Shown here in pieces: positions 1 to 64,000 of a stretch of 64,000 nt of DNA; the stretch's first letter is position 1, and every line of letters begins with the position of its first letter. The DNA is taken from the IMG/VR virus record IMGVR_UViG_3300042385_001265, positions 62,001 through 126,000 of that record; one strand, given 5' to 3'. Position numbers and translations under genes: made by a program. Source of the stretch: a virus. Below the pieces are notes generated by a model. It searched no databases. It was not told the DNA's origin and saw only the letters and a list, made by a program, of their open reading frames with translations.

Positions 1-1
1 T

Positions 2-1384
2 AATTTAAACTCCTTTGGTAATGGGTTTGGCGAAAACCAATTTGGTAATTTCGGTTCAAACTTATCTTTTGGTGGTGGCGGCGGTGGCGGCGGTGGTGGT
101 AGTACTTTTATTACACCAACACCAATAGCTGTACCTACGCCAACAATTATAGCAACACCATCTAATAGAACATTTCAAATAACATCAAACATAGCTGGTG
201 CAAGTATTTATATTAATGGTATAAATTCATCAAAAACAACATCAGAAAATTTAACTTTTAGTAAAGAAGAATTAAAAAATGGTGATAAGGTAATAACAAT
301 AGAAAAACAAGGATACACCAGTAGTGATAAATATGTAATTTCATTAGAAAATCCAAATGGTGCAACTATTATTAATAGACCATTCCTTAATATATTTAAT
401 TTACCTGATTTATCATCATTGGGTACATTGGGAATTACATCAACTCAAATGAAAGTAAAGCATTATATAAATGATGTGGAACAATCAACAAATACAACAG
501 CCGCTGTTTCATCTGTTGTTTCAAATTTAAATTTTAATTTAACCCAACAATCAGTTGAAAATGATACCGCTTTATATAATTTTACTGTAAACGTAAGTGG
601 TGCTGGTAATTCGGTTAGGGTTGTAAAAAATGGAAGTGTTGAGTTTTTTCCTGATAATGGTTCAACTCCATATTCTGATATTAGTGGAACTACATTTAAA
701 GTAGAATCCGCAAATACTTCACTATACAGAATAACACAAATACAATCAAATACAAGACCACCAATATCAGCAGCGCCAAATGAAAGTTTAAGTTATAATA
801 TAACATTAAATAATAACGCATCAATAACAATTACAACTGAGTTGGTTAAAGCACCTAGACCTGCATTAAACCCACAAATAACATTATTAAAAAAGCAATC
901 AATAATATATAACATAAATTCTAAGTTAGGTGTACCTATTGGATTTTTAAAAAACGCAGATGTTAAAGCTGTTACTGTTATTATTGGACAAGATATATTG
1001 GAGTTTGATGATTTACAGGATGGTGATGTAGCTGGAATAACAATACCACATTCTGTATTTAAAAATATTGGTAAATATGGTGCTAAGATTTTTCCATTTT
1101 CATTAAGTGATTATGAAAATGAAGTAAGACCGGTTGAAGCACCTATAAAAATAACAACAAATCCATATAGTGGAGGTGGAGGACCATCTCGTGAAGTTCT
1201 TACTGAGGTAGTAGTATCAACACCACCAAAGGTAGTATCTAATCCTTATGCTGGTGGAGGAACTCCATCAATAGGAACACCAAAACCAGTTACAGTAACA
1301 CCAAAACCATCATCAGGTGGAGGTGGTTCACCTTATGGTGGAGGTGGAGGACCTAGTAGAAATAGGGAACAAAACTTTAGATAA
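2..1384 (+). CDS. Glycine-rich tail/fibre structural protein (5' end outside window)
   Basis: The frame is open from the left window edge to the stop at 1384, so the true start lies outside; an internal TTG at 419 is not needed as a start. The visible part is 460 residues. It opens with asparagine/glycine-rich sequence and a run of nine glycines, followed by a proline/threonine linker. A short PEGA-like beta domain (GASIYINGINSSK) follows at about residues 60-110, then beta-rich sequence. The C-terminal 80 residues repeat NPYSGGGGPS-type units (NPYSGGGGPS, NPYAGGGTPS, SPYGGGGGPS), likely flexible tethers. The next gene begins 47 bases later and also has glycine runs, so the two probably belong to the same appendage. 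No enzymatic motif was seen. Structural role is inferred from composition and position. Confidence 0.7.
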   Translation, partial: NLNSFGNGFGENQFGNFGSNLSFGGGGGGGGGGSTFITPTPIAVPTPTIIATPSNRTFQITSNIAGASIYINGINSSKTTSENLTFSKEELKNGDKVITIEKQGYTSSDKYVISLENPNGATIINRPFLNIFNLPDLSSLGTLGITSTQMKVKHYINDVEQSTNTTAAVSSVVSNLNFNLTQQSVENDTALYNFTVNVSGAGNSVRVVKNGSVEFFPDNGSTPYSDISGTTFKVESANTSLYRITQIQSNTRPPISAAPNESLSYNITLNNNASITITTELVKAPRPALNPQITLLKKQSIIYNINSKLGVPIGFLKNADVKAVTVIIGQDILEFDDLQDGDVAGITIPHSVFKNIGKYGAKIFPFSLSDYENEVRPVEAPIKITTNPYSGGGGPSREVLTEVVVSTPPKVVSNPYAGGGTPSIGTPKPVTVTPKPSSGGGGSPYGGGGGPSRNREQNFR

Positions 1385-1419
1385 GTGGTAAATAAGACAA
1401 ATAAGAATTATAAATTGGA

Positions 1420-1427
1420 TATTTATA
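1420..1427 (+). promoter_or_regulatory. Late-promoter-like element TATTTATA
   Basis: Exact TATTTATA four bases before the ATG at 1432. It is the closest to a start of all copies in the window, so its role here is less certain than elsewhere. Confidence 0.35.
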
Positions 1428-1431
1428 AGAT

Positions 1432-4400
1432 ATGATAAGAGCACTACAAACGGATTTAGGTTCCAACACAGAGGGTGGATTTTCATTCATCAATGATGGT
1501 GGTGGAGGCGGTGGCTTTAATTTTCCAAATTATGGAGGAGGAGGCGGCGGTGGAGGTGCGACAATTGTATCACAACCACCTATAACAATTCCAATAACAC
1601 CAATTACATTTCCAACAACACCTAAAAATGAAATTGGATTACTTACAAATAATCCTATAAGGGAACAAATCAAACCAGCTCCAATAACTGTAGCTCAAAG
1701 TATTGTTACAAATCAACCTACTCAAGAATCAATAAATGTATCTGAATTTGGTTTAGATATTTTCATTAATGTAGTTGATGATGTATTTGTAAATGTGCCT
1801 GATATTAGAGAAATTAGTTATCCTAAAGTAGTTAGAGGTGCTGATTTTATTGGGTATGATGTAAACTTTGATATTAGTTGGAATTCTGTTGATACTACAT
1901 ATGTTAGAATATATGTTGGTAATTCAACTGATTATATTCAAGTTTCACCAAAGGGTACGCAAACATTTAATGTAAAACAATTAGTTGAGAAATACCCAGC
2001 TAGTGTTTTTGAAACGGCTACTCCAATTAGTACTAAATTAACTAAAAAAGAAATTTCAGTTAATTTGGAAGATGGCATAGCTCAATCTGATTTTAGAAGA
2101 AATGGAGATATGGTTAATATAAACCAATCTACTACTGATAAAGTAACAATTCCTCTTAAATTAATACCATATAATACTGCAGGTAAAGAAGTTGTAACGG
2201 GGCCTATTGAATTTATTCCTATCCTATTTGATAAGGGTGACTTAGAGATACCAAGAGATTTAGCAATCAATAGAATTGTTGAAGGATTTGTTGCTCAGTT
2301 CGATAGAAAAATATTTGATGAATCTAAATTCTTAACTCACTTATTACATTTAGGTAATGGTGATAACAAAGTAATTACAACTTGGACTGGATTAGATGAG
2401 AGTAATATTGATAAAGCAGTATTATCTCCAACTGAGGATTCATTAATCCTTAAATTATACGAACCATTACCAACGTCTGTGCAACCAAACCAAAAAGTTT
2501 GGATAACAAAGGCACAAACGGAACCAATGATTGAAATGGTTACATTGGTTGGTAAATTAGATAGTTTATGTCAACCATTAAAAGGACCTAATTTTACATT
2601 AGAAACTGATAATGGAACTGGAATGCAAATCTTTGCTGATTTGATTGCAAGTGGTTCAACTACATCAACATCATTAATACAAAAGTATATAACAAATAAT
2701 GATATTGATACATCTCAATTAAATATTGAATATGTATCTGGTTCAACATATACCTTTGATAACTATGTACATTTTGGTTCATCTGCTGAAAGAGTTAAAA
2801 ACTTTTGGTATAAGATTCAATTATTAGAAACATACCAAACAACCTATAACTCAGTTTCTTCTCAAAATGTTGTATTAACTTATTTAACAACGGAGAATGA
2901 TTATTATTTATTAACCGAAAATGATTTATTTTTAGAGTACGAAACTCCTTCTTACAATATTCTATCTCAAATTGAAGCAAATAAACAATTAGATAATATT
3001 AATAATTTAATTGGTTCATTTGATGGATTTGAAACATTCTTATATACATCAACAAATTCTTTAGCATATCCAAAAGTTTCTAATACAATTGTAGCAACTA
3101 CAAGTAATACGGCAATTGATTGGTATGATACTATTATAAGTGTGGCTGATGATTATGATAAGTATAATCCAAACTATCTAAATAATAATCTTCCTAGATT
3201 TATCAAAGAGGATTATGACAATGAAGAATATATGTTATTCTTAGATATGATTGGACAGCACTTTGATATCATTTGGGCATACATAAATTCATTAAAACAA
3301 TTAAAAAATCTTAACCAAGCCACTTCAAATGGATTCTCAGATGAATTGGTATTCCAAATGTTGGAATCAATGGGATGGGAGGGGAAACGTGCATACGATT
3401 CTCAATTCCTATGGGAGTATGCATTTGGACAAAACAAAGATGGAACTGAAAAATATGGTACAAGTTTAAAATCTGCAAACGAAGAAGTTTGGAGAAGAAT
3501 ATTAAACAACTTACCTTATTTATTAAAACATAAAGGTACGGCTCGTTCTTTAAAAGCTGTAATGGCTTGTTATGGAGTACCACAATCTCTATTAACTATT
3601 ATGGAGTTTGGTGGACCACAAGACCCAACATTGGGTGGTAGCACCAAATTTACATTTGATGATAGAACGGCAGCTATTAACTTTACCAATACAAATGAAT
3701 ATGTTCAAACGGATTGGAAAGAAGTAAGTGGTACATATCCAAATTCAGTTGAGTTAAGAGTTAATCTAACTCAGCCGGGTAATTATGGTATTGTAAAAGC
3801 TGAAAGTGGTTCTATTCAAAATTGGAAACTGGGAGTTACTAATACAAAGGGTACATTTGGTACATTAGATTTTTATGTATCAGCATCGACTGGATTAGTA
3901 GCATCCGCATCCACATCTGAATTTAATATATTCAATGATGAATATACTGAGATTGTAATTAATAGAACATTAGTTGGAGCTAATTCATCTTTTCAAATTA
4001 TTGCAAAGGATGCATTGGGTGATAGAATTAGAACGCAAGTAACATCGGCACCATTAGTATTAACTGGTAATACTTCTTGGAATACTGGTAGTTTGATTAA
4101 AATTGGATATGCATTAAGTGGTTCAATGGATGAGTTCCGTTTATGGAAACAACCATTGGAAGATGGTGTAATTGAAACACATACACTTCTACCTGATGCA
4201 ACCAATGGAAATTCATATACAGCATCTACTGAAGATTTATGGGTTAGATTTGATTTTGAATACCCAAAAGATAGAACAGCCGATAACAACTTATTGAATG
4301 TTGCGGTTTCTCAAGCTTATGGTGTAACATATGGTACAACTGTATCATTCCCATCATCAAGCATTTATCCATACCAATATACTCCATATGATAGGACTGT

Positions 4401-5688
4401 AACGGCAAACGTACCGTCATTAGGATTTAATCAATCTGATAAAATTAGATTTGAACAACAAACTTTAGTTGGTGATTTATCTCACAAAGTTAGAGCAACC
4501 AAAAAAGCATTTGATAGAGCACCAGTTGATTCAAATAGATTAGGATTATTCTTTTCGCCTGTTAAGGAATTGAATATGGATATCTTAAAATCATTTGGTT
4601 CATTCAACATTGACAATTATATTGGTGCACCTGCTGATGAATATAAGGATGATTACAACGAACTTAGAATTTTAAGAGAATACTATTTTGAAAGATTAGA
4701 TAGAGATATTTATGAATACATTCAGTTAGTTAGACAAATCGACAAATCATTATTTGATGTATTACAAGATTTAGTTCCGGCTAGAGCTAGTGTTTCTAAA
4801 GGTTTATTAATTGAACCACATTATTTAGAAAGAAGTAAAACTAAATGGAAACAACCAGCAGCTGAAAGGGGTGATTATGAATCATCAATTGATACACGTG
4901 ATAATATAGAAGTTGAATCTACTTATAATGTACATGATACATCTATTAATACAACTGATAATGTTGAGTTTTCATTTCAAATGGATAACTATGAAGCAAC
5001 CATTAATTCAGATGAAATTACAAGATTATTAGTTGATTATCCTACATATGATTCATTAATTGAATTAGAAGATGTTACGGTATTAGAAGGTTCATATCCA
5101 ACTTATGAAGTAGAAATTGAAATTCCAAATGGTTCCAAATTAGAATCTACTGTTGATTCATTCTCATCTACACAAATTGGAATGGATGATAAATCATTGG
5201 ATTTGGCAGGATTTGGATTATATGCATTAAATGGAACTGGTTCGTTGACAACATTAGATATATTTGGTAATATGACTTCATCAAGAAAGCAAATATATAA
5301 AGTTAAGGAATCTTATATAGAAAAAGTAAGTGTTCAAACTGAAGGTTGGCCGGCAACAACAAATAATGAACAAATTAAGTACGAAATTCAAGAAGTAACT
5401 AATTATAGGTATAATGTATCAATTGTACCGGTTGGGGCAACTCCACCATCGATTGGTAATAATGTAATAGAGGTAACTCCATTAAATGGTTACTTCCCAT
5501 CACATTATCGTTATAAAAATAATTTAACACAAGGATTAAAATATTCATTTTTCGAAGGTTCACAACAAACATCAACTACAACGCCTGATGGATTAGACCC
5601 GGTTGAAATATTTACTACTAATCCTAACATTCTTAGAGTGGCTAATACTGGTAGAGGTTCAGGTGAACCAATATTGGAGGTTGACTAA
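1432..5688 (+). CDS. Large baseplate/tail structural protein with gpI-like and LamG-like regions
   Basis: 1418 residues. The N-terminus has two long glycine runs (residues about 24-48) and a proline/threonine linker. Residues about 578-729 resemble the tail protein I family of contractile phages, with the signature LLKHKGTARSLKAVMACYG. Residues about 736-923 form a beta-sandwich of the concanavalin/LamG type ending in SMDEFRLWKQPL, a fold often used for binding glycans. The remainder is beta-rich with no known motif. The ATG at 1432 follows directly on a TATTTATA element, and codon use matches its neighbours. Baseplate or tail-tip location is inferred from the gpI-like segment; carbohydrate binding is a family-based suggestion only. 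Confidence 0.7.
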   Translation: MIRALQTDLGSNTEGGFSFINDGGGGGGFNFPNYGGGGGGGGATIVSQPPITIPITPITFPTTPKNEIGLLTNNPIREQIKPAPITVAQSIVTNQPTQESINVSEFGLDIFINVVDDVFVNVPDIREISYPKVVRGADFIGYDVNFDISWNSVDTTYVRIYVGNSTDYIQVSPKGTQTFNVKQLVEKYPASVFETATPISTKLTKKEISVNLEDGIAQSDFRRNGDMVNINQSTTDKVTIPLKLIPYNTAGKEVVTGPIEFIPILFDKGDLEIPRDLAINRIVEGFVAQFDRKIFDESKFLTHLLHLGNGDNKVITTWTGLDESNIDKAVLSPTEDSLILKLYEPLPTSVQPNQKVWITKAQTEPMIEMVTLVGKLDSLCQPLKGPNFTLETDNGTGMQIFADLIASGSTTSTSLIQKYITNNDIDTSQLNIEYVSGSTYTFDNYVHFGSSAERVKNFWYKIQLLETYQTTYNSVSSQNVVLTYLTTENDYYLLTENDLFLEYETPSYNILSQIEANKQLDNINNLIGSFDGFETFLYTSTNSLAYPKVSNTIVATTSNTAIDWYDTIISVADDYDKYNPNYLNNNLPRFIKEDYDNEEYMLFLDMIGQHFDIIWAYINSLKQLKNLNQATSNGFSDELVFQMLESMGWEGKRAYDSQFLWEYAFGQNKDGTEKYGTSLKSANEEVWRRILNNLPYLLKHKGTARSLKAVMACYGVPQSLLTIMEFGGPQDPTLGGSTKFTFDDRTAAINFTNTNEYVQTDWKEVSGTYPNSVELRVNLTQPGNYGIVKAESGSIQNWKLGVTNTKGTFGTLDFYVSASTGLVASASTSEFNIFNDEYTEIVINRTLVGANSSFQIIAKDALGDRIRTQVTSAPLVLTGNTSWNTGSLIKIGYALSGSMDEFRLWKQPLEDGVIETHTLLPDATNGNSYTASTEDLWVRFDFEYPKDRTADNNLLNVAVSQAYGVTYGTTVSFPSSSIYPYQYTPYDRTVTANVPSLGFNQSDKIRFEQQTLVGDLSHKVRATKKAFDRAPVDSNRLGLFFSPVKELNMDILKSFGSFNIDNYIGAPADEYKDDYNELRILREYYFERLDRDIYEYIQLVRQIDKSLFDVLQDLVPARASVSKGLLIEPHYLERSKTKWKQPAAERGDYESSIDTRDNIEVESTYNVHDTSINTTDNVEFSFQMDNYEATINSDEITRLLVDYPTYDSLIELEDVTVLEGSYPTYEVEIEIPNGSKLESTVDSFSSTQIGMDDKSLDLAGFGLYALNGTGSLTTLDIFGNMTSSRKQIYKVKESYIEKVSVQTEGWPATTNNEQIKYEIQEVTNYRYNVSIVPVGATPPSIGNNVIEVTPLNGYFPSHYRYKNNLTQGLKYSFFEGSQQTSTTTPDGLDPVEIFTTNPNILRVANTGRGSGEPILEVD

Positions 5689-5717
5689 TCAAAATTAATT
5701 AAATTTAAAAAAAGTTA

Positions 5718-5725
5718 TATTTATA
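5718..5725 (+). promoter_or_regulatory. Late-promoter-like element TATTTATA
   Basis: Exact TATTTATA in the gap before the 5753 gene, 27 bases upstream of the ATG, followed by the A-rich leader AAAAGGGATAATAAAAAATT, which could serve as ribosome binding region. Confidence 0.5.
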
Positions 5726-5752
5726 GTATATCAAAAGGGATAATAAAAAATT

Positions 5753-6376
5753 ATGGGATATTTAAATAACACATCAATTACAGTAGATGCTATTCTTACC
5801 AAAAAAGGTAGACAAAAATTGGCATCGGGTCAATCTCTTAACATAACCAAATTTGCATTAGGTGATGATGAGATTGATTATACATTGTACGAACCAGCTC
5901 ATCCAAAAGGAAGTGCATATTATGATTCGGCAATAAAAGCAATTCCAATTTTGGAAGCATCGCCTGATGAAACGCAGGTATTACGTTATAAATTAGTTAC
6001 ACTACCAAAGGGTACAACACAAATTCCAATTGTATCATTGGGTATTCCATCAATAGGAGTTTTTCAGAATGAGGGAATCGTTTCTCTTTCTCCAACAACT
6101 TCTCCTGCTGGAAATACAAACGCTGGATACACTGTTGTATTAGCTGACCAAAGAGCTGGAACATTATCAGTATCGCAAGGGGCAGCTGGGGCAGGAACTG
6201 TACCGGTATTTTTAGGTGAGGAAATCACAACTACTGCACAAGTAGTAAATGGTTTATCATTTGCATTTACACCAAATCCATCGTTAACTACAAATATTTC
6301 AACAACAATAACTGTTTATGGTAACGAAACTGGAGGTTCACAAACTATTCCTGTAACTGTAACATATAGAGCATAA
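5753..6376 (+). CDS. Structural protein with C-terminal Ig-like beta domain
   Basis: 207 residues. Begins MGYLNNTSITVDAILTKKGR, an N-terminal pattern I associate with small virion proteins of T4-like phages: a short hydrophobic start, then TKKGRQKLASG and FALGDDEIDY. The C-terminal third, from about residue 125, is beta-strand and threonine-rich and could be an Ig-like domain. No catalytic motif. It lies between two structural genes and has its own late-type element and A-rich leader. Precise role not recognised; a baseplate or fibre attachment part is a reasonable guess. Confidence 0.6.
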   Translation: MGYLNNTSITVDAILTKKGRQKLASGQSLNITKFALGDDEIDYTLYEPAHPKGSAYYDSAIKAIPILEASPDETQVLRYKLVTLPKGTTQIPIVSLGIPSIGVFQNEGIVSLSPTTSPAGNTNAGYTVVLADQRAGTLSVSQGAAGAGTVPVFLGEEITTTAQVVNGLSFAFTPNPSLTTNISTTITVYGNETGGSQTIPVTVTYRA

Positions 6377-6390
6377 AAGGAAAATAAGAT

Positions 6391-7596
6391 ATGGCAATTA
6401 TAAACAACCCACAAATCGCATCCCAAATCGCAGCACTAGCAGCTGGAGGGCAAATCGATAGTAATGATATCGTAGCTCTTTTAAATTCAGCCCTACCGGC
6501 TGGACAACAACTACAAGCAGGTGCTGGAGTATCTACTGGAGTTTACAAAAGATTCGGTGAATTCGATAAAGTAAATGCAAAAGTAGAAATCGTAACAACT
6601 GGAATATGGAGTGGAGATGCTGGTTCCCTAACCGCAGCTTATACTTCATCAACGCAAGTAGCCCAAAGTGGTAATTACTATTATGATGTGTATAGTACTG
6701 ACCCAAGAACGGATACTGCTGCTGAAGTTCAATTCGGTGTAGCTTATGGACATGTGAATGGTAGTGGTTCAGTATCACTTCAGAATGATGATAATGCATT
6801 ACTTGCTTCTAAAGCAACTTACGCACAATATCGTTCTATTCTATTAGACCCAACTGATACACAATTCTCATTTGAAAATGGAAGTGGTATAGCTAATGAT
6901 TCAAATTCAATCTACGCTATCACATTAAATAGAGCAAGATATAGAGAAAAGATGGATGCAGGAAACTGGTCAATGACCGTTTCTGGTTCAAATGGAGTTT
7001 TCACTTTCATTGATGATAGTGGTAAGAAATTTGGTGATACATTAGGTAAAGCTGGTAGAGTATTTAAAGTAGTAAGTGGTTCACTTAACTTAGGTACTGA
7101 AAACGAAGCTACAATCAATACAACAACATCTTCTACAAACGAAGGATTTGGATTGTTCTATCCTGATAGAGGTATTATTATATTAAACCCAACCGCAATT
7201 GGTACAACAATTGGTACTGTTAAACCTTGGGGAACAACGTCTGTTAATGTTAGTGGTTCTATATCAGTAGCAGCAGAACAACAAAATCACAAAAGATTAG
7301 TACAAGCAATTGCTAATGGTGCAGATTTTGAAGCTCGTAGAACTGAAAACGTTTCTACACAACATTTCTTTGTTAGAGCAACAAATAGAGAGTTCAACTA
7401 TTCAAATAACCCAACGTACACAAATACTGATGGAACATTTGTAGAAACAACTTTCGAAACTGACCCACAAACATTCATAACAACAGTAGGATTATTAAAC
7501 GATTCAAACGAATTAATCGCAGTAGCTAAAACATCTCAACCTATAAACAAATCATTTGATAAAGAGGTACTTATAAAAGTTAAATTATCATTCTAA
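6391..7596 (+). CDS. Tail/baseplate structural protein, paralogue of the next gene
   Basis: 401 residues, starting 14 bases after the previous stop, so probably co-transcribed with it. The N-terminus is alanine/glutamine-rich and helical. The middle holds an EFGEFDKVNAKVE-like segment and YPDRGIIILNP. The C-terminal about 90 residues share a pattern with the following gene: an N-x-F/Y-N-x-S-x-NPT stretch, then FITTVGLLNDSNELIAVAK. That ending is common in phage tail proteins that contact a partner through a beta-hairpin. A strong terminator follows at 7627-7652. Function not recognised beyond virion structure. Confidence 0.65.
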   Translation: MAIINNPQIASQIAALAAGGQIDSNDIVALLNSALPAGQQLQAGAGVSTGVYKRFGEFDKVNAKVEIVTTGIWSGDAGSLTAAYTSSTQVAQSGNYYYDVYSTDPRTDTAAEVQFGVAYGHVNGSGSVSLQNDDNALLASKATYAQYRSILLDPTDTQFSFENGSGIANDSNSIYAITLNRARYREKMDAGNWSMTVSGSNGVFTFIDDSGKKFGDTLGKAGRVFKVVSGSLNLGTENEATINTTTSSTNEGFGLFYPDRGIIILNPTAIGTTIGTVKPWGTTSVNVSGSISVAAEQQNHKRLVQAIANGADFEARRTENVSTQHFFVRATNREFNYSNNPTYTNTDGTFVETTFETDPQTFITTVGLLNDSNELIAVAKTSQPINKSFDKEVLIKVKLSF

Positions 7597-7626
7597 AATT
7601 AGAAATTAATAAACCCTAAATTATAG

Positions 7627-7652
7627 AAACCCCCTGAATAAGGGGGTTTTTT
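7627..7652 (+). terminator. Rho-independent terminator
   Basis: Stem AAACCCCCT / AGGGGGTTT with a five-base loop (GAATA), followed by a T run. The G+C-rich stem stands out in this AT-rich genome. It sits just after the 7596 stop and ends the 5753-7596 unit. Confidence 0.9.
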
Positions 7653-7662
7653 GTTTATTAGA

Positions 7663-7670
7663 TATTTATA
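7663..7670 (+). promoter_or_regulatory. Late-promoter-like element TATTTATA
   Basis: Exact TATTTATA between the 7627 terminator and the next start (ATG 7687). A promoter is expected here because transcription from upstream is terminated. Confidence 0.55.
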
Positions 7671-7686
7671 TGAAAGTATATTTCGA

Positions 7687-8625
7687 ATGATAAAAGAAAT
7701 TCCAAAATCGGATGTAATCGTTAGACCTTTCAAAGTTTACAAAGAGTGGACTTTGGATGAGACTGATATTACCCCATTGTATGGAACACTACAAAGTGAT
7801 TTGTATGATTCTGAAACAGACGATACAAATTCCAATGGTATATCCAAACGAACTTTGTATGATTCAATATATGCACAATTCTATTTAAATCCAGCAACCG
7901 CATCGGTATTAACTGAAGTTGGTAATCGTGAATCATATGCATCCACTAATGAAAGAATTATGGGTAATGCTATTGGTGTAATATCAATACCACAGGAGTA
8001 TTATGGTGAGGGTATAAAAATAGGAACAATGGAATTACAATATGGAGCGGTTAGTGTAACTGATGATGGTAATTCTAATTTGGTAGATAATTCTGGTAAT
8101 ATAAAAGGAAATGTATTTTACGATAGGGGATTAGTTGTAGTTACTAAAGATGTTGTTGATGAAACAACTCTTAGTAATTTTGAAATATCATATCGTTCTA
8201 CAATGACAATTTATGAGAATGAAATATTCCTATCAGTTAATGAGAATGAATTTAACGTATCACAAAACCCAACTGCTGTTTATGAGCAAGGTGCAGAAAA
8301 AATTGATATTGTAACAAATAGAAGAGATAAAAAACTATCATCAAATCAGTTTACCACTGCATCATATTATAAACCTGGGTTTAAATTAATTCGTGATTCA
8401 CAACATCCATACGTTTCTCAATTAGATGGGGTATCTATTGGAAGTTTTGATGATTATATCAATAGTGGTTCAGTTGACCCTACTGGTTCATACTTAGCAC
8501 CATATATTACAACAATTGGATTATATGATGATGGACTTAATATGGTAGCAGTAGCTAAATTACCAAAACCAATAAAATCATTACCGGATTATCCTATTAA
8601 TTTTATTGTACGTTTCGATACTTAA
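7687..8625 (+). CDS. Tail/baseplate structural protein, paralogue of 6391-7596
   Basis: 312 residues from the ATG at 7687. The frame is open to a TTG at 7651, but that codon lies in the terminator T-run, so the later ATG is preferred. It shares architecture with the preceding gene: FYDRGLVVVTK matches FYPDRGIIILN, and APYITTIGLYDDGLNMVAVAK matches FITTVGLLNDSNELIAVAK near the C-terminus. The pair probably arose by duplication and may form a hetero-oligomer or successive baseplate layers. It lacks the alanine-rich N-terminus of its partner. No enzymatic motif. Confidence 0.65.
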   Translation: MIKEIPKSDVIVRPFKVYKEWTLDETDITPLYGTLQSDLYDSETDDTNSNGISKRTLYDSIYAQFYLNPATASVLTEVGNRESYASTNERIMGNAIGVISIPQEYYGEGIKIGTMELQYGAVSVTDDGNSNLVDNSGNIKGNVFYDRGLVVVTKDVVDETTLSNFEISYRSTMTIYENEIFLSVNENEFNVSQNPTAVYEQGAEKIDIVTNRRDKKLSSNQFTTASYYKPGFKLIRDSQHPYVSQLDGVSIGSFDDYINSGSVDPTGSYLAPYITTIGLYDDGLNMVAVAKLPKPIKSLPDYPINFIVRFDT

Positions 8626-8629
8626 ATAA

Positions 8630-8637
8630 TATTTATA
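8630..8637 (+). promoter_or_regulatory. Late-promoter-like element TATTTATA
   Basis: Exact TATTTATA in the 25-base gap before the ATG at 8651. Confidence 0.4.
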
Positions 8638-8650
8638 ATAAACAAAAATT

Positions 8651-8863
8651 ATGGCAACATTAGAAGAATTATTAGCAAAAACTCCACCCGCTGCATCTAA
8701 AGCAAATATTAAAGGTGGTGACAAAACTCCACTTGAAGCTGATGGCGGAAGAGATTTATCAAAAGATGAAAAAGCAATTGAAGCTGCTGGCGGAAGAAAA
8801 TTAGGACAAGGTGCCTCTGGATTTGCTCCAGGTAAACCTTATTCTGATAAATTTAAAAAATAG
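8651..8863 (+). CDS. Small hypothetical protein
   Basis: 70 residues, charged and glycine/alanine-rich, with an internal near-repeat (EADGGRDLSKDEKAIE and EAAGGRKLGQGA). Probably largely disordered. Preceded by a late-type element and an A-rich leader; the nuclease gene starts three bases after its stop. Not recognised. Confidence 0.55.
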   Translation: MATLEELLAKTPPAASKANIKGGDKTPLEADGGRDLSKDEKAIEAAGGRKLGQGASGFAPGKPYSDKFKK

Positions 8864-8866
8864 TTT

Positions 8867-9328
8867 ATGTCAAATTGGTTATGTGAAAATAAAGAGATTA
8901 CCGAAGATGTAATCTCTGAAGAAGCTGTTGGGTTTATCTATATGATAACACACACCCCAAGCGGCAAATACTACATTGGAAAGAAATCACTTGAAAGTGT
9001 TCGTAATGTAAAAATCGGAGTAAGAGAACTTGCAAAAATTAAGGGGGAGCGTAAGGCAGCCGGAATGGGTGGTAGAGCTCCTCTTAAAAAGAAGGTTCGT
9101 AAAACATCCGATTGGGAAAAATACTACTCATCTAATGAGTGGATAAACGAACAAGTTAAAGAAGGAAAGCAAGATGAGTTCAAACGAGAAATCATCCAAT
9201 TCTGCAATTCTAAAAAATCACTATCTTATTATGAGGTATATTGGATGTTCAAATACGATGTCCTTTCAGATGACAATTGCCTAAATGGCAATATTAGTGG
9301 AAAATTTTACCGAAAAGACTTGGTATAA
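8867..9328 (+). CDS. GIY-YIG-like endonuclease
   Basis: 153 residues. The N-terminal FIYMITHTPSGKYYIGKKSL carries the two signature strands of the GIY-YIG nuclease fold (xIY then YIG, with K after). A C-terminal glutamate in SYYEVYWMF fits the catalytic Glu, and NGNISGKFYRKDL closes the domain. Many T4-like phages encode such free-standing nucleases, either homing (Seg-like) or of unknown function. There is no added DNA-binding module, so target recognition may be within the basic loop at residues 55-85 (RVKKK-type). The first of two duplicated host-type promoters overlaps its 3' end. Confidence 0.7.
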   Translation: MSNWLCENKEITEDVISEEAVGFIYMITHTPSGKYYIGKKSLESVRNVKIGVRELAKIKGERKAAGMGGRAPLKKKVRKTSDWEKYYSSNEWINEQVKEGKQDEFKREIIQFCNSKKSLSYYEVYWMFKYDVLSDDNCLNGNISGKFYRKDLV

Positions 9329-9350
9329 TGGAAAATTTTCACTATATTTG
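9320..9350 (+). promoter_or_regulatory. Bacteroidota sigma-A-type promoter
   Basis: TTGG at 9320 and TATATTTG at 9343-9350, 20 bases apart, match the -33 TTG / -7 TANNTTTG pattern of Bacteroidota. It lies in the first copy of the duplicated module. Confidence 0.7.
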
Positions 9351-9390
9351 TACTTAAATCAATTTATAGTGGAAAATTTTATCAAAAATA

Positions 9391-9422
9391 TTTGGTATAC
9401 TGGGAAATTTTTCGTATATTTG
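9391..9422 (+). promoter_or_regulatory. Bacteroidota sigma-A-type promoter
   Basis: TTTGG at 9391 and TATATTTG at 9415-9422 with the same 20-base spacing; second copy of the duplicated module, about 30 bases before the ATG at 9454. Confidence 0.8.
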
Positions 9423-9453
9423 AGTATAAACTATAAATTAAATAGAACATATT

Positions 9454-9654
9454 ATGAACTTAACACAAGTAGCACAAAAATTCAATATTTCGGAAGCATT
9501 CTTAAATTCAAAGGATGATGCTCTAATTGTAGCAGCAACTTCAATCCAAGATATTGTTAGGGGAATGCAAGCACGTAATGGTGATACAAATGTAATCAAG
9601 CAATTAGAACTATTAGCTGAATTTTTAAGAGAAGTAAAGAATTCTGGTATTTAA
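9454..9654 (+). CDS. Small hypothetical protein, likely early
   Basis: 66 residues, predicted helical: MNLTQVAQKFNISEAFLNSK then a long amphipathic C-terminal helix. The first half reads somewhat like a helix-turn-helix start (VAQKFNISEAFL), but it is too short to be sure. It stands alone between two host-type promoters, so it is probably expressed early. A longer overlapping frame (9285-9518) was rejected because it contains the promoter itself. Confidence 0.65.
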   Translation: MNLTQVAQKFNISEAFLNSKDDALIVAATSIQDIVRGMQARNGDTNVIKQLELLAEFLREVKNSGI

Positions 9655-9686
9655 TTTGGATATATCAAATATTATTCGTATATTTG
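9655..9686 (+). promoter_or_regulatory. Bacteroidota sigma-A-type promoter for primase-nuclease unit
   Basis: TTTGG at 9655 and TATATTTG at 9679-9686, 20-base spacing. The ATG of the primase is at 9708. Confidence 0.8.
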
Positions 9687-9707
9687 TATAAACCATAATT
9701 TAAATAT

Positions 9708-10646
9708 ATGCTCTCCGCTAGAAATAAATTAATTGTTATAAATGTATTAGATGGTGTTTTAGGCGTTGGTACTTCTTTGAAGGGCAACGAACAAACCCAT
9801 CATTGTCCATTTTGTCATCACCACAAAAAGAAACTACAAGTCAATTTGGATACCCAATATTGGCATTGTTGGGTTTGTGATTCAAAAGGACGTAGTATCC
9901 AATCATTACTCCGCAAATTAAATGTGGATAGAAATGAGTTGGGTAAAATAATATCCATTTATGGTGATTACACACCAACTAGTTCGGATGAGAATGAGGA
10001 AGTAATTAAACTACAACTTCCAAAAGAATTCAAACCATTACACATCAAACCAAAATCAATCAACATCGCATACAACCAAGCGTTGGGATATCTACATCGT
10101 AGAGGAATTTCTAAAGATGAGATTCTTAAATATGGTATGGGGTATTGTGAAGATGGATTATATGGTGGTAGAGTAATTGTACCATCTTATAATGAGAATG
10201 ATGAATTAAATTATTTTGTAGCTCGTTCGTTTTATGAAGATGCTACAATGAAATATAAAAATCCACCTGTTAGTAGAGATGTAATTGTATTTGATAATCA
10301 AATCAATTGGAACGAACCTATTACATTGGTGGAAGGTGTATTTGATTCATTCTCAGTTAAGAGAAATGTAATTCCAATCTTAGGTAAGTTTTTACCAAAA
10401 ACATTAAAGAAGAAAATATTTGAAAGAGGCGTTAAGGAAATCACAATCATATTAGATTCGGATGCTGTTAGTGATTCAGTTAAACATTCTGAATACTTTA
10501 CTAAAAATGGGATAAGTGTTAAAAACATTATTCCAATTGGTAAAGATGCTGGTGATATGGGATTTGATGAGGTTAATGATTTAGTTAAAAACGCAAATAT
10601 AACGGAATGGGATTCCTTAATCCTATCCAAACTTAATAATTTATGA
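9708..10646 (+). CDS. DNA primase (DnaG/T4 gp61-like)
   Basis: 312 residues. An N-terminal zinc finger has C33-x2-C36 and C54-x2-C57 (HCPFC...HCWVC), as in CHC2-type primases, for template recognition. The TOPRIM catalytic domain follows: LVEGVFDSFSV supplies the conserved glutamate, and IILDSDA supplies the D-x-D metal-binding pair. Its role is RNA primer synthesis at the phage fork. The stop overlaps the next start (ATGA at 10643), so it is translationally coupled to the recombination nuclease. A host-type promoter sits 22 bases upstream. No fused helicase domain; the helicase must be encoded elsewhere. Confidence 0.9.
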   Translation: MLSARNKLIVINVLDGVLGVGTSLKGNEQTHHCPFCHHHKKKLQVNLDTQYWHCWVCDSKGRSIQSLLRKLNVDRNELGKIISIYGDYTPTSSDENEEVIKLQLPKEFKPLHIKPKSINIAYNQALGYLHRRGISKDEILKYGMGYCEDGLYGGRVIVPSYNENDELNYFVARSFYEDATMKYKNPPVSRDVIVFDNQINWNEPITLVEGVFDSFSVKRNVIPILGKFLPKTLKKKIFERGVKEITIILDSDAVSDSVKHSEYFTKNGISVKNIIPIGKDAGDMGFDEVNDLVKNANITEWDSLILSKLNNL

Positions 10647-13600
10647 AAGTAGAAAAAATCTATCACTTAGCGGATTTACATATCCGTAACTTAAAAAGAC
10701 ATAATGAGTACAGAGATGTATTCAATAAGTTTTTAGAAAATGTTAGAAAAGATAATATTGAAAATTCTATTATCTATTTGGCTGGTGATATTGCCCATGC
10801 TAAAACTGAAATGAGTCCGGAATTGGTTAGAGAGATTAGTTGGTTTCTAACCGAATGTGCTAATTTAAAAGAAACATTTTTAATTACCGGAAATCACGAC
10901 TGTAACTTAAATAATAATTATAGATTGGATGTACTTACACCAATCGTAGAAAACTTAAATAATGAAAGAATTCACTATCTTAGAGATACTGGCATCTATC
11001 CCTTTAACAATATTACTTTTGTTGTGTATTCGATACTTGACAAAAAAGAGAATTGGCCAAAGGCTGAAGTGGTAGAAGGTGAGAATAAAATTTGTTTATT
11101 TCACGGGCCTGTAAATAATGCAGAAACTGATATTGGTTATACTGTATCATCAAATTCATTTACAACTGATATGTTTGAAGGATTTGATATGGTTATGTTA
11201 GGTGATATCCATAAAAGACAAACGTTGGGTATTCCTACCATTGCATATGCTGGTTCACTTATCCAACAAAACCACGGAGAATCATTGGATAAGCATGGTT
11301 ACCTTTTATGGGATGTTGAATCAAGAACATTTGAGGAATTTGATATTGAAAATGATTATGGGTTTTATACATTAGATGTAATTAATGGGGTTGTACCAGC
11401 GGTTACGGATATGCCGGCAAAACCTCGTTTGAGAGTTCGTATTTCCAATACTGACCCATCTAAAATTAAAAGAGTATTAACTGATATCAAAAAGAAATAC
11501 AAAGTTGAAGAATTTACAGTAACTAGAATGGATACATTATCCAAACAAAAGACTGGTAATTATGATGATAAACTTTCTATTGGTAATGTTAGGGATGTTG
11601 AATTCCAAAATGAATTGATTAGAGATTATCTAAAAAGACAATACTTCGCTGATGCTGATACGATTGATAAGATTCAACAAATTAATAGAGAATTAAATAC
11701 TCGATTAGTTGATGAGGAAAGTATTCCTAATATACAATGGATACCAAAGACATTTGAGTTTTCAAATATGTTTTCATATGGACCAAACAACTTAATTCGT
11801 TTTGATAACGCTAAGGGAATGGTTGGTGTATTTGCACCAAATGCTAGTGGTAAATCATCTCTATTTGATGCTATTTCATTTTGTATTTTTGACAAGACAA
11901 GTAGAACGTATTTAGCAAAGAACATTCTTAATAATAGAAAAACGGAATTTGACTGTAAACTTAATTTCCAAATCGATGGGATTAATTACTTTATTGAAAG
12001 GAAAGCAAAAATAATTAATAAAGGAAAAAACATCAAAGTTGATGTTGACTTTTGGAAAGTTGAAGATGGGTTGGTTACCTCTTTGAATGGAGAGCAAAGG
12101 AGGGAAACCAATTCCATCATCCAACAATATATGGGAAGTTATGAGGATTTTGTATTAACTACATTATCACTTCAGGGTAATAACGCACTATTTATTGATA
12201 AATCACAAACCGAACGTAAAGAGATTCTTGCTCAGTTTATGGGAGTTGATGTATTTGATAAGTTATACACCATAGCATCGGATGAAAATAGGGATAACGC
12301 TTCTCTAATCAGAAAGTTTAAGCAGGATGATTTCACTCAACGATTAGCTGATATAGAAACTAACCTTATTAGTAAGAACAAAGAGTATAGTTTGATAGAA
12401 GCTCAACTTAATGAAGCAACTGGAAGTGTGGATACCTACAATCAAAAATTAATTTCTCTCAACGAAAAAATAGTTCCTTTAAAATCGGATACATATTCAT
12501 TAACTGAATTAGAAAATAAAAAATCGACATTAGGAAATAATTTAATCGACTTGTTGAAACAACAATCTAAAACTAAAGCTGATATCGTTATATTACAATC
12601 CGATAGAGATAGGTTATTAGGGGCATTGGAGGGATTTGATGAAGCAGATATAGAAAGTGGTATTGGTAGATTAAAAACTCAAAGGGAGCAATTACAAACC
12701 CTTACAAACGAAATTGAAAAGATTGATATTAAGTTAGAATCTTTATATGATAAAAAGGAACATTTAGATTCCCATAAGTACAATGAAGATTGTAATGTTT
12801 GTATGGAAAACTCAGCAACTATTTTAGAAGCTAAAAAGGAAGCCGTTGAATCTATTAAAGAATTTAAGGAAAGGCAATCTCAGTATAATGAAACTAAGTT
12901 AGAATTAGAATCATCTGTAAATTCATTATTGAATTATGAAGTAAGTTGGAAGTTGTTAAGTGATACCAAATCAGATGAAACTAAGGTAGAACGAGAGTTA
13001 TCAACACTTATTAACAAGTTATCAACAATTGAAACTCAAGAAGTTAAGCTAGAGAATGAAGTTAAGGAAGTTACACAACTTATAGCTGATTATTTGGAGA
13101 ATGAAAAACAAATCCAAAAGAACAAAGAAATCAGAACTGAAATTCAAATTGTAAGAACTGATTTAGCATCTTCTAAAACATTAGTAGAGCAAAAGAATAA
13201 ATTACTTCTTAACTTAAATGGTGATGTATCATCCCTTACAAATCAAAAGGAAACTATTGAGGCGAGAATAAAAGAGGTTGAGGAGTTAGAAGAACAATTT
13301 GGATTATATGAATACTATTTAAATGCATTAAGTAAGGATGGTATATCATATGAATTGATATCAAAGGCACTTCCTATGATTGAAGGTGAGGTTAATAATA
13401 TCTTAGGTCAAATTGTAGAGTTCGGAGTTCAATTGGATATGGATGGTAAAAACATCAACGCTAATATTGTCTATGATGACCAGAAATGGAGTTTAGAGAT
13501 GTGTAGTGGTATGGAGAAGTTTATATCAGGATTGGCAATTAGAATCGCTCTAATCAACGTATGTAACCTGCCTCGTCCAAACTTCTTAGTAGTGGATGAA

Positions 13601-13774
13601 GGATTTGGAACATTAGATAATGAGAACTTAACATCATTGTATATGTTGTTCGCTTATCTTAAAACTCAATTTGACTTTGTGATGATTATATCACATATTG
13701 ATTCAATGCGAGATGTAGTAGATTCCTTAATGGAAATTAAAAAAGTGAATGGGTTCTCTAGCGTTAAGTTCTAG
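10643..13774 (+). CDS. Fused Mre11-Rad50 (SbcD-SbcC, T4 gp47-gp46) recombination nuclease
   Basis: 1043 residues holding both halves of a complex that T4 encodes as two genes. The N-terminal calcineurin-type phosphoesterase (about 1-370) has D11-L-H13, AGDIAHAK, ITGNHDCN and LGDIHKRQ, the metal-binding motifs of Mre11. The SMC-like ATPase follows: Walker A around K404 (PNASGKSS), long coiled coils, a zinc hook C717-N-V-C720 near the middle, and a signature/Walker B end with VVDEGFGTLD (D985, E986). The complex resects DNA ends for recombination-dependent replication and host DNA breakdown. Fusion fixes a 1:1 ratio. Its 3' end overlaps the opposing gene by 11 bases. Confidence 0.92.
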   Translation: MKVEKIYHLADLHIRNLKRHNEYRDVFNKFLENVRKDNIENSIIYLAGDIAHAKTEMSPELVREISWFLTECANLKETFLITGNHDCNLNNNYRLDVLTPIVENLNNERIHYLRDTGIYPFNNITFVVYSILDKKENWPKAEVVEGENKICLFHGPVNNAETDIGYTVSSNSFTTDMFEGFDMVMLGDIHKRQTLGIPTIAYAGSLIQQNHGESLDKHGYLLWDVESRTFEEFDIENDYGFYTLDVINGVVPAVTDMPAKPRLRVRISNTDPSKIKRVLTDIKKKYKVEEFTVTRMDTLSKQKTGNYDDKLSIGNVRDVEFQNELIRDYLKRQYFADADTIDKIQQINRELNTRLVDEESIPNIQWIPKTFEFSNMFSYGPNNLIRFDNAKGMVGVFAPNASGKSSLFDAISFCIFDKTSRTYLAKNILNNRKTEFDCKLNFQIDGINYFIERKAKIINKGKNIKVDVDFWKVEDGLVTSLNGEQRRETNSIIQQYMGSYEDFVLTTLSLQGNNALFIDKSQTERKEILAQFMGVDVFDKLYTIASDENRDNASLIRKFKQDDFTQRLADIETNLISKNKEYSLIEAQLNEATGSVDTYNQKLISLNEKIVPLKSDTYSLTELENKKSTLGNNLIDLLKQQSKTKADIVILQSDRDRLLGALEGFDEADIESGIGRLKTQREQLQTLTNEIEKIDIKLESLYDKKEHLDSHKYNEDCNVCMENSATILEAKKEAVESIKEFKERQSQYNETKLELESSVNSLLNYEVSWKLLSDTKSDETKVERELSTLINKLSTIETQEVKLENEVKEVTQLIADYLENEKQIQKNKEIRTEIQIVRTDLASSKTLVEQKNKLLLNLNGDVSSLTNQKETIEARIKEVEELEEQFGLYEYYLNALSKDGISYELISKALPMIEGEVNNILGQIVEFGVQLDMDGKNINANIVYDDQKWSLEMCSGMEKFISGLAIRIALINVCNLPRPNFLVVDEGFGTLDNENLTSLYMLFAYLKTQFDFVMIISHIDSMRDVVDSLMEIKKVNGFSSVKF

Positions 13775-13937
13775 TTCTTAAAATATTGGTTGGTTGTTGA
13801 GTTTTAAATGGGGATACTTTATCTTTAATTAGACTCTCAACCAACCCATTCATTTTATAACCCTTATCTTTACAAAAATCTTTTAACAATTGATGAACCT
13901 CAGCATCAATTTGTAACATAGCATATTTCTTATTCAT
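13764..13937 (-). CDS. Ribbon-helix-helix-like DNA-binding protein
   Basis: 57 residues, the only leftward gene seen. It begins MNKKYAMLQIDAEVHQLLKD and continues FCKDKGYKMNGLVESLIKDK. The strand (YAMLQID), helix, GYKMNG turn and second helix match the Arc/MetJ/CopG ribbon-helix-helix pattern, which dimerises through the strand and binds DNA with it. A basic proline-containing tail follows. Three phased TTCTTTAGAA-type repeats lie 24-53 bases upstream of its start, so it probably represses itself and perhaps the divergent fibre gene. It converges with the nuclease gene. Fold assignment is by pattern; regulation is inferred. Confidence 0.75.
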   Translation of the reverse strand: MNKKYAMLQIDAEVHQLLKDFCKDKGYKMNGLVESLIKDKVSPFKTQQPTNILRTRT

Positions 13938-13960
13938 AATTTATCGTATTAAACTAACCA

Positions 13961-13990
13961 TTCTTTAGAACTCTTTAGTTTTCTTTAGAA
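13961..13990. promoter_or_regulatory. Three 10-bp operator-like repeats
   Basis: TTCTTTAGAA (13961), CTCTTTAGTT (13971) and TTCTTTAGAA (13981) are contiguous at exactly one helical turn. The outer copies are near-palindromes (TTCT-TT-AGAA). They lie between the minus-strand RHH-like gene and the 14055 gene, as expected of an operator bound by several RHH dimers. Confidence 0.65.
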
Positions 13991-14017
13991 TAAGTATGTA
14001 TATTTAAAAAATACAAA

Positions 14018-14025
14018 TACTTATA
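14018..14025 (+). promoter_or_regulatory. Late-promoter-like element TACTTATA
   Basis: Exact TACTTATA, 29 bases before the giant fibre start at 14055 and adjacent to the operator-like repeats. Confidence 0.5.
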
Positions 14026-14054
14026 AAGAGAAACAACAAAGAAATCTTAGTTAA

Positions 14055-17000
14055 ATGGCTAGAATTAAAAAATATTCACCAGAACAAAATTTATCATCAT
14101 TTGGTACATTTGTAATAGATAATAACCCAAATTCGGATTATTTCAGAATTACTGAATTTAATGATACGTTTACAGGTGGTAAAAATGGATTCCTAATTGA
14201 AGGTTCGCAATACTTGCAACCATCTACTGAAATCAAAATTGAAATATTAGATGTTAATGGTGACCCTATCTATTACGAACCTGGAAATGGTATACCTGAA
14301 TATTATGAAGGAATTTCCAAACTAATAGCAGTTTACATTTATGAAGATACTCCAATTGGATTAGGTAAAGTTACTGTATTAGGTGAACTTAATCAATATG
14401 TTGACAATGGTGTAACAAGAGATATTCCTGCTGAATGGAAGGGTGCATATAATGTTAAATGGGAAAGAACTTTTCAAGTTAATAAAAACCTTGCCAATGA
14501 AGATAGAGTTAGATTTTATCGTAGACCTCAAGTTGAGATTACTGAAATAAATAAACCAATTTTTAATAATAATTCATTAGCAATAACTAAGACAGGTACT
14601 GTTAATGGTGTTCCTTTAGTACCAAATGAAAACGCAAAATTAACGGGATTCACATTACCAACATCATACAGATTAAATGTAGCTAGTGGTGATAATTGGA
14701 CAGGGTCTGTTGTTGGTCAAACTATTACGGTAGATAGCTTAAATTATAGTAGTATAATTGATGATATTGTAAGCGATACTGAAATTATAGTAACTACACC
14801 ATATTCTCAAAATGGTATTGTAAAATCATTTACAAATCAAAACTACTCAGTAACATTCAATTATTTGGAGGGGGTTTCTGATTTAGCAACTGCACTTACT
14901 GGTTCATTTGCAAAAATCAATATCACCGATATGAAAACATTCGTTGGTGATGCGGCAAGAGTTAAAGTATTTAGACGTTCTCAATCAAATCTTACTGATT
15001 ATGAATTTGTTCAAGATTTACAATTAGAATCTAATGAATTATTAAGAGATATTGAAACTGTAACTGCTACTGAAGAATACTATGGTAATTTAACTGATAT
15101 TAGGTTAGATAATTATTGGTTAACCTCATCAAATGCAGTTTCGGTTGAATTTAATAGAGATTTCTTATTTAATTCGGCCAAAATAAATTCAAATGCGGGA
15201 ACGTATTTTTATACAACTCAAAGTTTAAGTATCCAACAAGGTGTTGAATATACATTAAATTTAAATGCAAGAAAATCACAAAATACAACTGGTGATTTTA
15301 TTAAAGTATTTTTAAGTGGTTCATTAAATGGAACACCTACATCTCAAACAATTACTACAATTGATTCATCAACTTCAGTATTACAAAAAGTAAACTTAAG
15401 TGAAAATATTATAGCTAATGATTTTGATAATGCTAGATTATATTTTGAAGTTAAGGGAAGTGATTGGTATATAAGTGATATTAGTTTTAAAGCATCGCAA
15501 GAAACTTCATTTTCACCTGATGAAATAACATTTGTACAAACTGTACCAAAAACATTACAAAAAGAAACATTTGATTATCGTTTTGAATTCTACGATATTA
15601 ACAATAATTACATTCCAGTAGCAGTAGAAAAAACAAAAACATTTGATGGTGGTAATTTGAATCTTTATAATAAGAGTCTTACAATTACACCAAATCAATT
15701 ATATTTTGCGTTTGATTCCGCATCTGCACCTGCTAATCCATTACCACCAACTACAATTATATTTAATGTTGAAACAAGTGTAATAACTGGTTCAATCACA
15801 TATACGTCTGGTGCCTATGATGAGTTTGGTGATTATATATTACCATCTGAATATATTGGTGGAAGATATCCGGGTTTATTAAATAATATAAACACACTTA
15901 CTCCAACATTAAACGTTTCTAATTTTACTGGTTCTAGAAATGATATCACTGTACAATATATCAGATTTACTGGAGAAGTAGAAGGAGTAACTGATGAAGT
16001 TGTAATTACAAGAGTTGCTGATGGTAAGGGTGGTGTAAACTTTGAAATTAGACCTTATAGAGGAACATTTATAAAGAATAGTTCTGATAACGATTTAGAA
16101 CTACAAGCTATTCGTATTGATGGTACAAATGAAATTATATTAAAAAATGGATTACCACAAATTGGATTCTCCGATGCAAAGTTAAGAGTATTATCATCAT
16201 CATTAACACCATTAGGACAACCAACATCATCATATTATCTATTATCTGAAGCAAGTAGTAGTGGATTTATTAGAGGATTAAAAGCTGGTACAACTGGTAG
16301 TGGTGAGTTGAATTATAACGCAACATTTAATAGAGATTCTATTGATGGGGAGTTGACGGTTTTCCTTATGGATGGTCCAACTCAAAATGATATTTTAACT
16401 TCAATTATCCTAACCGATTTACAAGATGGTTTAGCATCTGGATTTATACCAATCGATACCGAACAATTTGGTATTAAATCAAGAACCGAAAGAGAGTTTA
16501 CTCCAAATATTGGTAGAGTAACTGGTTCATTCTATTTGAGAGGAACAAACGAAGCACCTATAAGTGGTACATTGAATATATTCCCATCGATGTCTGTTGA
16601 CCCGGAAACAATTGAACCATATTACTATATGTTTTATGTTACCGGTACATTTGATAGAAGAATTAGTGTTGAGGTAACGGATTTTGATAATAATATAATT
16701 AATAGTGGTATTCCCGGTCAAAATGGTATTCCATTTTATGAAGCAGTTCAAACAAAACAATTAAGTACTAAATTTACTTATTTAGAAGATTATACATCAG
16801 CATCTATTAGTATTGATAAAACATTCGTATCTGTACCCGATGGAGACCCGGGTGATGATGCAATTGTAGTAAAAATTAATCCAAATCCAATAACTTTAAA
16901 TGCTGACCAAAGAGGTAGAGTATTTAGTTATGAAACAGCAGCTACGGATATTACTATAACGCAGGGATTCTTACCACTTATATTTACAAGTAGTAAAAAA

Positions 17001-20000
17001 CCGGGTACATTTACAACTGCATCTATTATTACAAAAGGAATTCAATATTCTACCTTTGATGAAATAATGGGAGATGCATCTATGAGTATAAGTGGATTTA
17101 GCAATATGACTGATTTAACCGCTAGTGTTGAATATAAATTAGAAATTCATCCATTCTATACCGCATCTTATTATACACAAAGTTTCTTTCAACAATTCCA
17201 AAAAAGTGTTGATGGGGCAGCTGCAATCAATATTGAATTAGCCCCAACAATACTCGCGTTATCTGCTGATGAAAATGGTGGTGTATATGATTACACAACA
17301 ACAAACACAACTTTAAAAGTTAAGCAAGGTGATGAATATTTAGAGTTTAATTCACAAGAATTACCAGGAACATTTACCGCATCTATTTCGGTAAATAATA
17401 TTACTGTTGGTTTATTAACTGCATCAAAAACGGAAACAACTGATAATGGGTTAAATGATACAATGTTATTTGTATCAATGAGTAATATGACGGATGATTC
17501 AGCTAGTATTGATTATTCAATTTTAATAAGACCATTTTCAATTACAAATGGTATTGTAACTGGTTCACAATATGTAACTCGTACACAATCTTTTACAAAA
17601 CAAAAAGAAGGAGTAAATGCTCGTTCGGTTAGTTTGGCTGCATCATCATTAGTAGTTAATTTTGATGGAGATGGTGTAGTAACTTCTCCCTTAGATTCAA
17701 TATTTTTAACGGCAACTGCATTTAATGTTACCGCATCTCAAACTTATTACCAATATTTTAAAGATGGATTTGCTTATAGTACAATTAGTACTGATAATGT
17801 ATTTGAAATTGGTTCCGGTGATGCTACATCTCCTGGCGAAAATGCAACATGGCAAGTTCAAATTAGAGATGGTAATACTACCTCTGGGGTAATTGCTACA
17901 TCTGAAGTAACTATTACTGGTATAAAAGCGGGAGCTGATAACTATCAAGTTTCATTAACAAATCCAGCAACTGCTGTATTAGTTGAAACTGATGGAAGTA
18001 CAACGTTAACTGGTACTGGTACACAAATTAGAGCATTTAAAGGAACTACTGAATTAACGCATGTTAGTACTTACTCTGAGGAAACATTAGATTTAATTGG
18101 TAATGTTATTGGTACATTGGGAGAATTCTCAGCATCATTATATAGTAAACCCGGATTTATAACTCAAACAAATCGACCAACAGGAAGTCCTGCTACGGTG
18201 GCACCAATTCAAACTTGGGCAAATCCACAAGATAATAAAGCAGCTACAATTGTTTATAAAGTTGATATAGAAAATGGTAGAGCAACTTATTTCTTATCAC
18301 AATCATTAACAACAGTATTTGAAGGAGCAACTGGTCCTGGTGTTGTATTTAGAGGAGAGTGGAGTGGTTCAACTAATTATCTTTTTGATTTAAATCAGAA
18401 AAGGAGAGATGCAGTTTTATTTGATAAGAATGGAGATGGTACACCTGAGATGTATTACGCAACTAAATTACCATCGGGTCCTCATACTTATTTATCAAAT
18501 ACTGTTTCTGGATTATATACTCAATCAATTGATACTGTACCCTCTGGATATACTTTAATTGGCGCCAAACAACCTAATACTCAAACTGATTATTGGGAAG
18601 AGTTAGGAGAAGAAGATTTCTTTGTAGCAGCTAAGATTGGTATCTTCGAAGAATCATTTATTAAAAATACAATTAATGTAGGTTCACCAGCAACTTCATA
18701 TGATGTTAATCCACAAATTACAATTTATGGTGGAGATAGTGAACCATATATATCAATCGGACAATCAATTCAAGGTTATGGACAAAAGGGAGTTTATATT
18801 GGTGTAACTGAAGATGGTGGACCTACTGGAACTGCTGGAACAACTGGATTATTATCAATTGAAAATGGTGATGGTACAAGACACTTACGTTGGGATGGAA
18901 ATGAATTAAATGTATCTGGTATTGTATCAGCATCTGCTGGTAAATTTGGTGGATGGATAATTGACCCATCTGGTATCTACTTCCCAACTACATTCCCCGT
19001 TGGATATCAATATAATACGGAAGTAACAGCATCTCTACATAATGATGTATATGCTGGGTTGAATAATCTAGTAGGTTTTGGAGCAAATAGAGCACTTAAA
19101 GGACCTAATCCATTTGATGGTAGTGGTTCTGCACTTTTAACGGTATTTGGTACACTTACTACGAATCATAGAATATTAAGCGCAAGTAATAGTGCAAGTA
19201 ATAGTGAAATTGGTAATTCAAAATTATTTTTATCAAATGGATTATATGCAGATAGTTCATCTTATCAAATTGCATTCCACACAACATCATCACTGCAAGT
19301 CGTATCTTCTTCTTTAGACTCATATATTGCATGGCCATCTGGTGCAAATTATTTAGAAGTAAGGCAAACTGGTGATTTTCCATTATCATATTATGATTTT
19401 ATACAAGAATTACTTTATGACCAACCTGAAAGTGCATATCCAGAAGTACCAAGTGATTTAAAATCTCATATTATAAAAGCATTTGATGTAGCTGTATTGG
19501 GTATTGGTAATGTTTTGAATTTCCCTGCAATGAAAATTTATGGAATTTCTGAAGATGAAACTCGATTATTTCTATCAGCATCAAATCCATATGGTCAAAC
19601 AATTAAATTTAATTCCGCCGCAAGTGCCTCTTATTATTATCCCAATACCAATGGTGATTACACATATACACAAGGTTCATTATCAGCGGGTAGTCGTGAA
19701 TTTAGAATAATTTCTGGTGAGGGATTGCGATTATCAACATCAGGTTCAACATTAAATCAATCCGATAAACCATACCTTTCAATGGGGCAATTAAGTCAAA
19801 GTTTTGATGAGGTTGGTGTATTTTTAGGATTTCCATCTGGGTCAGATGACCCGTTATTCTCATTACGAAGTAAAGATGGTGCATATTTGAACTATACGGG
19901 TGATGGTGTTAATTTCTCAGGAAACGTTCAAGGTTCAACAATTAATGGTTCTGAAATAAATGGAGGAGCTATTAACATAGGAATAATTTCTGGTTCAAAT

Positions 20001-22424
20001 CCAATTAGATATAATTTTACTGTTGATGCTAATGGAAATGTAAACGCTAATAATGCAGGTTTATCTGGTAGTATTAACGCAACTGATGGTAGAATCGGAG
20101 ATTGGATTATTGATGCTGATAGTGGTAATTTACGTGATGATAATAGTGAAATAATATTTGACCCATCTTTACCTGAATTACAATTTTATACTGGTAGTGA
20201 AAAAAAGGTAATTATATCACCTTCAAATGAATTAACAACAACCACAGGTGATGTTAAATACTTTCAGTTTACGGGTTCGGGGGTTGTATATCCAACACCA
20301 CAATCGGTAACAACAAATACATCTAATGCCAATTTTGTTTATTCGAGTTATATGGTATCATTACCATCAACGGGTTCATATAATGTTACAGCAGCAGGAG
20401 CACTTGAAGTTGCACTAAATATACCAGCCGTATCTGTATCAATTCCAGCAGGAGTTAGTCATACCACATCATACCCATCGTATTTACCTACATTCAATGG
20501 GCAATTCCATGGTGGGTATTCATCACCATCTGTTGCATACGCAGAATTAAATTTAGAAGCAGTTAATATTTCTACTGGTGTTGTTGTGGGTAGAACTTTA
20601 CTTGGAACAGCCGCAGCTGTTAGTTCATATAATGCTGGTAATTATTATACCGGAGAATATATAGAAGAAGGGGGAGGTGGAACGTGTTTAGTTGGAACAT
20701 CACTAATTGAAATGGGTGATGGTTCATTCAAACAAATTAAAGATATTCAAATTGGTGATTTTATTAAATCATTAGATATTGATTCATTAACACCAAAATA
20801 TTCCGAAGAAAATGATTGGACTGCAACCCATATATCCGATTCCGAAAAAACAATTGAAGAGGTGTTGGATATCAAATCATATGCTGATAATGAAATTTAC
20901 AATATAAATAATGGATTAATTGAATGTACACACTCACACAAACATATTATTAAACAAAATGGTGTTTGGTGTATTAAAACAACTGATAAAATAAATGTTG
21001 GAGATATATTCCTAAATTCAGAAAATGAAGAAGTTGAGATAACATCAATAACTATAAATGAGAAAACCGATGATGTTTATAACATTAGAGTATCTGGTAA
21101 GCATACTTATTATGTTAATGGTATATTAACCCACAACGTAAAACTTGAAAGTTTTGTATCCGTAACTGGTGATACTAAAATTATATTATCATCTGGTGAA
21201 ACTATTCTTGCTAAAGATGTTGTTGAAGGTGAAAAAATAATAGCATGGAGTTGGAATGATAAATTAGATAATACTGAAGTAAACAAATTTAGTGAATTTG
21301 AAATAGCTAAAATTAAAAAGAGAAAAGTTGATAAAGTTTACAAAGTATCAGCCGGTGGTAAAACTATTAGAGTATCTGATTCGCATGGATTTTGGTTAAA
21401 CGATAATAAACAAATAAAGACTGTTGAATTAGTTGCTGGTAAAAGTATGATTAACATCAAAGATGGTAATGGTATTAAATTGGTATTAGTTGATAGTGTT
21501 GAAATTATTAAAACCGATGAATGGGTATATACATTTTCTGTACCTGGAGTTCATAACTATGTTTCAGATGATATTATATCACATAATGATGGTACTTGGA
21601 CATATATTTCAACCAACACTATAAGTGGTTATCAAAATAATGTTTCTGCCCAAACTGGTGTAACGCGCTCAATGAATCTAACATCTACTGGTAATATTAG
21701 ATTTAGATATTCAATTAGATTTTATGGGTATTCGGGTCAAAGAGCAAATATTGGTTCCAGTATTAATTCATATTCATTTACATACCAATCACATACTGTT
21801 GGGCCAACTTTAGCAAATACACCAACATACGATACTATATTAAATGTATCTGTTCCATCCAATTTCGTTGAGATTAAAGCCGGTGGTATTCAAGTAGTAT
21901 CAACACCTGATACCTATGTTAGAATACCAAGAAAACCAGCAGGTTCAGCTAATCAAGAAGTACTTAAAGCAGCCGGTGGTATATCATATTTTGAAAAAAC
22001 AGTTGGTCTTGGGGTTGATACCTCAACAGCTATTAATTCAAAGGGTGATATTATACCTGAATCTGATTCATTGTACAATATTGGTAACTCATCAAATAGG
22101 TTTGCATATACTTATACCGATAACCTTATTGGATTAGGAAACCAACACCAAACAAATACGGTTGCTAGTTCAATGTCTACAAATAATTACCAAAAATTAT
22201 CAGATGGTAGTATTATACAATGGGGAAGAATAAATAGTTCTGCTAACGTAACATTCCCTGTAACATTTGGTTCACCACCGGTTGTAACTTGTGCATCTTA
22301 TAGAAGTTCAAATGGTTCAAATGGATATAATCATATATATAACCTTACCACATCTGGTGTTAGTTTAGTATTAGATAGTGTTGATGGGTATTGGATAGCT
22401 ATTGGTAATCTTCCAACGGGATAA
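14055..22424 (+). CDS. Giant tail fibre with two tandem Hint (intein-like) domains
   Basis: 2789 residues. The first two thirds are beta-rich shaft sequence, with three related modules beginning near residues 930, 1053 and 1186 (D-G/P-x-x-A, then I/L-x-L-x-A-D/S) and a DKNGDGTPE loop near 1456. Two Hint domains follow: C2211 (CLVGTSLIEMGDGS) to H2360-N2361, and S2369 (SVTGDTKIILSSGE) to H2510-N2511, joined by seven residues. Both have block-B and block-F like sequences (CTHSHKH, VPGVHNYVSDD), but V and D follow the terminal Asn instead of C/S/T. The last about 90 residues (YQKLSDGSIIQWGR...YWIAIG) match the gp53-like fibre tip. It is probably the main adhesin, possibly self-processed. A chaperone gene follows. 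Confidence 0.85.
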   Translation: MARIKKYSPEQNLSSFGTFVIDNNPNSDYFRITEFNDTFTGGKNGFLIEGSQYLQPSTEIKIEILDVNGDPIYYEPGNGIPEYYEGISKLIAVYIYEDTPIGLGKVTVLGELNQYVDNGVTRDIPAEWKGAYNVKWERTFQVNKNLANEDRVRFYRRPQVEITEINKPIFNNNSLAITKTGTVNGVPLVPNENAKLTGFTLPTSYRLNVASGDNWTGSVVGQTITVDSLNYSSIIDDIVSDTEIIVTTPYSQNGIVKSFTNQNYSVTFNYLEGVSDLATALTGSFAKINITDMKTFVGDAARVKVFRRSQSNLTDYEFVQDLQLESNELLRDIETVTATEEYYGNLTDIRLDNYWLTSSNAVSVEFNRDFLFNSAKINSNAGTYFYTTQSLSIQQGVEYTLNLNARKSQNTTGDFIKVFLSGSLNGTPTSQTITTIDSSTSVLQKVNLSENIIANDFDNARLYFEVKGSDWYISDISFKASQETSFSPDEITFVQTVPKTLQKETFDYRFEFYDINNNYIPVAVEKTKTFDGGNLNLYNKSLTITPNQLYFAFDSASAPANPLPPTTIIFNVETSVITGSITYTSGAYDEFGDYILPSEYIGGRYPGLLNNINTLTPTLNVSNFTGSRNDITVQYIRFTGEVEGVTDEVVITRVADGKGGVNFEIRPYRGTFIKNSSDNDLELQAIRIDGTNEIILKNGLPQIGFSDAKLRVLSSSLTPLGQPTSSYYLLSEASSSGFIRGLKAGTTGSGELNYNATFNRDSIDGELTVFLMDGPTQNDILTSIILTDLQDGLASGFIPIDTEQFGIKSRTEREFTPNIGRVTGSFYLRGTNEAPISGTLNIFPSMSVDPETIEPYYYMFYVTGTFDRRISVEVTDFDNNIINSGIPGQNGIPFYEAVQTKQLSTKFTYLEDYTSASISIDKTFVSVPDGDPGDDAIVVKINPNPITLNADQRGRVFSYETAATDITITQGFLPLIFTSSKKPGTFTTASIITKGIQYSTFDEIMGDASMSISGFSNMTDLTASVEYKLEIHPFYTASYYTQSFFQQFQKSVDGAAAINIELAPTILALSADENGGVYDYTTTNTTLKVKQGDEYLEFNSQELPGTFTASISVNNITVGLLTASKTETTDNGLNDTMLFVSMSNMTDDSASIDYSILIRPFSITNGIVTGSQYVTRTQSFTKQKEGVNARSVSLAASSLVVNFDGDGVVTSPLDSIFLTATAFNVTASQTYYQYFKDGFAYSTISTDNVFEIGSGDATSPGENATWQVQIRDGNTTSGVIATSEVTITGIKAGADNYQVSLTNPATAVLVETDGSTTLTGTGTQIRAFKGTTELTHVSTYSEETLDLIGNVIGTLGEFSASLYSKPGFITQTNRPTGSPATVAPIQTWANPQDNKAATIVYKVDIENGRATYFLSQSLTTVFEGATGPGVVFRGEWSGSTNYLFDLNQKRRDAVLFDKNGDGTPEMYYATKLPSGPHTYLSNTVSGLYTQSIDTVPSGYTLIGAKQPNTQTDYWEELGEEDFFVAAKIGIFEESFIKNTINVGSPATSYDVNPQITIYGGDSEPYISIGQSIQGYGQKGVYIGVTEDGGPTGTAGTTGLLSIENGDGTRHLRWDGNELNVSGIVSASAGKFGGWIIDPSGIYFPTTFPVGYQYNTEVTASLHNDVYAGLNNLVGFGANRALKGPNPFDGSGSALLTVFGTLTTNHRILSASNSASNSEIGNSKLFLSNGLYADSSSYQIAFHTTSSLQVVSSSLDSYIAWPSGANYLEVRQTGDFPLSYYDFIQELLYDQPESAYPEVPSDLKSHIIKAFDVAVLGIGNVLNFPAMKIYGISEDETRLFLSASNPYGQTIKFNSAASASYYYPNTNGDYTYTQGSLSAGSREFRIISGEGLRLSTSGSTLNQSDKPYLSMGQLSQSFDEVGVFLGFPSGSDDPLFSLRSKDGAYLNYTGDGVNFSGNVQGSTINGSEINGGAINIGIISGSNPIRYNFTVDANGNVNANNAGLSGSINATDGRIGDWIIDADSGNLRDDNSEIIFDPSLPELQFYTGSEKKVIISPSNELTTTTGDVKYFQFTGSGVVYPTPQSVTTNTSNANFVYSSYMVSLPSTGSYNVTAAGALEVALNIPAVSVSIPAGVSHTTSYPSYLPTFNGQFHGGYSSPSVAYAELNLEAVNISTGVVVGRTLLGTAAAVSSYNAGNYYTGEYIEEGGGGTCLVGTSLIEMGDGSFKQIKDIQIGDFIKSLDIDSLTPKYSEENDWTATHISDSEKTIEEVLDIKSYADNEIYNINNGLIECTHSHKHIIKQNGVWCIKTTDKINVGDIFLNSENEEVEITSITINEKTDDVYNIRVSGKHTYYVNGILTHNVKLESFVSVTGDTKIILSSGETILAKDVVEGEKIIAWSWNDKLDNTEVNKFSEFEIAKIKKRKVDKVYKVSAGGKTIRVSDSHGFWLNDNKQIKTVELVAGKSMINIKDGNGIKLVLVDSVEIIKTDEWVYTFSVPGVHNYVSDDIISHNDGTWTYISTNTISGYQNNVSAQTGVTRSMNLTSTGNIRFRYSIRFYGYSGQRANIGSSINSYSFTYQSHTVGPTLANTPTYDTILNVSVPSNFVEIKAGGIQVVSTPDTYVRIPRKPAGSANQEVLKAAGGISYFEKTVGLGVDTSTAINSKGDIIPESDSLYNIGNSSNRFAYTYTDNLIGLGNQHQTNTVASSMSTNNYQKLSDGSIIQWGRINSSANVTFPVTFGSPPVVTCASYRSSNGSNGYNHIYNLTTSGVSLVLDSVDGYWIAIGNLPTG
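20685..21587 (+). other. Tandem Hint/bacterial-intein-like region inside the fibre gene
   Basis: Encodes residues 2211-2511 of the fibre. Domain 1 is 151 residues (Cys first, His-Asn last) and domain 2 is 143 residues (Ser first, His-Asn last). Neither is long enough to contain a homing endonuclease, and neither is followed by Cys, Ser or Thr. That fits bacterial intein-like domains that cleave or splice without the usual +1 nucleophile. Confidence 0.75.
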
Positions 22425-22450
22425 TATATTATATTAATTAAAATTAAATT

Positions 22451-22837
22451 ATGACTGAAAGACAAATTTTTGCAACATACGATTCTGATGGGAATTACAC
22501 TGGATTTTACCCAACTGATGTTTGGGATATTAAGTATATTCCTACGGAAAATCGAATTGAACTCACCTATGATGAGTGGCAAGAGGCAATTAGTACTCGA
22601 TGTAAATATGTAAATAGTGTACATACTAAAAACCCACTTACTAATGATGAACAAGCTGAACGGGATTTATTTACGGTTAGACTGAAACGAAATAATCTAT
22701 TATCTGAATCCGATTGGACTCAATTTAATGATTCACCACTATCAGCTGAAAAGAAATTGGAGTGGGCAACTTATAGACAAGCATTACGAGATATTACAAA
22801 TACAACTCCATATATTTACCCAATACAACCTGAATAA
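22451..22837 (+). CDS. Phage tail assembly chaperone
   Basis: 128 residues. The C-terminal RNNLLSESDWTQFNDSPLSA, ending in ...EWATYRQALRDI, is the hallmark of the tail-assembly chaperone family (Phage_tail_APC) encoded directly after fibre genes. It likely helps fold or trimerise the 14055 fibre. It starts 26 bases after the fibre stop without its own late element, consistent with co-expression. Family-based call. Confidence 0.85.
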   Translation: MTERQIFATYDSDGNYTGFYPTDVWDIKYIPTENRIELTYDEWQEAISTRCKYVNSVHTKNPLTNDEQAERDLFTVRLKRNNLLSESDWTQFNDSPLSAEKKLEWATYRQALRDITNTTPYIYPIQPE

Positions 22838-22860
22838 TTTCGTTTAAATAAAAAAGTATA

Positions 22861-22868
22861 TACTTATA
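22861..22868 (+). promoter_or_regulatory. Late-promoter-like element TACTTATA
   Basis: Exact TACTTATA in TATACTTATATATGA, 24 bases before the ATG at 22893. Confidence 0.5.
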
Positions 22869-22892
22869 TATGAATATACAAACACAATAATT

Positions 22893-23165
22893 ATGGAACA
22901 AAAAACTGAACAATTAGAACAATCGGTAATTGATAAATTAAAATCAATTCAAGAAGAACAAAACAATATGATTATTGCATTGGGACAATCGGCTGTTCGT
23001 AAAAGACAATTACAATCTCAAATTGCAGATATTGAATCTCAAGAAAAAGAATTTGGTAATAGAATCGATAAATCTATTGCTGATATGAATACCGAACTTG
23101 CTGAATTGGATATTAAATATCCAAATGGACAAATTGATTTAGAAGCTGGGACGGTAGTTTATTAA
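22893..23165 (+). CDS. Coiled-coil protein, paralogue of 27712-28038
   Basis: 90 residues, almost all helical coiled coil, ending YPNGQIDLEAGTVVY. The 27712 gene ends YPRGQIDLREGTITY after a similar coiled coil, so the two are paralogues and bracket the sugar genes. A late-type element precedes it. I do not recognise a function; similar small coiled-coil proteins occur in other T4-like phages. Confidence 0.65.
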   Translation: MEQKTEQLEQSVIDKLKSIQEEQNNMIIALGQSAVRKRQLQSQIADIESQEKEFGNRIDKSIADMNTELAELDIKYPNGQIDLEAGTVVY

Positions 23166-23172
23166 TAAATAA

Positions 23173-23204
23173 TTTGGAAATACCAAATTAATTTTGTATC
23201 TTTG
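23173..23204 (+). promoter_or_regulatory. Bacteroidota sigma-A-type promoter for sugar module
   Basis: TTTGG at 23173 and TATCTTTG at 23197-23204, 20-base spacing, just before the ATG at 23230. It gives the cargo module its own host-type promoter, unlike the late genes on either side. Confidence 0.85.
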
Positions 23205-23229
23205 TAAGATATGAACATATAAATAAGTT

Positions 23230-25392
23230 ATGTCAAAACAAAAATTGTTATATATAGCATCCCATCTCTCAACTGGTGGGATGCCACAATACCTTTTAAA
23301 GCAAATTCAAATCTTTAAAGATAAATTTGATATTGAGGTAGTTGAGGTAAACAATCACTCTGGTGATGCCTTTGTAGTACAAAAGAATCAAATAGCTGAT
23401 TTATGTAAGTTGTACACATTGGGTGATAATAAATCCGAACTTGTGGATATTATTAAATCAACTCAACCAAACATAATTCATTTTACGGAAATCCCCGAAC
23501 ATTTTTTAGCTCACAATATATTAGATACTATTTTTGACAATAGTAGAAATTACTATATTGTAGCATCTACACATGGTTCTCATACAAATCCAAATGAAAT
23601 CAAATATCATCCAGATAGATATGTTTTAGTATCTGAATGGAGTAGACGAAGATTTGAATTGGTGGGAGTAGATACACGTGTATGGGATTATCCAATAGAA
23701 ACTATTGAGTATGATAAAAACGAATTCAAAAACGAATTGGGATTTGAATCTGATTGGAAGCATGTTCTTATGGTTGGATTATTTACTGAAGGTAAGAATC
23801 AGGGTGAAATATTCAACGTAGCTAGATTATTAGAAAAATATAAAATTAAATTTCATTTTATCGGAAACCAAGCTATGAACTTTGAATCATATTGGGGACC
23901 AATAATGAAACACAAACCTGATAATTGTATTGTATGGGGTGAACGTAGTGATGTAGATAAATTCTACAAAGCATCGGATATGTTTTACTTTAGTTCTAAA
24001 TTGGAATTAAATCCATTATCTATTAAAGAGGCATTGGGATATGGATTACCATCTATATTCAGAAAACTACACACATATTTGGATTCATATGATAATAATG
24101 AATTGGTTACTTATATCGATGATAACCTAAATCAAACCAAACAAATTATATTAGAAAAACTACAACCTGAATTTAATGAAATTCCTGGTTGGTTTTCATA
24201 TGAACATTTGTATAATGAAATGGTTGAAAATGGAACCGATGGTGATGTATTTGTTGAGTTGGGTGCATGGTTGGGTAAATCAACCAATCATATGGCTACC
24301 TTAATTAAAGATTCTAATAAAGATATTAAATTTACAACTGTTGATACTTGGAAAGGTACCGATGGTGAAGAAATACATGATACAATAGTTGGTGGATTTG
24401 GTGGGGATATATTTTCAGAATTTATGGAAAATACTATGTTAAGTAATAACTCAAAATTATTTAACGTAATAAAGGATACATCTGAAAACGCATCAAATCA
24501 ATTTCAACATAACTCAATTGATTTTATTATGTTGGATGCGGGTCATACTTATGATTCTTTAAAATCCGATTTAAACTTTTGGTATCATAAAGTAAAACCG
24601 GGTGGTGTTATTAGTGGAGATGATTATGGTGGAAGTTTCTTTCCGGGGGTTACTAGAGCAGCTGATGAATTTTTTTATAATCAAGCAAAGCACGTATATC
24701 GTTCATTTGTTAGAAAAAAACCAAAGATTCAAATTAAACATTTGATGACTAAGCCAAATGATTTGAGAGAACAAATTAGTTCAGAATCACTAAAACAATT
24801 GGAAAGTTATGGAATGGTGTATCAACCAATTGTAAATACTCCATTTGATGGAACACCACCATCTGATTTTTGTAAAAGACCAAATCAGATATCGGATAAG
24901 CCGGGAAACTTTGGGAATGGATTAGGTCCATTAACGGGTAGGCATTATGGGTGCTTTAACGCACATAGGGGAGCATTAGAAGCTATGGATGATGAATTTG
25001 ATTATACATTAGTATTTGAAGCTGATGCGTTTATATTCACTGGATTAAAAGAATTTGTTGAAGCAGTTCATAAAGCATGTTTTATTTCTGAAAGAGATGA
25101 TGTTTACTTTATTGGATTATCAAACAATAATTCCAGAAGTAAAGAATACATTGATGATTTATTCAGTAAAACTGCATCAAACCAAGATTTAGCACATGCG
25201 TATCTAATACCAAATAGAACAAAGAGTTGGTGGATTGATAGATTTAATGATACCCTATGGGAGGGATATGATTTATGGTTAACTGATGTGTTTAATAAAG
25301 AATCTAAATTACGATATACTACAAATAAAATGTATGTTAAACAAGCAGATGGATTTTCTCTTATTGATAGAGAAGTAAAAAAATGGAATTAA
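23230..25392 (+). CDS. Glycosyltransferase-methyltransferase-glycosyltransferase fusion
   Basis: 720 residues in three parts. Residues 1-315 are a GT-B (GT4-like) glycosyltransferase: HLSTGGMPQYLLKQ at the start, VLMVGLFTEGKNQGE, and LELNPLSIKEALGYGLPSI in the donor site. Residues about 320-495 are a class I SAM methyltransferase: DVFVELGAWLGKST (SAM loop), TTVDTW, DFIMLDAGHTY and KPGGVISGDDY. Residues about 505-720 resemble GT25-type transferases: GRHYGCFNAHRGALEAM followed by LVFEADAFI, the acidic metal site. Together they could add and methylate sugars on a glycan. It overlaps the next gene and is driven by a host-type promoter. Acceptor unknown. Confidence 0.8.
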   Translation: MSKQKLLYIASHLSTGGMPQYLLKQIQIFKDKFDIEVVEVNNHSGDAFVVQKNQIADLCKLYTLGDNKSELVDIIKSTQPNIIHFTEIPEHFLAHNILDTIFDNSRNYYIVASTHGSHTNPNEIKYHPDRYVLVSEWSRRRFELVGVDTRVWDYPIETIEYDKNEFKNELGFESDWKHVLMVGLFTEGKNQGEIFNVARLLEKYKIKFHFIGNQAMNFESYWGPIMKHKPDNCIVWGERSDVDKFYKASDMFYFSSKLELNPLSIKEALGYGLPSIFRKLHTYLDSYDNNELVTYIDDNLNQTKQIILEKLQPEFNEIPGWFSYEHLYNEMVENGTDGDVFVELGAWLGKSTNHMATLIKDSNKDIKFTTVDTWKGTDGEEIHDTIVGGFGGDIFSEFMENTMLSNNSKLFNVIKDTSENASNQFQHNSIDFIMLDAGHTYDSLKSDLNFWYHKVKPGGVISGDDYGGSFFPGVTRAADEFFYNQAKHVYRSFVRKKPKIQIKHLMTKPNDLREQISSESLKQLESYGMVYQPIVNTPFDGTPPSDFCKRPNQISDKPGNFGNGLGPLTGRHYGCFNAHRGALEAMDDEFDYTLVFEADAFIFTGLKEFVEAVHKACFISERDDVYFIGLSNNNSRSKEYIDDLFSKTASNQDLAHAYLIPNRTKSWWIDRFNDTLWEGYDLWLTDVFNKESKLRYTTNKMYVKQADGFSLIDREVKKWN

Positions 25393-26534
25393 TGATTTAC
25401 GATAAATTAACTAAAAATTTAAATAACATTGTTGAAGTACGAAATAAAGTAAATTATCATTTCGTAAATGGTCCTTGGGCTGAAGTATTGGGAAACCAAA
25501 CGGGTAAATACAATGTTAAGTTTATAAACAAACGTAATGGTAATGTTTTATTCACAACCGAATTATCAAACAATACTTGGGCTAAATGTAATATTGAGTA
25601 TTTTATAGATTGGAGAATTGAAATATGGGAAGGTAATACTTTATTTTTTGAACATGATTATACCGCAACTAATAAGAGAGTTTATCTAGCACTATCATCA
25701 AAAGCATTGGGTGATACATTAGCATGGTTTCCATACTTTGACGAATTTCAGAAAGTACATAATTGTGAATTAATTGTATCTACATTTCATAACGAAATGT
25801 TAGAGTCACAATATCCAAATATAGAATTTGTAAAACCAGGTCAAAGTGTTGAAAATTTATACGCAATGTATACTGTTGGTTTATTCTATAATGAAGATGG
25901 TAGTGTAAATAACAGAAAAAATCCAAACGATTTTAAATCCCAAACAATGCAAAAAATGGGTTCTGATATATTGGGATTACCATATAAAGAAATAAAACCA
26001 AAGTTACCATCATCAGATATTGTTAAAGATGATAAGTTAATAACAATAGCAATACATGGAACTGCTCAATCTAAGTATTGGAATAACCCAAATGGTTGGC
26101 AAGAAGTAGTGAATTGGTTAAATGATAAAGGTTATACAGTTAAACTATTATCACAAGAGAATAATGATTATATGGGTAATAAACACCCAACTGGAGTAGT
26201 CAAACACCCAGCCGGTTCTTTGGAAAAAGTAATGGATGAAATGAGAAAATCAAAAGCATTCATTGGTATTGGTAGTGGGTTAAGTTGGTTAAGTTGGGCA
26301 TTGGGTACAAAGACGGTATTGATTAGTGGATTCTCATATGATTGGGCAGAAATGCAAGATTGTGTTAGAATAACTTCACCTAAAGATAAATGTGGTGGAT
26401 GCTTTAACCGATTAAAATTAGATGCTGGTGATTGGAATTGGTGTCCAGACCATAAAGGTACGGATAGGCAATTTGAATGTACTAAAGCAATTACATCTCA
26501 GATGGTTATTAATGAATTAGAAAAGTTTCTATGA
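25383..26534 (+). CDS. Protein O-heptosyltransferase (TibC/Aah, GT9 family)
   Basis: 383 residues (a second ATG at 25392, giving TAATG coupling, is an equally possible start). The N-terminal beta domain contains VNGPWAEVLG. The GT9 part has LSSKALGDTLAWFPYF and IGIGSGLSWLSWALGTKTVL. Near the C-terminus C337, C340, C354 and C366 form the iron-finger of autotransporter strand-loop-strand heptosyltransferases (CGGCFNR...WNWCPDHKGT...FEC). Known members transfer heptose from ADP-heptose to Ser/Thr on beta-helical adhesins. The next two genes supply kinase and adenylyltransferase halves of ADP-heptose synthesis. Family call is firm; the substrate here is inferred. Confidence 0.88.
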   Translation: MELMIYDKLTKNLNNIVEVRNKVNYHFVNGPWAEVLGNQTGKYNVKFINKRNGNVLFTTELSNNTWAKCNIEYFIDWRIEIWEGNTLFFEHDYTATNKRVYLALSSKALGDTLAWFPYFDEFQKVHNCELIVSTFHNEMLESQYPNIEFVKPGQSVENLYAMYTVGLFYNEDGSVNNRKNPNDFKSQTMQKMGSDILGLPYKEIKPKLPSSDIVKDDKLITIAIHGTAQSKYWNNPNGWQEVVNWLNDKGYTVKLLSQENNDYMGNKHPTGVVKHPAGSLEKVMDEMRKSKAFIGIGSGLSWLSWALGTKTVLISGFSYDWAEMQDCVRITSPKDKCGGCFNRLKLDAGDWNWCPDHKGTDRQFECTKAITSQMVINELEKFL

Positions 26535-26920
26535 AAAAGGTTTGGTTAAATGGATGTTTTGATGTTTTACATCATGCGCATTTTAAGATGATTGAGTTCG
26601 CATCTGCCTTTGGTGATATTGTTATTATTGGAATTGATTCCGATAGGAGAGTAAAGGAATTAAAAGGAGAAGATAGACCGTTCCATACTGAAGAAGAACG
26701 AAAGTATAATTTGGAAAGAATTAAAGGAGTTAGTAAAGTAGTTATATTTGATTCAGCTGAATTATTAGAAAATGTAATTAAAACATATAACCCTGATATA
26801 TTTGTAATTGGGTCTGATTATAAAAATAAACCAATAGTGGGAGAACAATACGCAAAATCAATTGTGTATTTTAATCGAATGGATGATTTCAGTACAACTA
26901 AAATATTAACAAATGAGTAA
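26531..26920 (+). CDS. Heptose-1-phosphate adenylyltransferase (HldE C-domain-like)
   Basis: 129 residues. VWLNGCFDVLHHAHFKMIEF holds the nucleotidyltransferase GxFDxxHxxH motif, and RVKELKGEDRPFHTEEER matches the HldE second domain rather than TagD. It would convert heptose-1-phosphate to ADP-heptose. Starts on ATGA overlap with the heptosyltransferase and overlaps the kinase by eight bases, so three enzymes are translated together. The order (adenylyltransferase then kinase) and the split are the reverse of fused bacterial HldE. A glycerol-phosphate cytidylyltransferase is a weaker alternative. Confidence 0.82.
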   Translation: MKKVWLNGCFDVLHHAHFKMIEFASAFGDIVIIGIDSDRRVKELKGEDRPFHTEEERKYNLERIKGVSKVVIFDSAELLENVIKTYNPDIFVIGSDYKNKPIVGEQYAKSIVYFNRMDDFSTTKILTNE

Positions 26921-27665
26921 AGTATTAATTATAGGTGAGGGATGTTTAGATGAATTCGTTTATGGAAAAGCTACACGATTATCACCTGAAGGACCTGCAC
27001 CTGTTTTTATAGAATCACATACAATCACCAATGGTGGTATGGCTTATAATGTTAAAGAAAATTTAGAAGCATTGGGTTGTAAAACTGAATTGATTTGTAA
27101 TACTCAATTGATTGTAAAAAAGAGATATGTTGAGGAAAGTTTTAATCATTTACTTTTACGAGTTGATATTGATGATGTAGTTCCGCCTATTGGTAATACA
27201 CTTTCTGAAATAAATTTTTATGATTTTGATATGATAGTCATATCGGATTATAACAAAGGATTTCTAAGTGATACTGATATTGCTAAAATAGCATTTAATC
27301 ACCCTAATACAATTTGTGATACTAAAAAAAAATTAGGAGAATGGTGCACTGATTTAAAGTTCATTAAATTAAACAGAACCGAATATCAAAATAATAAATC
27401 ATTTATTGAAAATAATGAATGGATTTTAGAAAAACTAATAATCACATTAGATAAAGATGGATGTATGTATTTAAACAATATGTATCCAACTGATAAAGTT
27501 GAGATAATGGATATCTCAGGAGCAGGTGATACTTTTGTAGCAGGATTCACTACAAAGTATTTGGAAACAAATAATATTAATGAATCAATTATATTTGGAA
27601 ATCGATGTTCATCTCAGGTTATACAAAAACGTGGGGTAAGTGTAATTTCTGAAAATTTCAGTTAG
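26913..27665 (+). CDS. Heptose-7-phosphate kinase (HldE N-domain-like, PfkB fold)
   Basis: 250 residues. RLSPEGPAPVF matches the ISPEAPVPV segment specific to HldE kinases; GGMAYNVKENLEALG is the PfkB sugar-binding signature; DISGAGDTFVAGF contains the anion-hole and catalytic base. It is about 70 residues shorter than the bacterial domain, with compact middle loops. Phosphatase and isomerase steps (GmhA, GmhB, HldD) are not in the window and would come from the host. It follows its partner with an overlap and ends the sugar module. Confidence 0.8.
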   Translation: MSKVLIIGEGCLDEFVYGKATRLSPEGPAPVFIESHTITNGGMAYNVKENLEALGCKTELICNTQLIVKKRYVEESFNHLLLRVDIDDVVPPIGNTLSEINFYDFDMIVISDYNKGFLSDTDIAKIAFNHPNTICDTKKKLGEWCTDLKFIKLNRTEYQNNKSFIENNEWILEKLIITLDKDGCMYLNNMYPTDKVEIMDISGAGDTFVAGFTTKYLETNNINESIIFGNRCSSQVIQKRGVSVISENFS

Positions 27666-27668
27666 ATA

Positions 27669-27676
27669 TATTTATA
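27669..27676 (+). promoter_or_regulatory. Late-promoter-like element TATTTATA
   Basis: Exact TATTTATA right after the kinase stop, 35 bases before the ATG at 27712. Confidence 0.5.
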
Positions 27677-27711
27677 TATGAATTCAAAAACAATTTTTAA
27701 TTAAAAAAACA

Positions 27712-28038
27712 ATGGCAAACGAAACAATTCAAAAAATCGAGTTAGTTACAGTAGAATTAACCGAAGATATCCTTACTCCACTAAGAGAAGGCAATGGTAA
27801 AATTCAAGAATTAGTAAACGCTTTCGGGCAAATCTATTTGAGAAGAAAAGAATTAGAAGAAGAAATGGATAAACTACATGATGGTTTAGAAAGAGCTGAA
27901 GCTGATTTTAAATCTCAAAATGATGCGATGAGAGAATTAGTAGCTGGTCTTGAAAAGGAATACCCAAGAGGTCAAATCGATTTAAGAGAAGGTACTATTA
28001 CTTATAATCCAGCTTTTAAAGAGCAAGCGGCTAAATAA
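27712..28038 (+). CDS. Coiled-coil protein, paralogue of 22893-23165
   Basis: 108 residues: an N-terminal strand/helix segment, then a long charged coiled coil (RRKELEEEMDKLHDGLERAE), then YPRGQIDLREGTITY and a short tail. The C-terminal motif is shared with the 22893 protein. Late-type elements precede both. A structural or chaperone role is plausible, but the function is not recognised. Confidence 0.65.
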   Translation: MANETIQKIELVTVELTEDILTPLREGNGKIQELVNAFGQIYLRRKELEEEMDKLHDGLERAEADFKSQNDAMRELVAGLEKEYPRGQIDLREGTITYNPAFKEQAAK

Positions 28039-28061
28039 AAAACTAAAACAATAAATTATTA

Positions 28062-28069
28062 TATTTATA
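28062..28069 (+). promoter_or_regulatory. Late-promoter-like element TATTTATA
   Basis: Exact TATTTATA 27 bases before the ATG of the 1490-aa protein. Confidence 0.5.
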
Positions 28070-28096
28070 TGGTATAAGAGAAATAATTATCATATA

Positions 28097-31000
28097 ATGA
28101 GTGATTTATCAAAGTTTTTAGTAGAGAGTATATTATTAGGAGAAGCGAGCAGTGTAAAGGACTTAGTTGTTGTTTACTCTGGTCGCTTTCAACCTTTTCA
28201 TAAAGGGCACTTCGCTACTTACCAAACATTAGTAAAAAAGTTTGGAAAAAATAATGTTTATATCGGAACCTCTGATAAAACAGACAATCAAAAATCCCCA
28301 TTCAATTTTAAGGAGAAAGTAAAGGTAATGACCACTATGTTTGGTATCCCATCAAACAAAATAGCTCAGGTCAAAAATCCCTATGCTCCAACTGAAATCC
28401 TAAGCAAATTCAATAAAGAAACTACTGCATTTATAACTGTGGTTGGTGAGAAAGATTCAAGTCGTTTGGGTGGGAAGTATTTTGAAAAATACAAAGATAG
28501 TATTGAATTGGAAGGATATGCTGATAGGGGGTATGTTTTTATATCACCAGCACAACCAAATGCAATTAGTGGTACTGATGTTAGGATTGGTTTAAAAAAA
28601 GGTAGTACTGAGGATAAAAAAGATTTCTTTGTAAAGAAAGCTTATGGTAAATTCAATCAATCAATTTTTGATATGGTTGTTGATAAACTTTCCAAATTAC
28701 CAGAATCAATTAATTTAGATGAAGGTATTACATTAGATGTTGAAATCGGAGATACCATTTTAATGGGTAGATTTAAAAATAAAAAAGTTATTGTAAAAAC
28801 TATTGGAAAAGATGAACATGGAATGCCAACTATCAATGGTAAAAAGGTAGCAACTTTTAGAATGATAAAGGAAGGATATCAAGTAATCTTTGAAGATGAA
28901 AATGATGATTCCAAATACACTCATATTGGACATGGTGTGTATAAACAAAAAGGTAAAGAGGATGATGAATCTTCTCCATCTTTTTCAAAGAATGATGGTG
29001 GTAAGTATGTTAAAATAGATGGAGCTAGTGATACAAAATCGGAACCATCTAAAGGAACTAAAGTAGCCGGTTCGGATATGTTTAAACATGCACCTGATGT
29101 TAAGCAAAAAGAAAAACCCAAAACTGAAATACCAAATGTTGCATTAGATAATGTAACTAAGGTATTACCAAAAGCAGATTCAGATACATTTAGTTCAGAA
29201 TCGGATATTCCTAAAATTTCAAATAAGCAACAAAGAGAAATTTCAATGCAGATTGATAAGTTGGTTCAACTAACAAATCAGGCAAAAGAAAATGGTGAAG
29301 CAGCTCCTAATTACAATTTATGTAAAATAACTGTAGCTGGAACAAACTTATATTGTGCTGGTAATGCTGGAATTCCTCGTGAGGAAATGCCACAATTTAA
29401 AGGCAAACCAACCGAAGGTTCACCTGCGGCAAGTATGGAAAAAGATATAAATGGTGAAGTTGATACGGAACCAATGTTTAGAGAACTATTGAAAAGAAAG
29501 GGTATTAAAACTATCCAAACTGAATTACCATCGGATTCTCTAAAAGCAACTCAATCTGAATTAGTTGGTGCAAAGGTAGCTGGTATGGCAAAGGCATTAG
29601 AGAATGACCCGAATCATCCAAAGATTACTGCTCCAATCTATGTAAGTAGAGATGGATATGTAGTGGATGGTCATCATCGTTGGGCAGCTGTAACAACAAA
29701 CGCAATTAGAGATGGGAAACCTGCTAATATGAAAGTTATTGTTATTGATGCCGATATAAAGGATGTGATACCAATGTCAAATAAATTTGCAGAAGAAATT
29801 GGTGTTGCTGCTAAAAAAGCAGATACTGGTAAAAACGAATCGGTAATTAACGAAATCCCAATGGCTGATTTACAACAAATTGATAAATACGCTGATAGAC
29901 AATTAAATCCAATTGATATCGTTCTTACTGATAAACATTTTTTCGATAGATTAAATGATACGAGAAATGGTAAGGAAATATCAGCAGCAGAACTAACTGG
30001 GTTCTTTAAAAGATTAGGTAGAAATAAAAAGAAATTTGTTGAATTCTTAACTCAATACAACCAAGTTGTAGCAAAGGATAATAGAACTAATATCAATATA
30101 CCATTTATGCTTCAAGCTAATAAAGCTATTGCAAAAACTATAATGAGAAAAGGTGAATTCAAAACAACAACACCTGAATATAAATTTGAATCAGTAATTG
30201 CTGAAACGTTAGACTCTCATTTGGGGAAAAAACATGGTGTGGAATTGGATGTATATGAATATCCAGAATACTTAGAAATTCACAGAATAGTTGTTCCAAA
30301 AGAAAAAAGAAGTGAGGGTATTGGTACAAAAGTAATGAATGATATTATTACTTATGCAAAGAAAACCAAAAAAGATGTATTCTTAACTCCATCATCTGAT
30401 TTTGGGGGTTCTAAGGGAAGATTAATCCAATTCTATAAATCATTCGGATTTAAAGATAATAAAGGTGGAACTAGAGATTTTAGAAGCAAAGAATCAATGA
30501 AATTGACTGTTGAAACAATCAAACATATTGATGGTAAGTGGGTGGTATATCCAAAGGATGGTGGTGATAGATTAGGAACACATGATACTAAAGAGAAAGC
30601 ACTTAAGCAATTAAGAGCAATTGAAATAAGTAAAAATGAAAATATTAATTCAAAAAATCATAAATCGGATGGTACAATAGACCATAATTTTTTACAACAT
30701 CACAAATCGGGAACATATACACCTGATATGGGATATGGTGCAGAATTGGATACAATTGATTTTGATGATAGTAAAAAAACAGAACCTGGTCATCAAACAA
30801 ATACAAAGGATACCGAAGATAAAGGATATGAAATGGTTAAAAAATCAGTAGAAGAAGCATACACTAAAGGTAATATCTTTGGTGGTAAACTTAAAATAGG
30901 TGGAGTAGCAGTTCCATTAGAAGTTGAATTGATTGGAGCTGATAATAAGAAAAAAGTATTCATTGTAAAGGTTGTTCATATTGATTCAAAGTATCATTCT

Positions 31001-32569
31001 AAATTACCATCAAATGGAATATTAGAAATACCTGCAAGAATATTCAGAACACCGGGTGGTGGTTGGTATAAAGTAAAAACCAAATCAGCATTTGAAGGAA
31101 TTGGAATGGGTTACCCAGACCAAGCATGGATTGATAAACATAAAGAAGTTCTTAAAAGATTAAGAAAGAAATTTAACGCTGAGAAATTACAATATAACGA
31201 ACCATACGCATTGGGTGGTGGGATTAGTGAAAGAGTAGAAAATGGTAAAGTAATTTGTGATAATTGTGGTTGGAGTTGGAAAATTTCTGAAGGTGGAAGT
31301 GATACCTATATGTGTCACAAATGTGGAACTGATAATAACCCAAACATAACTGAGGGGTTATTAACTGAAGGTGGTGCGTATGGACATATGAATCATCCAT
31401 TTGATACTGAAATTAACTTAACATTTGGACAACTTAAAGATATTGTGAATCGTGCATTAGAAGGTAAGTTGGAATTGACAAGAGAAAAAACTGATGGACA
31501 AGCATTAGCAATCAGTTGGGTGAATGGAAGATTAGTTGCTGCTAGAAACAAAGGACATCTAGCTAATAGAGGTGAGAAGGCATTGGATATAAATGGAGTA
31601 GCTACTAAGTTTGCCGGAAGAGGTGAGTTAGAAAAAGCATACAACTTTGCTATGAGTGATTTATCAAAAGCAATAAAATCACTTTCAGAAAAACAAAGAG
31701 AAAAAGTTTTTAAGAATGGTGCATGTTTTATGAATTTGGAGGTAATATATCCAACTTCGGTAAATGTAATTCCTTATGGACAAGCACTATTAGTATTTCA
31801 TGGAACAATGGAATATAATGAAGCTGGTATAGCAATTGGTGAAAATCAAGAAGCAGCTAAAGTTTTGGCTGGTATGATTAAGCAAGTAAATCAAAACGTA
31901 CAATCGGCTTATACAATACAAGGACCTCCAGTTGTTAAGTTACCACAATCAAAAAACTTAACTTCATTAAAAGGAAAATATAGTGGACAGATTACAAAAC
32001 TACAATCTAAGTTTAAACTATCCGATACGGATGGTATTGCTGATTATCATCAAGCATGGTGGACTGATTTTGTAACTAAGAAATCACCATCTCCGATTGA
32101 TAATAGAACTCTAATGGGATTGGTTAAGAGATGGGCATTCTATGATAAATCATTCCGTTTAGACAATAAAAACATTACCGATGCTAAAGTATTAAGTTGG
32201 GCAACTGGTATTGATAAGAATGACCACGCTAAGATAGCAAAGGATAATATTAGACCTTTTGAGGATATATTTTTGGGTGTTGGCTCTGAAGTACTTTCAT
32301 TTATGAGTTCAGTACTTACAGCAAACCCTGATTCTGCGGTTAGAGCTATGAAGGATAGATTAGATAAAACTATATCAGATGTTAAGACTGGTGGTGATGA
32401 AAAGAAGATAGCAAAACTTAAAATGGAATTACAAAGATTAAACGCTATTGGTGGAAAAGATAAAATAGTTCCAAACGAAGGTATCGTATTTGTGTACAAT
32501 GGAAATACAATGAAACTAACAGGTACATTTGCACCATTAAATCAAATTCTTGGATTATTTTACGAATAG
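28097..32569 (+). CDS. Multi-enzyme polyprotein (NMNAT-, ParB-, GNAT- and ligase-like domains)
   Basis: 1490 residues. Order: residues 17-205 nucleotidyltransferase of the NMNAT/NadM type (G29RFQPFHKGH, ISGT at 157-160); about 390-580 ParB-like fold with DGHHRW at 524-529; 587-703 a small helical domain; about 704-800 GNAT acetyltransferase (RSEGIGTKVM near 739); about 810-845 a DUF2188-like strand repeat; a zinc ribbon C1054/C1057/C1073/C1076; and 1092-1490 a ligase-like domain with K1131-T-D-G and LEVIYP. Between domains lie (L/V/I)-x-E motifs at E16, E209, E586, E703, E1086 and E1091, resembling prohead-protease sites. The likely fate is packaging and cleavage. Individual activities are unproven; the ligase call is the weakest. 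Confidence 0.75.
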   Translation: MSDLSKFLVESILLGEASSVKDLVVVYSGRFQPFHKGHFATYQTLVKKFGKNNVYIGTSDKTDNQKSPFNFKEKVKVMTTMFGIPSNKIAQVKNPYAPTEILSKFNKETTAFITVVGEKDSSRLGGKYFEKYKDSIELEGYADRGYVFISPAQPNAISGTDVRIGLKKGSTEDKKDFFVKKAYGKFNQSIFDMVVDKLSKLPESINLDEGITLDVEIGDTILMGRFKNKKVIVKTIGKDEHGMPTINGKKVATFRMIKEGYQVIFEDENDDSKYTHIGHGVYKQKGKEDDESSPSFSKNDGGKYVKIDGASDTKSEPSKGTKVAGSDMFKHAPDVKQKEKPKTEIPNVALDNVTKVLPKADSDTFSSESDIPKISNKQQREISMQIDKLVQLTNQAKENGEAAPNYNLCKITVAGTNLYCAGNAGIPREEMPQFKGKPTEGSPAASMEKDINGEVDTEPMFRELLKRKGIKTIQTELPSDSLKATQSELVGAKVAGMAKALENDPNHPKITAPIYVSRDGYVVDGHHRWAAVTTNAIRDGKPANMKVIVIDADIKDVIPMSNKFAEEIGVAAKKADTGKNESVINEIPMADLQQIDKYADRQLNPIDIVLTDKHFFDRLNDTRNGKEISAAELTGFFKRLGRNKKKFVEFLTQYNQVVAKDNRTNINIPFMLQANKAIAKTIMRKGEFKTTTPEYKFESVIAETLDSHLGKKHGVELDVYEYPEYLEIHRIVVPKEKRSEGIGTKVMNDIITYAKKTKKDVFLTPSSDFGGSKGRLIQFYKSFGFKDNKGGTRDFRSKESMKLTVETIKHIDGKWVVYPKDGGDRLGTHDTKEKALKQLRAIEISKNENINSKNHKSDGTIDHNFLQHHKSGTYTPDMGYGAELDTIDFDDSKKTEPGHQTNTKDTEDKGYEMVKKSVEEAYTKGNIFGGKLKIGGVAVPLEVELIGADNKKKVFIVKVVHIDSKYHSKLPSNGILEIPARIFRTPGGGWYKVKTKSAFEGIGMGYPDQAWIDKHKEVLKRLRKKFNAEKLQYNEPYALGGGISERVENGKVICDNCGWSWKISEGGSDTYMCHKCGTDNNPNITEGLLTEGGAYGHMNHPFDTEINLTFGQLKDIVNRALEGKLELTREKTDGQALAISWVNGRLVAARNKGHLANRGEKALDINGVATKFAGRGELEKAYNFAMSDLSKAIKSLSEKQREKVFKNGACFMNLEVIYPTSVNVIPYGQALLVFHGTMEYNEAGIAIGENQEAAKVLAGMIKQVNQNVQSAYTIQGPPVVKLPQSKNLTSLKGKYSGQITKLQSKFKLSDTDGIADYHQAWWTDFVTKKSPSPIDNRTLMGLVKRWAFYDKSFRLDNKNITDAKVLSWATGIDKNDHAKIAKDNIRPFEDIFLGVGSEVLSFMSSVLTANPDSAVRAMKDRLDKTISDVKTGGDEKKIAKLKMELQRLNAIGGKDKIVPNEGIVFVYNGNTMKLTGTFAPLNQILGLFYE

Positions 32570-32581
32570 TAAAAAATTCAA

Positions 32582-32589
32582 TACTTATA
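32582..32589 (+). promoter_or_regulatory. Late-promoter-like element TACTTATA
   Basis: Exact TACTTATA within ATACTTATATATATGA, 24 bases before the ATG at 32614; the surroundings closely match the 22861 copy. Confidence 0.5.
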
Positions 32590-32613
32590 TATATGAATAT
32601 ATAAGAACAATTT

Positions 32614-33291
32614 ATGGCTAATACAGAATTTAAGAAAAGTTTCATGCATCCAACTCGTAGAAAGTTGGCTGATATGGTTCAGACTGGTGAATACGAAAAA
32701 AATACGCAAGTTGGATTCTCTAATATAAAAGAGGAAGTTTCCAGAACCATTGGAGATATTTGGGAAGATAAAGATGGTTATCTTTGGGAACAAAAAGAAT
32801 ATGGTAGAGTAAGACAATCTAAGAGTAGTGATACCATGTCTGAAGTTAGAAATTATTTACAACAAATTTCAAGTTGTAAATCAAATGATTGTGATGTTAG
32901 TGGTAACTACTCAAATGCAGATAAGAAGTTAATTTCAAAGACTGGATATTGTGCTGGCTGTTTAGCTAGACGAGAATTTCAAATAAAACAAGATGGTTTA
33001 TGGGAAGCATATAGTGAATATAGAATTTATTCAAATATGGCAGCTTATGGTACGGATGTTTTGGAAAAATTAAACAACGCATATAAAGAGGTATCCAATA
33101 TACATGAGTATGTAAACGAAGATGGCTCAGTTGAAAGATGGCAAAATGATAAAGATGTAGAGCAGTTAAAAACTGAAATACAAAAAGATATTGATAGTGG
33201 TAAGTTGGAACTTATCGAAGTTATAGAAAAACGAAACGCAGCATATGAATTATTAAAAGATAAGAATTATGAATTGGTTTCAAAACTTTAA
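32614..33291 (+). CDS. Hypothetical protein with cysteine pairs
   Basis: 225 residues. Begins MANTEFKKSFMHPTRRKLAD; SRTIGDIWEDKDGYLWEQKE follows near residue 43. Central C-x4-C (CKSNDC) and C-x2-C (CAGC) could bind zinc. The C-terminal 70 residues are a charged helix. It lies just before the putative lysis pair and terminase, under a late-type element. No family recognised; a small virion or packaging accessory protein is possible. Confidence 0.6.
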   Translation: MANTEFKKSFMHPTRRKLADMVQTGEYEKNTQVGFSNIKEEVSRTIGDIWEDKDGYLWEQKEYGRVRQSKSSDTMSEVRNYLQQISSCKSNDCDVSGNYSNADKKLISKTGYCAGCLARREFQIKQDGLWEAYSEYRIYSNMAAYGTDVLEKLNNAYKEVSNIHEYVNEDGSVERWQNDKDVEQLKTEIQKDIDSGKLELIEVIEKRNAAYELLKDKNYELVSKL

Positions 33292-33301
33292 ATTTAATAA
33301 T

Positions 33302-33640
33302 ATGAAAGACAACAAATTGGTAATTTTATTGGTTATTATCGCAGTGTTAATAGGGTGGAGTATATTTACAACCAGCCAAATTAAAACTGATATAGCTGGC
33401 TATAATCAAAAAATTGATTCAATCCAAAAGGATATTGATTCGGTTTATACAAAAAATGATTTGATAGATACTCAAATTGATTTAGTTGATACACATATCT
33501 CTAATGTAGATAAAGATATTCAACAAGTAACAAAAAACATAACTATAATTAAAAATAATACAGATGAGAAAGTTAATAACGTTGCTACTATTGGTAACAT
33601 TGAGCTCGAGCGCTTATTCACAGAAAGATACGCTAACTAA
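33302..33640 (+). CDS. Membrane-anchored coiled-coil protein (possible spanin-like)
   Basis: 112 residues from the ATG at 33302; an upstream in-frame ATG (33269) overlaps the previous gene and adds no membrane feature. A single N-terminal membrane segment (LVILLVIIAVLIGW) is followed by a long periplasmic coiled coil with D-x-I/V repeats. The next gene begins inside it in another frame and encodes a secreted, membrane-tethered helix. That embedded layout recalls Rz/Rz1 lysis spanins, but no lipobox was seen. A holin-associated or tail-anchor role cannot be excluded. Confidence 0.6.
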   Translation: MKDNKLVILLVIIAVLIGWSIFTTSQIKTDIAGYNQKIDSIQKDIDSVYTKNDLIDTQIDLVDTHISNVDKDIQQVTKNITIIKNNTDEKVNNVATIGNIELERLFTERYAN

Positions 33641-33983
33641 GAAAGATACAAGTGTTGTAGTTTTACCAACAAAAATTGCTAGATTAGTTTATCAAGACCT
33701 AATTCGTTTTGATGGAGCTAAATTGGAGATTGTTGAATTAAATAAAACAGTATTACTTAAAGATGAACAAATAAGTTTATTTAAACAAAAGGATACTCTT
33801 AAAAACGAAAAGATTGGAAACTTAGAATTAATCATTACTAAAAAGGATGAGCAGTTTTCATTAGAGAGACAAAAATCGGAAAGTTTAATAAAAGAACTAA
33901 AAGGACAGAAGTTTAAAACTGGATTTTATAAGGTAACTTCAATTGTTGGAATAATTGCAACTACAGTCCTTTTAATAAAGTAA
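33564..33983 (+). CDS. Exported protein with C-terminal membrane helix (possible lysis partner)
   Basis: 139 residues. A signal peptide (MRKLITLLLLVTLSSSAYS, cleavage before Q) precedes a helical coiled-coil body, and a C-terminal hydrophobic segment (IVGIIATTVLLIK) would anchor it. It overlaps the preceding gene by 77 bases in a different frame. Proteins of this shape are common in Bacteroidota phages near lysis genes. No lipoprotein cysteine is present, so it is not a classical Rz1. The terminase start lies three bases after its stop. Confidence 0.6.
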   Translation: MRKLITLLLLVTLSSSAYSQKDTLTKKDTSVVVLPTKIARLVYQDLIRFDGAKLEIVELNKTVLLKDEQISLFKQKDTLKNEKIGNLELIITKKDEQFSLERQKSESLIKELKGQKFKTGFYKVTSIVGIIATTVLLIK

Positions 33984-33986
33984 TTT

Positions 33987-35573
33987 ATGGCTGAAGTAAA
34001 GAAATCATTAAAACAAATTATTGCTGAAGAATATCAAAAGTGTGCAAAAGACCCGATATACTTCATGCGAAAATATTGTATGATTCAACATCCGGTGAAA
34101 GGTAAAATACCCTTTCACCTTTTTCCGTTTCAAGAAGATACACTAACTCAGTTTAAAGACCATCGTTATAATATTATTCTAAAATCAAGACAAACTGGTA
34201 TCTCAACATTGACTGCTGGTTTCTCACTTTGGAAAATGCTATTTAATGATGATTTTAACGTATTGGTTATTGCAACAAAGCAAGAGGTTGCTAAAAACTT
34301 AGTAACTAAGGTAAGGGTTATGAATCAATATCTACCAAGTTGGTTAAAACTAACAACGGTGGAGGATAACAAATTATCACTTAGATATGCAAACGGCTCT
34401 CAAATCAAAGCAACATCTGCTGCTAGTGATGCTGGTCGTTCTGAAGCACTATCTTTATTAGTATTTGATGAGGCGGCATTTATCGATAAGATTGAAGATA
34501 TATGGGTATCTGCACAATCTACATTATCAACTGGGGGTAACGCAATTATCCTTTCTACACCAAATGGTGTTGGAAACTTTTTCCACAAAACTTGGGTAGG
34601 TTCTGAAGATGGAACAAACTCATTTAATAATATTAGAATCCATTGGAGTGTACATCCTGAAAGAGAGCAAGCTTGGCGAGATGAACAAGAGGTTCTATTA
34701 GGAACAAAGGGAGCAGCTCAAGAGTGTGATTGTGATTTCGTATCTTCTGGAGATAGTGTAATCGAACCACAACTCCTACAATTTTATAAAGAAACATTTG
34801 TGCAAGACCCAGTAGAAAAAGGTGGATTTGATGGAAACCTTTGGAGATGGGAATATCCTAACTATAATAAAACTTACATAGTATCAGCTGACGTTTCGAG
34901 GGGAGATTCTTCGGATTACTCTACCGCACACGTTATTGATGTTGAAGCATCTGCGCAAGTAGCAGAATATAGAGGTAAGTTGGATACAAAGGATTTTGGA
35001 AATTTCTTAGTATCATTAGCAACCGAATATAACAACGCACTATTGGTAATTGAAAACGCAAATATTGGTTGGGCAGCTATTCAACAAGTATTGGATAGGG
35101 GATATACTAATTTGTATTATACATCTCGAGATTTAAAATATGTGGATGTGGATAATCAATTATCAAACAAATATCGTTCGGAGGATAGAAGTATGGTAGC
35201 TGGATTCTCAACCACATCAAGAACCCGACCTTTGATTATTTCAAAGTTGGAGGAGTATGTAAGAGAAAAATCAATCATAATCCGTTCAGTAAGAACCATA
35301 GATGAGTTATTTACATTCATTTGGAACAATGGTAGAGCTGAGGCAATGCGTGGTTATAATGATGACCTTACGATGGCATTAGCCATATCACTTTGGGTTA
35401 GAGATACATCACTTAGATTAAGACAAGAGGGTATTGATTTAACAAAACAAGCTATTAACAGTATATCATCATATACTTATAGTGGTGTTTATGGTGGTAA
35501 CGATATGGATAGTAATCCTTGGCAAATGAACGTTGGGGATGGTAGTATTGAAGATTTAAGTAAATGGTTATAA
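33987..35573 (+). CDS. gp17: Terminase large subunit (T4 gp17-like)
   Basis: 528 residues. The ATPase half has a variant Walker A at S67-R-Q-T-G-I-S-T74, where the usual lysine position is Ile (a lysine sits at 66), and Walker B LLVFDEAAF (D161, E162). The nuclease half starts with SADVSRGDSSDY (D302) and continues with a conserved VIENANIGW segment. It cuts and drives concatemeric DNA into the prohead through the portal encoded next but one. No small subunit was recognised nearby. Length is somewhat shorter than T4 gp17. Confidence 0.93.
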   Translation: MAEVKKSLKQIIAEEYQKCAKDPIYFMRKYCMIQHPVKGKIPFHLFPFQEDTLTQFKDHRYNIILKSRQTGISTLTAGFSLWKMLFNDDFNVLVIATKQEVAKNLVTKVRVMNQYLPSWLKLTTVEDNKLSLRYANGSQIKATSAASDAGRSEALSLLVFDEAAFIDKIEDIWVSAQSTLSTGGNAIILSTPNGVGNFFHKTWVGSEDGTNSFNNIRIHWSVHPEREQAWRDEQEVLLGTKGAAQECDCDFVSSGDSVIEPQLLQFYKETFVQDPVEKGGFDGNLWRWEYPNYNKTYIVSADVSRGDSSDYSTAHVIDVEASAQVAEYRGKLDTKDFGNFLVSLATEYNNALLVIENANIGWAAIQQVLDRGYTNLYYTSRDLKYVDVDNQLSNKYRSEDRSMVAGFSTTSRTRPLIISKLEEYVREKSIIIRSVRTIDELFTFIWNNGRAEAMRGYNDDLTMALAISLWVRDTSLRLRQEGIDLTKQAINSISSYTYSGVYGGNDMDSNPWQMNVGDGSIEDLSKWL

Positions 35574-35598
35574 AATTATGTAAAGTTATATAAAATGA

Positions 35599-35606
35599 TA
35601 TTTATA
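35599..35606 (+). promoter_or_regulatory. Late-promoter-like element TATTTATA
   Basis: Exact TATTTATA, 28 bases before the ATG at 35635, starting the head-gene unit. Confidence 0.5.
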
Positions 35607-35634
35607 TAGTATTAGATAATATTTAGTCAAATAT

Positions 35635-36042
35635 ATGGAAAATTATACTTTAGAACTTTACAATGAAATCAGAGGCATTTTCGAAGAAGATGTTACTGAA
35701 TATTATGTTGAAAACTACGATGATTTAAAAGAATTCATAGAATTCTTAAAAACCATAAAGGGGGAAGTTAACGAAGCCGAATATCAGGGAAGAGAGGTAA
35801 AACTCAATAAACCGATGAGAGGTGATGTTAAGAAGTTTAAAGTATATGTTAACAATCCAAAAGGGAATGTTGTAAAAGTAAATTTTGGGCATGGCGGAAC
35901 ATCAGCAAAATCAGCAGGTGAAGAAACTATGAGAATTAAAAAATCAGACCCAGAACGAAGAGCATCATTTAGAGCAAGACACAATTGTGATACACCTGGT
36001 CCAAAAACAGGAGCAAGGTATTGGAGTTGTAAAGCTTGGTAA
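35635..36042 (+). CDS. Head-associated small protein with SFRARH/ARYWSC signature
   Basis: 135 residues. The N-terminal acidic helix ends at KGEVNEAEYQG, which contains a V-N-E-A site of the prohead-protease type. The C-terminal domain has a KVYVNNPKGNVVKVNFG strand pair, SDPERRASFRARH and a last segment ARYWSCKAW. I recognise this C-terminal block as a conserved T4-like phage family, sometimes fused to core proteins. It is probably a minor capsid or core component with a removable propeptide. The gene sits between terminase and portal. Confidence 0.65.
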   Translation: MENYTLELYNEIRGIFEEDVTEYYVENYDDLKEFIEFLKTIKGEVNEAEYQGREVKLNKPMRGDVKKFKVYVNNPKGNVVKVNFGHGGTSAKSAGEETMRIKKSDPERRASFRARHNCDTPGPKTGARYWSCKAW

Positions 36043-36073
36043 ATTAATAAAGGTTATAAAAACAAAAACAAAA

Positions 36074-37843
36074 ATGGCAGAACAACAACAAAGTACGTTT
36101 TTTCAAAGATTAACAAAACTCTTTTCTACTCAAGCCGTAGTCAAAATTGACAAGGATGGGAAGAGAAAAGTAGTTGATGTTGATGACAGACAGCAAGGAA
36201 GTACTAATTTATTGAACCTTAGAGATAGGTACACTAAATTACAAAGAGGATTTGCTGGTGACCAAATGGCTGCACAGTCAATGGCATACCATCAAGTTCG
36301 TAGAGAATTATTTAGAGATTATGATGCTATGGATAATGACCCGATTATATCATCGGCATTAGATATATACTCAGATGAATCTACATTAAAGAATGAATTT
36401 GGAGATGTAATTCAAATCAAAACTCAAAACGAAAAAGTAAAAGCATTATTAGAAAATCTTTTCTATGATATTTTAAATATTGAATTTAACCTATGGGCAT
36501 GGACTCGTAATATGGTTAAGTATGGTGATTTTTTCCTTTCGGTGGAAATACAACCAGGTAATGGTATTATTAATGTACAACCACTTCCAGTTTATGAAAC
36601 TGAAAGATTGGAAAATACTGACCCAAATAATCCAAACTATGTTAAGTTCAAAGTTAATCATGACCCTATTGGAAAAGGTGAATATGAGAACTATGAAGTA
36701 GTACACTTTAGATTATTATCAGATACCAACTTCTTACCTTATGGTAAGGCAATGATTGAAAATGGTAGAAGAATTTGGAAACAAGTTTCTCTTATGGAAG
36801 ATGCTATGTTAATTCATAGAATTATGAGAGCACCGGATAAGAGAGTTTTCAAAATTGATATTGGTAATATTCCACCAAACGAAGTGGATAACTACATGCA
36901 AAAGATTATCAACAAAATGAAGAAAGTTCCATTTGTTGATAAGAATAGTGGTGATTATAACTTAAAATATAATATCCAAAACTTAACTGAAGATTTCTTC
37001 TTACCTGTTAGGGGTGGTGATAGTGGTACTCAAATTGATTCATTAGGTGGATTACAATACACAGCTATTGAAGATATTGATTACTTAAAAAACAAATTGT
37101 TTGCAGCTCTTAAAATTCCAAAAGCATATTTGGGGTATGATGAGAATGTAAATGGTAAAGCAACACTTGCTGCAGAAGATGTAAGATTTGCAAGAACGAT
37201 TGAGAGAATCCAAAGAACATTGGTATCCGAACTTACTAAATTGGCAATTGTACATTTAGCATCTCAAGGTATCGAAGATGCTGATATGGTTGATTTTGAA
37301 TTATCATTGGTAAATCCATCTACAATCTATGAGCAAGAGAAAGTAAACCTTTGGAGTGAGAAAGTAAGATTAGTTTCTGATATCAATGCATTAAATATGA
37401 TTTCTAAAGATTGGGCATATGAAAATATATTCAATATGAGTAAAGATGAGGTAGACCAACAAAAAGCTGGAATGATAAATGACCTCAAAGATAGATTCAG
37501 ATATAACGCTATTGAAAACGAAGGAAATGACCCGGCAATGCCACAACAACCAACTGATATCGAAGAAAGTTTGGAAAAACTTAAAACGGAATTAAAGGAT
37601 GAAGGTGGTAGACCAAGAGAGGGTAATACTTATGGTAAAGATAAACATCCTTATGGTAGAGACCCATTAGGAGCTAAAGAAAACCAAAAAGCTCTGAAAA
37701 GAGAAAGTTCAGCGGTTAGAGTTAATGCAAATATTGCAAAAGAATACATTAACGGAATATCATCAAAAAAACAAATTATAAAAGAAAAAGTTGACTTTTT
37801 AGATGATTCAAATTTGTTAGACGAGGAAAAAATTAGTAAATAA
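36074..37843 (+). CDS. gp20: Portal protein (T4 gp20-like)
   Basis: 589 residues from the ATG at 36074; a frame-open extension back to 35987 would overlap the preceding gene and is not needed. Conserved portal features include DPIISSALDIYSDEST, NMVKYGDFFL, VVHFRLLSDTNFLPYGKAM and YLGYDENVNGKATLAAEDVR. It forms the dodecameric ring for DNA entry and neck attachment. The last 60 residues are basic and flexible. It lies upstream of core, protease, scaffold and capsid genes in T4-like order. Confidence 0.93.
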   Translation: MAEQQQSTFFQRLTKLFSTQAVVKIDKDGKRKVVDVDDRQQGSTNLLNLRDRYTKLQRGFAGDQMAAQSMAYHQVRRELFRDYDAMDNDPIISSALDIYSDESTLKNEFGDVIQIKTQNEKVKALLENLFYDILNIEFNLWAWTRNMVKYGDFFLSVEIQPGNGIINVQPLPVYETERLENTDPNNPNYVKFKVNHDPIGKGEYENYEVVHFRLLSDTNFLPYGKAMIENGRRIWKQVSLMEDAMLIHRIMRAPDKRVFKIDIGNIPPNEVDNYMQKIINKMKKVPFVDKNSGDYNLKYNIQNLTEDFFLPVRGGDSGTQIDSLGGLQYTAIEDIDYLKNKLFAALKIPKAYLGYDENVNGKATLAAEDVRFARTIERIQRTLVSELTKLAIVHLASQGIEDADMVDFELSLVNPSTIYEQEKVNLWSEKVRLVSDINALNMISKDWAYENIFNMSKDEVDQQKAGMINDLKDRFRYNAIENEGNDPAMPQQPTDIEESLEKLKTELKDEGGRPREGNTYGKDKHPYGRDPLGAKENQKALKRESSAVRVNANIAKEYINGISSKKQIIKEKVDFLDDSNLLDEEKISK

Positions 37844-37854
37844 ATTAAAACTTA

Positions 37855-37862
37855 TATTTATA
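37855..37862 (+). promoter_or_regulatory. Late-promoter-like element TATTTATA
   Basis: Exact TATTTATA after the portal stop; 48 bases before the ATG at 37911. Confidence 0.45.
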
Positions 37863-37910
37863 CACAATGATTACATCGTTTATGAATATATTATTATAGG
37901 ACAAAAATAA

Positions 37911-38789
37911 ATGAAGAAGGTAAAACATTCGAAATTTAAGAACACAGGTATTCTATTTGAACTTCTTGTAAGGCAAATTACATTAGAAGTGCTTAATGGA
38001 GATGCGACTGAAAAAGCAAAGCATATTGTTAGAGAATTCTTTTCACCAAAAACTGAATTGAATAAAGAACATAGATTATATGAACTCTTACTAAAGGAGA
38101 AATATAAGTCAGAATCCAGAGCTGAAAAATTTATTGATACAATCAATGAAGCGCATACCCGTATCAATCAAAGTAAATTACAAAGAGAAAAATATAATCT
38201 TATTAAGAAGATTAATGAATCATTCGATATGGATGATTTCTTATCATCTCCAATAACTAACTATAAAGTATTAGCATCAATATATAAAGTATTTGAAGCT
38301 AAGAATATGGTAGATTATGATGTTAAAGATATTTTTAATTCTAAAATTACTTTAATTGAAAATATAACATCGAATCAAACAGTAATTGTAGAAAAATCAG
38401 ATGATGCTCAGAAATTAGTAGAATCTTATAAAAAACAAGATAAAGATTTAAGATTACTTACCTACAAAATATTAGTAGAAACGTTTAATAAAAAATATTC
38501 TAATTTAGATGAAAGTCAAAAAGAATTATTAAAGCAGTTTATTAATAATATTACCAATACTACTAAATTTAAAGAATACGTTGAGAAGGAAATTCCATCA
38601 ATAGTAAAAGAATTAAAAGTATTACATAAGTCTATCAATGACAAAGTTACTAAAATTAAATTAGCTGAGACTGTATCTGTTTTAAATAAAACTAAAATTG
38701 GTAAGACTGTTTCTGATAATCACGTATCATCATTAATGATATCATACGAATTAATTAAAGAACTAAAGGGTAGATTAAATGACAAGTAA
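37911..38789 (+). CDS. Helical protein, possible prohead core component
   Basis: 292 residues, mostly helical and lysine/glutamate-rich. The N-terminus MKKVKHSKFKNTGILFELLV is distinctive, with LLVRQITLEVLNGD after it. No catalytic motif. It occupies the place of T4 gp67/gp68 core genes between portal and protease and ends overlapping the next gene by 11 bases. A core or initiator role is inferred from position only. Confidence 0.55.
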   Translation: MKKVKHSKFKNTGILFELLVRQITLEVLNGDATEKAKHIVREFFSPKTELNKEHRLYELLLKEKYKSESRAEKFIDTINEAHTRINQSKLQREKYNLIKKINESFDMDDFLSSPITNYKVLASIYKVFEAKNMVDYDVKDIFNSKITLIENITSNQTVIVEKSDDAQKLVESYKKQDKDLRLLTYKILVETFNKKYSNLDESQKELLKQFINNITNTTKFKEYVEKEIPSIVKELKVLHKSINDKVTKIKLAETVSVLNKTKIGKTVSDNHVSSLMISYELIKELKGRLNDK

Positions 38790-39228
38790 ACTAAGAGAAC
38801 TAATTGATGAACTTTTAGAAGAGATTCAGCAAGAGGAGTTAGAGTTAGGTGAAGCAACAACAACTGGTGATGTAGCTGGATACAATACTCCCAATGCATT
38901 CAAAGCAACGGATGGTACTGATGAAGAAGCTGAACCAGATGATGCAATTACAAAAAGAATAAATCAATCAACTGGATATAAAAAAGTTGATGAAAATCGT
39001 TGGCATGAATTAAGAAAAGATGAATCCTCTCCAAAACAAAAAATTGGTAGAGGAATTTCTAATGTTAATAGACAACTTTCTGAAATCGAAACATTCCTTG
39101 GTTGGTATGGTAAGATTAAAAATGAAGGTGATTTAAACTCTGACCAATATTGGAAAAGAACTAAATCAAACTTATTCAGAATAAGAGAGAGATTAAACAA
39201 TATTGCTACATCAATTAGCAAACTATAA
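38779..39228 (+). CDS. Head-internal protein with propeptide-like N-terminus
   Basis: 149 residues. The acidic N-terminal helix LRELIDELLEEIQQEELELG is followed by E25-A26, an L-G-E|A site of the prohead protease type. After it comes EATTTGDVAGYNTPNAF, a sequence I have seen in other T4-like head-associated proteins. The C-terminal domain is helical. It is translationally coupled to the previous gene. Role unknown; processing inferred. Confidence 0.6.
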   Translation: MTSKLRELIDELLEEIQQEELELGEATTTGDVAGYNTPNAFKATDGTDEEAEPDDAITKRINQSTGYKKVDENRWHELRKDESSPKQKIGRGISNVNRQLSEIETFLGWYGKIKNEGDLNSDQYWKRTKSNLFRIRERLNNIATSISKL

Positions 39229-39243
39229 TAGGAAACCTATACT

Positions 39244-40347
39244 ATGAATATTACTAGAGCAAAACTAAAAGAAACACTTCGTACAATCGTTAATGAGGAA
39301 TCGGAGTATCAATCATTTTTCAAAGCCGCATTAGAAAAAGCTGGAAAATCTATCCCATCTATGAGTGATGAGGAAAAGAAAGCATTTTTTGATAAAATCG
39401 ATGCCACATGGGATGGTAGAGGTGAAAAGAATGAAGAATTAGTTGGTGGTCAAAAGAAATTAGATGTTGATAAAGATGGTGATATCGGTAGTGATGATTT
39501 AGCAGATTTAAGAGCTGGTAAAAAAGTAGATGAAGCATCATATCCAACTGATTTAAAAATCGGTTCTGTAATATTAGGACAAGGATTCACCCGATTAAAG
39601 GGAATAGATGGTGGGAAGTATTATAAAGTTGTAGATATGGATAGTATTTCAGCAACATTCGTTCCATCTGATAAAAATGGTAATACAAAGGGTTCAAAAA
39701 AAGTAAGACATCGTTTAGGTGATATTGATGGTGGTATTAAAACTGCTAAAAGAGGTGATGAAAACGGAATCGTTGTAATCAAAGAATCAGTTAACGAAGC
39801 AATTGGTAATGATAAATCAATGTTAGCATTGGTAGATATATTATCCAACTCAATGGAATATTATGAGGATGATAGTGATTTTTTACAAGCAGTTAGAGGT
39901 GGACAAGGATGGTCTGGTATTGCAGGTTTTAAAAATAGTAGTTTAATTCCGGTATTTAAATCTATATATAAAAAGTATTGGACAGTATCTCCACAAAATA
40001 GAACTAATTGGATTACAAAAAATTGGATTAATTGGTTAAAGCCATTTGGATTGGAAGAGAATGTAAATTCTGAAACTGATACATTTAATGAAGCAGCAGA
40101 CGTTAAAAAAAGATTTATGTTTGATTTCTATACGGATTCCAATCAAAGAAATACCGAAAGAGAAACAAACTTTTTGGCTACTACATTGGAAAGCGCAATT
40201 AAAGCAGCTGAACATATTTGTAAAGTAACTGGATATGCGTATGTTGAAATATACTACAAAGATTTGTTTTTAGGTAGTATGAAAAAACAAAATGGTTTTA
40301 AATTTGTTGAGGGTAGGGGCTATCCTAAATTCAAATCAATAAATTAA
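39244..40347 (+). CDS. Head-internal polyprotein with EF-hand-like loop
   Basis: 367 residues in several small pieces. Residues 1-97 include SMSDEEKKAFFDKIDATWDG and an EF-hand/dockerin-like loop DVDKDGDIGSDDL. Sites V-D-E97|A, V-N-E185|A and F-N-E283|A separate three further pieces: a beta domain with KIGSVILGQGFTRL, a helical domain and a C-terminal alpha/beta domain. ESVNE precedes the second cut. It sits directly before the protease. I infer it is packaged in the core and cut into separate small proteins; functions unknown. Confidence 0.6.
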   Translation: MNITRAKLKETLRTIVNEESEYQSFFKAALEKAGKSIPSMSDEEKKAFFDKIDATWDGRGEKNEELVGGQKKLDVDKDGDIGSDDLADLRAGKKVDEASYPTDLKIGSVILGQGFTRLKGIDGGKYYKVVDMDSISATFVPSDKNGNTKGSKKVRHRLGDIDGGIKTAKRGDENGIVVIKESVNEAIGNDKSMLALVDILSNSMEYYEDDSDFLQAVRGGQGWSGIAGFKNSSLIPVFKSIYKKYWTVSPQNRTNWITKNWINWLKPFGLEENVNSETDTFNEAADVKKRFMFDFYTDSNQRNTERETNFLATTLESAIKAAEHICKVTGYAYVEIYYKDLFLGSMKKQNGFKFVEGRGYPKFKSIN

Positions 40348-40372
40348 TCCATAAATAATAAGAGGAGCAGAT

Positions 40373-40960
40373 ATGAAAAGCTTAATAATAGAAACGAATT
40401 TGTTTAAGGGATTAGTTAACGAAGATGCCTCTGGTAGAACTATCGTTAAAGGAATCCTACAAAGAGCTGGGGCGGAAAACCAAAATGGTAGAGTATATCC
40501 AATGCCAATCTTACAAAGAGAAGCAAAGAGATATGAAACACTTATCAAAGAAAGACGAGCATTAGGTGAATTAGACCACCCTGATTCGTCTGTAATCAAC
40601 TTGAAGAACGTATCTCATAATGTGAGAGAAATTCATTGGGAAGGTAATGATTTATGTGGTACAGTTGAAATCTTACCAACACCATCTGGAAACATATTAA
40701 AAGAATTGTTAAGAGCTGGAATCCTATTAGGTATCTCATCAAGAGGTATGGGTTCTACTAGACAATTAGAAGGAAATAAAGTAGAAGTTCAAGAGGACTT
40801 TGAATTAATCGGTTGGGATTTTGTTTCCAATCCATCTACGCATGGTGCATTTATGACACCTATGAACGAATCGGTAGTTAAATCTATTGGTACTGATGTT
40901 TGTGGTGAATTTTGTAAAGCACAAGATTTAATGAGAGAAATCATAACAGGATTAATATAA
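40373..40960 (+). CDS. gp21: Prohead core protease (T4 gp21-like)
   Basis: 195 residues. ALGELDHPDSS carries the catalytic histidine (H69), and ISSRGMGS carries the serine (S122 or S123), the fold of the gp21/herpes-assemblin serine proteases. Substrates would be scaffold, core and capsid proteins after (I/L/V)-x-E. A good Shine-Dalgarno (AGAGGAG) lies just before the ATG, unusual for this genome. The stop overlaps the next ATG (TAATG). Confidence 0.9.
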   Translation: MKSLIIETNLFKGLVNEDASGRTIVKGILQRAGAENQNGRVYPMPILQREAKRYETLIKERRALGELDHPDSSVINLKNVSHNVREIHWEGNDLCGTVEILPTPSGNILKELLRAGILLGISSRGMGSTRQLEGNKVEVQEDFELIGWDFVSNPSTHGAFMTPMNESVVKSIGTDVCGEFCKAQDLMREIITGLI

Positions 40961-41508
40961 TGAGCAAGAAAAACTTTGACATATACGATTATGTAACAAA
41001 TAACACCTTTACTTTAAAAGTAGAACAAAAGGGTGGTAATAACGTATCTAAGGGATATAATGATATTCGTAAAACCAATATCAATGAAGTAAAAATAGTT
41101 AATGGTAAATTCAGTATAGCTGAATCATTAGAAGATAATAGACCATTATCAAACGAAGTTAAAAAACACTTCTTAGAAATTATTTCAACTTATAAAACAT
41201 TCCAAGAGCAAATGAAAAGAAATTCAGATATCGTTGAGGTAGCTGAAACTTTGGGTGGAATCGTAGAAGCTGCTAAAACCCTAACACTTTCTGAAGCTGA
41301 TGATTGGTTTGATAAAGTAACCATCAAAAGAAATATGAGTGAGTTAGATAAAATGGATAAAGCATTTGAAAAGGTTGCAACTGAAGCAAGACAGTTAGAT
41401 GAGAGATTACATTCACTTTATGAAGATATGGGTAACATATTAAATAGATACTATGAAATTTCTGATTTAGATGGTGAAATTGTAAAAGAACGTTTAGGAA
41501 AAAAATAA
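40960..41508 (+). CDS. Helical core-associated protein
   Basis: 182 residues. Begins MSKKNFDIYDYVTNNTFTLK; the second half is helical and charged. TLTLSEADDWFDKVTIKRNM contains an L-S-E-A site and is a patch seen in phage core proteins. It is coupled to the protease and to the following polyprotein. T4 places scaffold next to the protease, but the acidic scaffold here is two genes further on. Probably a second core protein. Confidence 0.55.
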   Translation: MSKKNFDIYDYVTNNTFTLKVEQKGGNNVSKGYNDIRKTNINEVKIVNGKFSIAESLEDNRPLSNEVKKHFLEIISTYKTFQEQMKRNSDIVEVAETLGGIVEAAKTLTLSEADDWFDKVTIKRNMSELDKMDKAFEKVATEARQLDERLHSLYEDMGNILNRYYEISDLDGEIVKERLGKK

Positions 41509-41510
41509 TT

Positions 41511-42647
41511 ATGAAAGAGCAATTAAGAAAAATAGTAAGAGAAACTATGAAAGAATCAGTTCTTTCAGAAATAGAATCAGTAAACGAAGGAAGATACGAT
41601 GCTGATTTAGATAAAATTGAAGCAGCAGTTAAAAACGCATCATCATTTATGAACGTTGGTTCTGAATTAAAGAAAATTGGTGTAAAGTATGATTTCTCAA
41701 CTTCAATGATACCGATGTATAGAATTAAAGTATCTGGAAACACTATTGCAATTGTAAATAAGAAATATGCAGCTGGTGCAGAAAGAGAAGTTAAAGATAT
41801 TGCAATTGGATTAATGGAGAATATTATTAAAGAATCGTTATCTCCTGAAGTTGCTAAACATATGGGTAGTATTCATAAGGGATTTAAAATGGTAGAAGAT
41901 GATGGTGCAATGGTTTATGATTCACCAAACAATGCTAAAAAAGCAGCAGATTTTTTAAATTCAAAAAAAATAGCAGCATCATTTGATGGTAAATATGTAT
42001 ATTTAGAATCAGTAGTAACTGAGGCATTCAAACATATCATTCACGTTGATACACCAACTCAAGTAGTTTCTAAACCAGTAGCAGCTCAAATAATGGCATT
42101 GGCTAAAAAAGGTATTCGTTCAAAAGAAATTGGATTGGAGATGGGATTTACTGGTAACGCTAAGTTAGCAGCTGATACATTCCAAAAAGTTAAAAGTAGA
42201 ATATACTTTGAGCTTGATAAAAGAGAATCAGTAGTAACTGAAGGTGCTGGTAAAGAAGCAATGGGAATTGCAGCATTAACTGCTACAAGAGGTGATGCGG
42301 TTCAAGCCTTTATTGATAAACATAATTTGGATGGTGTAAAACTTTTCAAAAGTATTAAATCAGCAAACTTGCAAGGTAAAATGAATTTTGTTAGTGCATT
42401 GGTTGGACACGATGGTAATCCAAATCAAAGACTTACAATCAAACTTCACCAAAAGAATGAATCGGTAAATGAAGAAGAAATTAGATGGAGCGCAGTTGAA
42501 AATGCAATCATTAACTTTTTAAAAATGAATACAAAGATTTTAGATAAGAGAGTTAAAGATAAAGATACTGATGGTGTTAAGGGGGGATTGCAATCAATCA
42601 TTGATGGTTTAACCAACGCACAAAGAAGTTTAAAATTAAAAAAATAA
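41511..42647 (+). CDS. Head-internal polyprotein with ESVxxE linkers
   Basis: 378 residues. The same kind of linker recurs: ESVNE26|G, ESVVTE171|A, ESVVTE244|G and ESVNE321|E. The pieces between them are a 27-171 alpha/beta domain, a helix-turn-helix-like 172-244 piece (KKGIRSKEIGLEMGFTGNAK), a 245-321 piece and a helical tail. Starts two bases after the previous stop. Linker regularity implies designed cleavage by the nearby protease. Functions of pieces unknown. Confidence 0.6.
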   Translation: MKEQLRKIVRETMKESVLSEIESVNEGRYDADLDKIEAAVKNASSFMNVGSELKKIGVKYDFSTSMIPMYRIKVSGNTIAIVNKKYAAGAEREVKDIAIGLMENIIKESLSPEVAKHMGSIHKGFKMVEDDGAMVYDSPNNAKKAADFLNSKKIAASFDGKYVYLESVVTEAFKHIIHVDTPTQVVSKPVAAQIMALAKKGIRSKEIGLEMGFTGNAKLAADTFQKVKSRIYFELDKRESVVTEGAGKEAMGIAALTATRGDAVQAFIDKHNLDGVKLFKSIKSANLQGKMNFVSALVGHDGNPNQRLTIKLHQKNESVNEEEIRWSAVENAIINFLKMNTKILDKRVKDKDTDGVKGGLQSIIDGLTNAQRSLKLKK

Positions 42648-42670
42648 CTATATTAAAAAACAATTTTATT

Positions 42671-42958
42671 ATGTATATCGATTCTAACAAACATGCGTAT
42701 GGGCTAGGTGGGGCTCAAATTATAAGTGGGTCTAGGCAATTAACAGTTAGTAATGTATATCGTTATAAGACGGTAACAGCTACAGTAACTGACCTTAAAT
42801 TTAATGCTTCACAAATATCTGGTTCATTTGGTTTAAATACAATACCAGCTGGAGTAGATGTATTCGGTAGTATAACTGAGATTACACAATCATCTGGTGT
42901 AGGTATTGCATATTATGGTATACCTGAATTTAATATAAATACTGGGCAATCGTATTAA
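42671..42958 (+). CDS. Small beta-rich virion protein
   Basis: 95 residues. MYIDSNKHAYGLGGAQIISG then a beta-rich body with alternating hydrophobic residues. No membrane or catalytic feature. It follows the core gene by 23 bases and precedes a terminator, so ends that unit. Possibly a decoration or vertex protein; not recognised. Confidence 0.5.
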   Translation: MYIDSNKHAYGLGGAQIISGSRQLTVSNVYRYKTVTATVTDLKFNASQISGSFGLNTIPAGVDVFGSITEITQSSGVGIAYYGIPEFNINTGQSY

Positions 42959-42962
42959 TAAA

Positions 42963-42988
42963 AGGTGGTTTATCCATCTTTTTTTATG
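42963..42988 (+). terminator. Probable rho-independent terminator
   Basis: AAGGTGG / CCATCTT stem (one G-T pair) around a TTTAT loop, then a run of T. Directly after the 42958 stop. Confidence 0.65.
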
Positions 42989-43000
42989 TATTTTAAAAAA

Positions 43001-43059
43001 AACTAAAGAAAATTATACATTTTTTATCGTTTTCTAAAAAATATGTATATTTATCTTTG
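43001..43059 (+). promoter_or_regulatory. Scaffold-capsid control region (RHH-like site, late-like and host-like boxes)
   Basis: AACTAAAGAAAA at 43001 resembles the reverse complement of the 13961-13990 repeats. GTTTTCT and TATGTATATTTA (43042) repeat the same elements seen at 13978-14003. TATTTATC (43048) is a one-base variant of the late element and overlaps TATCTTTG (43052-43059), a host-type -7 box without a clear -33 box. Confidence 0.45.
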
Positions 43060-43065
43060 TTAATA

Positions 43066-43158
43066 ACCCATTCTTATGGGTTTATTGGTTAATGAATACT
43101 CACCTATATGTGTAGTTACCGAACAACCAATTCAAAACCAACTACATTGAGGTTCCTC
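43066..43158 (+). other. Structured leader before the scaffold gene
   Basis: Hairpin AACCCAT-TCTT-ATGGGTT (43066-43083), two interleaved pairings ATTGGTT (43084)/AACCAAT (43125) and TGTAGTT (43111)/AACTACA (43140) in pseudoknot order, and a small GAGG-TT-CCTC hairpin (43149). Leader of the scaffold/capsid mRNA; no open reading frame is apparent. Base-pairing seen, function unknown. Confidence 0.45.
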
Positions 43159-43197
43159 AAATAACTTCAGAAAATTTTAAAAAACACGGTAAAAGAA

Positions 43198-44220
43198 ATG
43201 GCAAATTCAAAATTGTTAAAAGAAGCAATTGCTGATGCCAAGGCTGTAAGGGAAACCGCTATCGCTAACGCTAAAATCGCATTAGAGGAAGCTTTTACTC
43301 CACGTTTACAATCTATCCTATCAAGAAAGCTACAAGCTGAAATGGAAGGTGAAGAGGAAGAAACTATGGAAGAAGAGATGGACTCAATGGATTTAGACAT
43401 GGGTGATGACGAAGAACAAACTGCTATGGTAAGCAATGAAGAAGAAGCTACTGATGTTGTTGAAGAAGAGGAAACAGAAATGGACTCTGAAGAAGCAATG
43501 GAAGAAGCTGAAGGGTATGATGACCCGACTAACGCTGATGACGCATCAATGTCTGAAGAAGATGAGATGGGTGAAGATGAGTTAGATTTAGAAGAAATCA
43601 TCAGAGAACTTGAAATGGGTATGGACTCTGAAGAAGAGGAAGTAACTGAAGAAGAAGAAATGGAAATTGCTCCCGAAGAAGCTCCTGTAGCTGAAGAGGA
43701 AGAAATGGAAATGGGTTCTGAAGAAGAAGCTCCTGTATCTGAAGAAGAAGATGAAATCGACTTAGAGGAAATCCTTAGAGAAATGGGTTACGGGGATGAT
43801 GAGGAAGTAACTGAAGGTGAAGAAGAAGTTGTTGATAACTCTGCAGAATTAGAAGCAGAATTAGAAGAAGCTTATTCAGTAATCAAAAAATTACAATCTA
43901 CAATCAACGAAGTAAACTTATTGAACGCAAAATTACTTTACGCTAACAAATTGTTTAGAGGTTATAATTTAACTAACGAGCAAAAAGGTAAAGTTGTAGA
44001 AAATCTTGACAGAACAACTTCTGTTAGAGAAGTAAAATTAGTTTTCGCAACGTTATCAGAATCAATGAACTTTACAGGTACTGAAAGAAAAGCTAAAAGA
44101 GCAATCGCTGAAAGCGTAGCATCTAAGCCAACTCGTTCAACTGCACCTAAGAAAGAAATCATTTCTGAGAACACAAATCTAATGGCTGCAAGATTCAAAG
44201 AACTTGCAAACATTAAATAA
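43198..44220 (+). CDS. gp22: Prohead core scaffold (T4 gp22-like)
   Basis: 340 residues. Basic helical N-terminus, then about 180 residues of extremely glutamate/aspartate-rich sequence, then a helical C-terminus with LLNAKLLYANKLFR and EQKGKVVENLDRTTSVREVK, which is the conserved end of gp22-type scaffolds. Acts as internal core and is degraded by the gp21-like protease. The acidic middle has repeated EEEEMEMGSEEEAPV-type units. Expressed with the capsid gene from a structured leader. Confidence 0.85.
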   Translation: MANSKLLKEAIADAKAVRETAIANAKIALEEAFTPRLQSILSRKLQAEMEGEEEETMEEEMDSMDLDMGDDEEQTAMVSNEEEATDVVEEEETEMDSEEAMEEAEGYDDPTNADDASMSEEDEMGEDELDLEEIIRELEMGMDSEEEEVTEEEEMEIAPEEAPVAEEEEMEMGSEEEAPVSEEEDEIDLEEILREMGYGDDEEVTEGEEEVVDNSAELEAELEEAYSVIKKLQSTINEVNLLNAKLLYANKLFRGYNLTNEQKGKVVENLDRTTSVREVKLVFATLSESMNFTGTERKAKRAIAESVASKPTRSTAPKKEIISENTNLMAARFKELANIK

Positions 44221-44258
44221 TTTATTTATTAACAAACACATTAAAAAAGAAAAATAAA

Positions 44259-45899
44259 ATGGCAAATTTCGATTTATCTAAGTTAATGGAAGGAAAGAAC
44301 CCACAATCGGTTATGTTGAACGAAACTCGTCAACTTAAATCAAAATGGGAAAAAACTGGACTTCTTGAAGGCTTAAAGACAAAAGACCAAAGTGCAATGG
44401 CTGTACTTTTGGAAAACCAAGCAAAACAATTGCTTGATGAAGCAACACAAACTGGTGTTGGTGCAAACTCTGAAGAGTGGAGCGGTGTAGCTTTACCTTT
44501 AGTAAGAAGAATCTTCGGTGAGATTGCTTCTAAAGAATTCGTTAGTGTACAACCTATGAACTTACCTTCTGGACTTGTATTCTATTTGGATTTCAAATAT
44601 GGTACTGCTCAAGGTGGTAACCCAACTTTCTCTGGAAAATCACTTTTTGGTGGTAACGGACAAGATTCTGCTGCTGGTGCTGGTTTCGGTACTACTGCAG
44701 TAGCTGAAAATGGTTTATATGGTGAAGGTAGATTCGGATACACAGTAAATGATGTAACTGCATCTTTCGCTCACTCTGCAATCACTTATACTTCAGCATC
44801 TTGGGCTGATGTAGGATTTACATCTGAACTTTCTGCTTCTGTAGCAGCTGGACAAGTGCATAAAGCAACTTTCACAGCTCCAACAACAGCTGATTTAGAT
44901 GGTGTACGTTCATTTAACGTAGCAAGTGGTTCACTTACTAACTTAAATCAATTCCACAAAGTATCTGGAGCTAACTTAGTAATGTTCGTATCAGCATCTG
45001 CTGGTTTACAAACTGCTAAAACTGCTGCACAAACTGTAGTATTAACTTACTCAGTTGTACCAAATGATTACTCTAGAGGTGATTTTGAAGATGGTAAAAA
45101 CTCTGGTAAAAGAGCAGATACTGAAGGAACAATCGGAACTGATATCGATATTCCTGAGGTTGACTTAGAATTGAAATCAGAGGCTATCGTTGCTAAGACT
45201 CGTAAGTTGAAAGCAGTATGGACTCCTGAATTGGCGCAAGATTTGAACGCTTACCACTCAATTGACGCTGAAGCGGAATTAACTTCTATGTTATCTGATT
45301 ATATCTCTTTAGAGATTGACTTAGAAATCTTAGATATGTTAAAATCAAACGCTTTAACTACTGAGTATTGGTCAGCAACTATTGGTGAAGAATACAATGC
45401 AGCATCAGGCGTATGGTCTGGAGCAGCAACTGGAATGGCTTACCAAAAGAATACTTGGTTCCAAACTTTAGGTACTAAATTAAACAAAGTATCTAACAAA
45501 ATTCACCAATTGACATTAAGAGGTGGAGCTAACTTCGTTGTTGCTTCTCCTGATGTATGTACTATCTTAGAATCGATTCCTGCATTTACAGTGAACGCTG
45601 ATAAGGATTCTGCATCTTTCGCAGCTGGTGTAACGCAAGTTGGTGCTATCGCTAATAGATACACTGTTTACAAAAACCCTTACATGACTTCAAACGAAAT
45701 CTTGTTAGGATTCAGAGGTTCAAACTTCTTGGAAACTGGAGCTGTTTACGCACCATACGTTCCATTAATTATGACTCCTTTGGTGTATGACCCAACAAAC
45801 TTTACTCCTCGTAGAGGTGTAATGACAAGATACGCTAAGAAAATGGTTCGTCCTGAGTACTACGGTCGTATTTTTGTTAAAGATTTAGCTTCTATTTAA
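44259..45899 (+). CDS. gp23: Major capsid protein (T4 gp23-like)
   Basis: 546 residues. Features of the gp23 family: an N-terminal propeptide ending at LLDE61|A62 (T4 cuts at E65|A66), WSGVALPLVRRIFGEI, NLPSGLVFYLDFKYG, and ETGAVYAPYVPLIMTPLVYD near the C-terminus. Builds the head shell after cleavage. Strong terminator follows. The downstream copy of a vertex paralogue (gp24) was not seen. Confidence 0.95.
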   Translation: MANFDLSKLMEGKNPQSVMLNETRQLKSKWEKTGLLEGLKTKDQSAMAVLLENQAKQLLDEATQTGVGANSEEWSGVALPLVRRIFGEIASKEFVSVQPMNLPSGLVFYLDFKYGTAQGGNPTFSGKSLFGGNGQDSAAGAGFGTTAVAENGLYGEGRFGYTVNDVTASFAHSAITYTSASWADVGFTSELSASVAAGQVHKATFTAPTTADLDGVRSFNVASGSLTNLNQFHKVSGANLVMFVSASAGLQTAKTAAQTVVLTYSVVPNDYSRGDFEDGKNSGKRADTEGTIGTDIDIPEVDLELKSEAIVAKTRKLKAVWTPELAQDLNAYHSIDAEAELTSMLSDYISLEIDLEILDMLKSNALTTEYWSATIGEEYNAASGVWSGAATGMAYQKNTWFQTLGTKLNKVSNKIHQLTLRGGANFVVASPDVCTILESIPAFTVNADKDSASFAAGVTQVGAIANRYTVYKNPYMTSNEILLGFRGSNFLETGAVYAPYVPLIMTPLVYDPTNFTPRRGVMTRYAKKMVRPEYYGRIFVKDLASI

Positions 45900-45922
45900 T
45901 AGAAACTTAATTTTATAGAATT

Positions 45923-45951
45923 AGAGGGATAGGAAACTATCCCTCTTTTTT
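45923..45951 (+). terminator. Rho-independent terminator after capsid gene
   Basis: AGAGGGATAG / CTATCCCTCT perfect ten-base stem, GAAA loop, T run. Nearly identical to the terminator at 47405. Confidence 0.93.
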
Positions 45952-45974
45952 ATGCGGTTTTGTTAAAACTCTTA

Positions 45975-45982
45975 TACTTATA
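45975..45982 (+). promoter_or_regulatory. Late-promoter-like element TACTTATA
   Basis: Exact TACTTATA between the capsid terminator and the ATG at 45998. Confidence 0.5.
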
Positions 45983-45997
45983 ATAAAGTAGAATTTT

Positions 45998-46201
45998 ATG
46001 GCTTTACCCTGCCCCGCATGTAAACAACCACTTGGTTTAACTTTACAATTTATTATAAAGCATCCAGTGATGGCATGCCCACATTGTGAAGTTATAATGG
46101 ATTTTACTGTAAATGAAGAAATTAAAAAAAGTTTTACGGAAGCAATTTCGGAAATAGATAAAATAAAAAAGAAATATAAGGGTATGGTTAAATTTTCATA
46201 A
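45998..46201 (+). CDS. Small zinc-ribbon protein
   Basis: 67 residues. Two CxxC pairs (CPAC near residue 5, CPHC near residue 27) form a compact zinc ribbon, followed by a charged helix. Own late-type element. Could bind nucleic acid or a protein partner; function unknown. Confidence 0.65.
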   Translation: MALPCPACKQPLGLTLQFIIKHPVMACPHCEVIMDFTVNEEIKKSFTEAISEIDKIKKKYKGMVKFS

Positions 46202-46228
46202 AGCTATTTGCTTTCAAAAAATACTACA

Positions 46229-46236
46229 TACTTATA
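46229..46236 (+). promoter_or_regulatory. Late-promoter-like element TACTTATA
   Basis: Exact TACTTATA, 45 bases before the ATG at 46282. Confidence 0.45.
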
Positions 46237-46281
46237 AACAACTTTGGTTACGTTAAACTAATATAAAAAAAAATAAATTTT

Positions 46282-46884
46282 ATGGCATCAATCGCAGACC
46301 AGTTCGCAGGTCTTCCAATAGAAGAACTAATTGTTTCTCCTATTATTGGAATGGCTAAAGGGCAAGCAAAATTAAATGAAGTAACTTGGAAGTACATTTC
46401 TGAAGTTGCTTTCGTAAAAGATGAAAAGACAGGTAAAACATCTGCTCGTTCATTAGACGTAGAAATGAATCGTGTTGTTACTAACGCAGATACAGGTGAA
46501 CAAGAAATACAAAAATTGTATAGTAAAGTTCCAATGTTACCATTAGTACCACTACCATCATTGGCTATTACATCAGCGGACATCGAATTCGCTATGGAAG
46601 TTAAAACATCTGAAGCATCGAAGGATACATCAGCTAGTGAAAACAGCTATGAAATGTCTGCAGGTGGAAAATGGTGGGGAATGAGCTTTAACGCTAAAGT
46701 AGCAGGTAAAGTTTCAACCAACAAAGAAAACACTCGTTCAACTGATAACTCAGCAAAATACAATGTAAAAGTACATGCTGAGCAATTACCAGCAACTGAA
46801 GGTATGTTGAAATTATCTGATTACCTAACTCAAATGTTAGAGCCATCGTTAATTCCATTCGGAGAAGGTACTGCAGCTAAGTAA
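46282..46884 (+). CDS. DUF2589 family protein
   Basis: 200 residues matching the DUF2589 pattern: an N-terminal helix with PIEELIVSPIIGMAKGQAKL, then VPMLPLVPLPSLAITSADIE, then beta sequence ending in a conserved QLPATEGMLKLSDYL. The family is frequent in Bacteroidota and of unknown function. The next gene looks like its usual partner. Late-type element and neighbouring capsid genes suggest a virion or assembly role, unusual for this family. Confidence 0.8.
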   Translation: MASIADQFAGLPIEELIVSPIIGMAKGQAKLNEVTWKYISEVAFVKDEKTGKTSARSLDVEMNRVVTNADTGEQEIQKLYSKVPMLPLVPLPSLAITSADIEFAMEVKTSEASKDTSASENSYEMSAGGKWWGMSFNAKVAGKVSTNKENTRSTDNSAKYNVKVHAEQLPATEGMLKLSDYLTQMLEPSLIPFGEGTAAK

Positions 46885-46910
46885 TAATTAAACAATAAAG
46901 GTTATATATT

Positions 46911-47387
46911 ATGGCAAGATTAAATGTAGAGGAACTAGTTGGCGGTCTGTTAGAGGCCGCCATGGTTTCTCAAGGTATAAGTGAAAGACAGCATATTAAT
47001 GCTCTCCGAAACTATTTCAATGAAGATGGTACACCCAAAACTACTTCCTTTAATATAGGTGGTAGGGATATGATTGTTCCTCTTTATATTTTAGCAGACC
47101 ACTCATCTATTGGGTTGGAAGAATTAGATATTGAGTTCTCTTGTAGACTTATATTTGGTGATGAAGAAAAGGAAGTTTCCAATCTTAAAAAATCTCTATT
47201 GGGGTTATTTAAGAAAAAGGGATACGAACACAATATCAAAGGTATTGAGGTTGATTCCGGTTACAATCCAAGTGAAGCTGGTATGGCTAAGATTAAAGTA
47301 AAATTTAAGGCAGATGAAAAGCCGGAAGCGGTTAGTCGATTAATTGATGAATATATTAAAAATTTGGAAGACCCGAATCAAAAATAA
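46911..47387 (+). CDS. DUF2589-associated partner protein
   Basis: 158 residues. Helical start (EELVGGLLEAAMVSQGISER), a beta core with IVPLYILADHSSIGLEELDI and a closing KVKFKADEKPEAVSRLIDEY that matches the end of DUF2589-operon partners. 26 bases after the previous gene. Function unknown; terminated at 47405. Confidence 0.7.
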   Translation: MARLNVEELVGGLLEAAMVSQGISERQHINALRNYFNEDGTPKTTSFNIGGRDMIVPLYILADHSSIGLEELDIEFSCRLIFGDEEKEVSNLKKSLLGLFKKKGYEHNIKGIEVDSGYNPSEAGMAKIKVKFKADEKPEAVSRLIDEYIKNLEDPNQK

Positions 47388-47404
47388 AATTTTATTATAA
47401 AATC

Positions 47405-47435
47405 AGAGGGATAGGGAACTATTCCTCTTTTTTTA
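47405..47435 (+). terminator. Rho-independent terminator
   Basis: AGAGGGATAG / CTATTCCTCT stem, GGAA loop, T run; a near copy of the one after the capsid gene, including following TATGC. Confidence 0.9.
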
Positions 47436-47465
47436 TGCTTTTTTTTCCATTACTAAATTTTACAA

Positions 47466-47473
47466 TATTTATA
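47466..47473 (+). promoter_or_regulatory. Late-promoter-like element TATTTATA
   Basis: Exact TATTTATA, 20 bases before the ATG at 47494, after the preceding terminator. Confidence 0.55.
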
Positions 47474-47493
47474 AGTATTAAACATCAATTATA

Positions 47494-47877
47494 ATGGCAG
47501 CAGGAAGATACTCATTTGTAATAGAGCAAGGAGCAACAACTAATTTTCAAATTGATTGGACCGATGAAAGTGGTTCGGCAATTGATTTGAGTGGTTATCA
47601 TGCGAGAATGCAAATACGTCCGCACGTAGAGTCAACAACAACATTGTTATCACTATCATCATCACTTTCGGATAGTTGTGGAACGGGTATTAATCTAAGT
47701 GGTTCAAATGGTATAACACCAATACAAAGTGGTTCAATAGGTATCTATATATCAGCATATTCATCATCTTTATTAGATTTTGGTGAAGCAGTTTATGATT
47801 TAGAAGTGGTTAAAGGGTGTGAAGTTACGAGATTATTGGAAGGTAAAGTTAAATTATCTAAAAACGTAACGAGATAA
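47494..47877 (+). CDS. Baseplate-upper-protein-like Ig domain protein
   Basis: 127 residues. SFVIEQGATTNFQIDWTD and IDLSGYHARMQIRPHVES match the BppU/receptor-binding N-domain pattern found in phage baseplate proteins. One beta-sandwich domain. The next gene starts two bases after its stop. Probably connects a fibre to the baseplate. Confidence 0.7.
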   Translation: MAAGRYSFVIEQGATTNFQIDWTDESGSAIDLSGYHARMQIRPHVESTTTLLSLSSSLSDSCGTGINLSGSNGITPIQSGSIGIYISAYSSSLLDFGEAVYDLEVVKGCEVTRLLEGKVKLSKNVTR

Positions 47878-47878
47878 A

Positions 47879-48643
47879 ATGGCAATAAAAGTAACACAAA
47901 ATTTAACAAAAGTAACTATATCATCGGTTGGTGTTCAAGGACCAAAAGGAGATTCTGCACAAGATAGTGATTTATCTTTCTTAGTAACAACATCTTCTTT
48001 TAATGATTATACAGCATCACAAGCCACATTAAATAATAAATTTGCAATCACAGGTTCGAATACCTTTAGAGGTGAGCAAGTTATAAGTGGCTCAATCCTA
48101 ATTAGTGGTTCATTAGTACCGGCAACTGGACAAGGAACATTCACATCTTCATTTAGTTTAGGTTCACCATCAAATGCTTGGAAAGACCTTTATATATCAC
48201 AAGGTTCAATTATTTTCGTAGATGCGGTAACGCAAGAAACTTCATCATTTTCAATTGAGAATAATGCTGGTGGACAAAAGACTGTAAAATATACGGCAGC
48301 ACTAACAGCATCGGCTTATTTAGGAGATGGTAGACAACTAACAAATTTATCAGCAAATACAAATTGGAATAACACATACGATTCATATTTAATAAGAAAA
48401 ACAGAACAATTAACTTTTTCGGGAGATTATATTTTAGAAAACGGATTTTTATTAATTGAAGGTGGTGATGAAGAAGTAGAATACTCCGCAAACAAATCAT
48501 TCAAAAAAGAAGGAACACTATTTATAGGTGGAAATCTATTACTTAAAGATAGTGTTATTGAAAATAATGGTAAGATAAGTGTGGGTGGAGAAGTTATATT
48601 AATAGGTAATTCATCAATAGACGGAACAGGAACAATAATATAA
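47879..48643 (+). CDS. Tail fibre with short collagen-like and solenoid segments
   Basis: 254 residues. A brief collagen-like GVQGPKGDS near residue 20, shaft repeats (ISGSILISGSL), FSLGSPSNAWKDLYISQGS as in other fibre shafts here, and a C-terminal beta-solenoid (NNGKISVGGEVILIGNSSID). Five bases separate it from the next gene. Likely a fibre shaft that trimerises. Confidence 0.7.
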   Translation: MAIKVTQNLTKVTISSVGVQGPKGDSAQDSDLSFLVTTSSFNDYTASQATLNNKFAITGSNTFRGEQVISGSILISGSLVPATGQGTFTSSFSLGSPSNAWKDLYISQGSIIFVDAVTQETSSFSIENNAGGQKTVKYTAALTASAYLGDGRQLTNLSANTNWNNTYDSYLIRKTEQLTFSGDYILENGFLLIEGGDEEVEYSANKSFKKEGTLFIGGNLLLKDSVIENNGKISVGGEVILIGNSSIDGTGTII

Positions 48644-48647
48644 AAAT

Positions 48648-51308
48648 ATGCAATACATTCAATTACAAGGGCAAGTAGCCGCAGATTTAGATACTCCATT
48701 AGAAGGTGGGTATAATTTGTTTATAGATACAACAAATGGCTCTATCAAAGCAAAAGATAGTGAAGGTAATCTAACCGGTGGTGGAGCTGGTGGTGGATTA
48801 GTAGAAACCACTTATAATGGATTAACCGCTTCATTAGCGACTGATTCATTAACACCTGGTACTTACTATAAGATTACCGATTTTAGGACTTGTTATGACC
48901 AACCGGATTATGATGTTTATGGTAACTCAATTCAAGTTGGTAATTATAGAACAGGTAGTATTTCACCTATAATTGTATTCGCATTAGACTCCGGTTCTTT
49001 GGCATCAGATGCATATCAACCCGAATATCCAAATGATAATATTAAATACGATATTACATTTAATCAAACCGAAGTAACTGATAGTCCTGCATTTGGTAGA
49101 ATTATATATAGAAAAGATAATCAAGGAAACGAAATGGATTACGATTTCAGAGAAGTTCTTTTCAAAAGATATGATGCATATTATTCTGAAGATGTTTATG
49201 ATGGAACTATTTCTGTTGAAGAATCTGGTAGTTTTGCTTTTATCACCGGTAGTGGAACATTTTTTGAAAATTTCACAACTGGAAGTGTTGTTGGTGTTTT
49301 GAATATCAATAATGACCCTCTTGTATTTTACTATGAAATCGTATCAATTGAAGATGATTATCGTATGGTTGTTACTGGAAGTAGATATAACTCTCCTAGT
49401 GATACTCGTTTGTTAGATGCAAATCTATTAGAAGGAGTGTCTTGGAAACAAAATAACATCCTATCTAATTCAGCTTCAATAGAAATACCAACCTTTGAGT
49501 ATATAGGAGACTGTTTTAATAACACATCTACAAATACGGCTGCATTTACGGTATGGGATGAAAATACTTTCCTATTACCAAACAATGTATTCAAAGGTGA
49601 AAACACTTATAGAGATAATTCATTCTCACAAGTTTTTAGAAATAACACATTTAATGATGCTAGTTCTAACTCTAATATAGTTATGGATAGATTTTATAAT
49701 AATATTATTAATAACGATTTTGATAATAACATAATCAAAGATAGTTTTTACAATAATATAATTGTTTGTGATTTTAGATACAACACAGTTAGTGGTGAGT
49801 TCCACAATAATCATTTTGGAGATGAGGATGAGGATGATTTTGATTACAATATCATTAATGGTGAGTTCTATAATAACTTCTACACATCAGATGATGATTT
49901 TTATTATAACATAATCAACGGAGGTTTTGACCACAACATCATACTTGATGAATTTAGTAAAAATACTCTTAATGGGTTTTATAATAATGTGTTAGGTGGT
50001 GAATTTGGTGATAATAGAATAGGTGAAAGTTTTTACGGAAATAAGACCTACAATGAATTTAGAGAAAATACAATAGCGGATGAGGTTTATAATAATAACT
50101 TCTTTTCATCATTCTTAGGTAATACAATAATAGGACATGAAGTTTATAATAATAACTTTTACAGTTGGACCGAAGATAATCAAATAGGTTCTAGTTTTCG
50201 AAATAACGATATAGGAGAGTCTGATGATTATGGTGATACGAATTTTTCCCGAAACAAAATCGGTAATGATTTTTATGATAATATTGTTAGCCAATCTTTT
50301 GAGGATAATGTAATCGGTAGTGGTTTTTACGATAATACTATTAATAATGAATTTTTACACAATAATATTGAAAGTGATTTTGAATCGAATACAATAGTAA
50401 ATAATGGTGAACTAGAATCGTTTGAGTACAATCAAATAGGTAATGAGATGAAAGGAAATTTAATTTCAGGTAGTTTTATCTCAAATAAAATTGGTTATGC
50501 ATTTGTAGGAAATGAAATTGGAGATGGGTTTAATAGTAATACTATTGGTAATATTTTTACCGGAAACGATATAGGAGAAGGCTGTATCAGTAACATATTT
50601 GGTGATTATACTATTGAAAATAATATTGGTAATGGGTTCGTGGAGAATTTTATATTAAATAATTTTATTGATAACACCATTGCTAATGATTTCAAAAGTA
50701 ATAAAATTGGAAATGATTTTACTGATAATATGATTGGTGATGGTTTTGGATTTGGTGGCAGTTCGTATAGAGGTAATGTAATTGGAAATAGTTTTACTGA
50801 CAATATAATCGGAGAATACTTCTACGATAACAATATTGGAGATAGATTTACATACAATAGAATAGGTAATGACTTCCAATATAATAGAATAGAAACGGAA
50901 TTGGATGATTATGATTTTACCACATATTTAGGGGTAATCAATACCATATCATCTTCGATAACCGATGGAACTGATGGAGTTTATTCAGATTTAACTGGTT
51001 CAACTGCAGGGTTTGGTTCGGGTTCGGTATTTGAAGTAACTGTTGCATCAAGTATTGTTAGTAATATTGCAATTACAAATAGTGGAAATCTATACGAAGT
51101 GGATGATACTATAACAATAGCATCTGGTTCATTTGGTGGAACTACTGATTTAGTATTAACAGTTACTGAATTACACCCAGCCCCAATGGTTTATGGAAAT
51201 TATAACAAAACTATTCAAAGAAGATTTGATGGAACGATTGTATTAACTGCGTTAGATGATAGTAATCAATTCTATATAACTCAAGCCATCACCGAAGCAA
51301 TAGACTAA
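48648..51308 (+). CDS. Fibre protein with nonapeptide-repeat solenoid
   Basis: 886 residues. A structured N-terminus with short collagen-free linker (GGAGGGL) and beta domains is followed by about 45 tandem units of nine residues between about residues 330 and 745, consensus (F/Y)-x-x-N-x-I-(G/N)-x-(D/S/E), for example FYNNIINND and FTDNIIGEY. Regular F and I spacing predicts a beta-solenoid. The C-terminus is a small beta domain. Asn/Asp-rich surface could bind glycan or calcium. Possible target of the heptosyltransferase is speculative. Confidence 0.75.
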   Translation: MQYIQLQGQVAADLDTPLEGGYNLFIDTTNGSIKAKDSEGNLTGGGAGGGLVETTYNGLTASLATDSLTPGTYYKITDFRTCYDQPDYDVYGNSIQVGNYRTGSISPIIVFALDSGSLASDAYQPEYPNDNIKYDITFNQTEVTDSPAFGRIIYRKDNQGNEMDYDFREVLFKRYDAYYSEDVYDGTISVEESGSFAFITGSGTFFENFTTGSVVGVLNINNDPLVFYYEIVSIEDDYRMVVTGSRYNSPSDTRLLDANLLEGVSWKQNNILSNSASIEIPTFEYIGDCFNNTSTNTAAFTVWDENTFLLPNNVFKGENTYRDNSFSQVFRNNTFNDASSNSNIVMDRFYNNIINNDFDNNIIKDSFYNNIIVCDFRYNTVSGEFHNNHFGDEDEDDFDYNIINGEFYNNFYTSDDDFYYNIINGGFDHNIILDEFSKNTLNGFYNNVLGGEFGDNRIGESFYGNKTYNEFRENTIADEVYNNNFFSSFLGNTIIGHEVYNNNFYSWTEDNQIGSSFRNNDIGESDDYGDTNFSRNKIGNDFYDNIVSQSFEDNVIGSGFYDNTINNEFLHNNIESDFESNTIVNNGELESFEYNQIGNEMKGNLISGSFISNKIGYAFVGNEIGDGFNSNTIGNIFTGNDIGEGCISNIFGDYTIENNIGNGFVENFILNNFIDNTIANDFKSNKIGNDFTDNMIGDGFGFGGSSYRGNVIGNSFTDNIIGEYFYDNNIGDRFTYNRIGNDFQYNRIETELDDYDFTTYLGVINTISSSITDGTDGVYSDLTGSTAGFGSGSVFEVTVASSIVSNIAITNSGNLYEVDDTITIASGSFGGTTDLVLTVTELHPAPMVYGNYNKTIQRRFDGTIVLTALDDSNQFYITQAITEAID

Positions 51309-51323
51309 TAAAACGAAAGAAAT

Positions 51324-51584
51324 ATGAGAATATGTATATTATGCGAAGAATCAAAAGTTCAGCAAGCAAGAGAAAAAATGAAAAATGATAATATCTTAAA
51401 AATAGATTTATCACCAAGCGGAGAATTACCTGCAACTCACAAATTGTGTGTAATGGCAGTTACCGAAGAAAAAGCTAATCAGATGATGAGTTCTGCTGAA
51501 TTAACTATAATAGAGGCAATGAACCCAAAAGAGTTTTTAGCAAAGTATGGTTTGAAAAAAATTGGAAAAAGTTTTGGATTTTAG
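51324..51584 (+). CDS. Small hypothetical protein
   Basis: 86 residues. MRICILCEESKVQQAREKMK; alpha/beta fold likely, with LPATHKLCVMAVTEEKANQM. Overlaps the oxygenase by 23 bases. Two cysteines at the start (CILC) could bind metal. Function unknown. Confidence 0.6.
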   Translation: MRICILCEESKVQQAREKMKNDNILKIDLSPSGELPATHKLCVMAVTEEKANQMMSSAELTIIEAMNPKEFLAKYGLKKIGKSFGF

Positions 51585-52215
51585 TAATTATAAAATAAAA
51601 AGGGGATTTATTACACCTACCGAGTCTAAACAAATAATAAATTGGATAGACTCGATTGACCATAGTGGTAATGGTGCTAATCATCATCTTTCGGAATTAT
51701 CAAAAGAACTAAAAGGTAAATCCTATATGTTCGATATTTCGGATACACCTTTTACAAATTATATTACAAAGTTCCAATCCGTATCAGATGTTTCAAAAGA
51801 GAAACTACCTGATTTTATTCATAGTATCATTGATAGGATTGCAAAAGAATTCCATTTTCCTAAAAATCATATCTTCTTACAAGCGGTAGATATGAATAGT
51901 GGTGGGAAGATAAATCCTCACTATGATGCGGCAGTTGAAGGATATGTTAATTATAAATGTAACATAAGTGTTTTATCAGAGGATTACGAATTGTTTTTAG
52001 ATAAAGATGTTATAACTATAAATGAAGGTGATTTATACGGATTTGAAGCATCGTTATACAAACATTGGACAAACGAATTCAAATCAAGAAGAGTTTTCCT
52101 AAGTTTTGGTTTTTTATTACCATACGATGTGGTAGGCAGAACCGAAACAGATGTAAGAGTTCGTTTGAGTAAAAGAATAGAAAGATATTTCCAAAAAACA
52201 ATAGAAAATGTTTGA
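51562..52215 (+). CDS. 2-oxoglutarate/Fe(II) dioxygenase
   Basis: 217 residues if TTG at 51562 is used; no ATG occurs before about 51730, and a TTG at 51574 is an alternative. H120-x-D122 (NPHYDAAV), H168 (YKHWTNE) and R176/R177 (SRRVFLSFGF) match the double-stranded beta-helix of prolyl-hydroxylase-type oxygenases. It sits among fibre genes, overlapping genes at both ends. Possible substrates are fibre residues in the collagen-like tracts, DNA or host protein; not decidable from sequence. Confidence 0.8.
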   Translation: MEKVLDFSNYKIKRGFITPTESKQIINWIDSIDHSGNGANHHLSELSKELKGKSYMFDISDTPFTNYITKFQSVSDVSKEKLPDFIHSIIDRIAKEFHFPKNHIFLQAVDMNSGGKINPHYDAAVEGYVNYKCNISVLSEDYELFLDKDVITINEGDLYGFEASLYKHWTNEFKSRRVFLSFGFLLPYDVVGRTETDVRVRLSKRIERYFQKTIENV

Positions 52216-54157
52216 AAGTAAAATAAATAGAGGAAAAGTAAATGGATACGCTCCGTTAGATGGTGATGGTAAAGTATCGTTATCTCACTTACCTGATGTA
52301 GTTGGTGTAGCTGGTACATCTGGAACATCGGGTGTAAATGGAACTTCTGGTACTTCGGTATTTGCAGATAGTAATTCGTTGGCAACAACTGGTTCTAACG
52401 TTTTTACTGGAACTCAAACAATAAGTGGTAGTGGTGATATTTCACTTACAATAGGAGACGTAAATTTTATTGGAGGTCCTTCTTTTGGTTTAAGAGTAAC
52501 CGGTTCTGATGGAGCTCCACTATTTCTAACATCTGATGGAACTTTATTAATTGGAGCTATTACTAATCCTACGAATGTATCTGATGATGCATCCTTTTTT
52601 GCAAATCAATTAAATTCATATCCTGTTTCAGATGGACCTACTGCAGCAATATTAGTTCAAAAATCAGGTTCATTCCAATCTAATTGGGTATTTGATTATG
52701 ATGGTAAAAGTTATTTTCCTAGTGATATTAATATTGGATATAATTCATTGGGTAGCGGATTAACTTCTGGTTCATTAAACATTACTAATGGTGATATTAA
52801 TTTAACTGGTTCTTTACTAATGACTGGTTCTATTATATTAAATGGAGTAACTTATACAAGTTTATCTGGAAATGGTGGCACATCTGGCGAAAGTGGTACG
52901 AGTGGAGTAGATGGTACATCTGGAACTTCTGGTGAAAGTGGCACATCCGGTGAAAGTGGTACAAGTGGAACTTCCGGTACATCCATATTGTTGGACTCTA
53001 CTTTAACATTTGAAGGCAATATAATTTCAGGTAGTAGTGTTGAGACAGTTGGTACACAAATAACAATTGCACAAGACTATTATGGTGGTACTGGTTTGAA
53101 TGGTAGTGGATTAATTGTAGCTGATAATGCAGAAAGTAGTGGAGTACAAAATGGATGGATAATTAGATTTTATGATGGTACAATAAGGACGGTAACTGGT
53201 AATTATGTCCCATCTGGAGAGTCTTTTAGAACTATTGCATTTGGTTCATCTGTATCCCTTAATCCAGCATATCCTTTGACTATAGAAAGTCCAGATTACC
53301 AACTTGGTTCAGATGCTTCTGTAGAACTTAAAGTGGGTGAACATAGTATAGTATTAGGTGATGATGGTATCTTAAAATTAAATAATGGGTTTGGTGAAAT
53401 ATATGCGGATGATGAAAATTATTCGGTTAGAATTGGAACTTCGGCTGAAAATGTAGCACCAAACTCACAAATTATACTTGGTGTAGGAAATGAGACATTG
53501 AAAATCAAAGCCGGACCTCCTTTAAGAGAATGGACTTTTGGAGAAAGTGGTAATTTTAATTTAACAGGTAGTATAAATGGAGCTCGTAATTTACCAACAA
53601 CTGGTTCAAATCAATTTAATGGTTCACAATATATAAGTGGTTCAGTATATGTAAGTGGTTCTATCTATAAGGATGGTAACAAACAATTCAACTACGGACA
53701 ATGGGCTTCATTAGAAACTCAAACTGGTTCTGCTAATACGGCATACGCTATGAAGTTGGAAGTGCCGGTTCCTGAATTTGAAGGTATATATGTTGGTAAT
53801 AATGGTAGTGGATTTCCAACTAGAATTTATGTAGAAAATAACGGATTATATAACATTCAATTTTCAGCACAATTACATACCACCTCAAACGAGTCGTGTG
53901 ATTTTTCTGTTTGGTTTGCTATGACAGGTTCTAATATAGCTAATTCAAATACGGATTTCTCTATTGAAAAGGTAAGTGGTGGTGGATTCCAAGTGGCAGC
54001 ATTAAACTTCTTAACTCCAATTACATCCGGAAGTTATGTAGAATTGTATTGGTCAAAAACAACCGCAAACGGACAATTGCAATATAAAGGAACGCAAGTA
54101 TCACCAACTAGACCCGCAACACCATCGGTAATTGTGACTGTAACTCAAATAGCATAA
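52208..54157 (+). CDS. Collagen-like tail fibre
   Basis: 649 residues. Two Gly-x-y tracts rich in Thr/Ser (GTSGTSGVNGTSGTS near residue 37 and a longer one near residues 223-257 with GTSGESGTSG units). Shaft repeats (TGSNVFTGTQTISGSGD) and a C-terminal beta-jellyroll-like domain ending TRPATPSVIVTVTQIA. Overlaps the oxygenase by eight bases. Many Ser/Thr on Gly-x-y, so hydroxylation or glycosylation is plausible. Confidence 0.75.
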   Translation: MFESKINRGKVNGYAPLDGDGKVSLSHLPDVVGVAGTSGTSGVNGTSGTSVFADSNSLATTGSNVFTGTQTISGSGDISLTIGDVNFIGGPSFGLRVTGSDGAPLFLTSDGTLLIGAITNPTNVSDDASFFANQLNSYPVSDGPTAAILVQKSGSFQSNWVFDYDGKSYFPSDINIGYNSLGSGLTSGSLNITNGDINLTGSLLMTGSIILNGVTYTSLSGNGGTSGESGTSGVDGTSGTSGESGTSGESGTSGTSGTSILLDSTLTFEGNIISGSSVETVGTQITIAQDYYGGTGLNGSGLIVADNAESSGVQNGWIIRFYDGTIRTVTGNYVPSGESFRTIAFGSSVSLNPAYPLTIESPDYQLGSDASVELKVGEHSIVLGDDGILKLNNGFGEIYADDENYSVRIGTSAENVAPNSQIILGVGNETLKIKAGPPLREWTFGESGNFNLTGSINGARNLPTTGSNQFNGSQYISGSVYVSGSIYKDGNKQFNYGQWASLETQTGSANTAYAMKLEVPVPEFEGIYVGNNGSGFPTRIYVENNGLYNIQFSAQLHTTSNESCDFSVWFAMTGSNIANSNTDFSIEKVSGGGFQVAALNFLTPITSGSYVELYWSKTTANGQLQYKGTQVSPTRPATPSVIVTVTQIA

Positions 54158-54200
54158 TTTTATATAATCCCATTCTAAACCACTATTCTTTTTTTTCTTA

Positions 54201-54208
54201 TATTTATA
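54201..54208 (+). promoter_or_regulatory. Late-promoter-like element TATTTATA
   Basis: Exact TATTTATA, 29 bases before the ATG at 54238; an AGAAAGGA ribosome site follows. Confidence 0.55.
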
Positions 54209-54237
54209 GGTAAGATAAAATTAGAAAGGAATAGTAA

Positions 54238-55386
54238 ATGGCAATAGAATACATATACCCAGGTTCATCATCATTCTTTCCGGGAGAAACTCCATTTGGA
54301 ACTTATGATAACGATTATGAATTTAGTGAAGATGCTCCAAAGGTAGCCCACTGGGTTGCTACTCGTTTGGGATACCCAATTCAAAATGTGGAATTAGTAG
54401 ATGCAAGTTTATTTGCTTGTTTCGAAGAATCCGTATCTGAATACGGTGCACAGGTAAATCAATTTAATATCAGAAACAATTTGGATGTACTTAAGGGTAA
54501 TCCAACTGGTACCGATTACACTGGTAAATTTGTTGAAGGTTCATTCTTACCAACTCTTATTGGTATTGTTGAGGCATATGGTACATTAGCTGGTGCTGGT
54601 GGAAGTACTGATATCAAAAAAGGTAGTGTTGATTTAGTGGGTGGACAACAAAATTACGATTTACAAACTTTATTTGCTGATGTAAGCGAGTCTGGAAAGC
54701 GAATACAAATAACAAAAGTATTTCACGAACCAACACCTGCAATCAATAGATTCTTTGACCCGTATTCAGTAAGTGGACAGGGAACTCTTAACTTAATTGA
54801 TGAGTTTGGATTTGGTTCATTCTCACCAGCAGCTCAATTTATCTTAATGCCAATTTTCGAAGATATGTTAAGAATTCAAGCAATTGAATTTAATGATGAA
54901 ATTAGAAAATCAGCACACTCCTTTAATATTACTAACAACAAATTACAAATATTCCCTATACCAACTACTGCTGGTAAATTATATTTTGAATATTTTGTAT
55001 CCGATGAATTTGTAACCAATTCTACAAAGGTAAAGCCAAATGTAGTTTCTGATTATGCTAATATTGGATATAGTTTTATTCAATATGAAAGTATAAATGA
55101 TGTTGGTAGACAATGGATTAGAAAATATACACTTGCTCTTGCTAAGGAATTATTAGGAGCAATTAGAGAAAAATATAGTTCAGTTCCAATTCCAGGTTCT
55201 GAAATTTCATTAGATGGTGCTGCTCTAAGAGCTGAAGCTCAAACTGAAAAGGATAATTTAATGGAACAATTGAGAGAAAACTTAGAGGAGTTGAGTAGAA
55301 AAAACCAATTCGAAGTTAAGGCTCAGGAATCAGAACATCAGCAAGAGATGTTGAAAAAAATTCCATTACTAATATATGTAGGATAA
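54238..55386 (+). CDS. gp13: Neck protein (T4 gp13-like)
   Basis: 382 residues. Beginning FPGETPFGTYDNDYEF; WIRKYTLALAKELLGAIREK and SSVPIPGSEISLDGAALRAE are typical of gp13 of marine T4-like phages. C-terminal helix is coiled coil. First of a gp13-gp14-gp15 run. Joins portal to tail. Confidence 0.8.
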   Translation: MAIEYIYPGSSSFFPGETPFGTYDNDYEFSEDAPKVAHWVATRLGYPIQNVELVDASLFACFEESVSEYGAQVNQFNIRNNLDVLKGNPTGTDYTGKFVEGSFLPTLIGIVEAYGTLAGAGGSTDIKKGSVDLVGGQQNYDLQTLFADVSESGKRIQITKVFHEPTPAINRFFDPYSVSGQGTLNLIDEFGFGSFSPAAQFILMPIFEDMLRIQAIEFNDEIRKSAHSFNITNNKLQIFPIPTTAGKLYFEYFVSDEFVTNSTKVKPNVVSDYANIGYSFIQYESINDVGRQWIRKYTLALAKELLGAIREKYSSVPIPGSEISLDGAALRAEAQTEKDNLMEQLRENLEELSRKNQFEVKAQESEHQQEMLKKIPLLIYVG

Positions 55387-55387
55387 T

Positions 55388-55843
55388 ATGCCAAGATTTG
55401 CATTAGATAGAGATATCCGATTTTTTGAAGGAATATCAAGAGAATTGGTAGATGCAGTTATTGAAACAACTGTAGTTCTATACAAACTTGTCATTTCTGA
55501 TATGAAAACAAATTTGTATGGGGAATCTTTAAATAAATCGTATTTTCAAGGAACACAATGTACTGCTGTAATTGAGAGAGATGATACTGGTATTTCGTAT
55601 GAAGGATTTGGACCAGATAGTGGACAGACTGTACAATTCCGTTTTAATCGTTTCACATTAGAGGGAAAGGGATTCTATCCAGAAATTGGAGATATTATTT
55701 CTCATAATAATGCATACTTTGAAATTGATAATGTAAGAGAGGACCAATTAATTGGTGGACAGACTGGAGAAAAATTCTCAATTATATGTTCTACATTTAT
55801 GACACGTAGAAGTTCTATACAAACTGAAATGAGAGATATCTAA
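55388..55843 (+). CDS. gp14: Neck protein (T4 gp14-like)
   Basis: 151 residues. NLYGESLNKSYFQGT, PEIGDIISHNNAYFEIDNV and position after gp13 support gp14, the head completion/neck protein. Starts two bases after the gp13 stop; overlaps the next ATG. Confidence 0.75.
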   Translation: MPRFALDRDIRFFEGISRELVDAVIETTVVLYKLVISDMKTNLYGESLNKSYFQGTQCTAVIERDDTGISYEGFGPDSGQTVQFRFNRFTLEGKGFYPEIGDIISHNNAYFEIDNVREDQLIGGQTGEKFSIICSTFMTRRSSIQTEMRDI

Positions 55844-56925
55844 TGAATAAAAAAGAAACAAATAGAGGTTTACAGCGTTCGATATCTAAAGAGTTCACTA
55901 AAGGTGTAAAACTTATTGATATAGATACTACCATAGCTGAGTATATGGTAGATACCATTATTCCTGATGTGGAAGAAAATGGTAATGCGGTTAAAGTACC
56001 ACTTATATATGGTAATGCAGAACGTTGGAAAAACGCTAGAGTAGATGGGTATTTGAGAGATGCTAGAGGTAAGATTCAAATACCATTAGTAATGTTCAAA
56101 CGAAACTCTATTGAAAGAGATGCCGCTATGGCTCAATTCAAAGATGTTAATACGTTACCTGCTTATGTAAGATACTCTAAAACAAATAGATACGAACGAT
56201 TTTCATTACAAAGTGGTACAAAACCCGCATATGAACAATATGAAGTTTCGGTACCCGACTATGTAACAGTAACTTATGAGGTAATGGTGTGGTCATCATT
56301 CACCGAGCATATGAATAAAATTGTTGAACAATTTCAATACGCAACTGATAGATATTGGGGAACTGAAAATGGATTCAAATTTAGAACTCGTATTGATTCG
56401 TTTGATAATCAACAAGAAGTTGGAGAGGGTTCGGAAAGAATTATAAGAACAACATTCACAATGGTGGTAAATGCATATTTACTTCCTGAAACTCGTGATG
56501 AGGCACCAGTTGTTAAAAAATCATTCACACCAAAGAAAGTTGTATGGGGTGTAGAAACGGATTTAAGTGGTACTATGTTCACCAATCCTAACATATATAA
56601 TGAATATCAGTTTGTTATAGATTTTGTTGCTATAAGGGGTTCTCAAGCAGCACAATTTGTAGGTATAACTGGTGGGGTAAATAGAGGTGTTGTTAAATTA
56701 ACAAATGTTAGAAAACCAATATTACCAAATGAACTAATTGGTTCGTTTGATACTTTAAATTGGTTTAGAGTTTATGTTAATTCAGAATTTAAACCAGCAT
56801 CAACTTATAGTTATTCTTTTAACGGAACTACAAATGAAATCGTTTTTACATTTAATAATACATTAGGATTTGATATTGATATAAATGATGAAGTGGATAT
56901 TGTAGGAAAATTTGAACAACTATGA
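55843..56925 (+). CDS. gp15: Tail sheath stabiliser (T4 gp15-like)
   Basis: 360 residues. KVPLIYGNAERWKNARVDGY, YWGTENGFKFRTRIDSF and RIIRTTFTMVVNAYLLPETR match gp15 of T4-like phages, which caps the tail. The C-terminal 110 residues form an extra beta domain (from about residue 250), longer than T4 gp15. Ends four bases into the next gene. Confidence 0.78.
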   Translation: MNKKETNRGLQRSISKEFTKGVKLIDIDTTIAEYMVDTIIPDVEENGNAVKVPLIYGNAERWKNARVDGYLRDARGKIQIPLVMFKRNSIERDAAMAQFKDVNTLPAYVRYSKTNRYERFSLQSGTKPAYEQYEVSVPDYVTVTYEVMVWSSFTEHMNKIVEQFQYATDRYWGTENGFKFRTRIDSFDNQQEVGEGSERIIRTTFTMVVNAYLLPETRDEAPVVKKSFTPKKVVWGVETDLSGTMFTNPNIYNEYQFVIDFVAIRGSQAAQFVGITGGVNRGVVKLTNVRKPILPNELIGSFDTLNWFRVYVNSEFKPASTYSYSFNGTTNEIVFTFNNTLGFDIDINDEVDIVGKFEQL

Positions 56926-57296
56926 ACATAAAGACTCTTAAAAATATAATGAAAGAAGTTAACGAACCAAATGAATTCATTTTGGAACCCGTTGATTTGG
57001 TACATTCATTATATTGGATATGGAAAGCTACAAATTGTAGATTAAAAACATTAGATAGTAGAGTTGCTGATAAAAGAAGAACTGCTGCTAGATTTGATGT
57101 ATTTGTATGGGGTGGATTTATTGCCGCAAGAGATTATCAATTTGAACAAGTTGGAAATGATTTTCACATAAAATTTATAAGAACAAATTTCCCAACAACA
57201 ATTGAAAATACAAATGACCCAAATTATGGACAACCTTGGGCATTTGAATCTAATGATGAAGTAAAAATAGAAGGTGATTTAGAAAATATTAATTAA
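56922..57296 (+). CDS. Hypothetical tail-region protein
   Basis: 124 residues. Starts MNIKTLKNIMKEVNEPNEF; WGGFIAARDYQFEQVGNDFH is the only striking patch. Overlaps neighbours at both ends. Perhaps a tail completion component; no family recognised. Confidence 0.55.
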   Translation: MNIKTLKNIMKEVNEPNEFILEPVDLVHSLYWIWKATNCRLKTLDSRVADKRRTAARFDVFVWGGFIAARDYQFEQVGNDFHIKFIRTNFPTTIENTNDPNYGQPWAFESNDEVKIEGDLENIN

Positions 57297-57676
57297 TGGC
57301 TAGATTAAAACCAAATATAGATATAGGTAGTATAACTACAAAGAGGGATAGAGAATCTTTTCAAAATTTTGTGTTGGAAGTAATCAAAGATACGTTTATC
57401 TATGAGGCAACTCCAACATCAATTTCTTTAAATGGTGAACTATTTACTTTAAATTTGGATGATTTTAGATTTGTTTATGAAGATTTAATCGTTGCAGATT
57501 CCAAGGATTATTTAGATGTATATTTATACGGAGTGAAGCAAACAAACGATAGATATTCGGTAACATTTGATGATACTTCTATAACTATAACCTTTACTGA
57601 AAGTATAACAAGAGTTCCGGCTGACGTAGTTAGAACTGATTTTGAAATTAAAGGTAAAATTACACAAATAGTATAA
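57296..57676 (+). CDS. Hypothetical tail-region beta protein
   Basis: 126 residues. MARLKPNIDIGSITTKRDRE and a beta-rich body with DYLDVYLYGVKQTNDRYSV, a pattern resembling small domains in phage fibres. Starts at the stop of its neighbour and its own stop overlaps the next ATG. Not recognised further. Confidence 0.55.
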   Translation: MARLKPNIDIGSITTKRDRESFQNFVLEVIKDTFIYEATPTSISLNGELFTLNLDDFRFVYEDLIVADSKDYLDVYLYGVKQTNDRYSVTFDDTSITITFTESITRVPADVVRTDFEIKGKITQIV

Positions 57677-60600
57677 TGGCTAGATTAATACCACAGAAAC
57701 AAATAGAAGAAGTAAATCAGTTTAGGGATAGTATATCCGTAGGCAACTCTGTATTTATATCTGGCTCTTTATTAGTATCACAAAGTATTGATATTGGTAC
57801 TCGTACTTCGGATAAGCAAAGAATAACTGGTTCGGTTGAAATTACTGGGTCATTACAAATTGATGGTGCATTATCATTTGCCAATGCGGCAAGTAGATTG
57901 GATGCAACTGCATCTTTTTCTGATATATCGGTTGATACACAAAGATTTGGTGGAATATTAGTTGAGGATTTTGCAAAAAGTGATTCAACTATCTATGTAT
58001 CATCTACAAATGGTAATGATAATAATAGTGGTACTTCACCGCAATTTCCATTAAGAACTATTAAGAAAGCTGCTCAATTAGCAACTCCGGGTGATGATGG
58101 TAGATATGGTTTACCAACTGGTTCTCTTTTTAGTGGATTTAGAATCACTGTTGATGCGGGTACTTATTTAGAAGAAAACCCAATTGAACTTCCAAGAAAC
58201 ACAACTGTTTGGGGAGCTGGATTAAGGGTAACTAAAATTATTGCTAAAAACGAAAACGAAGATTTATTTTGGGTAAATAGTGGTTGTTATCTTGCTGAGA
58301 TGACATTTGCTGGTTTGAGAGTATATCCATCGGTTGATGATTCTCAAAGTGGATTCGCAATTGCATTCGCACCAAACGCATTTATTACAACATCACCATA
58401 CGTTCAGAACTGTTCTATGATTTCAAATCAGGAGAACTCATTCCTTGAGCTGTATGAGGATATTCCTGCTGGAGGTGGTGGATTGAACGTAGATGGAAAT
58501 AGAATCCATCCTGATTCTCCATTAGCCTCTATGGTATTGGATGCATATACACAGGTTGCACCAAATGGTGTGGGTTGTCAAGTTGTTGGAAGGGGATTCA
58601 TTCAGTTGGTATCATTCTTCACAAACTTCTCAGCATATTCAGTAAAAGTTATCGATGGTGGACATGCGGTATTACTTAACTCTAACACCTCATTTGGTGA
58701 TTATGGTATGTACGCATCTGGTTCACGTTTTATTACGGGTAGTGGTGGTAACTTTGATGCGTTCTTAAATGTACAAGATAATTACTCAATTATTGTTAAT
58801 ACTATTGAAGGTGGATTATCTACGATTCCTGCATTGGTACCAAATACTGAAAACGGAATTAGAGTAACTGACCCTAATGTTTTACCACAATACTTTTTAT
58901 CGGAAGATTCTTCGAATGAAGTGTCTGATATAGTTAAAGCTGATTTTAAATTAATAAGTTCAATTATTGACAATGGAATTGTAAATAAACCAAGTTTAAT
59001 TGCAAAAAGTAGTATAAATGGATATTCATCGCAATCTGTTTACAATATTTCTGGTGAAAATCAATATACTTCATCAACAACCGCATCATTACAAAATATT
59101 GCAAGTGTTGATACTAATTTTAATATATTATATGATATAATTGAAAGAGGAAATCCTGCAACCGAATCATATGTTCGTATATCAAATGTATCTCATTCAA
59201 TTCAAGCAACTGATATTGTTCAATACAAAACCTCAGCTGTAGATTCACCTACAATTACTACAACTAATAATAGTTTTGATACAATTATGTCTATTGTAGC
59301 TGGTGGTATAGCTCCAAATATTGTAAGTAATACATCTGCTAGTTTTAAATTTAGTAATGTAAACCAATATCAAACAGGTACAACATCATCTTTACAAACA
59401 ATAAATTCGGTATCATCATCATTTTCAATTGTGTATGATACTATTGAATATGGGACTGGTGATTTACCTACAATTATACCAAGTAGTTCAAATGCTAGCA
59501 CATCAAGTGAAAAACAAAACGCATATAATTTACTTATAAATAATATACCATTTATACAATCTGAAACTATTGCATATATGAGTTCGTCTTGGAGTGAGTT
59601 TTCATATAATGAAACAACTTGTAAGAGAGATATTTCATATATTGTAAGTGGAGCTGCATATGATATTCTTTATGGTGGAAATGAAGAATCTATAAAGAGT
59701 GCAAGATTTTATTACTTATATCCATCCGAAGCTACTACAACTCAATTAGAACCAACATTAACTGCGGTTAAATACGCAAGTGGTGTTGCACAAAATATTT
59801 TAAAAGGAAATCAATACATAACATCATCCGCTAATATTAATAATGGATATAATATTATTTTTAATAACAAAGATTTTGTTAGAGCAGAAACCATTGCATA
59901 TATTTCATCATCTTGGTCTGAATTCGAATATAATGAGGTAAGTTGTTCACGTGATATTGGATATATTTTAGATGCAGTAGGAACTGATTTAAAATATGAA
60001 GGTAACGACCGAAGTGTAACTGCTGGACAATTCTACTTTAGATATCCATCGGAGGCAACAACTACTCAGTTAAATCAAACATTAGATGCTATTAGATATG
60101 CTAAACGATTAACTGAAAAATTATTAAACAACGATACATTTGTAACGGCATCTAATTCTGTAATTGGGGCTGTTGATTTAATGAGAAAAAATCGTAGTTT
60201 AATTCAAACTGAAACTATTACATATATCAATACTCAATATCCTAATTTAGATTATAACCAAGCTAAATGTAGAAGAGATGTTGGATACATTGTTGATAAT
60301 ATTACAACTGATTTATTGTATGGTGGTAATGAAAGAACTGAAACTGCTGGATTATATTATTTCTTATTTCCATCAGTAGCAAATACTACTCAATTAACTG
60401 AAACAATAAATGCACTTCAATATGTAAATGCGTTAACCGATAAAATTTTAATATCAGAAATATTACCAACTCCAAAAATTGGATTAAATATTGATAGTAA
60501 CATAAAAGTTACGGCATTTAATTCGGTAACATCATCTATATCTGCAAGTAATACTGAAGTTACATTAGTATCACAATCATTTGGTATTATTGAGGATATT

Positions 60601-63600
60601 ATTAGATATGGAACTGATTATATACCATCGGCAATAGTTGGTAATTCAAACGATTATATTTGGAATATAAATAATCCAATAAATGTTAGTGGTATAACAC
60701 AAATTCAATCAACGTTAGCAAACGCAAATACTCAAAGTATTTCTAACAACGTTAATACAATTATTAAAATAATTGAAAGTGGTAGTTCAGTTACAACCGA
60801 ACAAACAATTGGAACTGATAGAAATGGGGCTCCGATTTCAACGGTTGGTATTCCTAAAAATTCATATGGAAGTAATTTAATAACAACTGTTATTGGAACA
60901 ACTATTCCTGCTGAAATTCAATTGGTTAAAAATACTGCAGCTGGTATTAAATTTGGTAATGGCTTACAAATCACATCATCTATATCTGCTAGTGCTACTG
61001 AAATACAAAAAGTATCATCATCATTTTCAATTGTAACTGATATTATCAAATATGGTATTAGTGGAAGTTTGAGTTTAAGTGGTTCATCTGAATACTCAAC
61101 TTATTATGAAGTAATTGCATTTGAATCTGCAAATTATTTATTTAATGAAAATCAATTAAATAAATTTGATAACGTATTAACTGCATCTATCGAAGATGGT
61201 AGTATAGACCCTACTTTAACATTAAAGAGAGGTGAACTTTATACATTCTCTGTAAATTCACTAAATATTGTAAATGCAACTGAATTAGATTTTAGACCAT
61301 TTTATATTAAAACTGATATAAAACCAGGTCTTAGAAATCAATATACAAAAGGTGTAACTAATAATGGTGTTACCTTTGGAACTTTAACATTTATTGTACC
61401 ATTCGATGCACCTGATACTTTATACTATGTAAATGGTAAAGATATTGAAGCAAGTGGAATTATTAATATTGTTGATGAGTTACCAATTTCAGATACGCAA
61501 AGATATATTGAAATACCATCATTGGGTGATTTTGAGGTTGTAGCAAATACTATTAATAATATTAAAGTTACTAACATACCACAAATTCAATCAATATATA
61601 CTGCTTCTATATCAGAATCATTATCAGTAAGTTCATCATTCGCAACTACAATTGATATTTTATTTAATGGTGTGAGTAATTTACCAACTACAATTACAAA
61701 TGTAAGTGGATTAATTAAGAAACGTGAACTATCACAATATACATCATCATTTGCGGTATCATCGGCATTAAGAAATACTATAAGTTCATCATTTAATATT
61801 GTAACTAATATAGTAACAAATGGTACGGGCTCAGTTCCAGCATTAATTGAAAATACTAACGATTTAATTAAAGTAACTTCGGTACCTCAAATAATTGGAT
61901 TACAATCTGGAAGTATAACTCAGGTTAACAACGTAAGTTCATCTTTTGCTAATATAATTAATATTATTAAAAATGGTACTGGTTCAATTCCGGTTGAAAT
62001 TAGTAATATAAATGGATTAACTAAGTTTAGTAGCACAGAGCAATTTACAGCCTCTTTAAGCGCTAGTTTAGAAGATGTAACCTTTGTATCCAATTCGATA
62101 TCAATCGTTTCTACAATCATTACAAATGGCAGTGGTTCGTATATTACGGCTAGTTTATATGGAGCGGCCTCAACCCAACCATCTACATTAGCAGCTTATC
62201 AAATTATTAAGCAAAATATTCCATTTATTCAAATAGAAACTTTATCTTACTTATCTTCTTCTTGGAGTACGGCTTCATATAATGAAGCAAGTTGTAGTAG
62301 AGATATTGGATTGATTGTAAGTGGAGCAGCTGAGGATTTATTATATAATACTATTTCATCATCAATTGTGAATGGTAAGTATTATTTAGAATACCCATCG
62401 GCAGCAGAAACTACTCAAATAAACCAAACATTAGATGGTATTGAGTACGCAAGTAAATTAACACAAAAATTAATTCAAAATATAATTTTTGAAACCGCAT
62501 CAATGGAGGTTTCGGCATCTTATAATTTGATTAGAAAAAATAGAGAATTTGTTAAGAGTGAAACTATCGCTTACTTATCATCTTCTTGGAGTACATTCGA
62601 TTATAACGAATCATTATGTAGAAGAGATATCGGACATATAATTGATGCAGTTTCTACGGATTTATTATATGGTGGAAATGAAAGAAGTAACACCGCTGGT
62701 GAATTCTATTACAAATATCCATCATCTGCAACTGTTAGTGGTAGTGTATCTCCAACAACCGCAGCACAATTATACCCAACATTGGATGGTATTAATTATG
62801 CTAGACGATTAGTTCAAAATATTGTTGTAAATAATCAATTTGCATTAGCACCTGATAGTAGAACAAACGCATATGATTTAATCGTTGAAAATAAATCATT
62901 AATTCAATCGGAAGTTGTTTCTTATGTATCATCTTCTTGGAGTGGTGTATTATACAATGATATAAGTTGTTCTCGTGATATTGGATATATTTTAGATGCA
63001 GTAGCAACTGATACCTTATATGGTGGAAATGAACGTAGTTCAGTAGCTGGTGAATTCTATTATCTATTCCCATCAAGAGCAACAAATGGTGGTGTTCCAT
63101 CTGAAAATAATCAATTAGATTCAACTTTAAGTGGTATTAATTACGCTAAAGGAATGGTAAATCAGTTATTACAAAATAATATCTTTGTAACTGCTTCATT
63201 ACAAACCATTGGTGTAACAAATTTAATAATCGATAACAAACCATTAATTCAAAATGAAGTAATTTCATATATTTCTTCATCTTGGAGTAATTTTCAATAT
63301 AACGAAGCAAGTTGTAGTAGAGATGTTGGATATATCTTAGATGCAGTAGCAACTGATTTCTACTATGGTGGAAATGAAAGAAGTATTACCGCTGGAACAT
63401 TCTATTACCTATTCCCATCAGCAGCAACTGTTAGTGGAAGTTCATCCCCAAGCGTTGATGCTCAATTATACCCAACGGTTGATGGTGTAACATACGCACA
63501 AAGATTGACTAACAAAATAATTAATAATATAACATTAGTAACTGCTTCATTAGAAAGACAAACTACATATGACTTATTATTAGATAACAAATTATTAATC

Positions 63601-64000
63601 CAAAACGAAGTAATTTCATTTATGAGTTCTTCTTGGAGTGGATTTGAATATATTGAATCTAAATGTAAGAGAGATGTAGGATATATTGTAGATGCAGTAG
63701 CAACCGATGTATTATATGGTGGAAATGAAAGAAGTGTAACTGCTGGTGAGTTTTATTACTTATATCCATCACAAGCTACTTCGGTTCAATCCGACCAAAC
63801 AATCACCGGTGTAAATCATGCATTTGGTTTGGCTGATAAAATAGTTAGAAATACTTTATTAGTAACCGCAAGTGCTGAAACTATTGCAAATTATGATGTA
63901 ATATTAGATAATAAAGGATTAATACAAACAAACGTAATTTATTATATAGATTCAGTATATCCATACTTTACTTACAATAGAACTAAGTGTAGAAGAGATG
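57676..64000 (+). CDS. Giant repetitive fibre-like protein (3' end outside window)
   Basis: Open from ATG 57676 to the window edge, at least 2108 residues. N-terminal fibre segment, then a pectate-lyase-like beta-helix start near residues 110-330 (IYVSSTNGNDNNSG, VDAGTYLEENPIEL). Then two repeat families: VSSSFSIV-x-DII-x-x-G units (59.1-62.1 kb) and a C-R-D-I-G-Y-I...YGGNERS unit of 108-117 residues, nine copies with their Cys codons at 59620, 59944, 60268, 62293, 62617, 62968, 63313, 63664 and 63988. The second unit occurs in cyanophage structural proteins. All spacings are multiples of three. Long appendage or tape-like fibre is likely. Confidence 0.8.
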   Translation, partial: MARLIPQKQIEEVNQFRDSISVGNSVFISGSLLVSQSIDIGTRTSDKQRITGSVEITGSLQIDGALSFANAASRLDATASFSDISVDTQRFGGILVEDFAKSDSTIYVSSTNGNDNNSGTSPQFPLRTIKKAAQLATPGDDGRYGLPTGSLFSGFRITVDAGTYLEENPIELPRNTTVWGAGLRVTKIIAKNENEDLFWVNSGCYLAEMTFAGLRVYPSVDDSQSGFAIAFAPNAFITTSPYVQNCSMISNQENSFLELYEDIPAGGGGLNVDGNRIHPDSPLASMVLDAYTQVAPNGVGCQVVGRGFIQLVSFFTNFSAYSVKVIDGGHAVLLNSNTSFGDYGMYASGSRFITGSGGNFDAFLNVQDNYSIIVNTIEGGLSTIPALVPNTENGIRVTDPNVLPQYFLSEDSSNEVSDIVKADFKLISSIIDNGIVNKPSLIAKSSINGYSSQSVYNISGENQYTSSTTASLQNIASVDTNFNILYDIIERGNPATESYVRISNVSHSIQATDIVQYKTSAVDSPTITTTNNSFDTIMSIVAGGIAPNIVSNTSASFKFSNVNQYQTGTTSSLQTINSVSSSFSIVYDTIEYGTGDLPTIIPSSSNASTSSEKQNAYNLLINNIPFIQSETIAYMSSSWSEFSYNETTCKRDISYIVSGAAYDILYGGNEESIKSARFYYLYPSEATTTQLEPTLTAVKYASGVAQNILKGNQYITSSANINNGYNIIFNNKDFVRAETIAYISSSWSEFEYNEVSCSRDIGYILDAVGTDLKYEGNDRSVTAGQFYFRYPSEATTTQLNQTLDAIRYAKRLTEKLLNNDTFVTASNSVIGAVDLMRKNRSLIQTETITYINTQYPNLDYNQAKCRRDVGYIVDNITTDLLYGGNERTETAGLYYFLFPSVANTTQLTETINALQYVNALTDKILISEILPTPKIGLNIDSNIKVTAFNSVTSSISASNTEVTLVSQSFGIIEDIIRYGTDYIPSAIVGNSNDYIWNINNPINVSGITQIQSTLANANTQSISNNVNTIIKIIESGSSVTTEQTIGTDRNGAPISTVGIPKNSYGSNLITTVIGTTIPAEIQLVKNTAAGIKFGNGLQITSSISASATEIQKVSSSFSIVTDIIKYGISGSLSLSGSSEYSTYYEVIAFESANYLFNENQLNKFDNVLTASIEDGSIDPTLTLKRGELYTFSVNSLNIVNATELDFRPFYIKTDIKPGLRNQYTKGVTNNGVTFGTLTFIVPFDAPDTLYYVNGKDIEASGIINIVDELPISDTQRYIEIPSLGDFEVVANTINNIKVTNIPQIQSIYTASISESLSVSSSFATTIDILFNGVSNLPTTITNVSGLIKKRELSQYTSSFAVSSALRNTISSSFNIVTNIVTNGTGSVPALIENTNDLIKVTSVPQIIGLQSGSITQVNNVSSSFANIINIIKNGTGSIPVEISNINGLTKFSSTEQFTASLSASLEDVTFVSNSISIVSTIITNGSGSYITASLYGAASTQPSTLAAYQIIKQNIPFIQIETLSYLSSSWSTASYNEASCSRDIGLIVSGAAEDLLYNTISSSIVNGKYYLEYPSAAETTQINQTLDGIEYASKLTQKLIQNIIFETASMEVSASYNLIRKNREFVKSETIAYLSSSWSTFDYNESLCRRDIGHIIDAVSTDLLYGGNERSNTAGEFYYKYPSSATVSGSVSPTTAAQLYPTLDGINYARRLVQNIVVNNQFALAPDSRTNAYDLIVENKSLIQSEVVSYVSSSWSGVLYNDISCSRDIGYILDAVATDTLYGGNERSSVAGEFYYLFPSRATNGGVPSENNQLDSTLSGINYAKGMVNQLLQNNIFVTASLQTIGVTNLIIDNKPLIQNEVISYISSSWSNFQYNEASCSRDVGYILDAVATDFYYGGNERSITAGTFYYLFPSAATVSGSSSPSVDAQLYPTVDGVTYAQRLTNKIINNITLVTASLERQTTYDLLLDNKLLIQNEVISFMSSSWSGFEYIESKCKRDVGYIVDAVATDVLYGGNERSVTAGEFYYLYPSQATSVQSDQTITGVNHAFGLADKIVRNTLLVTASAETIANYDVILDNKGLIQTNVIYYIDSVYPYFTYNRTKCRRD

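Follow-up and report, generated by a model that had tools for sequence, protein, structure and literature searches.

The question raised by this locus is what the heads of T4-like phages carry besides DNA, and how such a load diversifies. It lies in IMG/VR record IMGVR_UViG_3300042385_001265 (positions 62,001 to 126,000; these 64,000 nucleotides are hereafter called the window), where a head gene cluster encodes multi-module proteins with recurring linkers. A preliminary description of this DNA had proposed that linkers of the form (L/I/V/F)-x-E-(A/G), often ESVNE or ESVVTE, are cut by the prohead protease, freeing enzymes inside the head that may enter the host. All genes and features given below are on the plus strand. 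In or next to this cluster are encoded a 1490-aa multi-module polyprotein (28097..32569), delineated by Pfam, PHROG and homologue comparisons; a 135-aa protein made of a 47-aa leader and a phrog_7595 module (35635..36042); a 149-aa protein in head-core position (38779..39228); a 367-aa polyprotein (39244..40347) directly upstream of the protease gene; the prohead protease itself, a Peptidase_S77 of T4 gp21 type (40373..40960; Pfam E 2e-25, phrog_207 E 1.7e-50); a 378-aa polyprotein with some five small modules (41511..42647), whose gene separates those of the protease and the scaffold-position protein; a scaffold-position protein (43198..44220), assigned by its place in the interval from protease to major capsid protein (MCP) and by an early LxE↓A site (arrow, candidate cut), for which a PHROG search gave no match; and the MCP, of T4 gp23 type (44259..45899; phrog_138 E 5.5e-72). 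The gp21-type protease gene shares the head cluster with the polyprotein genes, and its product would be the cutter of the linker sites. Phage records contained neither a near match to the 15-kb stretch nor a protein match for 39244, 41511 or a six-linker protein, and among the titles and abstract starts listed from the open-access literature none described such linkers; a search for virion proteomics likewise found none.

All 16 glutamates named in the preliminary description (15 in five proteins, and E61 of the capsid protein) are where they had been placed, and 13 of them fit (L/I/V/F)-x-E-(A/G), the exceptions being E586, E703 and E321 of the 41511 protein, which are followed by I, T and E, respectively. 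The sites of the 28097 protein are an N-terminal SILLGE↓A (E16, 28127..28147; in homologues with variants such as SILLE↓A and TILGE↓A), ESINLDE↓G (E209, 28703..28723), ESVINE↓I (E586, 29837..29854), ESVIAE↓T (E703, 30188..30205) and, upstream of the ligase-like module, the double linker NITE↓GLLTE↓ (E1086 and E1091, 31343..31369). The 39244 protein carries KVDE↓A (E97, 39523..39534), ESVNE↓A encoded by GAATCAGTTAACGAA (E185, 39784..39798) and TFNE↓A (E283, 40081..40092), and the 41511 protein carries ESVNE↓G encoded by GAATCAGTAAACGAA (E26, 41574..41588), ESVVTE↓A (E171, 42006..42023), ESVVTE↓G (E244, 42225..42242) and ESVNE↓E encoded by GAATCGGTAAATGAA (E321, 42459..42473). Further sites are EVNE↓A in the 35635 protein (E47, 35764..35775) and an N-terminal ELGE↓A in the 38779 protein (E25, 38842..38853). 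The candidate maturation site of the capsid protein, LLDE↓A (E61, 44430..44441), is likewise present as claimed, and the N-termini of 21 listed homologues have a comparable site, mostly LLDE↓A and in three cases LISE↓A, IVSE↓A or LVSE↓A.

Within the window alone, enrichment of the plain motif over expectation is weak, with seven occurrences against 3.39 expected in the 28097 protein (P 0.047), four against 0.89 in the 39244 protein (P 0.007) and three against 1.16 in the 41511 protein (P 0.10). It is also unspecific there, as the SbcCD-like 10643 protein (6 vs 2.23) and the 23230 protein (5 vs 1.24) score similarly. The ESVxxE form is more specific: eight of the ten occurrences of ES[VI]x1-2E in window ORFs of at least 100 aa fall in the 28097, 39244 and 41511 proteins, and four further 20-kb stretches of this record, whose ORFs of that size total 22,127 aa, add a single case. 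Among relatives, by contrast, the count lies far above shuffled sequences. Two sets of 80 loci each, drawn from 599 and from 594 confirmed ones and thus neither complete nor random samples, were used with dereplication at 90% identity and composition-matched shuffles; ES[VI]x1-2E[AGS] has 166 occurrences in the six linker-bearing classes, where about 2 would be expected (33, 46, 32, 28, 16 and 11 per class; expected 0.6, 0.4, 0.4, 0.1, 0.3 and 0.1). It was found in none of the representatives of terminase (35), portal (34), the 32614 protein (61), the 37911 protein (43), MCP (21), the scaffold position (29) and protease (25). Classes were set by synteny or best match, with the window included; a separate class holds eight truncated fragments of the 28097 protein, which have 0 composites. 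Loci on the same contigs recur between the datasets and relatives share ancestry, and z-scores are overstated because the relatives are not independent. The plain motif is also enriched elsewhere among relatives, namely in the 23230 (1.86x), 54238 (2.12x) and 26913, 27712 and 55843 (1.66-1.74x) proteins.

The junctions also show residue constraint. T4 gp21 cleaves after L/I-x-E, and cleaved leaders target T4 head cargo (PMC9026906). Upstream of the ligase-like module, homologue contexts have E at P1 and G at P1' in 61 of 61 cases; P3 is L or I in 60 of them and X in the remaining one, P2 is variable, and the start of the phrog_7595 module is preceded by E at P1 in all 55 distinct upstream contexts. 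P3 is V in many linkers, and at one recurrent module start it is lysine in 7/7 contexts (KNE↓G or KHE↓G). Overall, with L/I-x-E at the presumed scissile position, often before A or G, the residue constraint fits the L/I-x-E before A/G/S of a gp21-type substrate.

Sites early in the chain are also shared among homologues. A site within the first 35 residues occurs in 32 of 40 complete 28097 homologues (4.2 expected). An early N-terminal site is present in 34 of 63 homologues of the 38779 protein (8.7 expected), and is seen at the scaffold position (22/24), in MCP (18/18) and protease (21/24), in the 41511 slot (15/49) and in 35635 homologues (12/41); terminase (0/34) and portal (1/28) yielded practically none. 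In the 39244 slot, an early A/G/S-type site is at chance (10/65 against 10.0 expected), nor does it exceed chance in the 37911 (0/41) and 40960 (3/26) proteins. The plain motif is nevertheless enriched in the 39244-slot, 37911 and 40960 proteins.

We then considered what the linkers separate. The 28097 protein contains an NMNAT-like domain, a phrog_2859/ParB-like module, a T4-superfamily module, a GNAT-like module, a zinc-ribbon-like module and an RNA-ligase-like module, and the enzyme labels of the preliminary description fared unequally. The NMNAT/cytidylyltransferase-like domain (residues 26-163, 28172..28585) is well supported by Pfam PF01467 (E 4.4e-8); the GNAT-like module at about 710-801 (30224..30499) has Acetyltransf_7 at E 4.8e-5, under the Pfam cut-off, along with matches to giant DarB-like phage proteins; and the ParB-like label is weak (phrog_2159, E 0.0017). 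The ligase-like label of module 1092-1490 (31370..32569) draws on an EKxDG motif invariant in 32/32 rows and on weak structural matches: the 12 best Foldseek matches are all ligases (best E 0.033, TM 0.15), and the best fold comparison, with VIA, gave Z 4.7 and rmsd 3.8 over 90 residues. A profile search of this module against solved structures returned nothing credible (best E 0.019, ribosomal protein eS6). Module 589-698 (29861..30190) recurs, within different architectures, in T4-like phages of Flavobacterium, Methylophilales and Sinorhizobium; packaging evidence was looked for in its phiM12 and Melnitz relatives, and none was found. Most scanned modules are without a named family: Pfam, run on 60 of 147 multi-linker proteins, gave DUF3008 in four members and eight other families in one member each.

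Modules are shuffled both within and between genes. Homologues of the 28097 protein are differing combinations of modules, the phrog_7595 module forms the terminal part of some long ESVNE polyproteins in relatives, and some relatives carry inserted ESVNE-bounded modules at the 38779 position. In the stretch analysed of the cultured Flavobacterium phage vB_FspM_immuto, whose host is Flavobacterium sp. LMO8, head-cluster proteins have one ESVNE seam and several LxE↓A/G sites. Of 254 module ends, 90 show a homology break no more than six residues from a motif, as do 122 of 291 starts (null 0.08), and at the DNA level breaks fall on the seam edge in 51/288 and 81/280 cases (null 0.018); 58-65% of breakpoints lie more than six residues from any motif, even at 75% identity or above. 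This test used sharper HSPs and a support rule, and enrichment is stronger than under a looser rule counting every weak HSP end (434/2078 and 416/1971 within five residues; null 0.08). As homology between relatives frequently begins or ends at linker edges, cassettes must have been swapped there. The earlier claim that linkers fall between domains is thereby upheld in evolutionary terms, while structure prediction gave it little help: the model of the 41511 protein is of poor quality (mean pLDDT 57), and its sole informative dip is at residues 318-323 around E321, with pLDDT below 50 between better-predicted stretches.

The linker also recurs as a DNA word. The modal 15-mer, GAATCAGTAAACGAA, occupies 55 of 98 distinct ESVNE junctions (62 upstream and 68 downstream contexts, clustered at 5/12 identical residues). 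Among the matches listed, 137 of the 138 viral copies of a 17-mer of the seam are in frame, and 106 lie in ORFs with at least two linkers; in cellular genomes it is in frame in 25 of 45. Of 118 loci of this multi-linker kind, 99 have a T4-like head gene. A synonymous control 17-mer, with a likelihood near that of the seam under overall codon use and roughly 4-fold lower under dipeptide context, gave 35 stretches in the whole collection, of which 24 are in frame and 5 in multi-linker ORFs. Codon choice within ESVNE is skewed, with AAC at 0.73 (0.45 in other NE contexts), TCA at 0.77 (0.35) and GTA at 0.94 (0.63). The per-position information profile of the seam is high by construction, its informative part being limited to third codon positions and to the codon for serine, and it was set aside because the sites had been picked for encoding ESVNE; the case for a DNA seam rests on codon skew, exact-word searches and nucleotide breakpoints. 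Neither the seam nor the shuffling of modules was part of the preliminary description. Short conserved DNA elements credited with mediating modular shuffling are reportedly known from T4-type phages as PeSL or mobile regulatory cassettes, going by the titles of Arbiol 2010 and Comeau 2014; these are by title promoter-terminator motifs, whereas the present seam is coding and in frame inside long ORFs.

From these sequence comparisons we consider it probable that the genes encode head-packaged polyproteins cut apart by a gp21-type protease, and that the in-frame seam allows cassettes to recombine. Some of what these T4-like phages pack into the head would accordingly go in as polyproteins. The 28097, 39244 and 41511 genes, and in relatives also 38779 and 35635, would consist of an entry segment followed by ESVNE-linked small modules; the protease would cut after the linker glutamate inside the prohead, in the same reaction as capsid protein trimming; and the modules so released would remain in the head and be delivered along with the DNA. 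The 147 dereplicated ORFs with two to six linkers, among the matches listed, suggest several products per gene. One seam would have two uses, as a protease site at the protein level and a recombination joint at the DNA level, and any newly gained cassette would thereby arrive in frame and cleavable. The original interpretation is thus partly supported, by the protease in the cluster, the junction residues and the shared early sites; cutting of the chains and packaging and injection of the modules are inferred.

That E-, S-, A- and G-rich helical proteins would contain such words without a common cause is suggested by the modest window P values (0.007 to 0.10) and by unrelated proteins that score equally; the composition-matched shuffles across relatives, the modal 15-mer and the viral in-frame record of the 17-mer, set against its cellular one, make this explanation negligible. 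A linker serving as flexible joint and recombination seam only, in proteins that exchange modules and are never cut, would account for the skewed codons within ESVNE, but it appears improbable to us, as the protein pattern is kept where the DNA word differs (ESLLLE↓GG, VNE↓AEYQG and others), and fixed P1 and P1' with variable P2 is the pattern of a protease site and resembles the capsid site. ESVNE written with other codons was also found in distant T4-like phages, at eight loci in about five different proteins, by a search that had targeted exactly those codons.

The chains could also be prohead core or scaffold, like T4 gp67/gp68, which would be cut and mostly expelled, fast shuffling then reflecting relaxed constraint on filler. 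The 39244 and 41511 genes flank the S77 protease gene between the portal and capsid genes, the place of the core genes in T4. Most modules lack a named family, and T4 core proteins are cut to many fragments that mostly leave the head (PMC9026906). We nevertheless regard this reading as unlikely, given that filler would need neither the enzyme-like domains of the 28097 protein nor its invariant EKxDG, and that the modules are compact and recur between phages.

Returning to packaged polyproteins cut by the head protease, a stronger form, to which we give an even chance, is that the 15-bp coding seam, as recombination joint and maturation cut site at once, constitutes a natural in-frame assembly standard for interchangeable cassettes. 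If so, an acquired cassette would at once be expressed, packaged, cut loose and probably injected, its copy number matched through one promoter and one targeting segment, and phages would share an openly exchanged pool of injected effectors. Tailed phages would then have virus-like polyproteins that serve as a cargo system, beyond structural precursors, and the renewal of head cargo in T4-like phages without loss of frame or packaging would be explained. Splitting at ESVNE-type seams would be a simple rule for finding many uncharacterized small, probably injected proteins, and linker and loading signal would be ready-made for protein delivery.

Several known systems are comparable. T4 gp67/gp68 and gp22 presumably have a genomic position similar to that of 39244 and 41511, and we know of no between-gene modular shuffling or standard linker in them; as proposed for the present chains, they are cut by the protease into multiple fragments (PMC9026906). 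T4 IPI-III and Alt share with the present proteins a gp21-type protease, L/I-x-E sites and early N-terminal sites (both candidates here) and proximity to head genes; each of their genes gives a single protein with a leader, and Alt also has a C-terminal cut (PMC9026906), whereas here many modules follow one another in each chain with a repeated linker. The gp175/gp245 proteases of phiKZ and SPN3US are distant gp21 homologues that cut after E, at several sites per protein, in phages with a large injected protein load; of 14 SPN3US sites, 13 are in N-terminal propeptides and one in a C-terminal propeptide, and the available text (PMC10052503) gives no site that parts one module of a string from the next. 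Polyvalent proteins (Iyer et al. 2017) are multi-domain, with GNAT and ParB-like domains and mosaic domain combinations, and are likened by their authors to polyproteins (PMC5512222); their 2 to 15 domains per polypeptide and location near late genes are found here too. Their release is there ascribed to embedded peptidase domains (PMC5512222), while in the present proposal the chains would be cut in trans, at a standard linker, by the head maturation protease. No peptidase domain was detected in the 28097, 39244 and 41511 proteins (Pfam, E 0.1) or among the 60 multi-linker proteins at E 0.001, in searches that left most modules without a family. P1 DarA, DarB and DdrB are large head-packaged proteins, as proposed for the present chains; DarB enters the head through its N-terminus, and a chain of small shuffled modules is not part of their description in the excerpt concerned (PMC9024508). 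The GNAT-like module of the 28097 protein resembles a segment of giant DarB-like proteins of Serratia phage Parlo and Pseudomonas phage Skulduggery.

The window (bases 62001-126000 of a virus record totalling 168,635 bases) holds a T4-like head cluster, recognized by PHROG and Pfam matches, with genes for the terminase (33987), the portal (35987), an S77 (gp21-type) prohead protease (40373-40960) and a gp23-type capsid protein (44259). The genes for the proposed polyproteins are close by: 39244 directly precedes the protease gene, 41511 lies between the protease gene and the scaffold-position gene 43198, and 28097 is three ORFs upstream of the terminase gene. Elsewhere in the window, a single 1043-aa ORF (10643-13774) matches SbcD-like (residues 2-359) and SbcC-like (277-1042) PHROGs, and is apparently a gp47-gp46 fusion, while an unannotated 2789-aa ORF (14055-22424) is one of 19 matching ORFs in the comparison set. 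In Microcystis phage Mel-JY01 (L086), the second gene past the prohead protease (13149-13376), inside the head cluster, carries the annotation ribosomal protein S21.

All 16 glutamates named in the preliminary description as cleavage points are present, and 13 of them are followed by A or G; the exceptions are E586 (I) and E703 (T), and E321 of 41511 (E). These are not fatal to the proposal, since cleavage by T4 gp21 is reported to follow L/I-x-E (PMC9026906). Within the window alone, the plain motif was weakly enriched, but so it was in unrelated proteins, 10643 and 23230 among them. The stricter word ES[VI]x1-2E proved more selective, with eight of ten window cases falling in 28097, 39244 and 41511; in four further 20-kb stretches of the same record, whose ORFs total 22,127 aa, it occurs once more.

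We then turned to relatives, collected through the protease gene (best 80 of 599 confirmed viral loci), the ligase-like module of 28097 (best 80 of 594) and one 41511 module (14 viral loci), with proteins dereplicated at 90% identity and expectations taken from shuffles. ES[VI]x1-2E[AGS] occurred 33 times in 65 homologues of 28097 (0.6 expected), 46 times in 65 of 39244 (0.4), 32 times in 49 of 41511 (0.4), 28 times in 16 other homologues (0.1), and 16 and 11 times in the linker-bearing families 38779 (64 proteins, 0.3) and 35635 (42 proteins, 0.1). It was absent from terminase, portal, 32614, 37911, capsid, scaffold-position and protease proteins, and from all remaining classes examined, including truncated 28097 fragments, save for two cases among the 11 dereplicated members of the 14055 family and one each in 23230 and 40960. 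The plain motif [ILVMF]xE[AGS] was 1.5- to 4.1-fold enriched in the linker-bearing classes, and also in capsid, scaffold-position, protease, 40960 and 37911 proteins. Terminase, portal and 32614 had fewer cases than expected (0.71-0.78). By itself the plain motif is not diagnostic, because 23230 (1.86), 54238 (2.12), 26913 (1.74), 27712 (1.70) and 55843 (1.66) were enriched too.

The junctions were also examined position by position. At the ligase-like module, P1 was E and P1' and P2' were G in 61/61 sequences, P3 was L or I in 60 (the remaining one X), and P2 took at least eight different residues. In the phrog_7595 residue-run alignment, with 55 distinct upstream contexts, P1 was always E and P1' was A in 96%. 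Among 21 listed capsid N-termini, the corresponding place reads LLDE|A, apart from three with LISE|A, IVSE|A or LVSE|A. Moreover, a site ending at residues 4-35 was found in capsid (18/18), scaffold-position (22/24) and protease (21/24) proteins, in 28097 homologues (32/40), and in the 38779 (34/63), 35635 (12/41) and 41511 (15/49) families, with 0/34 in terminase and 1/28 in portal. Counting against a protease site, such early sites were at chance in 39244 homologues (10/65) and not above chance in 37911 (0/41) and 40960 (3/26). In 7/7 contexts of one module, the residues before its start are KNE or KHE, which puts lysine at P3. Taken together, the proteins are modular chains with a standard linker under protease-like constraint, encoded beside head genes.

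The DNA coding for ESVNE is nearly uniform across its occurrences. The 110 occurrences with sufficient flank represent 62 upstream and 68 downstream contexts and 98 distinct junctions, in 55 of which the modal word is GAATCAGTAAACGAA; all 96 exact copies among the collected loci, which overlap, are in frame, with none on the opposite strand. Locus L209 carries six identical copies in one ORF, spaced 192-333 bases apart, and the window's own record has three matches to the degenerate seam on the forward strand and none in reverse, all within 39244 and 41511. The seam codons are skewed, exceeding even their use in the same dipeptide context (AAC 0.73 vs 0.45, TCA 0.77 vs 0.35, GTA 0.94 vs 0.63). 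The exact 17-mer GAATCAGTAAACGAAGC occurs at least 138 times in at least 118 loci of viral contigs; among the matches listed, 137/138 are in the longest frame, 106 lie in ORFs that have two or more linkers, and 99/118 loci carry a T4-like head-gene relative. A synonymous 17-mer, expected to be about as common by overall codon use and about 4-fold rarer by dipeptide context, gave 35 stretches in the entire collection, 24 in frame and five in multi-linker ORFs; the gap of at least 106 versus five therefore exceeds a codon-use effect. T4-like head genes were present in 9/35 of these loci, eight of them distant (protease 40-63% identical where the stretch covers it; about five different proteins) and encoding ESVNE in other codons; having been selected by those very codons, they indicate existence, not rate. 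In cellular genomes, GAATCAGTAAACGAAGC occurred 45 times, 25 in frame and two in multi-linker ORFs, with a T4-like head gene beside 0/45.

Homologues of 28097, 39244 and 41511 differ in their module combinations, modules move from 39244 to 41511 or the other way, and their order also varies. At 75% identity or more, with at least two supporting pairs, 90/254 module ends and 122/291 starts lay no more than 6 residues from a motif (0.084 and 0.081 under the null); control families had two breaks in all at that setting, neither at a motif, and 0/70 and 0/49 at 60%. Most breaks lie away from the motif and are not fully explained, degenerate linkers and fuzzy alignment ends being likely contributors. 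In nucleotide alignments (at least 92% identity), 51/288 internal stops and 81/280 internal starts lay at a seam edge (null 0.018); breakpoints are enriched at the edges of the DNA seam. In Flavobacterium phage immuto (L087), about 55 residues are tandemly duplicated in the gene preceding the capsid gene (14955-16196), and the duplication is flanked by LxE-type sites.

As to the modules, the NMNAT-like assignment in 28097 held (NMNAT/cytidylyltransferase-like domain, Pfam 4.4e-8), while the ParB-like one was reduced to a weak match in a phrog_2859-like region. The GNAT-like module resembles DarB-like proteins from phages of Serratia and Pseudomonas, P1 DarB being a head-packaged antirestriction protein (PMC9024508). 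A further module of 28097 is conserved in other members of the T4 superfamily. Its C-terminal module (31370-32569), described as ligase-like, has an invariant EKxDG and a good model (pLDDT 85), but structural matches are weak: all of the top 12 Foldseek hits are RNA or DNA ligases (best E 0.033, TM 0.15). Several alignments begin two residues past the EKxDG lysine, at chain positions 94 and 101, two past the residues in structures titled K92A and K99M mutants, which we take to be the nucleotidyl lysines. A head-borne RNA repair enzyme, as this predicted RNA-ligase-like module may be, would be unusual. Most small modules match no named family. For 41511, the model is of low overall quality (pLDDT 57), with one confident domain at about residues 251-310, followed by a pLDDT dip at the E321 linker.

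We propose that the chains would be targeted to the prohead core and cut there by the S77 protease, and that the modules may be retained in the head and then injected. Known systems each cover one part: T4 internal proteins with gp21, head proteins of giant phages that are cut at several sites (PMC10052503), PeSL cassettes, judging by the title, and polyvalent proteins, which their authors liken to polyproteins, although release is there credited to embedded peptidases (PMC5512222). General domain mosaicism of phage proteins has been described in a paper whose main text lacks the word linker (PMC10684548). Our literature searches found no description of the combination, in which a coding seam serves as both joint and cut site. 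Finally, 39244-type proteins of three loci (L016, L017, L022) contain recurrent cysteine-rich mini-modules, e.g., CGCGCGG, bounded by VTE|G or adjoining ESVNE|S.
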